DNA of 64,000 nt from Mycteria americana. Taxonomy: Eukaryota; Chordata; Aves; Ciconiiformes; Ciconiidae. Made by a program: the position numbers and the translations under genes. Positions 1 to 64,000 of the stretch are shown here, in pieces; the first letter of the stretch is position 1; every line of letters starts with the position of its first letter. The notes below the pieces were generated by a model, which ran no database searches, was not told where the DNA came from, and saw nothing but the letters and a program-made list of their open reading frames with translations. The DNA is taken from the NCBI RefSeq assembly GCF_035582795.1, contig NC_134371.1, positions 48,525,001 through 48,589,000 on the forward strand, written 5' to 3'.

Positions 1-218
1 AAGGCTATCAAGTGATGGGCCAGTCAAAAAAAATTAGTTCTAGACTGTTCTTAACCTGCTCAGTGATGGTTTATCTTTAAATGATAAAGTTCATAGGAAT
101 GCAGCGGTTCCATTTCAGGTTAAGATTTTTCTGAATGAGTCTGTATCCACACTTGTTGTTAATGCACTGTTAACTAACTACATTTATTTTAAATTTTAAT
201 TAGCTTTTTTATTTCTAG

Positions 219-498
219 TGGTGATAATTTGGGGCTGGAATCAAAGTATTTCAAGAAAAAAGATGACAGCATTCCTTTACGAGGGCTTAGTCAAAATACA
301 CTTAATGCAGGTATGTACAGAAAGAGTAAAACAAGACTTTATTTGAAATGTACTTAAAGGGTATTAATAGTTATGGTTCTAAGAACAGTATCTTGTTTCT
401 GCTATTCTACAGAGTATCTGAAACCGTACTTATCAACAAAAGCCCAATCATCACCAAAAGCTGCAGTAATGCCAGCCTCAGCTTATTTTCCCGGATAG
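219..498 (+). CDS. SASS6: SASS6, last two coding exons (partial)
   Basis: Two exons are visible: 219-310 (after ATTTCTAG, donor GCAG|GTATGT) and 413-498 (acceptor TTCTACAG), joining in frame across a GAG codon and stopping with TAG at 496-498. The joined peptide carries the stretches GDNLGLESKYFKKKDDSIPLR and GLSQNTLNAEYLKPY and ends SAYFPG. From memory this matches the disordered C-terminal tail of spindle assembly abnormal protein 6, whose N-terminal head and coiled coil (outside the window) build the ninefold centriole cartwheel. The upstream exons lie left of position 1. The gene converges with MFSD14A, as in other amniotes. The tail seems to stop a few residues earlier than the mammalian protein, as I remember it. 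Identification rests on the peptide and synteny together. Confidence 0.88.
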
Positions 499-1735
499 TA
501 GACAGGGTTCTTAAAGTAAGAGTCCTCTTTTAACCGTTTGGGGGATTTTTGGATGTCCTGTAATAACGTATTACTAAAGAGTCAATGTGAACTGACATAA
601 CTTCATAAGTCTGAATCTGTTTTCTTTGAGAAAGATATCTTGACTTACTTGGATGACTTTTCAGGATGCTTGAGCCTAAAGAAAAGGTAAAGCTGTAAGC
701 AGCCTCAGCCTTAGTGGGAACAATGCTGTAGTGAAGTCACTGGGGCTGTACAGAATTTTCTTTTAGTATATTGGAGACGCTGTAGTCTTCCTAAAAACCC
801 ACTTAAGTGCACTGAGTTTTTTGTTACAGGAATTGACAAGTGTGGCTTTGTAACAGATGAAATGTACACTCTAGCATTCCCTGAGAGAGAATATTTCTCT
901 AGGAATACTTTTCTTCACTCCTTTCAGAGAAAGGATGATGGAAATAGAGAGTGCTGGAGAACAGTGTGATGCTGTCAATTTTAATAATGGTCAAGCTCAT
1001 AAGTTAGCATGACTGCCTCACTAATCCTCCCTTATGGTTTTAATTTGAAAAACTTGCTTAATTTTGGAACCAGCTTATTTGCATTGCATATAGACTTACA
1101 AATATATTTAATATTAAAGATGCTAAATTATTTCACTGAAGGTATAAAATTATAATTTAAAATTCTCACTCTTGGCTACCCTAACTTTTCTATCAATCTG
1201 TCGGTATTGTATTCCACAGGCCACCGTGGATAAAACATTATAAGGTGAAGTATCTGAACAGTTAACTATTGAAAGTATCACAACATCTAAAAGCTACTTT
1301 ATTTTTACTAATCATGCTTTACAACTGTAAGACTGTACAGAAATTTAAGATACTCGAACACTCAAGTTTAAGTGGACTGCGTCTGTTCAGCTTGTTGTAC
1401 TACCTGGGTTCAAATGCTAGAATCATGTAACAACTTCATTCTGTGCTATCTTTTATTTGGTGTCCCAGTAAAGAACTGGCACGCAAGTATTTGTAACATA
1501 TAAAATACACTTTTTAAATGACTATTTACATACTTCTGTTGTTAAAGATATTTTGTACCTTTTACCTTAGTTATTTAAAGTGCATCCAGAGGATTGTATA
1601 TTTAAGTGGTTTGTTTTGCAGTGCAAAATGTGTATATTTGTTTATAAACCAGCACCATGTTAATGTATATTCATTTGTTTTGGCATGTGTAAGTTTCAAT
1701 GGAAAGATTAAATGGTTTTTATCAAAAACTGATTA
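499..1735 (+). other. SASS6: SASS6 3'UTR (end approximate)
   Basis: No coding potential was found after the TAG at 496-498; the sequence is AT-rich and typical of a 3'UTR. ATTAAA hexamers occur at 1113-1118 and 1707-1712; the second was used for the end given here. No AATAAA is present on this strand before 2400, so the true cleavage site is uncertain. Confidence 0.45.
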
Positions 1736-2435
1736 ATAATGTTTTAAGAGTACTAAACCAACATCTCCATTGTACTGAAATGCCAAGATGAGGCAAGTGC
1801 CAGACTGGTACTATTTTATTCACCTTACCTTTTTCTGGAGTTGTTTTCTTCCCAGCTTACTCATTTCCCCACACAAGGCCGTGCTACTGGACCAGCACTA
1901 GGATGCACATACAATCCCCAGGTGGCAGCCACCCTGTTCTGAGGTCTGTGCTTATGCTGCTATTTCTAGTTAAGTTATAGTAGGTGTAAGTTCATGTGGA
2001 TTTGGTCTATTTCTCTTGAAGTATAGATAAGCTGCTCTCAAGCAGGAAGCTGGTCATTAAAATGTGGTAAGCTTTCCAGATCTCCCAGTCCTATTCAAAT
2101 CTAAAATGAAACAAACCCATAGTGGGCCTGTGAAGACTAACCACACTGCAGCGTACTCAAGGCAGACTGGTTTTGTTCCTGACCTGTTTCTCGTAGCCTG
2201 TGTCTTACCGCAGTCCTGTTCCATTAGATCCCCAAGGAAACAAGCAGCCAGCTGCAGCCAGCCTGTGCTGCTGCACAAAAGGGAGAATATCAACGTGCTC
2301 AAGGCAGCCTTATCTAACAGATAAAACAGTGCTGGACCTGTACTCCAGACTTTTTTTCTCCACCTGCTGAAGTATAACACACATAGACTGTAGAACTCCA
2401 ATTAAGCTTTTAAGAGACATTAACAATTATTTAAA
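1736..2435. other. Short gap between convergent SASS6 and MFSD14A
   Basis: About 700 bases between the inferred 3' ends of two tail-to-tail genes. Overlapping open frames at 2057-2401 (-) and 2064-2324 (+) show no recognisable protein and are treated as chance. No RNA gene or repeat was recognised. Confidence 0.5.
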
Positions 2436-3562
2436 AATTCATTAAAATATTCAACTTTATTAACAGTCTATTTACATATTTTTTTCCTGCTCTTGGTCAA
2501 CCATGGTGAATGTTCAAAGGTAAAAAAGCATTAAGCAATAACCACAAGATGAAAACATTTTAAACCTATACAATACTTTATACACAAATTTATACAAAGG
2601 AACACTTAAATAATACAACTGGACACAAAAATATACACTTTTAGAGAAATTCACATCAGTAATTGTATAAAGCTCTCTTCTGTACTAAGGGTCCTGAAAA
2701 TTTAGGACTAAAACATTAGCTCTGTAATGCAAAAGGGTTATTGTGACAGTCCTCAAAGGCCACGATATAGCAGACGGACATATTCAAGGCTATCAGCTTA
2801 TATTTCAGTCTGTGTATTCAAGTTTTGAGGTCCTTTATGATTACGCAAACATCAGAAATATAGTGGTATAATAAACGGTACTTAGGAAAGCAGAGTTTTA
2901 GAGCCAATATTAAAATCTGTAGGCTCAAAACACTCACTTAATACTTAAACAAGTGTTTGATACTACCGTTTATTCAAAAATAGAAAGAGTAAATGCACTT
3001 ACATAAAAATAACTTTTACTGTTCAGCAAGCGTGCTCATGTGATTTTTATATTAGTACAAACTTAAAAAAAACCTGCCATATGACTTTTAAAATAAATGA
3101 TACCAATTCACCTTCTCCCTACTTGAGTACATTTACATTAAGGCTTTGAATCATCTGACCCAAGATTTTACAACATTAAAATGAATGGGTCCACATGGAT
3201 GCTAGTATGTCTCATTGAGACTTAGCATGACTAGAATTAAAGCTCACCACCTTGAGGAAACAGAAGGACACATGCTCATGCCTTGACTATTCTTTTTTGT
3301 CTCTGAACTAGAATGTAAAGTTTAGTAGCAACAGTATTTCACGGCAAGAGACAAGTACGTAACAGTTTTTAAAAGCAAATTATTAATTCAATGGCAACGT
3401 CTTTGGAGAAACTTCCTTTTTCTTTTTTAATTTCTACAAATTTCATGCAGAAAGATACTTCTTAAGATTACCTTAAGAAATTACATTTTTGATGGAATTG
3501 GAATGTGTATCCCAAACAGCTGATGGAAAAAAAAAAGTCTAAAAGGTCTTCCTGGATTTTTG
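2436..3562 (-). other. MFSD14A: MFSD14A 3'UTR with polyadenylation signals
   Basis: AT-rich sequence follows the stop codon at 3563-3565. Minus-strand AATAAA hexamers (TTTATT on the plus strand) lie at 2456-2461 (distal, likely main) and 2969-2974 (possible proximal alternative). Confidence 0.6.
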
Positions 3563-6500
3563 TCATACATTTGTATCTTGCAATAATGGTTCTTTAGCTT
3601 CACCGGGAGCTTGTGGACTGTGGGGATGGCCATGGCTGCCACAGTGTTTCTTCCAGTTGCTGGATCGAACATTTAGGTTCGTGTGTTCAGGAATAAACAA
3701 GGCAACAAGTAGTGCCAACAGCACAGAGCACGCTCCAAATAAGAATGGGGGTCCAGGAATTATAGAATTCTGAAAACAACAATAGTAACACCACAAAGTA
3801 TGAATGAACCTTTAGACACATGTTAACAGACTACAACTGCTAATTACACAACTCTCAAGAGCAGGAAGAACTTTTTCTTGCTACACTAGCCAATACAGTA
3901 TTTGTCCCCATGTGGAAAGAATGTTACATCCTAAGACTTAGGAGGGGGAGCATATGGTTCTTATTCATGTGTGCCAACTTCCTTTTCTAGTGCAAGTTCT
4001 TGCTGCTGAGTTTCCTCAACAAATGAGTATCTATTAGGAGCTAAAAAAATACAGAGAGCTTGGTTAAAAGACTAAAGGACAACAAAACAAAAGCATACAA
4101 CATGTGAAAGGTAAATACAATGTCAGGGAGACAAGAGGAGAGTGGGATGCAGTAGTTGTTAGTCCATCCTTCCCTCAATCTATTCTCTTTACAAGGGTCA
4201 TCAGTTGTCTAAATACTATCAGCTGTATCTCTTTGAAAGTTAAACTAAACCATACCATCTAGGTAAAAACAAACAAACAGATCAACTACACTCCCCAAGA
4301 GTGATTTCAGAACCTCTTTTTACCAGCTTCATTTAGAGTTAGCACAACAAAATGGAGTACAGCATCATACTCAAGAACTGGTGAGAACAAGATCCCTTCC
4401 TAATTTCTTTTTTTGGAATTAATAAGTAAAAGAAGAATACCTGCTGTAAATGGTACTGTGTGACCACACTACCTCCTGAAGGTGATTCAGGCATGGGGAG
4501 TTCATTCAGTTCAACGTGAAATATATAGAATATAAAACCATAAAGTGCTGGTCCCAAGCCATTACACAGTCCTCGAATTCCTGTTATCATCCCTTGAACA
4601 ACACCTGGGAAAAGTAAAATACACTGTTATCTATCTATATTTATACATGTATGTAACTTTTTAATGGATTATGAACAGATCAGTAGACTTTATTCACTTC
4701 ACCTTCAAACCGATGCAAGCAGGAAAGCTGCTCTTTCATAGTGCAGGTGTTGCACTATGGGTAGCAATAAACAAGGAATGCAGAAAAATTGTCATTGGAG
4801 TATATTCCAGTGTTTTTTCCATCTCCCTCTAGGCAGAGGGTAGTACTTCCCATGCTATGCTCATTCAGAGACCAGGATACGTACACAACAGCCTTGCTAC
4901 CACTGTCTCAGGAGAGAAAGCACTGTATGCCACCTAGACAACTAAGCAAACTTTTGTCAGAAGGGAAGAAAATAAACAGCATATTAACTGTGCTAAATAT
5001 TTTGCTACTGCTGGGACCTGCTGAATGTTTTCCCTCTGTGCCAGAAGGACGCAATACGCGTGTGTTACAACTTCCAACTTGGATTTTAACATTTTGTCAG
5101 CTATGCTCAGGTGTGTGAGCATACGGGGCTACTCTGTGCCAGGATTCAGGCTGACTGACCAGCACTATTATGACAGCCTGACCTGTCTGTCTTCACAGTA
5201 TTCTTTCACTAGAATTCAAAGTACTGGGACAAAACCTACCCTGCTGGTCAGCATCAGCAGTTCGTGAAACCAGTGCGCTTACAGCTGGGAAAGTAATACT
5301 GGACATGGCTGCAACAGCTCCAGCTGCCCACATCATCCTGCAAAAAATACAGACTCAAAGTAACTGCTCTGCATGGACGGCGTTCTGCATTTGGAGCATA
5401 TGTATGCGTGTATATACACATGTACACGTGCTTAAGTGTTTCCCTCAGATAAAGGATAAAATGCAGAAAAATACCGTATCATTCAGATTTTAAAATGAAA
5501 TTTACATACCATGGTTCTGATCCAAAGCCATACCACGCAAGTTGTAGTATTTGAAATCCTAGGCCCAGTAGGATGGTGTTTTTATTTCCAATGGACCGCA
5601 TAAGTAAACTCAAAACTATTGTCTGAACGGAGAAGGGGAAAAAAAAAAACAACAAAAACCAAAGATACATGACATTTTATTCTACATGTTAAATACATGC
5701 AAATAAATAAGTTAATTTTAAAAAGCCAAGTAAAATTCTCCAAAAGTAGTATTTGCCAAGTATTCAGGAGCCTCTACCAAAAAAATAGCAATCATTTAGC
5801 AAGTAATATGAACAATCTGTCACCCCTTCTTTGATGCACAAAGGATTTAGTTTTCCCAACACAATACGCTTTGGGTATTAACGAACCAAACCCTGGTTGG
5901 CAAGCTGATTTTTCATCTAAGTTAAAGTAAGAGTGTTAATCAATTGTTAGAGACTTCAAAAAACAGCTACAGAAAAGGCGAGTCACATTTCTGGAACCGC
6001 AGTGTTACGGAAGTTCTCCACAGTGCTTAGCTCTTTCAAAGTTACCAAATCGCTGAAATACATAGCAGTAACTCACCTGTGCAATAATGGAAAGAATCCC
6101 AAGGACTGCTATAAACGCTGTAACGCTTTCAGATGAAAATCCCATTATCTATATTAAAAAAAAGGCAATTTGATTATTAACCGTAAACTGTGTATCATGT
6201 CACAAACATCAGTGGGAGAACACACAAGGCAGAAGACCGGTATTATTCAACTCCTCCCTGACTTAGAAAAAAAGTTGGATTTTCTTTTTTTTTTTCATTA
6301 AATCAAGCAAGTACACAAAAATAAAGGGGCATAAATAGAAAACAAGCAAATGGTTCCCTCAAAGAAAAAAGAAGTTTAACATAGTGAACCTTGCAATCCA
6401 AGAATAATGCAGATAATTGCAAAATACGAGAAATTGTTTTATAACTCACTCGTCTCTCTCCTCTCTTTTTGTGTCTCTAAAAAGAGACAAAAGCAGAACA

Positions 6501-9500
6501 GCAAGAGGACTTAAATCAGCAGCTGGAAGCTTTTAAATTATACTAGTTATCTATACTTTCTGTATTAATTCAGCAATACTGAAAACTTTACCATAAATTT
6601 ACTTTTGTTCAAATCCGTAACAAAACGTTAAGTTACCTGTCTGAGGTATAGGAAGAAGCTGGAATATTGACCTGCCTCTGGGAGGTAGGAAAGAAAGACT
6701 GTTATGCAGATTAGCAGCACAACTGAGTCCTGGCCAACTTTCTTCAGTGACTACGGCAAGAAAAAAAATATTAGAAAACATTTAGTCTTCATATTCAGAA
6801 AAGCATGTCAATCAGTGAAGCTATTACATGGTACCACCAAAACACTCCCTGTGTGCTTAGCAAGATTGTTGGCAAAAGTATTAGCAGCAATGCAAGGTCA
6901 AACTTGAAAAAAATATGGGCTTTGTTTTTCAAGCTTGAAACGTAGTAAATTCAGTCTCTTCCCTGTCTCAAAAGCTCAACATTTACAAATAACAAAATAT
7001 TCCATATTTAAATAGCTTACTGCAAAAGGGTCAGCCTGTTCCCATGAAATGGGTGCTCCCCAGGATGCTGGCCTCATCTTCTCTGGCAGCGATTCTGGTA
7101 CAGCAACAAGAATAAAACAAATGTCCAACAAGGCTATTGCTGTAGCCAGGACCACAACCAAGCTGTCTCCGTAGACTCGACCAAGGTAGGCACCAATAGC
7201 AGGGCTGGTAACTAAGCTTGCCGCGAAAGTTGCTGAAACCTAGAACAAATAACAGCTGGTAAGATTTTCAATGATATAAGTCAACAGTATTATTACCTAC
7301 TTGTCCTCATTGTCAGAAGCGTAACCATTTCAAGCAGGTAGTGATTAGAAGTAACCTTTTCCCTGTGACTATGTGGTACCAGCTGTGTATTTCAGACAGC
7401 CAAAATTTTTCAAGAAAAACATTTTTTTTTTTTTTTTTTTTATGACTGGACAGCAATGTGAGGCTCGCAACACTCTTGCATGTACTGACATTATTAGGTT
7501 TAATCAACTATACAGTCTGCTGATCTCTCTGGGAAGTGATGAGCTGTATTTAATCTTCATATTAGTGAAATATGCAATGCCCGTTAAGAAAAAAAAAATC
7601 ACATGTATCAAGGGCATATTAAATTTAATATGCTGGTGTGGGATAATGGCTGAGGTGACTTAAAAATTAGAACTTATATTCACACTTTTAGCTAAGGCAC
7701 AGCATTGAAGAAGCTTCCCAGATGGAATGCGGCTGACATGTAAGGAATCCATTGCATGGGAGTTCCCTAGGCCTGCAACTTTAGATGTTGGTAACGCCAG
7801 GGGAACTTGGTGTGCTGACTCTAAGAGGCGCTGCCCAGAGGGTGGAGCGGTGTGGAGATGCCACGGCCAGGCTCTGCAATAATACGGGAAATTAAAGGTG
7901 TCATGGAACTGATAAGCTGCATATTTACTACCCTGGGCCAACAGCCTGCCACGTTTTTGACAAAATGCTGTCCTTTTGGTGAACTTTGCTCATTATAACA
8001 TCATTATAATACCAAAACAGACCTCCATCCCAAAAGCTACCCACCTCCAAGGTGCAACCACTCCTCACTGAGCTTGCGCACTAATTTTTCTAGCTTATAC
8101 CTTTAAAAGCGAAGCGAGAAAAACTTTACACCAATCTTAAATAAAGGTATGTATGACTAGAGTCACTCAAGCTCCACCTGAAAGGTGAAAGATAGTATAA
8201 AATGGCTTAAGAGAGAGAATGTTAGGGAAGACACCATCGTGTACCACTCTGATGTTCGACATCAGTCGACGGGCTGAGCCTCTCTTCCCCCCCCATCGGG
8301 ACGCCTTTGGGTAAGAGTCGAACACTTGGTTATACCAAGTGCCTCCCCAGGAAACTTAGAAATCTCTCTCTATACAGAGAGTCGCTTTATTATCTTTTAA
8401 CGCGTTTGTGTCTGGCCGTGTTACTCATATTCTTGATATACGCGTTGTGTCCAGCCGTGTTATATACATGTTTGTGTCCGGCCGTGTTACTCATACTCAT
8501 ATTCTTGGTATTTGTATGTGCTTTGCAGACAGTTAATTTATCACCGGTAATCCAAAGAATCGGTGTGTCTGTTGCTCTAATAAACTGCACTCTTCACTGC
8601 TCTGGCCGTGATAGTTCCTTCAACACAACCAGACTGGGGGGGGTGTAAAAATTAATGCTGTCGCCTTAGCGAAAGCCCTGAACTAATAAGTGGCTACACA
8701 CATAGTCCTTAGAAAATAAACCGTTGACCAAGTCTGAGACTAGGACTGGACCTAGCCACACCTAGACTCCTCTCTGAGAAGGAGTTTAGAAAGCAAGGGG
8801 GTCTGAACCTCGTGACTCAACGGGAGGATCCCCCCCACCCAGCCACTCCTCAAATTCCTATTTGTATGCGACAGTAACTCTTAACGCAACAGCTGGTTAG
8901 TCCAACTCAGTACAATGGATCTTCAGAAAGTAGTTTTCAGTTAACCAGCAGGCCTTGTTGTAAAAGATGTTAGCTTTAAAACTGAAGGAACTTTCTCAAA
9001 GTATCTCAATCCCTGATGCGTACAGGCAGAAAGAAACTGTTTAGTTCTATATCCATTGCTTTCAGCTCTTCCTGCTGAAGATGATAATGGATTCTTTAAT
9101 TTGAGCGCAACAAATAATTCTGCCAATCCACGATGCACAGGGCTGTGAAGGCTCCTGAGATCTGGCAGGTTATCGGGAGATAATGGAGAAACAGAGGTGA
9201 GTTGCAAGAACTTAAGACAGACAAGTTACTCAGCTACATTGGTAGTGTGATTGGAGACACAAGCAGTAGTCGTCAAGATATCGTACCATGGCAGTTTCAA
9301 AATTATCCAGGAACAAAAGGTTAGATTTTTGAAAAGATGACAGAGTAGTACTAGTGCGAGAAACAATGGAGGAATAACTAAAGCCCCTCAAATGACATCA
9401 TTAACACTGATAATAATTAAGACCGACATCTGAAAGACAGCTTTTAACACGGTCATATTTTGTTTCAGTCAGAAGCAGAATATTCAAGAGATACAGGCTG

Positions 9501-12500
9501 GATGACAAGATCAATTAAACAGAAAAACCTTACTCCAAACGAAAATTGACTTGCCAGAGAAGAAACAAAAATACAGTTTTGAAAAGCTTTACCTACCGAG
9601 GTGCTTAGTACCAAATACCACAGGAACTGAGCCAAAAAAAATACATACCAAACCATAGGCCATGCTTCTTTCATGTTCTTGGGTTATGTCTGCTACATAT
9701 GCAAAAACCACAGAAAACGTCACTGCAAAAACTCCAGAGACAGAGATAACAGCGAAGTACCACCTAAGAACATTATAAAAAATTAGAACAGCGAAATAGA
9801 AACAAAAAGTCTCTATTTACAATACAAGTACAGTTCAACAGTAAATCATCTTGTCCAACTTTTCCTGACAAATATGAAGATAAACTTGCGTAAAGCCAAC
9901 GTGAATGTGTCTCGATACAGTTGTGTAATTCCTCCTTAGTGCACGGAGTACAAAGATAAACAGCATAATTCTGTAACATCTCCAAAAAGCTGCTGCAATT
10001 AAGTAGTTCTAGGAAACGAGGTGTTGGACTAACTTCGAATGGATGACCATGACCCAAAGCAAATTAGGAACTTTGGTATTTTGAGAATCTGGTCACTGAG
10101 AGGTCTCAACATTAGCCTTCTCTTTATGCTACAGACACTAGCACTCATCATTTGAAACATTAACCTCCACTTAGAAACAAGCTACTTCCCAGAAAAGGGA
10201 TGAAGAATCCATGAACAACCCATGTGACCGGAGAGAAACCTGAAAAGGCTCACGGCATGGCGCTACCTGAACAGCTGGCTCTGCCCTGCGCAGCGCAGTC
10301 TGTGTTATTTCAGCTACACCCTCAGGTACAGCACGCGGGTGGTCCAACTACACTGGGAGTTCTGACTCATGCACTACCTGGGGAATGTACGTGCCAGTTT
10401 AAGAGCTTACTGACTTGCACGCAGCATGAAAGCTGGTGGATTTTAAAAGTTGAGAAACAAGTATAAAATTGCAGCAACGTTTTAGGCTATAAATGGTTAC
10501 TTCATGCACTAGCTAGCATTAGGTAAGGTTTTAATTTCTGCATAGTTGGTCAGTATTTGAGTAATATGGCCACAATAAAGACCTGCACACTTTACTGGGT
10601 AGCATTCTAGTATCTTCTGCAAATGTGCTGAAGTAGGAAGTGGGGCCTACAGCACAGAGCTCAAAAACAGCAGCTCTGAAAATTCTGACCGAGGCGTTTG
10701 GCCTCACGGCAGCTACTTCAGTTTGACTCTGTTCTCCCAACTTTGCACCGAAGTAATACAAAAGCCTCAACCTACCACGGAGCACAAACAATATTTTATC
10801 AACAATGCCAGAAACATAAGCGTTGTACAGCAACCTTGACGAGAAAGGGCAAATCTAGTGTGAAAGAATTTACTAACCATGGGCTGATCTTCATTAGTGG
10901 TATTGGTGCACAGGTGAAAAATACTGTTAGCAGCAAGAAGGACTTTCGTCCCCACACATCAGACAGGGCACCTATGAGTGGGGCACTGAGGAACGATAAT
11001 AAGCCCTAAACGAAACCAAACATTGTAAGTTAGAACTAAGTGGTTAGAATCATGATAGCCGACCATACCACAATCTGATAGCAGGCTGGGCTCTTTTTTT
11101 ATTAAAGTTGATGACTACAGTGCAATGCATCAAAGGCAACACAGTCAAGCATTACTGATCTTCTGTCCCATGTTACATAAAATTTGGGATTTATTACCTC
11201 AGAGCTACACAAAATTCAAAATGCAGATGATCCAGTTTTAGCATCCCTACTAGCAGTTTTATAAACTGTGCTTTATAGTTTTATAGATTTAGAATTCACA
11301 TAAACATAAGTAATTGAAAATACCCTACTGGAGCAACAAGCTCCAAGTAAAAAATTCTCAAATGTTACCACCATGTGTGTCACTTGGGATTAGTCAACTA
11401 CCTTTTTATTTGCTGAACCCAGCAGGTACAATACCTACAATACCTTACTAAAAATAAAATGATGCATGTTTGCTTTTTTAGCAATAATTTATTCCCCCGT
11501 TTTATTTATACCGCAAAAGCTCTATTGAAAAACCCCTTGAATGTTTCTCTCAATTGGCAGTCATTTCTATATTCCTCCCACCATGCACTTTAAATTGTGC
11601 TTATGATTAACTTTTGTCACCTTACCTTTACTCCTTGAATTAGACCATTCATTAGAAATGTATGTTTTGGGAAGGTTTCATGCAAAACCTGGAGAAGAAA
11701 TATGAACACTGTCATTTACATAATATTAACTACAAATATTGCTCATGATGTATCCAACTTCTACAGTGGGACACCCACAGCAGTTTTATATTTTCATAGA
11801 ACATAGAGAAAGGAAAAAAAAAGACACACCACAAATAATCTATTTAATCTTTAATACACATGGAAGGTACTTTGAGATTTTAGCTTTACTTGATAAGAGG
11901 CCTCAGTTCTCTCAACACTTTGGGAAGGATTCATGTCATCCCACTTCAGTGTCTGAAATAGACCACAGAGAACCTAGAAAACGATCTCAGACCAGACTCT
12001 CCACATGTTACTGTGTCATCTGTCGGGGGCTGGGGAGAGAGAGGAGAGACATCATCATTCTGAAGTGCCTCTCAATTTGGTGACCAGAGCCTAGATACGC
12101 AGGTTAAAATAGGCACCCCTCTCAGTCTGACTTGTGTTATGTGAGATGAATCCCATTCAGTGACCAACGTGCATTTATACCCAAGAGACTGTTCATGGTG
12201 AACATCAGCTTACAAGCTGCACCAAGACTGCATTGTAGGTGGAGTTTGCTTGGAGATCTTTAAGCCTTCGCTCCTTTTAATTTGTAAGCATGTGTCACTC
12301 TCAAAGATTAAATCCAAAAGAAAAGCAACAAACTACATTAGAAAATAATTTGGTACAAACACATTGGTATGACTGTCTCGCTAATCACAGGGAAGCTTTG
12401 ACTGGTGTAACAGGGTCTGTGCGCTGAAGCTTCTGTTTAAAGCACAGCCAGGTCAGCAAAGATCTCCCTACCTACACACGCGCTTCCATAATTTCACCAA

Positions 12501-15500
12501 ATTTCAACCATATTTTTGTCCTTACGTTTGTAATGTGCCAACTTTTTGTAGCATCTTGAAAGGAAAGATAATTTCATTACTGTCTTACTGCTTTCAAGTC
12601 AGAAAATACTTACACGTAAGCTTGAGTGGTAGCAGACTTGCACATAAACAGCTATGCTGCATCATTACGCTGCTTTAATGAAATAATCTAAAATTCCTGA
12701 TTCCATGTAAAAATGCACAACTTTTCACTTGCACAACAGAGCAGCTCAATGATATATAATTTTCATTTAATTCAGAAGATGTTCGGTGCCTTTGCAGTAA
12801 TTGCCCCATCTCCCATACAGTGAGAAAAAGCTTAAGCGTATCACTTACCACCAGAGTGGGTGCTGTCAAGAGTCCCCAGGCAAAAAACTCCAAGAAGATC
12901 ACTATAACAGCGTGGTAGACACTAGGTGAACCTATTCCTTGAGGCTAAAACAAGAGAAAAAACAGGTGGTTAAAACATCTAACAATCTATCGCAGTCACA
13001 AGAAATGCATCTGAACACTAAAACAGAAGGATTAAGAAATGAAACGGGACTCAAAACCTCGGATTACAGTTACTCAAGCTAACTGGTACTGAGTGAAATT
13101 CCTTTTTAACCCTTTGCTGCTACTGTCCTGAAGTGTCTTAATCCTCCACAGAATACAAAGTGCACTCCTATCTCAAATTAAAACATGAACCACTCATACT
13201 GCCAGTCTGGGAAACAAGGATGCTACTGAAAGTGGAAACAGACTCTTCTTTGGAGAATTAGTTCCTTTTCCTTGAGAAAAACGCTTAAGCCCACACAATG
13301 CTGCATGGAAGTCAAGTATTCATAATTTCAAAACATGGTAGTGTTCACACTCGGCTATCCCAAAGTCTAATTACCTGGTCTATCAAACAGCTTTATAGTA
13401 CTTCTGTTACTAAAAGGCTCCATGGCTACGTACAAAACTTTGATCGCTCTAAATCAGGAAAGAAAAACTGAAATAACGAACGCCAGAAGTGAATCTCAGG
13501 AACAGCACTGCTTGCTACCCAAATACTGGGAGCAGGCCTATGAGCTACAATGTGCTTCAAATTCAAATGTAGGAACAGATCTGAATAAAAGATTTGAAAT
13601 AAGGAACTTCAAATTCTTTGGTGATTTAGTACTATCAGAAGTAGCTTTTGAGGAGAACAAAAAGAGCATGGGTGGGACAACCTGCTCACCTCATATACTC
13701 TGTAAATGCTACCCTGTCAAACAGCATGCCACAGTTCATCATTTGCAAATTGAGGAAATGGTGCGCTAATTATTTTCATATGAAGGTAGTATGAATAACT
13801 CATCAGAAATCTCATATGCATTCTTCAAGCTTCGAAATGCTGCCTTTACATCTACTTTCCCGGCTTTGTGTGAAGGTGAGTTACTAACAGAGTGGCACTG
13901 CTTTGATTAGACCTAGCATTTACACTGAGCAAACACACACAGGCTGAGGTCCTCCGCTGCTTCTCAAGAAGGCTCAGGGGGATCTTATCAACCTGTATAA
14001 ATATCTGATGGGAGGGAGTAAAGGTGACACAGCCAGACTCTTCTCAGAGGCGTCAGTGACAGGACTGGAGGTGCACACTGCAACACTGGAAATTCTACTA
14101 AACCTTGAACAAAACAAACCCCTGGAAACAGGCTGCCCAGTGAGATTATGGAATCTCCATCCCCCAAACCTGACTGGACACAGCCCTGAGCAAACTGCTC
14201 CAGCTGACCCTGTTTGGGGGAAGAGAGTGGGTAGCTGGATTAGAGATGTTCAGAGGTGCCTTCCAACCTCAAATACTACACAATTTTAAGTTTCAGTTAG
14301 GTAGTACTAGAGTCTTTCTTTTATTACTAGATTTATGCAAGTCATACCTAACTTTTCTTTCCAGATTCCAATATTTCCAACACAGGAAAAAAAAAATAGG
14401 CCTTTTGAACAACTGTAGGAAATAAATACAGAAAACCACACTGGCCATTCACCCCTATCGCTAGAAAGACTGTAATTTTCAAAAGTAACCATATCAATAT
14501 GTAAAAGGTGAGCTACAAAAGTACCTTAGCACTGTGCTATTTTTCTTTCCCAAGCCCTCTTCAAGTAAATACAGACATACCATACAGGTATTTCTGCTAT
14601 TTTTTCATCCTGTTCTCTTAAGGAAGTAAATTAACAGTCTTTATAGGTACAGAAAGTGGCTATAATTATCTTCACTTCTCCCAATTCCTTTCCCTTTCCA
14701 CCCACAACCCTAATTTTAGTTTTGGGTTAAAAATTTATCCAGCTCTGCACAAGCCACAAGTAACAATCTTAGCTGTTTGGCTCAGTCTGATACAGAAAAT
14801 CAGGTTCGTTCTCATAGTCCCCAGATTCCTGTCAAGTTACTGGCTTGTAATGCCCCAAGGTATTACAAACGGTGAGGTAGGAGTCAGGAGCCATCCCTGC
14901 CCCTCCAAGCACCAGGAGTCAAAAGCACCTCCATTCTGTTCACATACAGCAAACACAAGCTCAACTGCCCTTGTCCAGTTCTGGGCAGCTACTCAGAGAT
15001 CACATGCACAAACCAAAACAGCAGAATGAAACCAGTGGCTGCTCTGCACAACTAAACTGCTGGCAATTTGAGAGGCATACAAGCAGGTGACTGCTGCCCT
15101 CTGCCATGTCATCCAGCTGTAAGCAACCTGATCAGCTGTTTCCATTACATTGGCAGAAACAAACAGAAATGACATTTAGATCACTAGAGTTAAACTTCCT
15201 TGCTTTCTTGTTGCTAATGCTCACTTATCACAGGTACTGTTATTTGTTCTTATCTATTAAAAAAAAGAAGTAATTTAGTCACATTTAGATCATCACCTCT
15301 ACAGCTATTTTTAAAGATGCTTGCAACTACTCGTGAGGTGGAAGAAAAAGGGAAGGAGATTAATAAGTGGTTACAGTACAGTGCATCAAGATATATCATG
15401 TGCATTCAGTCCACAAGACTTAAGTACTGGTCTGATGTACCCTCCTACCCCAACACGTACAGCGCAGGTGTTGGGTATTCAGCCCTGTCTTACTCTACAA

Positions 15501-18500
15501 ATCTGCCCCGCTGTGCTTTACGAACTGGCTAGTGTAGCGTAATGTAATGTAATAACTTAAGTGCGACCAAATCAAAAGGCTTTACACCTGGAGATAAAAG
15601 ATACAGAGCCTTTGTGCAAACAATCTGGAACTGAGATTTTCCAATCAGAGTAATAGCAACCCTTCTCTGCAACCACGTAGCCAGAGCAGAGTGTATTTAT
15701 GTTTGGCAACATCTGTGGCACAAAACAGTGCTCTAAGAACGCCCCTTTCTCTAGTTAGAGAGAAAATGTCTTTAACCAAACACTTTGTACTGTCAGTCAT
15801 GTCAGTGATGAAAAGAGTATATGCCAGGCAACCCTAAGAACACTCATGTGACAACAACAGAATAACTATCAAAGCAACAAAGGCATCGGATATAAGATCG
15901 TACCTGCTGCCCCTCTGCTGGAAAGGAAAAGACACCAAATCAAGTACTAAGCTCCAATTCTCTCCAGCATTGCCCAGACATTTACCTCCTAATTCATTTC
16001 ATGACTGCTTGAAAAAACACATAATCTTACATAAAATGAATTCCAACTGGTCATAAAGGAAGCAAAATTAAGAACAGTGCTGAAACCACTTCACTGGTGT
16101 TACTGCCTCTCCTTTGGTGAATCTGACAACACAGACTTGAGTACACACACCATTACACATTGTTTTCTGTGATACAGCTACGAAGCTGCAAAGGAAACAA
16201 CACAAAAATACCGCCATGCACCAGCCCAACCTCCTGCACCACCCACTGCCTCTCCAAGGACACACAGTGTAACCTGCGGCAGGAGGAGAGCCTTTGCACA
16301 GGAAAGGGGTGGTTTTTCCCTTTTGCTTGCTTGTTTTTTTCTTTCCACATCAGAATCACTGATTAGAAGCGACAATAAATTAAACTGACTGAAGTTCCCC
16401 GTCAGTAAACTCTTTTTGCCTGTGACACTGCCTCATTAACAGCTGTATATTCTTGCTAGCAAAAAAGTCACACAGTTTTCTTTGATGTCAAATAGTTGCA
16501 AAATAAACCAATCGAGCTGGAAACTGTACATTTAGATGCTTGATTAATGACTGGTTTGCCAATTGGAGAAATTCAAGATGTGGGCCATTTTCATTTACCT
16601 GTTCCCCTTAATGTCACATAGCATGTTGGGTAAGCAAAGAAACTAAGGAGACTGAGCACAGAAGGCTAATTAAATGTTTCAGCAAACATTAAAAAAAAAA
16701 AAATCCAAGCATAGAGTTTTTGCTGTCATTATAAGGAATACTCTGCTATACCAGACTTTGCAACTTTAAAAATGTATTTAAAACAAATAAATTCTCAAAA
16801 CATTTATTTGAAGGCAGAAAATATCACAAGCTGGTATTTTTGTTATCTAACAACAATCTACATACCTTCATCCAATGTTTATAGCCCACTTCACCACTGT
16901 TTCAAAAACAACTGACAATCGTACAGAACTTATGCAAGTTTGCACTCTGCTTTTGAAACTGGTGGGAGACACTGAATGCAGCAATTATCCTTTCTTGTCT
17001 CTTGGCAAAAGAAAGTTAAAGTTGAGAGATAAAGGACATTTGGAAGTATACTGTATTTTAATCAATGATTACTCCAGACAGAAATTCTGAAGCACCATGC
17101 CCCACGACTAACAACAATATTTACTCTGCTTCTGTTTCTCATTCTAAAATATTTGCATTTAACATTTGTACAGGGTAATCTCGTACATTTCTGTCTTCAC
17201 AAAGAGCAGGAAAACGTGTCCTGAAAAACATCAACATCCACCACTGGAACTCGTTTTGCTTCTTACCACAAACTAAGTAATCCAGACAGTTGGTCACCAG
17301 TTCGATGAACAACTATAGTGACTCTGACACCTCCCTCTTCTCCATTATTGTTCCAAAAAAACCAAACTGAAGGGCCACCAGCGATTTAGTCTGTCAAGAT
17401 GTCTCTTTATTTGAAATAATGATACTGTGTTTAGAAGAGCGCACATCAAAGCTACACAGTGTTACACAGTGGAAAGAATCAGGGGCAATGATACACTGGC
17501 AGTAATGCTACTCATCCATTAAAAACGACAAGCTCCAACAGCCAGAACACTTAGCAGCTCCCTTTCTTTTTAAAATGTATATATTTAAGAGGAAGCAAGA
17601 TAGTGGGAGGGAACTGCAAAACACTTCTTCCAGGCACCCTTTACGGGACTCCTCTGATGCAAGAGTTTCTCCCACTCGCTGCCCGATTCCTTCCCAGAGC
17701 ATGGAAACGGAGAGGCCAGAAGGCTGCTGCGATGGCGGTCCATTCAGCGTGCGGGCAAGGCCCATCCCGGCGGGCTCTGCACCAGCAGCACTGCATCCTG
17801 CCCGCACTCGGCGCTTCCTGCTCCCCTTTACAATGGCCAGCTGCCCGCCCGCACCGTCCCAGGCCGCTGCGCAGCCAACTGCTGCTCCCGAGCGTACAGC
17901 CGGCTTCCTAGCAGCTCTTCCTTCCGCAAAGATTCATTTAAATAATTTTCAATGTAAAGCAAGGTTTAGACACGCACCGCATGATCTCGGACAACTGGAA
18001 GTGCGCTGCGGTTACCTGTGCCCGACTCCCGAGACGACACTGTTTTGCACGCTTGCTCCTGAGCCCTAAAAATCGGCCCGCACTGAGAAAGAGCACTTAC
18101 GAAGACGACCTGAACTAGCGTGACACCCTTGCAGGTGTCTCTCGGGGAACGGCCTCAAGGAAACCAGCCCGGGATGCCGGAATGAAGCAATCGGGGCTGC
18201 AGGAACCCGCAGCATAAAAGAAACTGAAACCTCGCCACAGAGCTTAGCCCGGCGCCGCCGCCCAGCACGGCCCGCTCGCACGCCGCCAGCCGCGGCCGCC
18301 CGAGGCCCCACCGCCCCTCCCCGCGCCGGACCGGGCCCGGCCGCACCTGCCTCGGCCCCCTGCCAGCCCTCCGCATCGCCGCGGGACCCGGGGCCGCGCC
18401 GCCGCCAGCTGGCCCCACAGCCCACCCCCCCACCTCCCCCCCGGAGCCGCCCCACGTCCCCGGCCCCGCCCGGCCTCACCGTCCCGCCGTCCTTAATGAT

Positions 18501-18566
18501 GATCTTCTTGGCCAGCATGATACTGCGGTTCACGGCGCGTTTCTTCTTCTTCCCCCCCTGGGTCAT
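3563..18566 (-). CDS. MFSD14A: MFSD14A (HIAT1), complete 12-exon coding sequence
   Basis: Hippocampus-abundant transcript 1, a 12-TM major facilitator superfamily solute carrier (substrate uncertain, sugar-porter-like). Exons in transcript order: 18480-18566, 12849-12944, 11626-11688, 10878-11005, 9649-9763, 7021-7239, 6637-6750, 6077-6148, 5510-5622, 5240-5337, 4441-4604, 3563-3769. Every junction has GT and AG, phases agree, and the lengths sum to 1476 nt, giving 491 aa, close to the 490 I recall for human. The start is MTQGGKKKKRAVNRSIMLAKK. MFS motif A (GALSDVWGR, residues about 94-102) is in exon 4, YVADITQEHERSMAYGL in exon 5 and PESLPEKMRPASWGAPISWEQ in exon 6. The C-terminus ends KEPLLQDTNV with a dileucine. 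Family differences cluster in the last luminal loop (exon 11) and the C-terminal tail, as expected. Expressed from a CpG-island promoter. Confidence 0.97.
7947..8860 (+). mobile_element. Endogenous retroviral LTR (ERVL/ERVK-like, solo or partial)
   Basis: The block differs in composition from the surrounding intron. It has LTR architecture on the plus strand: a TATA box (TATAAAA, 8196-8202), a polyadenylation hexamer AATAAA at 8579-8584 and a U5-like stretch ending near 8627 in CAACACA. Beyond that (8628-8860) the sequence could be leader or further LTR. No gag, pol or env reading frame follows, so this is a solo LTR or a strongly truncated copy. Boundaries are approximate; I saw no convincing target-site duplication. 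The family name is inferred from resemblance to avian ERV LTRs. It lies antisense within an MFSD14A intron. Confidence 0.6.
8396..8512 (+). repeat. Three-copy imperfect tandem repeat inside the LTR
   Basis: The core GTGTCYGGCCGTGTTA recurs at about 8408, 8448 and 8475, mostly preceded by CGCGTT or TGTTT and followed by ACTCATATTCTTG or a similar sequence. The copies lie between the TATA box and the polyadenylation hexamer, so they would fall in the R or U5 part of the transcript. Confidence 0.7.
12945..18479. other. MFSD14A intron 1
   Basis: A 5.5 kb intron between the first coding exon in the CpG island and exon 2. Apart from the CR1 remnant at about 13950-14290 it holds AT-rich unique sequence with small homopolymers. 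GC content rises sharply from about 17600 towards the promoter island. Open frames at 17508-18069 lie in GC-rich DNA and show no recognisable protein. Confidence 0.6.
13950..14290 (+). mobile_element. Old CR1 LINE 3' remnant
   Basis: Degenerate CR1 phrases occur in the right order, among them a CAGGCTGAGG-like start, GGGGATCTTATCAACCTGTATAAATA, ACAGGCTGCCCAGTGAGATT and CCTTCCAACCTCAA near the end. The frame is open for only 93 codons and no RT catalytic part is present. It lies within MFSD14A intron 1, antisense to the gene. It is more diverged than the copy at 43160. Confidence 0.7.
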
Positions 18567-19060
18567 TTTACCATCCTACAGCCCCGGGGGGGAGCGGGGG
18601 CAGCAGCGGACCCTCCCCAGCAGCCGGGCCTTCGCCTCCCCTCCCCGCGCGGCCGCCGCCACCGCTCACGCACCCGGCGCCATCTTGGCCAGCCACCCCC
18701 GAGCGCAGCCGCCGCCGCGCATCACGCGATCGCCCCATTCGCCGGCCGCCGGTCACGTGCGCAGGACGCGCCGCGCGGGACACCCCCGGCCGCCCGCCCT
18801 TCCCCCGCGCCCGCCGCGCCAGGGCCTCCGCCGGCAGCCGCGGCCGGGCGGGGCCTCGCTCCGTGCTTCTCGGAAGGGTAATGGTCGAGTCGGAAAAACT
18901 AGATACAAATAAAAAATAAAGAGAGGAGAAGAGAGCGCTGCCAGAAGCCGCGCGGTTCGCTGCGACGCGGCCGGCAGAGCCCGTGCCCCGGCCGCTGGCA
19001 GCGGGCTCGGCGCGGCGGTGCCCGGCCCGCCCGGCCGCAGTGCCCAAGGGAGACGGAGCC
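18160..19060. promoter_or_regulatory. MFSD14A: CpG island promoter of MFSD14A
   Basis: Very GC- and CpG-rich DNA surrounds the first exon (start codon at 18564-18566). About 110 bases upstream of the ATG on the minus strand is CCAAGATGGCGC (18677-18688), a YY1-type element of the kind found at or just downstream of TATA-less start sites. A palindromic E-box CACGTG in the context GGTCACGTGC (USF/TFE type) lies at 18754-18759. No TATA box was seen. The island extends past the inferred start, so divergent transcription is possible, but no gene was found on the plus strand. Confidence 0.8.
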
Positions 19061-21012
19061 CTCCGTCATCCAGTGCTACCTCTCCCTGAACAACCTCCAT
19101 CTTTTGGCACACCGATCCCCCACCTGTGCTGCTGGAGACACTTCTTTCCCTAACCGGACAGCACTGGGATTTTAAAATACATTATCGCGGCCTTTTCTGC
19201 CCCTCAGAAGCCTCTTTCTCTCATACTTCTGCAAGCATCAATTCTCTGAGCTACCCCGTCCCAACCGACCATAAAGATTTGTCTCCAGCCCTTTACTGCC
19301 TCCCTGAGCTGGCCGAGAGGCCTGGAAAAAAAGAAGCAAAAAAAGGCAGTTCTGACTGGATATACCTGTTAGACGTCAAAAGACATTTCTAGAGCCAAAG
19401 TACATAACCACAGATGTAATCCATCTTAAAAATCCAACTTGGAGACAATCTGCTTTCTTACCCTCAAGTTTCAAACTTAGCTTATGAAAGCTTTAACAAC
19501 TTGAAATGGGCGGGCCATTTCGGGTTCTGATTTTACCACACAGCCTACAGGCAATAAGGTAAGAGGGATCAGCTTTCCCAAGGCATCATACCCATTAGTG
19601 GAGAAAATCTTTCAGAAACGTGTACTGTTATTATTAATTATTCTGTGGCTTATAGTTTAAATTCCTTCACCGCTGATGTCTGGCAGCACTAAACGGAGTA
19701 ACACCCATCCACATCCAGTACCGTTACACTGACAATCTCAGACACAACTCTCCATGCCCATATCCACGTACCAGTCTTTTCTCTATGTTCTTCTTCACTC
19801 AGTCCTCCATCTTCCAGCCCTCCTACTGCATATCCCTATCTCCCCGGCTCCTGTGACATCCCTGTTTCCCCCAAAACCTCAGCCGTGCATTAACATCTTC
19901 CCTGTCCATACAAACAGTGGCTGCTACGCTGAACCTCAACCCTAACATACAGACCTGTACTCCAGCTCCCTTACAGCACAGACACCGCTATATTAACAAA
20001 GGGGTGTAAATCACTCACCACTGAAGATAATGTGGGCTTAAGTTAAAACTATTAGCCTTAAGATCAAGCACCCTCTTATCATAATGCAGCTTTTAAGGAA
20101 TTTAGAATTCCATGAGGTGTAGCCCTACTCAGGCCAATGGATCTACTCTGGTCTCACAGTGAGACAAAGGCTGTAGCTCATGATAGGAAGTGTGGATCTA
20201 CCAGGCTACCCACAAGGGAAAAAGCACGTTTGCAGCCATTGCTATTATCAGTCATTTGTTACAAGTCTTAATAAGTTATGCCAAGTATGTGACAATTCTG
20301 TTCCAGGGTTTCTCACCCCTTCTATTTGAAAAGGAGAGGGGTCCTAAAATTTTGGCATGGTTTCAAGTCTACTCCTTGGAGAGAAAGCTGTTACATTTTG
20401 GTGGGAAAGTCACATGCAGACATGTACATGACACATAAGAAACTCATGTAAAAAAGTTAACACAGCTACATCTCAGCAAAGACATTTTGTACCTAGGCTG
20501 ATTAAACAGCTGTTTTTCCATCCACACCTTTATATTAGACCAACCTCTGTTATTGATGTCATTATCCCAAAATAAATGTATCTTAAATATCAAGTTTGCT
20601 CATGTAGGCTGAGCAGACGATTCAAGTAAGAATTCCTAAATTTAGAATAAACTAGATAAATATAACTTCCTTTTGCTGTCATGAATTTCAGCCAGCTACA
20701 CATTTTCAAATATCAAACTCCACTTACCTATGTAAGTCCTGACATAATCTGCTCTGCCATTATTTAACTGAGACACAAATTCCTGACAAACATTTAATCT
20801 CCTGAAGAAGAAAAACAAAAATTGTCTGTTACATCTAAATACCTGTAGCGTTCAACCTTCTATAAAAAGTAAATGCATAATAGTACCTGCTACCTGTAAA
20901 AGATATTACCATCTTTTTGGAAGCAGAATGAAAACAGACAGAATACTTACCATCTCCCCAAGGGAAACCCTTGATTCTAAAGCACAGACAGACAATGGTT
21001 TCAACGGTTTCA

Positions 21013-21113
21013 GTTAAGACTCCTACAGATTGCTTTCAGGTCAAACTCAAAGAACACTGTCCCCTGCATCTCAGTACTCTACCAGCTACGCTCCTTTGGT
21101 TAGTTGATGAATA
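21013..21113 (+). repeat. Diverged direct repeat, copy 1
   Basis: Shares an ordered set of blocks with 23986-24088, among them GACTCCTA, AGATTGCTTT/GATTTGCTTT, CAAAGAACACT/CAAAGCACACT and the near-identical TTTGGTTAGTTGATGA/TTTGGTTAGTTAATGA. By eye roughly three quarters of positions match. Source unknown. Confidence 0.6.
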
Positions 21114-23985
21114 ATTCATTTTTGTCACCTAATGGCCTAAAATTTCAGTTTAAATCATGCTGCATGTGATCATTAAGATCAGAGCAGAATTGACAAAAGG
21201 AACTGACAGAAATGAAGAGTCCTGAAAATTATTGGTGCATAGCTGGTGAAATGACCTGATTTTATTATATATATATATCTCTAGAAAGGACAGGGAAAGA
21301 TGTTACCACCATCTATAGCAATGTGTTTGCGAAGTCTGTTCAGGTCTTTGATATATTGTAAATTATAGCTATATAAAACCTCAGCTTCTAAACTGTAAGA
21401 TGAATCAACAGATTGTGATGTATTCTAGAGGGTGTATTGTATAGTACTTTCCACTGCTATCAAAATTAAATGGGGGAAAAAAAAAAGAAGCTGCTGAATC
21501 ACCAGCTGCCTCCTGGTAACTTGTGGCAAAACTCTTCTACAAAGGATTACGGTGTTTTACAATCGCACACCATACTATAGCTTGGTACTTGATACCCAGA
21601 TGCTCCCTACCACCTCCAGTTCAGGAACCACAGTCCTGAATAAGGAGATCAGGGTTTTCAGACCAGAAGAGCACAGAGACAGACAGTCACAAGAACACTG
21701 CTGGAATGCGATTCACAAGAAGTCACGATACACTGGTCAAAAAGAAGCATGTCTCAGTCAAAATTAAATTTCTGGCAAAAGTCAGTAAGCTGTATGTTAA
21801 AAGATACCACTAACAAACATCTTACAATAGCTTTCTGGAGTTTATAGAAAATTATGCCAAAAATTATATTCTGAAATAATAAATGTTAATTAAAACAGTT
21901 TTATTTCTGCTGAAATATGCGTAAGGCAAGCCTCTCCATTTACAAAGCTCTCAAACAGTTTTATGTCATATTCTTAATAAAGCCAGTGCTTAATTTTAAC
22001 CAGTTTATTACTATAGTGACATTATCTACATATACAGGAGAAAAAAAATACAGTATTTTACCTCAATATGGATTAAAAAAACTGTATTAGGTCACGTAAG
22101 ATGCATTCCATGGTTCAGCAGTGTTATACCAAAAAAATAACCTGTTTCCAAACTGCCTGAAAACACCATATATTAGAATTGTATTCAATATCATCACACA
22201 CAAACATCAACATATAAAAAAAAAATCCTAAGACTACCTTAAAAATTTTGCTACAATGTTTGAATACATGATTTATATTTGGGCTCATATATTTAAAATT
22301 AAATTTAAAATATATTGACAATAAAGACAAACTTTTAAAAATCTAAAAAAGCGTTACTCATGGCAGCCAATATAAACATATGCTTAGCATATAAGCAATA
22401 TTTACTGAGCTATAAATTGCTAATGAAATGAATATGGCCAGTTACAGTCAGAATGATGATGGAAGGTTGAAGGCAAGAGTTTAAAATGTCATGACTACTC
22501 TTGGATGCAAATGTGCAGCAGACATTCAAGAATGAGTACTGAATGGCACCTCAGGACAGATTTTTTTGCTTCTAGAAAGAGTTATAAATTCACCTAGCGG
22601 GAAATAATTAGAAAAAGTTATAAAAACAACTGAACAGAAATTTGGATTCACAGTAATCAGAACAGAAGATATCATCTAATTAATCCTACTTATTTTGCTG
22701 TGTTTTCCCCTGCATTTTTTCCAGTAAAAATATCTTAATTCTAGGTATCTAAAAACAAATAATGACCTTACCTGGAAAGAGTAGAACTCTTTAGTAACTT
22801 CCTGTGGAAAATAATCAGCATTAAAAATGAACAGAACAATGAAAACAAAGGCAGGGAAACACTTTGGACTTTCTTACAACAGCTGAACACCATAGGTAAT
22901 GATACACTACCACATATATGGTATAATACCATGTTATAGATAAACATAACCTTTCTAATACACAAAAAAACCTTAATGTTTTTTAATATCTCATTCTTAC
23001 AAAACATGGATTTCAGAGAAGAAAACAATGACTAATCTTCCCCATTCGCAATATCCAGCAAGAAACACTGTCAACAGGAGGAAAATGAACAGCAACTTCA
23101 AATTTGGAAAATGATGATTGCCTAAATACAACAGAACATGCACGGCTGATAAGAAACTATATTAAAATATGAAAGTTACCGACCACAAAAAAACAGAAGA
23201 AATGCAATGTTTCATTTATCAATTTTAAAACAATTTAACAAAATCCATTACAGTCTTTAGAATTACAGCCATAAAAATAAGTTAGGAACACAAAACAATT
23301 ACGTACTTCTAAAAATCTGTGACAGGACTGTATGAGTAACCGAAACGCAAGCATATGCTACCAAAGTAAGACTGGATTTTTTGAGGGAAAAATAAAACAA
23401 TAGTTTCTAAAAAGTTACAGTAAAAACCCCAAGGTCTTATCTTGTAGAAGCCAGTTCTAGAACATTAATCTACCCATTATTAAAGCAAACCAAAAGGGAA
23501 GTTTTCTTATAGTTTGTCTAAAGCAAATAAGTTGAATAGAATTATAAAATTATCTGAATTCTTTGAGAAAAAAGATTATTGGGCACTTGTGGATAGCACA
23601 GAAATACAATGTTTAGAGAAAAGCTTTTCTTACTTTATTAGAATCAAGATTTTTCGCCACTTAACTGCCGATTTATTTTGCTTTGAAGATAGTTCTAAGT
23701 TTATTGTTATTTGACCATTTATCATGTATCCCAGAGATTCTCAAATAAAACTACCAAATATCCAAGTATTCAATAAATACTAGTACTCCCACTATGCAAG
23801 TCTTAAAAAAAAAAACCCCAAACATATAATTCAAGTTATTGCAAATAAATACCTACCTGTAACTTTATAAATATTTAAATAAAATTCTGCTAAGTATAGG
23901 TTAGCCTCCTAAAATATACAACTAAACTAACAAATCCATTGTGTAAAAGTCAGAAAAATAGTTCAGAAAGGTTTATTTTTGGAAA

Positions 23986-24088
23986 GTTAGACTCCTAGAT
24001 TTGCTTTTAGGGCAAATTCAAAGCACACTATCCTCTACTTTCCAATGCTCTGTGCTAGCTATGCTTCTTTGGTTAGTTAATGAGTTAT
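23986..24088 (+). repeat. Diverged direct repeat, copy 2
   Basis: Partner of 21013-21113, in the same orientation and 2.97 kb away. It could be an old local duplication or two copies of one interspersed family. Confidence 0.6.
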
Positions 24089-26054
24089 AGACTTAAAACT
24101 GCTTTTTAAATTTATTTTAAAATCCAGGTACAAAAGTATCCCAATGAGAAAACGTGCATACGCTCTGAGATTGCAAATGTTACAGAAATCAGTAAACCCT
24201 CCTCAACTCCTTTCTGTTCTCAAGAAACATGCTGTCTTGCCTCTGTCTAGAATAATGCTTTTCAACCTGGAGGGTTTCAGAGAAGGTCTTTCCTTAGCCT
24301 GTAACAGGCTTAGGGAAGAGAGCTAAAAATGCAAATTGGTATTTCCTTTACAGCAACAAGTGTATGAAGAGATCTATCCCTCTACTGGAAAATTTAATGG
24401 AACTGTAAATTGAAAGCATGGAAGAGTCACTGATCTATCGACAGGAGTTACTGTTCCTTAGTACAGTAGCTACATTGTTTTCCAAAGCTGTATGACATCC
24501 TATTCAAAAGCAAAGAGCACGTAGTCCTGTTCTTTCCTTTAAACTGATCCTTATTGACAAATATTGACAGGTGCACCTGAAATATTAAAACTGGGTTGTA
24601 TGTAACAGAACTTCAGAAATGTGGCGATTATTTGGACTATTTGGTCCCTTCCCATGCAACTGGCTTTAAAGTGTTCTCAACCTGCTTCTTAGGTTTTTTT
24701 GAGAAATTCCTCAAGGAAGTAACCAATTATATCATCTGAATATTTCCACTACTGCGATTCATAAAATTAACAGCACTATCATGTAGGCCAAACTCCAATT
24801 CGGATATTACTACCAACACTTCTCAGGTAATTTCAGAGTCATGCACTTCCCATTCTACACTAAGCAACACTGCGAGCCACTGTTCTATGCACGTATCTTA
24901 CGTCATGTTATATTTCAGTGGCGAAATGACTAAATGTAATTTTTCAAAGATTTTGCCACATTGATTGTTATAGGTAAAAGGTTTAATAGTAACATAGAAT
25001 GCCAATTTCAGGTAATATGAGATAGTTTTCACTACCAAGTAGTGGAGCTCCTGCAATTACAGCATGCTAGGATAGATTCACAGTTCACAAAGCTTAGCAA
25101 GCCCTTGGCATAACTCTGAAGTTTCTTTAATGTCTTGTTCTGATATGATAAACAAACAAAAAGCTGATAATCCATTTCATTGCCAACAGAAGGAAAACAC
25201 TATTCTTTCTTGGCTGACTGACTTAAGTGGAATTTTTCCTTTCCCATTTACAATACTTCATTAAACAAAATCTCAGCACACTCTTACAGAACCTCCTTGT
25301 CAATCCACCACTAAAAGGTGGAAAAGAGGATGAGGTACTTTGGTTAACATTTTAAACCACCTCTCTTTTCACAACGTGTCCCTTAGCACAACACAGAAGT
25401 GAGAAAGAGCGTGAGGGGGGGAAAAAAGGAAATCATATATTTTTACCACTTGCCATTCTACAGGTAAGGGACTATTGATATGTTTTTGTATAAATCTATA
25501 CCTTTACAAGTCTAATGTGGATAAGAAGTCACTCTACATTAATATCCACTGTGGATAGGTCTCCTGAAAATAAGTTATTTTTAAGACAGCAGTTTTATTA
25601 ATTCTGGTGCTTTTTTTTTGGCGTTTCTGGCTATATGCAAATACTTCAACAAGTGAAGTGTTCATAACAGTCTAATTGATCTAAGTTCTAATTGCATCTA
25701 GGTTTCTTTGTGAAGTTTTTTTTGGTTTAAAATAGAAGAACAGCATGCTTTTATATTTACCTATTGCACAATTAATTACTTTTTCATTATGTTTCCTATT
25801 AAAGTAATTCCACTAGTAGACTGAATAGCTCCAGAGAACCCATTTTGGTCTGTTGGCTCAAGGACTCCCAGAACAAAATAATAAAAATAATAATACTAAT
25901 AATAAAACCCTCTAATTAAGCCATTACATAGAAATGTACTGAAAAAGCCTTGGAGAGTTCATGAGTAAACACTTGTTTAAAAAATACCTCTGTAATAAAG
26001 TACAGTACATGGATGATATACCATAATAGCTCCAGATGGAGCTGTTACAAACAA

Positions 26055-27052
26055 CAATAATGCATTTAAAATGTTTATTATGGACTTTTTTTTTTTTTTT
26101 AAATTGTGGTTAAAAAGAATCCCCAGAGGATATTTAAAGCATAAAAACTACTTTAAAGGTTCTACCAACAAGTTGATTTATAATCAATAAAAATAAAAAT
26201 AATGAACATCACATCTGAGCAAGCACTCCATCATCACCCTACTCTTAGTGCCAGGTTAGTGCAGTAACCTCCGGCCTGCATTCACAGAGTTATTGCATCT
26301 GTTGGAACACCACAGGCTATCCTGATGAAGGCTGGAACATCAACACAGATTTCCAGCTTTCACTCTGAATTTCTCCCTTTGTATACTTAGGTGAGAATGT
26401 TAACATTCTTACAATAGTTTTATATAAGCAACAGAACACACATTTCTGTTATTAAATCAGCCTTCTAAAAATATAAAAATATTTCATATTGTCAAAGTGT
26501 CTTTCAATCATACTTCAATCTTCACAGTTTTAATAAGGAATATCTAATTAGAACCATCACTTTAGAACTATGATGTGTATTCAGCTGATTTCATGTAAAT
26601 AGACAAACAGTTAAAAACATATATACTAAGATTAAATATAGTCAAATTGCAAAAACATACAATCTGACAATGTTGTCATGTGCTCTTTCAAAGAGTGCAT
26701 AGGACATATTTCTGCAGCAGTCAATACAGTAAATTCTTTTGATGCAATCCTAGTCAAAGCTGTAAACATTCCTAATTGCAGTTGCTTGGAAACTTTTTGT
26801 TCCTTTCAAGTTTTTATTAGCAAGTTGCACTGGGCATTCCCCTGCCATTTTTTTTTCTTTTCCCATCAGTTACAGACAGTATCATCATCCACCTTTAACC
26901 CCTCTGGCTGTTCAAAACTACTCATAAGCGTTTCTTCAATAAATTCAGGGTAGTAATCCTTTCCTTGCAGTGCACAATGACACTTTCCACATGCCACTGT
27001 TAGCAAGGCCCCCACTGTGTGATCTTGAGAAGCAGGTTGATGAGGAAGTCTG
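26055..27052 (-). other. SLC35A3: SLC35A3 3'UTR
   Basis: Begins after the stop codon TAG at 27053-27055. A minus-strand AATAAA at 26074-26079 is followed about 20 bases later by the GT-rich ATTATTGTTGTTTGTAAC, a good cleavage context. A proximal AATAAA lies at 26813-26818. Confidence 0.6.
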
Positions 27053-36263
<9,211 letters not shown>

Positions 36264-39200
36264 TTAAAAGGTAATATTGCAAAAAGATGTTTCCCTTGGG
36301 AATCAGCATATTAAAAAAAGTTATCCAGGAAGCTCAGGCAAAGGAAAACAACAAACCTAATCTGATATTTAAAAAGAAAAAGGAGATTAACACTTTAAAA
36401 ATGTTTTTCAAATACATGATTACAAACAGGGAAGCATATCAGAATATTAGAAGTGATAACTAATAGAGAAATGAAATATTTCTTATCTGTAATAATAATA
36501 AAGTAAAATAAGGACTATTAGCTGATAATTAGCTTTCCAATAACTGGTTTCACAAAAGAAATCTCCCAAGTTAAATCAATCACGGATTTCTTTATGTAGG
36601 TGAAGGCTCAGAATGCATTTTCAAAGTGAAAAAGCCCCACACTGTGGTACTGCAGAATGCCCAGTACCCCTGCTGCAATAAGCTATTCCCAGAATGAAGA
36701 GATCTTCTCATTCTTCCACCTCTCCAAAGTTTTTTGGGTTGCAGTCTCTGCCTTGCCAGACGACACAGTGCCAGCACAAGATCGGGTGAGGGTTGGGCTG
36801 CTTTAAATGAAAATGAGAAGTATGCCTGACGCTGAAGGAAAAGGAGAGTTGTGGGAAAGCAGGGTTGGATAGGAAGACGTGGGATGGAGGAGCTGCAGGG
36901 GAGACAGCACTAAACTTGTCCTGCTGATTATCCTGGTCAGAAAAAATTAGTTGAATATAGATGACTAGGTGACTGCACCTACTTTCTCATACTGCACTGA
37001 CTACCACAAACCTTACATTAGTAAAGCTGGATCATCCTCATCTCTACCATGAAATTTCACCATGCTGATGTGGTTTTCTTTGCCCTTTGTCACCAATTAA
37101 AGCATTAACTTAGTGCAGGAGACTAATAGAGAAAGCGATTCTCATTTTGCAAGCACAATATATTTCAAGGAAATTAAAAAATGCATCACTGCTATACAGA
37201 GTATTATATAATTTTCTGCTATTCTTCATATTAAGAACAATTTCCATGTGCACAGATACTAATGCTTTCTATTAAAAAAAATTAACTACTACTGCCTTCA
37301 CTGCCCACATATTCAAAAACAGAGCAGTGTTTTACAATGCCAAAGTAAAATCAAATCAGTAATTAAAAGTTAACAAATTATGTTTTCAAGCAAAAGAAAA
37401 ACAGTAACAAATCAAGACAATGAATGTGGTTTTCACTTTTAGAAGTCCAGAGATGGCATAAGCAGTACTTGTTGGATGCACACAGCAGAGCTGTCCCTAT
37501 GCACTTTTTACACCTACAGGCACATAAGTTTTGACTCATTAACTATCTAGTTTTGTACACACTGCTGAAGGATGTGCTGGTACCTCTAAATATTTGTAGC
37601 TGAAACTGAAGCAGTTTCTTGCTGACTGCATTTCTCTAGCTCAAGATGCATTTCATAACAATTTTTGTTGCTAGTTTTTCAGAGATCTGGAGAGCTGTAC
37701 TATTCAAGTATTTCCGACTTGCCTTTGTCTTCTCTCTAAGCATTAACAGATTTTCTCCAGTCAAGTATTAAAAGTCAAATGAATACCTATATGGCATGGA
37801 TACTTAAGAGACATTGCAGTAACCTGCAAACAAATAAGAATTGCCAATAGCCACAGAGATATGAAGGACATACTTGTATCCTACACAATACAATTGTTTA
37901 CCTCAAGAATCATATGGCTGTAAAAGTATTTGTAAAACCATATTGGCAAAGGAGGAAGAAAAAGATGCGAGGATGCAGAAACTGAGGAAGAAATACACAA
38001 AGATTCCTTTAAGGAATCTTAATAGAAGATACTTTTGTATGATGAACTATGATCTCATTTAACATGCTGAAGAAACAAATACTAAAGATGCAACTGCACT
38101 GGACAATATAAATCAGATAGAAATGTAAAAGCACAAAGGAGAAGAAAGCTGCAGACAACATTCAAGACTTGCTAACTTTGTCCACAGGTGCTGGTGGAAT
38201 AACCCTTTATATGAGGATGTTAACTGTGGAATTATGCATCCCCAACAACAAAATGGAGAAGATCAATTAGTCAAAAAGGAACATCTTTGAAGAACAGATT
38301 TGCTGTAGCTGAGAACAAGGAGGAGAAACAGAAGAACAGTTCCCATGAAGGGATGAAGAGGGGACATGCAAAGTCAGAGATCATACTCTCTGGAGAAATA
38401 CCAGCAGCATAGAGAAGATAGAGTGAGAAAAAGGGAAAGCAAGGGGGGGGAAAAAAAATCCACTGAGAAAAAAATAATACAGAACTGAACTTCCTGAAAA
38501 GGTCTGCCTATGCTACTGGAGAAAACTGACATTGCAGAACGCACGTTTATATGAGCCAACGTGCACAAACGATTTCTTCCACCTTTTCCATCTACCTCAT
38601 TTTTTAGTATTGAGACCTGACAATCTGGAAACACAAAGAGCAATATATAGTTAAGATGAACAACACTAGATTTCATGAAAGCACACTTAGAGATAAATAA
38701 GTTTTTAAACTTTTTGGGTTTCAGTTTTCAAAATGTTTCTGAACAAAATACAGATAATGGGAACACACATCTCTCCTAAACTCGGACCCAAATTTCTGCA
38801 TTCTGTGAGCCTGTGAAGTGACAAAGGGCTTTGCAAATGTTCAAAATTCTCAGAGATCAATTCCTTAACCTCCAAAATAGGTCACAATACCAGAAAATAA
38901 CGGTCACATGAATTTCTTGCTGAAATACAACCATCTATTTACTAAGACTGTATTACTTAAAATATAATTTTAAAAGTCAATCACTAATATCTTGTTTATG
39001 AGCAAGTACTAAAGCATTCAGCATGAAAACATACCAACAAGCACAACAGTTTAATAAGCCCATCAGCAAAGCCATAAGGAATACATACCACAATAATATC
39101 TTGAACTACAGTCTGGTCTTCATTAGTAGTCATTATAAGAAAGGGAACTTTCCCCAGACAATGTGTCTCAAAAAGGTGTCAGTAGCAGGAAACATTTCTT

Positions 39201-39922
39201 TACCATAATTCACTAAAGCAGTTTCAGAGTTTCCAAAATTCACACAAAATGGACTTTAAGAGTCCAGTGTGATAACTGAAGTAAGGATATTTGTTAGAAG
39301 TTGTCCTGTCAGTGGTCACCAAGACAGGCTTGTAGAGAACAAGTGTGTGAAGTTTCACACTGTACTTACAAATAGTTGGTTCACAGAGCAGGAACTAGAG
39401 TCCTGAAACTTATGGTATGCCAGTAAAGTAACCACGCTCTACTAAGCACACATAATGTCTTATCAGCTCTCCTGGTCCCTCTTCCTTTCTTTTAAGACGA
39501 CCTGCATAATCAGTTTGTAGAACTTGGCGCAAACTGTGGGCTGGATCCAGAAAAGGAGCCAAGTACTGAACTTCAAACAGTTGAACTGTCTTCAACTGCA
39601 GTTTCACAGCATGTTTAGATTTACAGATTACTACCAGAGGTGTAATCACTCTCTTCTAGCCATGGGTTCCTGCTACCCTCACTGCAACAGACTTGGCAGT
39701 CATATATGAACTATTGTCATCAGTAACAGCCCACGCTTTGTCTTAAACCAATAATGAAATGAAAGTTCCCAATGCATTTCATGCACAGAGTTACAACCAG
39801 GCTTAAATTTCTTACTAGGCTTTGGACAGACTACTCAGTACTCTGCAGGACGCATCTGTTCCAAAAATCAGATTTAGGTTTGCTAATTCAAAGACTGGAA
39901 GTTGAGTGGTCACATTAACTCA

Positions 39923-40005
39923 ATGACTTTTGAACTGTATCTTATAGTGAGAGGTGCTAAGTACCTGCAGCTCATTGACTATAATGTAGCCTGTCACATC
40001 TGTTA
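39923..40005 (-). repeat. Inverted repeat pair, copy A
   Basis: In reverse complement this matches 41789-41870 at all but about 6 or 7 of 82 positions (about 92% by eye). The core TCAATGAGCTGCAGGTACTT plus AGCACCTCTCA resembles the amniote-wide retroposon phrase CAATGGGAGCTGCAGGTGCT. Confidence 0.75.
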
Positions 40006-41788
40006 ACTCAGTGACTAGGCTCATTATGCTTTTCTTTTATTAGTCTAGGTAAAAAAAAAAAGTAAACCACTTCCACATAGTTTATTCAGTATACCATGTA
40101 GACACACCCTACAGCCAGCAATACAGAAGGCAAGTGAAGAGGTTAAAGGTAGCTCTATATGGGAAATCAACATGCAGTAAGCCAAGACAGCATTTACAGC
40201 CATGTAACATTCGACTTCAGTACACACAGGTGGATAAAATGCAGATGGATACTACGTGAAGAGTTGTTCTCCTTAAAAGTATAAAGGAAGAGGACACTGG
40301 AAAGGTTTTACAGACTCAGAAAACAAAACAATCTATACGGGAACTAATACCTTCAACTCAAAGTATCATACTGTGCAAAGTCTGAAAAATACCTGTTCAA
40401 AGGAAGCAGATTTTTTTAAAGTGGAAAATCACATATTTCCATTTCATAATATTCATTCAGACAAAATGAATAAATTTCTGACTTGCAGATTTTCATCTCC
40501 CTTAGTAATTTCTCCACCACAGGCTAAACTGTCGTATTTTACATTTTATTTTTATATCGTCCTTACACTTTCCCTCCTAAAATACTGGTAAATCCTAATG
40601 TTTGCAGATGAAATGCATTAGGCCAAAAAAACATAATCAGTTTGACTTAATGAACGGTAAACATACCATATATATTTTATTTTCCTCTATCCATTCTTAG
40701 CAAAACTCACTAATATTAATCAGGATTTACTACCTAAGCAACAAGAAGATTATTACAGGACTTTTCTTAACCTTAAGATTTTGTCTTTTAAAGATCTGAG
40801 GGTATAAACTTTTGAGCTTCTCAGCTGCTAAATAGCTACAATAACAGAATATTGTGCAAAATTAAGGATTAGTTTATGAATTTATGCTATTCTTGAGTTT
40901 GTAGGTGGTCTCAATCTGACAGAATTACTTTAGTTTGAATTATCTAAAACACTAAAAAAAAAAAGAGAACTCTAGAAGGAAATGTGACTAATTTATTTTA
41001 AATACTCTTTAGTTAAACTCAGAGACTAGAGACTGTCTTGAGACATTTTCTAAAGATGGTTGGAGTTATACTGCATATTGTGGAGATCCTTCTAGCAAGC
41101 ATGGCCTAACACCATCTGCAAGAACAAAAAAGCAGAGGCAACTCCACAGATCCAGGCACTCCCAAAATTTCACACCATGCTGATACAAATATATTAAAGT
41201 GAGCACAGAACTGTTAAGACTCAACTTTGTCTAACATCAAGTATCTAGTTGATTAGCATGTTTTAGACCCATTGAAATTTTAAGGTTGGGGTGCCTTACA
41301 TTTTCACATATTATTTTATAAATAAAAAAGATGATAGTTCATGCAGAAATGATCCAAATTTTGTTTATTTGTCTCTGCATTTCTCCTGCATCAATTATAT
41401 TGAAAGTTCTTTCAGTATTGCAAACTATCCAGTAGTCTGCATTATATTTCATTAATTCAGTCTGAATTACTAAGAAAGCTTTTCTTACAGCCACTACAGC
41501 TGGCTCACTTTTTATTATATTAATTAAATTTAATTTTCCTTAAATTCTGAAACTTCAAGAGAATATCAGAGAAAACTTGGAAAAAAGAAATTGGCATCCA
41601 AAAAAACCCAAGCACCCAACACTATCTCAAGAAGTAGCTAACACAACAAAAAAAAGCAATTAACAATGGATTCCAGTAAGTCACATAATGAAAAAGCAGG
41701 TTAAATTCACAGATTAAAACAACAACATGCTCTCTGTCAAATGACTGAGCAATCCACAGTAAAAGTCATGCATGCAATTGCTACCAGG

Positions 41789-41870
41789 TAACAGATGTGA
41801 CAGGCTACATTACAGTCAATGAGTTGCAGGTACTTTGCACCTCTCACTGTAAGATACAATTAAAAAGTCA
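41789..41870 (+). repeat. Inverted repeat pair, copy B
   Basis: Partner of 39923-40005 in opposite orientation, 1.8 kb away. Shared non-consensus flanks (ACAGATGTGACAGGCTACAT on one side, TAAGATACA on the other) mark the two as closely related copies. Confidence 0.75.
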
Positions 41871-43149
41871 CTTAAAATAGTTTTGGGGTACCTATGGTCA
41901 TAATGTCTATAAATCTAATCTAAAGGTCCATTTACCACTTGCCATGGACACATCCAAGTCCATATAGAACAAGTCCATACAGATAAAATGAGAGGAATTC
42001 ATGACAGAGGGAAGGTAAAATGTACCGCTGGTTTAGGCTCCTATCCTGCAATTTATACCTCACTGGCAGAGCCTAGGATTCTACACAGGCGCAAAAGCAA
42101 AGGCCTTCCTAGGTGATGGCCTAAGGATGCACCGTATCGAAAACAGACATATACAGAGTAACAGAAAAGGGTGAAATGAGGCCTTTCCAACAGGCTACAG
42201 AGTTAATGTTTGTATTAATTTCTACCCATTTACCAAAAGATTTGGCGTGAAAATAACTTCTACTGGCAACTATTTCTTTACTCCTCCCTACTCTGTCACA
42301 AAGACAGTTAAATTAAAGAAAAAAAATTATTAACTACTATTATGCTTCCAGTCTTCACAGTGATGGCATTATGTGAATTACATTCCTTCCAGCCTGGCTG
42401 TGAAATGTTTTCACTACTGACAGTCTTTTAGAGTAAAAAGCCAAGTTACTCCAAAAAGGAGTTATTGCTAGTTCTTATTCCATTTTGTGGTTAACGAGTT
42501 TAAGCCCGCTTAACCAAGCAAAAGGCACTTGCACATTAGTTAAAATACAAAGCCGAACAGAAGCAGACAACCAGCCTCTTAAAACTGCAAAAGGAAAAGT
42601 TTAAGTTTTGTGTGCCAGTACACCAAGTTCTATGTCTGGGATCTGCCCGAAAATAAATGCTGATTGAGTCGGCCTTACAGAAGGAAAAACAGAGTGGAAA
42701 GTAAAGTAGACTATTTCATTTCAGTGGAACAGGTATGGACACACTTCCTGGGCATTTGCTTTGAAATCAAGATAGCAGATTAAAGAAACAGGATTGTGTT
42801 CTCATATTTGTCAGATGAAATATGAACCCAGTGCTGATGCTACACCTATACAAATATAATAAGCTGGCAATGAAGAGGAAAAGCACAATTGGAAGGTGGA
42901 GCAAGAGCTAGCTCACAGAACCTGAAGAACCTATTTTTACAAGACTTCCTTCTATGCTTTCCCATGCGCGTTGCCCTCTTCTTCCCTGTGTTGGATAACA
43001 CACAAGTAACATGATACTTTCTGTAACAAAACTACAATCCTCAGAGGAAAGTTCTATTCCATAAGTCTTCTTTCTATTGGACCCAATATAGCCTTCTTTA
43101 CCAAAAGTAGTATCCAATACAACAAATAGTTTATATATAGAAGAAACGG

Positions 43150-43948
43150 ATGGAAAGAACCTCGTGAAGTTCAACAAGGCCAAGTGCAAACTCCTGGACA
43201 TGGGCCGGGGCAATCCCCAATATCAATACAGACTGGGGGATGAATGGATTGAGAGCAGCCCTGTGGAGAAGGACTTGGTGGTACTGGTGGATGAAAAATT
43301 GGACAGGAGCCTGCAATGCGTGCTTGCAGCCCAGAAAGCCAACCATATCCTGGGCTGCATCAAAAGAAACACGGCCAGCAGGTCGAGGGAGGTGATTCTC
43401 CCCCTCTACTCTGCTCTGATGAGACCCCACCTGGAATACCACATGCAGATCTGGGGCCCCCAGCACAAGAAAGACATGGCCCTGTTACAGCAGGCCCCGA
43501 GGAGGGCCACAAAAACACTCCGAGGGATGGAACACCTCTCCTATGAAGAAAGACTGAAAGAGTTGGGGTTGTTCAGACTGGAGAAGAGAAGGCTCTGGGG
43601 AGACCTTATCGTGGCTTTTCAATATATAAAGGGGGCTTTTAAGAAAGACAGAGACTTTTACCAGGGCCTGTAGTGTCAGGACAAGGGGCAACAGTTTTAA
43701 ACTTAAAGAGGGTAGATTTCGATTGGATGCAAGGAAGAAATTTTTTATGATGAGGGTAGCGAGACACTGGAACAGGTTGCCCAGAGAAGCTGTGGAAGCT
43801 CCATCATTGTAAGTGCTCAAAGTCAGGTTGGACAGGGCTTTGCACAACCTGGTCTAGTGAAAGATGCCCCTGCCCATGGCATAGGGGTTGGAACTAGATG
43901 ACCTTTAAAGGCCCCTTCCAACCCAAACCATTCTATGATTCTTTGATA
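43150..43948 (+). mobile_element. CR1 LINE, 5'-truncated, with 3' end
   Basis: The frame at 43164-43673 reads 169 codons typical of the C-terminal end of the CR1 ORF2 (after the reverse transcriptase core): FNKAKCKLLDMG, SPVEKDLVVLVDEKLD, ANHILGCIKRN, YSALMRPHLEY and YEERLKELGLFRLEKRRLWGD. It ends in TAG at 43671-43673, followed by the CR1 3'UTR phrase CACTGGAACAGGTTGCCCAG and the 3' terminus ATTCTATGATTCTTTGAT at about 43931-43948. Endonuclease and RT catalytic parts are missing, so the copy is dead, although this frame is still open. Sense orientation is opposite to SLC35A3. Confidence 0.93.
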
Positions 43949-46900
43949 AATATCCCAAATGGTACTCAGGGTGCATAGACCTTTCTGAATCTAGTAAGTG
44001 CTGCTGAACTGGGTTATGAACAAGATTTTACATACATATAATTTTAACTGCCAAATTTGGACTGCTATCATTCAACAATGCAGTTCTTTCTCCTCCCGAT
44101 ATGTAATCATTCATGTCTGTGTAATTTTTTTTTTATAGCCCATAATGTTAAACATTTCTAATAATCTTAAACCTTGTATTTCTCACTTTAAAATGTCACT
44201 ATTAATGTATTCCATCTTCCTCATACTCAATACAGGTTTCTTCTTTGTTCCCTCCCATAAGCTATCTATACTTGTCAGCTGTTCCTCCCCCAATACACAG
44301 CACTTTTCAACTAAACCACTGCAAATCACTTAATAATTTTTAAACTTACCTTGCTCTTCCTTTTCAGTTTGTTACTCATTCTTCTCGCTGGATACATTAT
44401 AATGTGTATTAAGTACACTATGGAAAAAATAAACTATGTTTTTCTTAGAGCTTGAATTCTTCTTCAGAAGCGTTATTAAAAGCAAATCCTCTAGCAAAGT
44501 TTTTTCCTTACTCTTCTAGCAGAAACTGAGTGACAAAGATTTTTTTTTTTTTTTACATGAAGGTTTCCTTCAGGCAGTATTTCCAACTTCTCCATTTACA
44601 TTAAAAGAATTTTTAACTGGTGAAAAACATTAAAAACATCACTGCATTCAAATAATATTTTCATGACGAGAATATCAAGCACAATACAGTAGAACACTGG
44701 TGGACCTTGCTCCTGCAATGTCATCTAGCTCCCTAGCCACAACCCTATCTTGGCCTTTTTAAAATTATGCAGATACTTTTTAGCACTGGCAACTGCACTT
44801 AATAGAGCAGTTACACATTAAATTGTAATTGCTAAAGATCAACCAGTGATTTCTTTTCAACTTTGCTCCAAAAACCTAGGCTTTTGCCTAGGCTGTATTC
44901 ACTGGCCTCTCACTCAACCAGGAAATTCCCCCACTGCCAAGTCTAACAAAGGGAATGCATTTACATATTAACTAACATCTAATTTCAGACAACGCTATAA
45001 ATTGCTTAGGACTCAGGTAAGGTTTTCTTACACGTTGACAGAAAACCTAGCAGAAAGGGAACTTAATACTGCTGAGTTTTTTGATGATCTCACAAAGGCT
45101 TTTTGTTCGTTTTGTTTCTTTTGGGGGGGGAGAAATCACCATTCTAATCTATCTATCAGCCAGGAAAAGTTGGGCATTGTGAATCTTAAATGTGAATTTT
45201 GTGGCTAAATACTCTTTAAGCCCACCCCACCCCCTTTATCCTTTACACCAAACCTAAGAGTCCACAGATAAGATTTCTTTGACTGATGAGAATTTTCTTT
45301 GATGAATATTAAAGAAATCACATATTGAGTAGAAATATTCAGCATTCAGGAAATTCAGGCCCTCATTGAGCTAAATCTAGCACCAGTATTTCTTGTAAGA
45401 TGAAGACTTCAACTATGTGCACAGTAGTGCAATAGTTTTATATTGACATAACAGTCATTAAGCCAAACTCTGCCTGCCAGCATAGAAATTTGATACAACC
45501 TGCCTTAACTGCCTCTCTCTTTTTCAAACAGTACATACACTGTGTTCATTGTATAGATCACAGTATAGAAAGAACCTAGTAGTCACATTCAGATTCTGTG
45601 AGCAAGGAGGCATTCAGTTCTCAGTTTTAGTTCAAATGCCCATCGCTCCTCAAGCATAGAGGAGTGCAATGCCATGAACTGAAGCATTGCCCGAATGCAA
45701 CTCCTGCAGATGTATCAAGCAAATGAAAGAGCTTGATTTAAGGTGCTGAAAGACTGAACATTGAATGTAGCCGGGGTTCAGCTACAGCTTACGCTTATGC
45801 TGTTCATGAATTACTAATCAAGTCTGGGTGCTGGAGGCAATGCAGCCACCCTCGGTCAAGGTGACCTAGTTTGAGTAGAGTAACACAAACTAGATACTAC
45901 AGTGAAAATAAATCTGTAGACACCTACTGCAGAAAGCTAGTAATTACAAATAGACACCTGAACAGTGTACTGAAGGGGTATGAACATAAGACAAGAAGAT
46001 TCAAAAATTCAATGGGAAAATCATGAACTCATAACCATCTCACATTATTATGCTAGATCCTAAGAGGTACAGATCTTAAGAATCTCTCCTCCCCTCTAGA
46101 GACACCCTCTATTGATGTGATCCAGCTGTGCAGCCTCCTGCGTGCCAATGAAGGCATGGAGCCTGTGCAAGCAGCATGCATATGGGTATGAACTGAAGTA
46201 ACTGGTGAAGAATAAGCCCAGGTGGCAAGCAATTGAAGAATAACAAGAGAAGAACAACTATATCTAGCAAGCCTGCTCCAAAGATCAAGCATGCATTGCC
46301 CTCACTTAACACTACCAAATCTGGAGCTGTTCTAAGCAGACACATGTGATTTGATTTCCGTAGGTACCTGGTTCAGACGATGCCTGCCTTTTTCTTGTTA
46401 TTGCAAACAGCAGCATAACTAGCATAAGGAATTAGGCTGTGTAGGCAGCCTGTAGGATTATTAAAGACATAGAGTCACTCCTAACAATACATTGCTCTAA
46501 ATAAAGCACTTTTATACTTACTATCACCATAGTCTTTCCCCAAACCAGTATTTTTGCTACGCATTCTACTTCTACAAACCAGAACATCACACATCCCAAA
46601 CCAATGGTTCCTTATCTCCCAGAACTGTAATTGTCAATCACAAGTTCTCACAGTGCCTAACAATGTACAAGGGAATTATGAACTACAGTTTCTAAAGGAA
46701 GAGGTTATTGTAAATCAGTTTCTCCACAACTACCACTTCCCTCAAACTCACCCTGCAGCCTCTAAAGAAATTTGATGTTGCTTATTCTTTTATAAAAGAA
46801 AAGCACACGACAGAGCTAGAGTCTACTCTACCAAACTGTCTAAACAGCAACAGTTTTTGTGGAGCAGGTCCTGTGTCCTAACTTAACAGAGAACAGATGC

Positions 46901-47849
46901 ACAGGTCAGGCCCAACTCAGTCCACATACAAAGAGTTCAGATGAATCAAACGCAGTGCCTATGGAGAAAGGCAACCCCACAGATTTTGGGAGAAGCAGTC
47001 CATCACCTAACATTCATTCTAAACCCCATTTTGTCAGTCTGCATATATGTTCTTTGAAAAGCAAGGGTTGCCTTAGATCCCAACCCTCCTGTGTAGAGGC
47101 CACCGTGACAGATAAGCTTCCCTCTGTGGTGCTCACTCTGTTTTAAAGAGGTTTGTTGCATATGCTCTTTATGTCCCAAATAACACAACCTTCCATTGCA
47201 GAAAGCAGTCTCAGTCGCCTCCACCCAATCATTCCTTAAAAATCTTTTCTCTGGTATCCAAGTCTTTCTCACTCTGATTTAAAATATAATTTATAGGATT
47301 CAATAAAATGAAACAACTTGGAGTACCTTTTAGTGTTTATCTTTTACCTTCCAGGCTACTCCGTAATATGTATTATCTTATTATGTTCATTATCTCCACA
47401 TCTTCTGGTTTTCTGACTTAATCCATAAGCTTTATTATACTGCTAGAGCGTTTCTCACTTCAAAAACCCAGTACAAAATTGTGATGCCATGAAAATACTT
47501 ATAAAGTGTGCATTTCTGTTGACTTCACAGACACCACTACATCAAGCGTAGTGAGCATCAGCAGAGCACCAGCCGTACCTACACCGAGAATAAACCCAGT
47601 AAGTGAGCCACAACCTTAGCAACAATGACACAGCTGACCAGATCCATGTCCCTTCCCAACTTCACAGATAGCTGCTTCCCCACAGTAACTTCACCTTCAC
47701 CACTCCCCTCCCTCTTCCCCAGACCATTCCATTTACAGACATTTCTCTCAGTATCTATCTCCCCAAATCCCACTCTGCCCCTCCCCAGCCTGCTCCCACA
47801 GACCTGCTTCCCACCCCGTCCACCAACCTCAAACGTCTCCCCCTCCCAC

Positions 47850-48520
47850 ACCAAAGGCCTCCCTCAGGTTCTTCCCTCATCCATAACCCCTGCAGCGCTC
47901 CCTCCGGGGCAGCCTCAGCCGGGCTCTGCTCCTCCCGGTCCCAGCCCAGGCCTCCCACCTGCAGCTCCCGGCCGGCGGCCCAGCTCGCCCCTCGCTGCCG
48001 GCTCAGCTCCCACCAGCCACCCGGTGTTTCCGGGTGCCGCGGTCCCGTCCCGCAAAGGCTCCGGCTGCAGCCGTGGCCCCGCCCACTCCGTTCCCAGGGC
48101 CGCGGCAGGCAGCGCGCCCCGCCCGTCGCGGGCCCCAGAGCCGCCGCAGCGGGCCGCCGAGCGACAGCCTGCCGGTCTGAGAGCGGCCGGGCCGGGTTCT
48201 TGCCTGCTGGAGGCGGGCAGGGGTTAGCAGGGGCTACGGTGCGGGGGCCGCTGCATGAGGAAGAGCGATGCGGGGCAGGAAGGGCCCGCAGGGCTGTGGG
48301 GCGAACGCCTTGCGGCTGAAGCGGCGGCCGGGGCAGAGGGGTCCCTTTTCAAACGGGGCTTCCCGCACCGCCGCCCCCCGCCGCCCCGGCACTGGCTGGG
48401 GCCGCCCCGGCGGCCGTTGGGGAGGGCGGCGCGCGAGCGGCGGCGCGCGGGGCCGGCGCCACCACAGGCAGCGCCTGCCAGTGAGCGCTCTTCCGTCAGG
48501 GACGGAAGGACGGGGAGTGT
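47850..48520 (-). promoter_or_regulatory. SLC35A3: CpG island promoter and non-coding first exon of SLC35A3
   Basis: An abrupt GC- and CpG-rich island after 11 kb of AT-rich intron. A plausible donor on the minus strand, GCTGCAG|GTGGGAGG, places the end of a non-coding first exon at 47959. GC boxes (CCCCGCCC) lie at about 48076 and 48118. No TATA box was seen. Start site not determined; probably about 48050-48250. Plus-strand open frames here (47625-48227, 48268-48621) are CpG-island artefacts. Confidence 0.65.
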
Positions 48521-49474
48521 TTCACCGAAAAAAGGCTGTTAATAGGGGTGTTTCTGCAGTGAGCGACACGAGTATTTCGTATGAAATCCATGATAAATTT
48601 ATTAAAGAAGTGCAAGGCTAGTTCGAGTTAAGATCTAGACCTCTCAAAGAGGACCTTACTGCATATTCCAAAGAAACAAATTGTCCACCAGATTTTGCAG
48701 ATCGTATTTAGGCAAAACTCCTTTATGCGTCAATTACAGCTTCAGACACCGAGGCTGGTTTACTGATGGTTGGCAAAGGATAGTGTGTCCTGTACACAAA
48801 TCCAAACCGGGTGGAACCCTGGCCCCACTGAAGTTGGTAGCAGAACTTGAATGGAAATACATTGCGTCAATTACAATTGTAAACCATGGGAGACAAGCAT
48901 ACTAGTAACAAATGTAATTTCAATACTAGGCACGTGTTCAATAAGTTAATTAGAAGTATGCTTGAGGAGCATGCACTTTGTTAACACCAAACGCGCGTAG
49001 CCCATGGCTAACGCTGATGCAGGAGCTGTAGGAGCAGCAGTACAATGGGCACACCGCTACTAACAAGGTGCCTTTGTCACTGCACAAACAAGGCAGCTCT
49101 GGCAGCTCCAAAAGAGTTTGCTGCAAGATGCGGAACTGCTCCTGAACTCAAAAACAGGCCATGGTCTTTCTGTGACCACATTTACTGTACCTGCTTGCAG
49201 ATGTCAGCATCATTCTTGAAATTAAACTCGCAGATATAGCGAGTATCACAGGTTAGACTAAATATGTGAGAAAAGGAGGCAAGATACTATCAGTTTTATG
49301 AACTTAATTAAATTTCCATTCCTTCCCAAGGGAAAATGCATTGTTTTTCAGCAGCTTTTAGACTATCAGCCTAACCTGGGGGGCATTGCCTCATATGCTT
49401 CTCTACAGAACTCTAGGTATTTGCAATCAGTTTGAACAGCGTTCAGCACTTCTTTGCTCTGAGCTGTTTGGCTT
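48521..49474. other. Gap between SLC35A3 promoter and the 3' end of the repeat gene
   Basis: About 1 kb with no gene recognised. It contains the ancient repeat fragment at 48800-48880 and short open frames without recognisable product. Confidence 0.5.
48800..48880 (+). repeat. Ancient amniote retroposon fragment
   Basis: AACCCTGGCCCCACTGAAGT at about 48815 matches the CTGGCCCCATTGAAGTCAATGG phrase common in old amniote CR1/L3-like or SINE 3' ends. Strongly decayed; family uncertain. Confidence 0.5.
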
Positions 49475-50078
49475 CTCTAATTAATAAACTTTAATTAACC
49501 CCCCAAAATTTCAGTCCCATGGAGTTTTTTTTTTTGCTTTGCAACCTCCATATTGAACATGCGTTCGATTACAATAGACTAAAACCAATACCCTGATACT
49601 ATTTTAGCATCTTTTCTTCTGTCCCATGGAGGACTGCTTATCAGATGTCTATGTTAGCCCTATTTTATGTGATGATGACCAGGCACGGTGCTCAGTTTGC
49701 ATACAACAATTTGTTTGACCTCCTCCGCTTTGGTTAATAACCAAATCTTTTCTAAGTATTTGCTTGTCACACCAATCAGATTTCAGGTAGGCGTTCATCG
49801 CATTACCCATCGGAAATAAAAATAAATCATATAGGTAGGGTGCAATATGCTCTCTTAAAATGATGCCTAAAACACTGACAAAACTAATGATATCTACTAA
49901 TGACTAAAACCAAAGGTAAACTAATGAGCAGCATGACATACTAGCTAGACATACAACATAACAGCCAAGTAGCATCTGCCAATTTGACTTGAGGGTATTT
50001 TTTTTCTTACATCAACTAATTAATCTAATATTACTGAATATAATCCATGTGTAGGATGCCAAGCAACTCTTCAGAATT
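49475..50078 (-). other. Probable 3'UTR of the tandem-exon gene
   Basis: Follows the TGA at 50079-50081. The only candidate polyadenylation hexamer before the SLC35A3 promoter is ATTAAA (plus-strand TTTAAT at 49490-49495), without a strong GT-rich element after it. The end is therefore tentative. Confidence 0.35.
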
Positions 50079-50177
50079 TCATATAGACCATTTTGATGTA
50101 GCAGCAGAGAGACCAAAGGCACTCAAAACACTGAGTAACAGCAGGAATCGGGGAGTGGAGTGTTTCCCAGCAGAGCT
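50079..50177 (-). CDS. Terminal exon with hydrophobic tail
   Basis: The acceptor is a strong pyrimidine tract (TTCTTTTTTTATAG). It is read in phase 0, as set by the preceding exon, and encodes 32 residues then TGA. It starts with small residues (Ser-Ser-Ala-Gly), followed by a short basic/polar spacer, then the hydrophobic stretch FLLLLSVLSAFGLSAAT and five final residues. This layout (small omega-like residues, spacer, hydrophobic tail) fits a GPI-anchor signal; a single membrane anchor is the alternative. Confidence 0.6.
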   Translation of the reverse strand, partial: SSAGKHSTPRFLLLLSVLSAFGLSAATSKWSI

Positions 50178-53100
50178 CTATAAAAAAAGAAAGCAATTTG
50201 ACAAACCCAATTCAAAATAGTTCTATTTATTACTATTATAAAAGCATAGAAAGTTTCAGAGAAATCTTTTCCCATTAGCCGCCTTCTATTATGTAGACAC
50301 TTCCGATGTTAAAAGATCATGTGCCACATTTATAGCACACGTAAATCAACAGATGTTCAGTTTTCAAGTGATAGGCAGGATCAAAAGTATAAAGCACTTA
50401 TGTGGTCCCACTTTTCCTCATTTTTGTTGATACTATTCCCATATATTATGTTGCACATGTATTCTCGAACGTTTATTCAGATATGGGAAATCTAACAGAT
50501 ACCTCCCAGTATAAACAATACTTTTGGTTTTCTCAATGTGTATAGGAAGAAACCAGTAGAAACTACAAAGAGGAAAAGTGCTTACCACTTGACTGCCGCC
50601 TGAGGAAGGTGAATTCTGAAAACAAACAAATGAATAAATCTAGAAGTGTTCCTACCCAACGGTTTTGAACACAGTTTTGCCTGTGATCAACAAAATTTTA
50701 ATAGCTTAACCCCCAGCACGGTTTTAAGGTGTTCAAGAGGAAGGTAGCTTTGCAAAGATAAAGTAAATAGTTTTAGTTACACACTCTATCTCATCTTACA
50801 CCTGAAAATTTCAGCTAAAATTGATGAAAGGGCAAAAGTCTATTTTTCTCTCATTCCATTATTATATTCCATACAGAGTTTTCCATCCCTATAGTTGAAA
50901 GAGGACATTAAAAATTGATGAGTACTGGGGGAAAAAAAAAAAAGTGCAAAACCAACCAAGTGACCTGCCGGTGAAAAACTCAAAAGTCTAGCTTATTTAA
51001 AAAAAAAAAAAAAAAGTGAAGGATTAACTGAGCAGAGCCTATAAAAATCTACACAAAGAACAGGAATTTAAAAATAGAGGACAGCAAATTGTAACAAGGC
51101 CACTAACTGGAATGTGAAGCAAGAGAGATTCAGATTTAAAATATAACTGATATTGAAATAGCTTTCCCAGGCTGAGGCCATATTTTCCACAGCAATTTCT
51201 TTAAATATGCTCTAATATAAATGGAACTAATACAGAATATTCTCTTGAAACCAAATCACCCCGAAATTGCTCTATCAACCACCCAGGTTCTTTGTTTACT
51301 AAGAAAAGAAGATGAAAATGCTGTGATGAAAGTATTCTTACCACTTTCCCAGAATAAGTGCTTCCTGAGGTAGGGAAGCCCTGTAAAATAATTATAAACC
51401 ATTTATTTTTGTTGTACAACACTCCTAGTGAATTGTGTCCAAAGAGCACACAGCAGTCTCGAAAATGCCCTAGATATTAGTAGTTTTGATACTGACTTTG
51501 ATTTTACCTTTTTCCTTGCACTTTTTTCCCCTATTTTAATTTAATGGTCTCAAGTAAGCACAGCTGTGTCCTCTTTATTCCAGGAAAGGTTTCAGAGGAT
51601 TTTCAGAGCAATGTATCATTGACTGAACTACAAAGTTTGAAACTGAAACAGTTACTCTGATATTTAAATACATCATTCTTAATAGAATGATCCAAGCATG
51701 TTCCTATGTGTAAGAAACAGAGTATATCAAAACTTTGCTATGGGAGAAATGAATGCTGCTTCATCCTAAGGTTCAAGTTTGAACAAAATATTCCAATTTT
51801 TATTCGTCAGTTTTCTCAGACATTTACCATTGTAACATAATTTTAAATTTCACCCTCATTATTGTTACCTATTTTAAAAACCAATATTGACATTTCTAAC
51901 ATGGTTGTGGAATACTGAATATCCTTACTGGCTTTCCTTGATGACTGCCTCCTGAGGAAGATGAACCCTGAAAAAAGATAGCCATTTTCAACTCTAAGCC
52001 TATTTGTACTTCAGTATATTCTTGCTATCTGGAATAAAGGACCACAGGAGCATGAACACTATTTCGTGTCCAGTCATCCAAAAATCCCAGGGAAAAGCTT
52101 ATCTGAAATATTATTAATATTATGGATATATTAAATACAAATATTTAATATCTTTCTGTCACAAGTATTCTTTTGAATGATGTATTAGAGAATTTAATTT
52201 GACGTTCTCAAGAAGAAAGAGCTGTTTTGTAGTTATGATGTGTTTAATGTATAGAAAGGAAAAAATAATAAGATCCAATTAAACATTAATTCACCTGGAA
52301 TCAGTCTACATTTAGATTTGGCGAGGGGGCGGACAGGGACAACAAAGGTAAATGTTACAGCCCTACTGGAAGAAAGCTCTAATGAGGAAGGTAACCGAAA
52401 ATAAAAGTGGATGCTGAAAAATTAGGTGTTCTACAAGAGTCTTAGTTTTCTGGCAAAGTTGCTCTGCTTATTTGAATGGCATTGCCAACAGGAAATCATA
52501 TAAACTTTGACTCTTTAAGAAATGCCATCAAATATGGTACACAAAATGTCTCACCTTTATGATTCCTTTATAAGAAAATGTAACATTTGTGCCCACTTTT
52601 TAATAACAGGTGGATACATCTTATTTTCTATAAGAGATAAACTAAAACATTGTGTGTGCTTATTTATATCTCCTGCCATTGAATGACAACAAGAGCAAGG
52701 TCTAAATTATAGTAAAAAAGTGGTCTGAAATGGGAGAAGATGAAAATACATATAGTCAAATGTCAACTATTATTTCCTTCAAAAAGAAAAAGAAAGTATT
52801 TTCTTCAAAAGAAGCCAGAAATACTTAAGACAATGCATATAAAATCAATGAAAAAGCGAGCCCTGAGTAAAAAGTGTATGATTACTATGAATTTAAACAG
52901 AAATAGCTGTTGAGAAGTCCCTTACAAAAAAAAAAAAAAAAAAAAAAAAGGATCCTGTAATCTCATTCTGTGATTACTAGAACTAATCCAGAGATTGACT
53001 AGAAGTTCAGTTACAGAGTAAAATTCTGGCTCAAAACTATGGAACTGTATGAAAATAAATATTGTGTTTGATTTGTTGAGATTATCCCATATAAGTAAAT

Positions 53101-56100
53101 CATGTGACACTCTTTGCATATTTAAGTAATTCTCAGAAAAAACGTCTAGTCCGTAACTAACTGAACAGAATTTTTTTAACAGGCTTATAAGAAAAAAGGT
53201 AAACTTGAAATTTTTTTACTTACTGGTTTACCATGCTGTCTGCCTCCAGAAGAATATGAGCCCTGTAAGAATTCAATCAGACATCTATTAATTGAATGAA
53301 AAAATCTCCTATCACTGTCTTGAGACAATTTGTGCAGTACTTGGACCAACTTATTTGCATGTTGTTTGAACAAAAAGTAACTGGGGTACCTAAAACTTAA
53401 ACTATCTACTACATACCAAAACAATGGCAATTTGTTATTCCGAAACAAGAAAGTGGTGTTATAAAATACAGTATAGTGATTATAGTTTTACACAGAGCAG
53501 TAATTCATTGTAACCAATTCTTTTATTCAGCTGAAATGACTTTAATTGATATTACCTCAACTATTTAAGCTCAGTAAAATGGCCAAATGAATGTATCTTT
53601 CAGCATCAAGTAACTGATGTGATCCAGACAGTACAGGGAAAGAGTTAGGAGTGATGGGATGGGAAAAGAATATACTCACCTGCCCGCCATACTGGCTGCT
53701 TCCTGAGGGAGAAGATCCCTATTAAAAAAATCACAGGAAACCTAAGTGCTTAAGTGTTGGCAGAATAACAGCAGTTACTTTTTTTTTTTTTTCTGTGCAG
53801 AATGAAACGTCACAGAAGGACCTTTTGACAGGGATCTCAGTAGAAATCTGGAAAGTATATTAATCTAAAAAGGTGCAGTGAAAGACTTCTGACTTAATTC
53901 CACTAAGTTCCTTAAGAGTTGAAAGTAGCAGATTTGGCAAACAGTCACAAAACACCTGCTAAGATGATTCTCTGACATAAATATACAGATATAAAGTTTC
54001 TTTAAGTATGGCTCTGTTCAAGAGAAAAAAAAAATCTACTTTATTTGTGATTTTCTGCTAGGTCAAACGTGTTCAGACAGTATCATGTGTATTATTGTAA
54101 GAGCATCCTTATTATTCCAAATAAGTAATTCAGGAAAAAATTGTTTTGCAGCTCTTAAAAATCCTCCCCATGCTACAAGAAATTATCTTAATAAAGTGAT
54201 ACTGGACTCAAATGCTTGCCAATGGAGTAAAAAGAAATTAAATTATTTTTTAGTATAGCAGAGTGAAACATTGCGAAGTGATACTAATGAAAAATATGTT
54301 CCATCTTCTTATTAGATAGCCAGCCATTACATCTGTTAACTATTTGGGCTAGTAAGATTTCTTGATCATTGACAAACTACTAAGTCTACAAAAGGTACAT
54401 AGGGAGCTGCTTGCAGTAAGAGACTCGAACTGCAGCTGAAGATGAGGAAAGTAGTATTATTGTGGGTAACACACCAGAATTTATATTTTCAAAGCAATAT
54501 CTACTGGTATATTTTGTACCAGATTTCCAAGTATTTAATCTAAACAAATGCAAAAAGAAGGATAACTTCAATATAATTGAAAACTAAAACAGAAAGTAGA
54601 TTTTGAACTGGTGTCATAGCAATGTGAAACTGAAACATAAACATGGTTAATTAAAATTATCTCTTGAGATAAGAGGCATTCTGAGGTAAAACAACTAAAA
54701 TTATGATCTATTCAGTTTCTTTAAATTGAATTTTATTCATGCTACTCCATTTCAGTTACTGAGAAACGGTCGCTGTTTTCAGATATTTATTGAGAGTAAA
54801 ATGACTCTGAAAAACTGACTGGCAGTATATGCACTGCATCATATTTTTCATTTAATAAATAGCAAGTAGGAAGAAGATGTTGAAAACAAAGAAAAGTTGC
54901 TTGCCTGTCCACCATACTGACTGCTTCCAGAATATGATGAACCCTGTAAAAAGAATGTGAAACTTTTGTAAATAATTTTTTTAAATACCACCTGGCATCA
55001 AAAACACCTGGACCTAATCTAAACAACTCTCATGACACCGATCAACTGGAAGAACTTTACGCAGTTATTAATGCAGTGGCAAATGGCTACTTATCCGCAC
55101 ATCATAGTAGTGCTTTGTGCAATGAGATGAACCCCATGAATTATTCTTCAGTATTTTTTGAGGTAAATACAAAGTAAAATCTTGGCTCTAGTATTTAGAA
55201 AGATATAACTGAAATGTAAAGAGTGATTCAATAAAAGCCACATGCACTCTCTGGAGTTATTATCCCTATCTCTGTGACTAAACCTAACTTAATATTTAAT
55301 GGCTTCTGGGCAAATATGGCAACTGAGCCATGTTTAGTCCTGAGGAACTCATCTGTGTAAACGTTAAAGACAAATGGCCTACCTGTCCACCATGGTAGCT
55401 GTTTCCTCCAAAAAAGCCCTGTATTCAACAAAAATAGCAATGTTTACTCTGTATTAAATTCAATGTCATGTAGAGGAAAAAACAAGAGAACATATTGTCC
55501 TGTTGCAATGATCAAGTCATTTACACTATTGCTAGTATACTTTTCTATTTGGTTGATTAAACAAGTAAAGGATTTAGTTTCGATTCATCCTTATTCCTTC
55601 AGATTATTTGCTTGCAAAGACAAATAAGCTGATAATTTATATGTTGTTTTCAGCACTTCTGATTCTCTGAAGTGGCATATATACCATGAGTGGTAAACTT
55701 ACGGCATGTGGGTTTTGCTTGATTTCATAATCCCAGAAAGAGAAGTAGTCATCTAAGCAATTTTGACTATACTGAGACAACAGAAAACTGAACCCTCCCT
55801 CAAAAGTAAATTAGCTTAATCAGCAAAACAGTGGGTTATTTAGTTTTTTTAAGTATTTACAAAAGTATAGGGAATATACTAATTAGACAGAAAAATGGAA
55901 ATAGCTTTAACTTTTTAAATGCGTTGCTCTGCTCCCACTTGGAGGCATTTTGGGCCAAGATTTTAGATCTAAGTTTCACTAGTTCAATCATACTGTTAAT
56001 AACCATCGTAAGAAGAGCACTATTACACACATGTGTCCAAAATCCAGTACATATACTATGAGATATTTGGGAAACAGATTCTTAGAAAAGTCCCAGGCCT

Positions 56101-59100
56101 CTCTTACAAACCAAAAGAAATTAAATGCTTTGAAGCAGTTTTTCATGTCTGGATATTTTACAGAATTAGCACTAGTCTTCCTTTAATACAGATACTGGAG
56201 AACGTTACTACTTGTTTAATCCAGGGTGGGGAAAGTGCAATTTATTTTCCGTGTATTTGTTTGAAAATAGAAATGCATCTGAGTAGCTAGTTCTGAATAC
56301 AATACTACAGTTGCAAGTCACTTAATATTTTTGTCCTTAGCAGGTTCAAAATTTTTTTTCACATTGTGCTAAAATGAGAACTTTCATCATACATATAAAT
56401 GCACAGACAGAATTATTTCAAGAAATGTAGTTCCTTGGGAATTTTCCAGTATGTGTACATACTATGAAAAATATACAAAGACAAAGAATACTTACTGAAC
56501 TTCCACCAGGGCACACACATCCACCCTGTATAAAACACAACCAAACTTATTTTCCTGAGTCTATGACTGGAAGAGGCCTCTGAATTAGTAAATCAAACTT
56601 CTGCTACTGCAAGAAAACGCAGTATAAAATCCTGCTCATAGACTCACCAAGCTCCATCTAAAAAGTAGTTTCTTTCTCTCTCCACTATCCTTTCAGGCTA
56701 GCTGTGCACTTACTGATCAAATTTTTAAATATAGTCTTCTAATTTCTCATTTAAACTTACAGTAAAAACCTTACTCACCAAAAGGATGAGTAAAAAATTC
56801 TGAGTAGTGCTACAGAAAATAGTTTGGGGTTTTTTTCCCTAAAGAGGCCAGAGCACCTGGAATACATGCAGTACTCTTTCATGCTACAAATGTTACAGAA
56901 AACACTAAAGATGACTTCCAGTGGAGGCCTACTAGGTGATTTCTACTCTGATAAAACTGAGAGGTGGCCAGGGGTTCACCATTCAGTGTCTCACCTTCCA
57001 CATTCCATCTGCATGAAATGTGTAAGAAGAAAAATATTTAGCACCAAAGCAGGTACGGAAGCCCAAATACAATGGCCATTCAGACAGCTACTACTGGCTA
57101 CTCTGGCCTGCAGGATGTCTGAATGACACGGAAAAAGAAAGTAACATGTTGCTGAGGCTTTGGGCAAAAAGGGCAGTGGTGAAGTAAAACAGTTTTTGTG
57201 AAGGAAAGATATGCAAAGTAAATTGTGAGTGCCTGACACTAGCACAACTGAATGGTGTGGAGAAAGAAAAGCGTACCTGTCTATCAGACAGGCTGCCTCC
57301 TGAAGAGGAGCCCTGGAAAAAATGAGTAACTAATTATGTTACTGAGTAATATTCTCACTTGTTCTCTGTGGTCCTTAGGTTTTCAGATTGCTTCTCTTTA
57401 AACATAACAACAAAAATGGGTTTCTTAGAACCACAGTCTGTTTAAGGAAGCATTTCTATGCAGATCATTCACTATATCATGATCATTCACTCATATATCA
57501 TTCACTCATATCATGATCTGACATACCAGACAGACCCATACTTAGCAATCCTCACTCAGTTTGGCTTAAAGCTATTCTTTCTTAGAATGTTCCTTTTTTC
57601 AAAAAATACGTGTCAGTTTCCCTAATGAACTGTGTACCAAACCTGCAAATACTATGAAAGCAGGAGTTTTACCTGTCTGCTATACTGGCTGCTTCCTGAC
57701 GAAGCTATACCCTAAAGAAATGAGAAAGCATTTATATTTGTTGTACATTCTTTAACTTATGATCTGTCACAGAAAGACACACTTTTATTTGTCTTCCATG
57801 GATGCAAGTATCACAGGAATGCGAACACTTCCTTTATAACCATACTGAAATCTATTGGCCTTTACAATGGCTACTGTTTAAACAGAACAATAAAGTTTAA
57901 ATCAAAGTCAGCTTCAGGCAGGTGTGAGTAGTGCTGCTGCACTGGATTGTGTGCTCAGGGCAGCCTCCTGTGTTTTACTTTCCTGAGTGGGCTGACCCAG
58001 CAGAAGGTCATATATTCATCTATTCTGCCTAAACACTGCTTTGCTGTAAGCCACCCCTTTATAAAATATTCTGTTTTTCACAAAACAGAAAAAGACAGAA
58101 AGGTGAACAATGGAAAAAACAACCCATAAATAGAAAAACAATTCTCACCTGTCCTCCATAATGGCTGCCACCTGAGAAAGATGGACCCTGAAGCAAAGTT
58201 GCCAATTATTTCTCTATCAGAAAGCTTCTTTAAGGGTTTTTGAAAGAAAGACTATTTTCTTTCTCTGTTGTACAATGAAAGATTACAGAAAGATAAACAC
58301 TTAACCTATTCCTTTATGTGTTCTATACAAATTAGAGATGGTCTGTAACATATGAATCTTCCTTAATACTGATCATGAGCCATTAGGATTATATACCTAG
58401 TTTTGGGAGACTGTATTTGGACTGAAAATCTCTTTCTCCTTTAATTCCCTCTCCAATAAATATGACAATAAATGTTTTCAGAGGCCAAGGATGAGTTTGT
58501 TGGGGATTTCACTCCATATTAAAGGCTATACCACTAGGCAGCACTATGAACCCTATCCATCATCCTTCATTTCACAAGGGCATGAAACACCTTCCCTTAA
58601 CAACTCCTGACCTTCTCTCCTGTTCCCCTCCTGAGACATACTACTCCTCTGGTATCAATTCTTACATTGCATTTTGCTGAAGGAAGTGAAGTATTCCATA
58701 GGTTGAGGTAGAGGAGGAATGCAATCTGCTTCCAGCCACTCCTTACTGTTAGAGCTAAGAAACTATGATAGCAGCAGAAGGGAAATGGGTCCAGAAGGAG
58801 GAGGGCAGGTCAGAGGGTAGAACAAGGCCAGAACTGTATTTACTGTGATACAATAGAAGTACTGGCCCTTCATAGTTTTTGTATTGTTTCAGATTATATA
58901 TCTTTACATACCTGATCATCTATTACCAGATTAACAGAGTTTACTCAAAATGTTATTTTTTCAGTCAATAGAAAAGTATAACGTTTTGATGTAGAAGCTG
59001 GGTGTTAGGATAAGGACTACACAGGAAGAGATTCTCACCTGTCCTCCGTACTGGCTGCCTCCTGGAAAAGGTGAACCCTGAACAAAAAGAATTAAACTAC

Positions 59101-62100
59101 ATCCGTGTCATAGTACTCCTTTAAACCATGCTCCATATGAAGGAGAAGTACCTAATTTCTTTCAGTGCAAAACTGAGTGGACTGAACCAGACTGTACAAA
59201 AAAGAGTGAGACTCATCTGCATTTACCATGATGCATCAGAAATTACATCTCCTAAAAACTCTCCTGTGGCTTTGTATCATGTACATTCATAACTGCTATA
59301 TACCTAGCAACAAATCAAATAAAACATGAAAGAAAAACCCCCATATCCTTAAAATGTTCTTTTACATGGAGAACTACCAAGTCTCTTGGATAAAGTAGTA
59401 AACACTCCAAGGGAAGAATTCTCACCTGTCCACCATGCTGGCTGCCTCCTGAGGAAGGTGAACCCTGAATATCAACAAAAAGGGAAACTGAAACTTCTTT
59501 ACACCCATTTCATGGAATCATACAATCATTTCATGAAGCTTTTAAAAATTTTGGTCAGCTTCATGAAGTATTAATTTATTTCAGAAAGACATGACCTCTA
59601 GTCCTGCAAATTTCAGGAGCAAATTGAGTTAACCATGTATTTCACATTCTATTTTTTCTTAGTCTTAAATAATGGTCTTCATCTGAACTTGTTTTATTTA
59701 ATCACACTAGCACCAGAATGCTACAGAGAAAGATTTACTGAGAAGATTTTAGACTAAGATAAATAAAGCTAAGGTAGACAGCTGGGCAGACAATGAATAA
59801 ACTACAAGTTTGCATAGGTCAAAACTACAAAAGTAGGGACTATTAATGCTTACTTGTCCACCATAATGGCTGCCTCCATAAGAAGATGGTCCCTGGAATA
59901 ATATTGAAAATCAGTTATTTCTGAATACATAATTCATGGAGATGAGCGGCAAAGACATCTGTATTTTGTCATTTGACTGTTTGTTTGTAATCTCCCCAGA
60001 ATAAACTCTATATTTTTGTCTTCCTTGAATTCACAGTACTACTACACAGAATAGATCACTATAAAGTTTCTTGAAATATTAAATTGAGTTATCTGGATAA
60101 TCCTTTACTTGTCAAGAGTAAAATAATGGTAAAACAAATATATCATATAAAATATTAAAAGTAAGAGCTTACATGTCCACCATACTGGCTAGCTCCAGAG
60201 GAATATGAATCCTGTAAAGAATACCAAATAAGTGAATTACCTGCTGTAGGATTTCCTTAAATCAAAATATGACTCTCCCAGGACAATAGGAGCAAGAAAG
60301 CAAGGTAAGAGTGAAGGCAGGCAAGCAGGACATTCAGTATGCCTTAATAACTAGAGTTCAAGCCTTACAAGCTAACTTGGAGAAATACCTGAGTTCCTAA
60401 GCAAGTGTGGAAGGCAAAAAACCCTACTGCTTTGTTTGTGTGACTTGTTGGGAAGGTTAAAGCGGCATTCTTTCAAATTCTTTCTCTACTCATTTCTGGA
60501 GAATGGCATTTCTTTATTTGGAAAGCTGAATCCTGGGCCAAAGCCAGCAGTAAAAGATTGGCTACCTAACAGGACCCTGAAAACCAAACCAAGCAAGTTT
60601 ACTGAAACCTCATACAAGAAGACATCTCTTTAAAGAGGGGATATTTGATTTGTTTTTCTTCTTAATGGAATTAGGTCCACTAGGAATCAAAAATGCTCGT
60701 TCATTCTTTGAATCACATTTTGATTCATTCTTTCCCCACACCTATTTTTTTGTGTGAGCTTCATTATGCAAGTTTCACGAAAACAAGGGCACTATTTACT
60801 AAAAAAGCCATCATGTATAATTTTAAGGACATATCATACTCAATGATGAATTTAATTTACTGAGTTTTTGCTCTTTAAACATAGTTCCCATATCAAAACT
60901 GAATTTAATTGAGTTTGTGAATAACCATCATTTTCAAAAGTGGCAAGCTGGCTCTCCTTTTGGAATGAGTGCTTACTTGGCTACTGTATTGGCTGCCTCC
61001 AGAAGAAGATGAGCCCTGGGGGGAAAAAAAAAAAAAAGAAACCAGTTATTTTTCTCTAACAGAACTATTTTAAAGCAAAACTTCTTGAAGGACAGCAGTA
61101 TATAAATTTCTGTTTTAAACTTTTTTGCTTGGGTTTAAAATCCACTCAAAATGTAAAATCTAGCTTTCCCTACTTTGTTAATACATCTAAAATTTAGTGT
61201 GTACCTGTCCACCAGAATGGCTGCCTCCAGAGCCCTTTCAGAAAGGAAATACCAGTTATTTCACTTCAAAGGATGTGACTGAATGATAGGCAGCTTATTT
61301 CTTTCAGTTTAAAATCAGCACACTGAAGAATGACATCCCCACAAAAAGCTTTTAATATTCATTTTTGCAGAGTACTACAGAACTTTTGAGTACTCTGAGC
61401 TTCCACAAGATCTCCTAAGCTCATGAAGAAATGAAACTGTTTTGTGTTTAGTATGTAATGTTAAGCATCTATCAGAAATGTGTCCTTCATAAGGAATCTT
61501 AACTGTGTAAAATGACTTTTCAATTGCCCTGTAAAGAAGATATTAAAGACAATGTTCTGAGGTAGACTGCAACATATAGTTGGGGGAGAACTAAGATCTA
61601 CATTCAGTATGCAAAAGCCATTCTCGCATGCTGAGGTACTGGGTGCATCTATGCATTAAAGTACAGATCAGGAGTGTGCCTTTGAGACAAAACCCCTGAT
61701 AGTTGCCACTCACTGTAGTTTGTTTTGCATCATGGAGCGGTCTCAGAGTGAATTAGTTGGATGCCTTTCAGATTAAATGAAATTGTAAAACGCTTTCTAG
61801 GGGCACACTTAATGCATTCAGATAGTAAACAGACTTTTGGTCCATGGGACCAGACCAGAGCAAACCCTTCCTGAAATGTGTGTAGTGTGGCCATCAGTTC
61901 ATGAGAACTGATTGTTTCACTCTGTAGAGTGAAACAATCCTAGCAGTTTGCAGTACTTGTCGATGTAGACACAACCACTATGTTCCCTCAATCTTTATAC
62001 ACAATCCCTGATTCCAAACTGCTGTCCAAAGACAACCAAGTCAGTAAAAAACCAGAAAATCAGTCCCAATTGGAAGTTTCAAAGGAAAAAAATCCCAACA

Positions 62101-62921
62101 TCAATACTATGAAGGATGTAGAAGACAGGTGGGTAAGAATATTTTCCTGACTGTAGATATATACACATTCCTCCTTCCTACAAGGGAGCACAAGACCAGT
62201 CCTATTTATAATGTAATATTAATTTTTGTATGGTACATTTATGTAGCTGTGTCCAAGCCAGCTTTATGTCAGTTAGCAGTCGGGTAACAATGCCACAGAG
62301 TTCTGTGCTACATACAAAAAGACGCAAATGTTTTCTCCCTTTAGTGCAGCACATGTAGAGCTCCAGTGACATACACGGCATGACTTTCTAACACATGGTG
62401 AACAGAACTGGTCTTGGGAACGCTGTAAACAGGTCTCTCCTGCAAAAGAGCTCTTATCCATATGAGAGGGCTAGCATCATTAAATTACTGATCTATGAAC
62501 ACTAACCTTTCTTGCAGTAAATGATCTAAGAGGAATACAAACACATAAGTCCACGTCCTTAGGGGATATTTTGACATAATTCCAAGGAAGCCTATGGAAC
62601 TGACTCCCGAAGTAAGTACATATATTGTTATGTACCTGCATTTGGGCCAAACAACATTTTTAATTCAAAGACTTCTCTTTGAGTGAATACTATTTCAAAT
62701 GGAAAGAGAAACTGTGAGTGCTGCATGAACGTCCTGTGTGTATTTTTAATTATAACTAAGGTAGATTATTTTCGTAAGTGTATGACTTCTATTAGGTACT
62801 GACTCTTTTCAGCCTGTCTAGCCATTATATTGACAAAACAAACACAGGGCACACTTAAAAGCTCATGAGCATTGCTTACATTTGCAGAGGAATCACTTCT
62901 GACTAAGGTAGGGGATCCACC
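50079..62921 (-). CDS. Unrecognised gene: tandem 39-nt exons encoding a Gly/Ser/Gln/Tyr 13-mer repeat (partial, 5' end outside)
   Basis: Twenty phase 0-0 exons in transcript order: 62880-62921 GGSPTLVRSDSSAN; 61205-61234 GSGGSHSGGQ; 60977-61015 GSSSSGGSQYSSQ; 60173-60211 DSYSSGASQYGGH; 59854-59892 GPSSYGGSHYGGQ; 59426-59464 GSPSSGGSQHGGQ; 59039-59077 GSPFPGGSQYGGQ; 58149-58187 GPSFSGGSHYGGQ; 57673-57711 GIASSGSSQYSRQ; 57277-57312 GSSSGGSLSDRQ; 56496-56525; 55703-55771; 55383-55418 GFFGGNSYHGGQ; 54905-54943 GSSYSGSSQYGGQ; 53680-53718 GSSPSGSSQYGGQ; 53224-53262 GSYSSGGRQHGKP; 51929-51967 GSSSSGGSHQGKP; 51342-51380 GFPTSGSTYSGKV; 50586-50615 NSPSSGGSQV; 50079-50177 with stop. Every exon has an AG acceptor and a GT donor (one GC). 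None has an internal stop. Function unknown; the composition suggests an extracellular or surface low-complexity protein. Probably one transcript, but this is unproven. Confidence 0.75.
52926..52949 (+). repeat. Poly(A) run
   Basis: An uninterrupted run of about 24 A in an intron of the tandem-exon gene. No retroposed sequence was recognised on its left side. Confidence 0.9.
54905..54943 (-). CDS. Repeat exon with a GC-AG donor
   Basis: Encodes GSSYSGSSQYGGQ. The donor reads GGACAG|GCAAGC, that is, a GC in place of GT, otherwise a strong match to the GC-AG class (AG|GCAAG). All other donors in this gene are GT. Confidence 0.75.
55703..55771 (-). CDS. 69-nt non-repeat exon inside the array
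   Basis: 23 codons, phase 0-0, with acceptor TTGTCTCAG and donor GCC|GTAAGT. It encodes a non-repetitive, aromatic and charged peptide ending SFWDYEIKQNPHA, with one cysteine and an acidic pair before it. It splits the array into a proximal set (exons 61205-57277) and a distal set (55418-50586). Not recognised. Confidence 0.6.
56496..56525 (-). CDS. Cysteine-bearing repeat-array exon
   Basis: 30 nt, encoding GGCVCPGGSS, flanked by CAG acceptor and TCA|GTAAGT donor. It contains two cysteines in a CxC motif, which no other repeat exon has. It sits directly before the odd 69-nt exon, which carries a third cysteine. Confidence 0.6.
61205..61234 (-). CDS. Short repeat exon (10 codons) with AAG acceptor
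   Basis: Encodes GSGGSHSGGQ, a unit shortened by three residues at its N-terminal side. The acceptor reads CTGAAAG|GG, with an A instead of the usual C/T before AG, while the donor is CAG|GTACAC. The weak splice sites suggest optional inclusion. Confidence 0.65.
61895..61939. repeat. Two abutting perfect hairpins
   Basis: CAGTTC (61895-61900) pairs with GAACTG (61905-61910). GATTGTTTCACTC (61910-61922) pairs with GAGTGAAACAATC (61927-61939) around a TGTA loop. The region lies in the 1.6 kb intron upstream of exon 61205-61234 and may belong to an old DNA-transposon-like element (about 61590-61990) that I could not name. Confidence 0.8.
62880..62921 (-). CDS. Most 5' visible exon of the tandem-exon gene, repeat-unlike
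   Basis: 42 nt, 14 codons, phase 0-0. Donor AAT|GTAAGC. The acceptor is preceded by a C-run pyrimidine tract (plus-strand G-runs, 62922-62942). The peptide GGSPTLVRSDSSAN starts Gly-Gly-Ser-Pro like the repeats, then diverges to charged residues, so it may be the edge of the repeat domain. It stands 1.6 kb from the next exon. Confidence 0.6.
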
Positions 62922-63566
62922 CTGGGCGGGGGGGGAGGGGGGAGAAAAAAAAAGAAAAATTAGCCTTTGTCTTTGACCATAAACTAAAAATGAAAAAAAA
63001 AAATCCTTAGAATGACTGTTCTATGGTATTTTAAAGGAAGAATATCACAATCTGAAATTAAATTACACTTACACTTCACTTACTTTTCTTAATTTGCCAA
63101 GATAGCAAATAGTCTTTTTCGGCTTGGAAGACCGTAAATCACAAAGTATCATTTTGTACCTACCCATGACTCATTGCCTAGAAAATAAGAATGCTACCCA
63201 TGGTGCAGGAATGTCCTTTACATACTACGTGTTGATTGACCACATATGTTTTGCTTTGGAAAGCATGTATTACCCTATTTCACAATCTAAATAATTCCAT
63301 ATGGATTTAAAAGCACATATGAGAAGTGGCTCAGATTTGTTTTTTTTTTTTAATTTGGTAAACATTGATTTCTGAGACAACTTTTTATGGTTGGCAATTT
63401 TGTAGATGATATTATTTTAGCTTCCCTTCACAACATATCTTTTGTCAATTAATTCTGCTATTTAATGCAATCAATTCTTTTTTTTTTTTTTTGAGAAGAG
63501 ATATACATCTCTCTAAATACTATATGGTAACTGAAAGTCACTGCTCAGAGAATACACCTTGCTGCC

Positions 63567-64000
63567 AACTTTGGGGGTTCCTGGCTTGTATGAGGAATAG
63601 TGTGGCCAGCAGGACTAGGGCAGTGATCGTGCCCCTGTACTCGGCACTGGTGAGGCCGCACCTCGAATACTGTGTTCAGTTTTGGGCCCCTCACTACAAG
63701 AGAGACATTGAGGTGCTGGAGCGTGTCCAGAGAAGGGCAACGAAGCTGGTGAAGGGTCTGGAGAACAAGTCTTATAAGGAGCGGCTGAGGGAACTGGGGT
63801 TGTTTAGTCTGGAGAAGTGGAGGCTGAGGGGAGACCTTATTGCTCTCTACAACTACCTGAAAGGAGGTTGTAGAGAGGTGGGGGTCAGTCTCTTCTCCCA
63901 GGTAACAAGCGATAGGACAAGAGGAAATGGCCTCAAGTTGCACCAAGGGAGGTTTAGACTGGATATTAGGGAATATTTCTTCACTGAAAGGGTTATCAAG
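63567..64000 (+). mobile_element. CR1 LINE fragment running off the right edge
   Basis: A CR1 ORF2 3' portion in plus orientation: CTCGGCACTGGTGAGGCCGC, TTTTGGGCCCCTCACTACAA, GAGCGTGTCCAGAGAAGGGC, GGTTGTTTAGTCTGGAGAAG and GGGAGACCTTATTGCTCTCT all appear in the canonical order. The copy is 5'-truncated at about 63567 and its 3' end is outside the window. Conceptually it aligns with the segment starting near 43370 in the other CR1, but the two differ at many positions, indicating different subfamilies. The minus-strand frame at 63545-63946 is only its antisense shadow. Confidence 0.92.

What the first reader, a model, noticed from the sequence alone, without database searches (positions are those of the whole stretch)
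50079..62921. Undescribed-looking gene built from tandem 39-nt exons encoding a 13-residue GS/QYGG repeat
Seen directly: 20 minus-strand exons, 13 of them exactly 39 nt, all phase 0-0, all with acceptor and donor signals and no internal stop. Each typical exon spells a variant of G-S-x-S-S-G-G-S-Q-Y-G-G-Q. This cannot arise by chance, and selection on the frame is implied because the introns between exons have diverged. I know no gene with this pattern between SLC35A3 and AGL in mammals, so it may be a sauropsid- or bird-specific gene, perhaps a surface, barrier or matrix protein. The function is inference only.
Basis: partly seen in the sequence, partly recalled or inferred. Interest (0 to 1): 0.92.

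Follow-up and report, generated by a model that had tools for sequence, protein, structure and literature searches.

The report
Bird gene of tandem 39-nt exons
A stretch of bird chromosome upstream of the sugar transporter gene SLC35A3 carries what looks like an intact, unnamed protein gene built from about 18 tiny repeated exons that spell a glycine-serine-tyrosine-rich chain with a probable membrane-anchoring tail; no matching annotated protein was found, and its RNA and function have still to be shown.

Summary
On the minus strand, 50079-62921, I find 18 short internal exons (12 of 39 nt, three of 30, two of 36, one of 42) plus a terminal exon: 19, not 20. All are phase 0-0; the joined 256-codon frame is open, while the other sense frames carry 5 and 7 stops. 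The 39-nt copies are 69% identical, but the flanking introns have decayed to chance similarity; pN/pS is 0.52 (bootstrap 0.34-0.80), differences pile up at third positions, and no dead copies were detected above control level. So this is very likely a selected coding gene. The window is avian; SLC35A3 and MFSD14A follow on the same strand. No annotated protein matched in a 5.8-billion-protein set that does hold many bird proteins. A chicken gene list has an unnamed gene, ENSGALG00000046652, between SLC35A3 and AGL (17): probably the orthologue, but its sequence was not seen. The 5' end lies outside the window. Best reading: a surface-anchored, low-complexity extracellular protein; function is inferred.

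The parts
62880..62921 (-). internal exon 1 in window, 42 nt, GGSPTLVRSDSSAN (weak match to the repeat, strong splice signals)
   Evidence: (profile -7.6)
61205..61234 (-). internal exon 2, 30 nt, GSGGSHSGGQ
60977..61015 (-). internal exon 3, 39 nt, GSSSSGGSQYSSQ
60173..60211 (-). internal exon 4, 39 nt, DSYSSGASQYGGH
59854..59892 (-). internal exon 5, 39 nt, GPSSYGGSHYGGQ
59426..59464 (-). internal exon 6, 39 nt, GSPSSGGSQHGGQ
59039..59077 (-). internal exon 7, 39 nt, GSPFPGGSQYGGQ
58149..58187 (-). internal exon 8, 39 nt, GPSFSGGSHYGGQ
57673..57711 (-). internal exon 9, 39 nt, GIASSGSSQYSRQ
57277..57312 (-). internal exon 10, 36 nt, GSSSGGSLSDRQ
56496..56525 (-). internal exon 11, 30 nt, GGCVCPGGSS (the only two cysteines seen; not recovered by the repeat profile)
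55383..55418 (-). internal exon 12, 36 nt, GFFGGNSYHGGQ
   Evidence: (profile -1.7)
54905..54943 (-). internal exon 13, 39 nt, GSSYSGSSQYGGQ; GC donor (CAG|GCAAGC)
53680..53718 (-). internal exon 14, 39 nt, GSSPSGSSQYGGQ
53224..53262 (-). internal exon 15, 39 nt, GSYSSGGRQHGKP
51929..51967 (-). internal exon 16, 39 nt, GSSSSGGSHQGKP
51342..51380 (-). internal exon 17, 39 nt, GFPTSGSTYSGKV
50586..50615 (-). internal exon 18, 30 nt, NSPSSGGSQV
50079..50177 (-). terminal coding exon: 32 codons, SSAGKHSTPRFLLLLSVLSAFGLSAATSKWSI, then TGA at 50079-50081; small residues, hydrophilic spacer, 16-residue hydrophobic stretch: GPI-signal-like
49490..49495 (-). first ATTAAA hexamer downstream of the stop, possible poly(A) signal (consensus match only)

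Best explanation
The array is the 3' part of an intact avian protein-coding gene made by repeated duplication of a small symmetric (phase 0-0) exon. It encodes a chain of about 13-residue modules (consensus G-S-S-S-S-G-G-S-Q-Y-G-G-Q) ending in a hydrophobic signal that most likely directs GPI anchoring. Proposed working: the protein enters the secretory pathway (signal peptide expected upstream, outside the window), is GPI-anchored near S-S-A-G in the last exon, and displays a flexible, nearly uncharged Gly/Ser-rich stalk in which one aromatic or His/Gln 'sticker' per 13 residues could drive weak self-association at an epithelial or gamete surface. Because every exon is symmetric, copies can be gained, lost or skipped without a frameshift, so length can change between species and isoforms. 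Shown: exons, frame, constraint among copies, locus, tail hydropathy. Inferred: transcription, secretion, GPI anchoring, self-association, tissue.
For: The joined 768 nt has 0 stops in frame 0 against 5 and 7 in the other sense frames and 21, 9 and 7 in the antisense frames. The 12 copies of 39 nt are 69% identical, with codon-position identities 0.73/0.79/0.55, while flanks fall to about 0.27. Third-position excess: reached by 22 of 20000 permutations; inner 11 codons alone: 162 of 20000. pN/pS 0.52, bootstrap 0.34-0.80; read in the two wrong frames the copies give pS/pN 0.366/0.284 and 0.272/0.316 against 0.487/0.254 in frame. Synonymous changes from the consensus: 40 of 91 against a null mean of 27.9 (reached by 14 of 5000). 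No decayed copies in the introns above control level. Ser codons keep their type by position (TCN at repeat positions 2-5, AGY at 8), so the copies are homologous by descent. Tail: 15-residue hydropathy maximum 2.23, preceded by S-S-A-G and KHSTPR. Separate from SLC35A3, whose own 5' exon (48118-47975, in a GC-rich stretch) lies about 2 kb beyond the stop codon. A chicken gene list has an Ensembl gene in the same position, with a reported fold change in one data set.
Against: No transcript was seen. 5' exons, start codon and signal peptide are outside the window (no convincing one inside). No orthologous sequence was found: searches (7994 candidates scored; 54 candidates) gave none at E<=10 in a database that does hold many bird proteins. 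The open frame and the multiples of three were partly selection criteria; exons 1, 11 and 12 are weak or absent in the frame-blind profile. A polar TSKWSI follows the hydrophobic stretch, which is not ideal for a GPI signal. pN is 0.25, so constraint is moderate, and the pairs are not independent. Synonymous sites are themselves far better conserved than introns, so part of the conservation could serve splicing. The chicken gene's change was significant on one assembly only, and its sequence and biotype were not seen.
Confidence: 0.6

Rival explanations
1. Coding gene, but the product is secreted or a single-pass membrane protein, not GPI-anchored; the C-terminal hydrophobic stretch stays as a short transmembrane segment, or alternative 3' exons remove it.
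For: Hydropathy drops over the last six residues (TSKWSI), leaving a polar end; symmetric exons would allow alternative isoforms.
Against: The hydrophobic stretch is only about 16 residues, the tail after it 6 residues, and small residues S-S-A-G plus a spacer precede it, the layout of a GPI signal (general knowledge; no trained predictor was available).
Confidence: 0.25
2. A recently dead gene, or a long non-coding RNA whose exons keep an old reading frame.
For: No annotated protein matched; no transcript in hand; chicken ENSGALG00000046652 has no name in the two papers seen and could be annotated as non-coding.
Against: Open joined frame, usable splice sites at all 18 internal exons, pN/pS below 1 in 99.94% of bootstraps, no dead copies detected.
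Confidence: 0.08
3. A displaced member of a known short-exon secreted family, such as the SCPP genes (amelogenin, caseins) or dermokine/suprabasin.
For: [quoted passage not shown] Gly/Ser-rich secreted chains are known for dermokine (recalled).
Against: No Glu and no S-x-E motif in the 256 residues seen, Pro only 5% of the 224-residue repeat part; membrane-anchor-like tail; locus beside SLC35A3; no similarity at E<=10 to any of the 7994 scored candidates, no Pfam match.
Confidence: 0.05

Closest known systems
Chicken ENSGALG00000046652 (Ensembl; listed on chromosome 8 between SLC35A3 and AGL)
   Same: Same place in the listed gene order (MFSD14A, SLC35A3, this gene, AGL, FRRS1, PALMD in a table of PMC11222857, passage); a fold change is reported for it in PMC6826700 (passage). 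Probable orthologue by position.
   Different: Its sequence, strand, exon structure and biotype were not seen here; it has no name in either passage.
SCPP genes (amelogenin, ameloblastin, caseins)
   Different: No Glu, no S-x-E, Gly/Ser-rich instead of Pro/Gln-rich (recalled feature), GPI-like tail, different locus.
Dermokine/suprabasin and other Gly-Ser-rich secreted epidermal proteins (recalled)
   Same: Low-complexity Gly/Ser-rich extracellular chain.
   Different: No similarity among scored candidates, different locus; a membrane-anchor-like tail is here and, as far as I recall, not there.
Fibrous repeat genes with symmetric exons (fibrillar collagens, tropoelastin) (recalled)
   Same: Repetitive extracellular protein built from many small symmetric exons.
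   Different: 13-residue GS/QYGG unit, no Gly-X-Y triplets; tropoelastin exons use another phase (recalled).
FET-type S/Y/G/Q-rich low-complexity domains and spider dragline silk (recalled)
   Same: Composition: Gly, Ser, Gln with regularly spaced Tyr.
   Different: FET proteins are nuclear and silk is arthropod (recalled); no homology among scored candidates.

Membership tests
[quoted passage not shown]
   18 of 18 internal exons phase 0-0; criterion from PMC5118209, passage
SCPP (secretory calcium-binding phosphoproteins) | S-x-E phosphorylation motifs, or an acidic or Pro-Gln-rich chain (recalled) | tested here: not met
   0 Glu, 0 S-x-E in 256 residues; Pro 5.4% and Gln 9.4% of the 224-residue repeat part; N-terminal part unseen
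SCPP (secretory calcium-binding phosphoproteins) | SCPP gene cluster locus (recalled) | tested here: not met
   neighbours seen are SLC35A3 and MFSD14A
GPI-anchored proteins | C-terminal signal: small omega residue, spacer, hydrophobic stretch near the end | tested here: inconclusive
   S-S-A-G, KHSTPR, FLLLLSVLSAFGLSAA present, but a polar TSKWSI follows; no trained predictor available
GPI-anchored proteins | N-terminal signal peptide | not testable with these tools
   5' end lies beyond 64000; the 5 ATG exon candidates found in 50200-64000 have a maximum 9-residue hydropathy of 0.92
Dermokine/suprabasin | sequence similarity | tested here: not met
   no protein at E<=10 among the 7994 candidates scored; these two proteins were not compared one by one
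Orthologue of chicken ENSGALG00000046652 | same position, next to SLC35A3 on the side away from MFSD14A | tested here: met
   SLC35A3 and MFSD14A in the window, window avian, listed order in PMC11222857; the AGL side is outside the window
Orthologue of chicken ENSGALG00000046652 | sequence and exon structure alike | not tested
   no chicken DNA of the locus was obtained; the genome search did not complete in 13 attempts

The most novel reading that the evidence does not exclude
A sauropsid- or bird-specific GPI-anchored, silk-like low-complexity surface protein, missing from annotated protein sets because its coding sequence is cut into some 18 or more exons of about 39 nt, and evolving in length by gain and loss of symmetric exons: a new family of vertebrate surface repeat proteins.
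Probability: 0.4. Interest if true: 0.75.

Novelty: new variant of a known kind. Interest (0 to 1): 0.55.

Why it matters
If transcribed, this is a protein gene in a conserved gene neighbourhood for which no annotated protein was found in a database that holds many bird proteins. A likely reason (inference) is that tandem exons of about 39 nt with low-complexity coding sequence are hard for gene finders. It would give a clean system for exon-array evolution (birth of symmetric exons, free length change) and a candidate avian surface or barrier protein, and it suggests a general search for tandem symmetric micro-exon arrays in other genomes.

Tried and rejected
Minisatellite or chance: rejected; neighbouring exons are 189-1645 nt apart, edges coincide with splice sites, and the tandem-repeat finder's two rows in 45000-64000 cover no exon. 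Extra exons of SLC35A3: rejected; a stop and tail end the frame, and SLC35A3 has its own 5' exon at 47975-48118 in a GC-rich stretch. Dead exon copies in introns: a stretch near 60577 looked like a relic by eye, but the best intron matches to the exon consensus score 26, against 24, 33 and 25 as the best of three control stretches, so no relic is claimed. First exon in the window: none convincing. Homology beyond the exon edges: 4 of 306 flank comparisons exceed z 4, mean z 0.15-0.22. Three of the 91 single changes from the consensus would, taken alone, make a stop (null mean 6.7); the codons as they stand have none. Rfam: 0 matches at gathering score; Pfam and PDB: none at E<=10. Viral contigs: 7 pattern matches, none confirmed; most of the peptides used cross exon junctions, where genomic DNA could not match, so the call says little. 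Literature: 10 searches, seen as listings (one search listed 25 of 538 papers); of the papers listed I read passages of three (PMC11222857, PMC6826700, PMC5118209). Calibration of the protein search with 5 simulated homologues per level: full length at 60% identity scores E 1.6e-46 or better; tail only at 60% scores 1.3e-4 or better, at 50% 3 of 5 pass 1e-3 and 2 of 5 are above 10. The pre-filter by shared words is less sensitive than that; my estimate is that an orthologue below about 70-80% identity could be missed, as could one outside about 141-448 aa or 184-584 aa.
Full report
WHAT IS THERE. The minus strand of 49000-64000 was read in full. Eighteen internal exons and one terminal exon were tabulated. 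Lengths of the internal exons are 39 nt (12), 30 (3), 36 (2) and 42 (1). All begin and end on codon boundaries. The joined 768 nt has no stop in frame 0; frames 1 and 2 have 5 and 7, and the three antisense frames 21, 9 and 7. The consensus 39-nt exon spells GSSSSGGSQYGGQ. Seventeen donors are GT and one is GC.

HOW THE EXONS WERE CHOSEN. I found them by eye and with a scan that itself demanded open frames and lengths in multiples of three, so these two features are partly built in. A frame-blind nucleotide profile of the 12 exons of 39 nt ranks exons 10, 2 and 18 next (21.8, 11.5 and 11.0 bits), then exon 12 at -1.7; exon 1 comes at -7.6 and exon 11 is not listed. Exons 1, 11 and 12 therefore rest mainly on splice signals and open frame.

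IS IT MORE THAN CHANCE. Leave-one-out profiles built from 11 of the 12 exons, with 20 nt upstream and 12 nt downstream, score the twelfth at 35.0-70.2 bits. The best plus-strand score is -1.8. The best other minus-strand scores are 9.7-13.8, the level at which the shorter copies of the same array stand. Using recalled vertebrate consensus matrices, donors rank in the 92nd-99.9th percentile of 3907 GTs and acceptors in the 87th-100th of 4353 AGs on the minus strand; exons 5 and 8 have the weakest acceptors. Good-scoring AG..GT pairs exactly 39 nt apart number 7 in the array (6 open), 1 in the rest of the minus strand, and 0 and 1 on the plus strand.

SELECTION. Among the 12 exons of 39 nt, mean pairwise identity is 0.69; by codon position it is 0.73, 0.79 and 0.55. 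In the flanks of all 18 internal exons it is 0.60 in the nearest 10 nt and 0.26-0.34 beyond. The excess of third-position diversity is reached by 22 of 20000 column permutations, and by 162 of 20000 if the first and last codons, which touch the splice sites, are left out. Pooled pN/pS is 0.52 (bootstrap over codons 0.34-0.80; 0.06% of resamples at or above 1); with a Jukes-Cantor correction omega is 0.39, and the wrong frames give pS/pN of 0.366/0.284 and 0.272/0.316. The pairs are not independent, so these are indications and not exact probabilities. Synonymous sites are also better conserved than introns, so splicing constraint may contribute. Serine codons keep their family by repeat position (TCN at positions 2-5, AGY at 8), which fits descent from one exon and not convergence on composition. 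Introns carry no copies of the exon above control level.

WHERE IT IS. SLC35A3 lies on the same strand at 27056-36215, with a 5' exon matching the emu protein's N-terminal extension at 48118-47975, in a GC-rich stretch. MFSD14A follows at 18566-3566. The window's SLC35A3 is 98% identical to emu, crane and whydah proteins and 95% to gharial, so the window is avian. The array gene's stop codon lies about 2 kb before the SLC35A3 5' exon. AGL gave only two weak matches and is not seen in the window. In a chicken gene table of PMC11222857 (passage read) the listed order is MFSD14A, SLC35A3, ENSGALG00000046652, AGL, FRRS1, PALMD. That unnamed gene is the probable orthologue by position. PMC6826700 (passages read) lists it among genes up in wooden-breast muscle biopsies, with log2 fold change 1.55 on the Galgal5 assembly and not significant on GRCg6a; so transcription from the gene model is reported in chicken, but its sequence and biotype were not seen.

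WHAT THE PROTEIN LOOKS LIKE. The 224 residues before the last exon are 30% Gly, 30% Ser, 9% Gln, 6% Tyr, 5% Pro and 4% His. In all 256 residues there are no Glu, 3 Asp, 5 Lys, 5 Arg and 2 Cys (both in exon 11). The last exon ends the protein with SSAGKHSTPRFLLLLSVLSAFGLSAATSKWSI, with a 15-residue hydropathy maximum of 2.23. That layout resembles a GPI signal, although six residues, mostly polar, follow the hydrophobic part. No signal peptide exon was found in the window, so the 5' end probably lies beyond 64000.

IS IT KNOWN. No Pfam family or PDB chain matches at E<=10, and no Rfam family at gathering score. The 5.8-billion-protein search gave no match at E<=10 for the joined protein (7994 candidates scored) nor for the last 62 residues (54 candidates). 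As a control, the neighbouring SLC35A3 protein found many named bird proteins in the same database (best 120 of 6767 listed), so absence there has some meaning. Simulated relatives at 60% identity would score E below 1e-3 once among the candidates. The weak points are the shared-word pre-filter and the length limits. Ten literature searches gave no listing that describes the gene; most subscription-journal papers and preprints are not held.

MECHANISM AND STANDING. The best reading is a GPI-anchored, flexible extracellular repeat protein with one aromatic or His/Gln sticker per 13 residues, able to change length through symmetric exons. Exons, frame and constraint are shown; transcription, secretion, anchoring and role are inferred. 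It is built like other symmetric short-exon secreted genes (most SCPP genes share the phase-0 rule, PMC5118209 passage), but it fails the SCPP composition and locus tests and is not filed there. The search of the organism's own genome did not complete (13 attempts of the genome search), so conservation across birds, the strongest missing test, remains open.

Noticed in passing
window 3566-18566 (-) and 27056-48118 (-): MFSD14A and SLC35A3, both on the minus strand in the order of the chicken list; SLC35A3 shows upstream exons matching those of emu (48118-47975, 42427-42335), crane (39133-39089, weak, E 0.005) and whydah (44397-44350, weak, E 0.04) proteins.
   Followed up: partly
window 63580-64000 (-): Looks like the 3' part of a CR1 LINE (recalled resemblance, no call tested it); it lies between the first exon seen and the window's end.
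   Followed up: no
window 54905-54943 (-): One exon uses a GC donor (CAG|GCAAGC), the rare functional donor type (recalled), while the other 17 internal exons use GT.
   Followed up: partly
window 56496-56525 (-): A 30-nt exon, GGCVCPGGSS, holds the only two cysteines of the part seen and is not recovered by the repeat profile.
   Followed up: no
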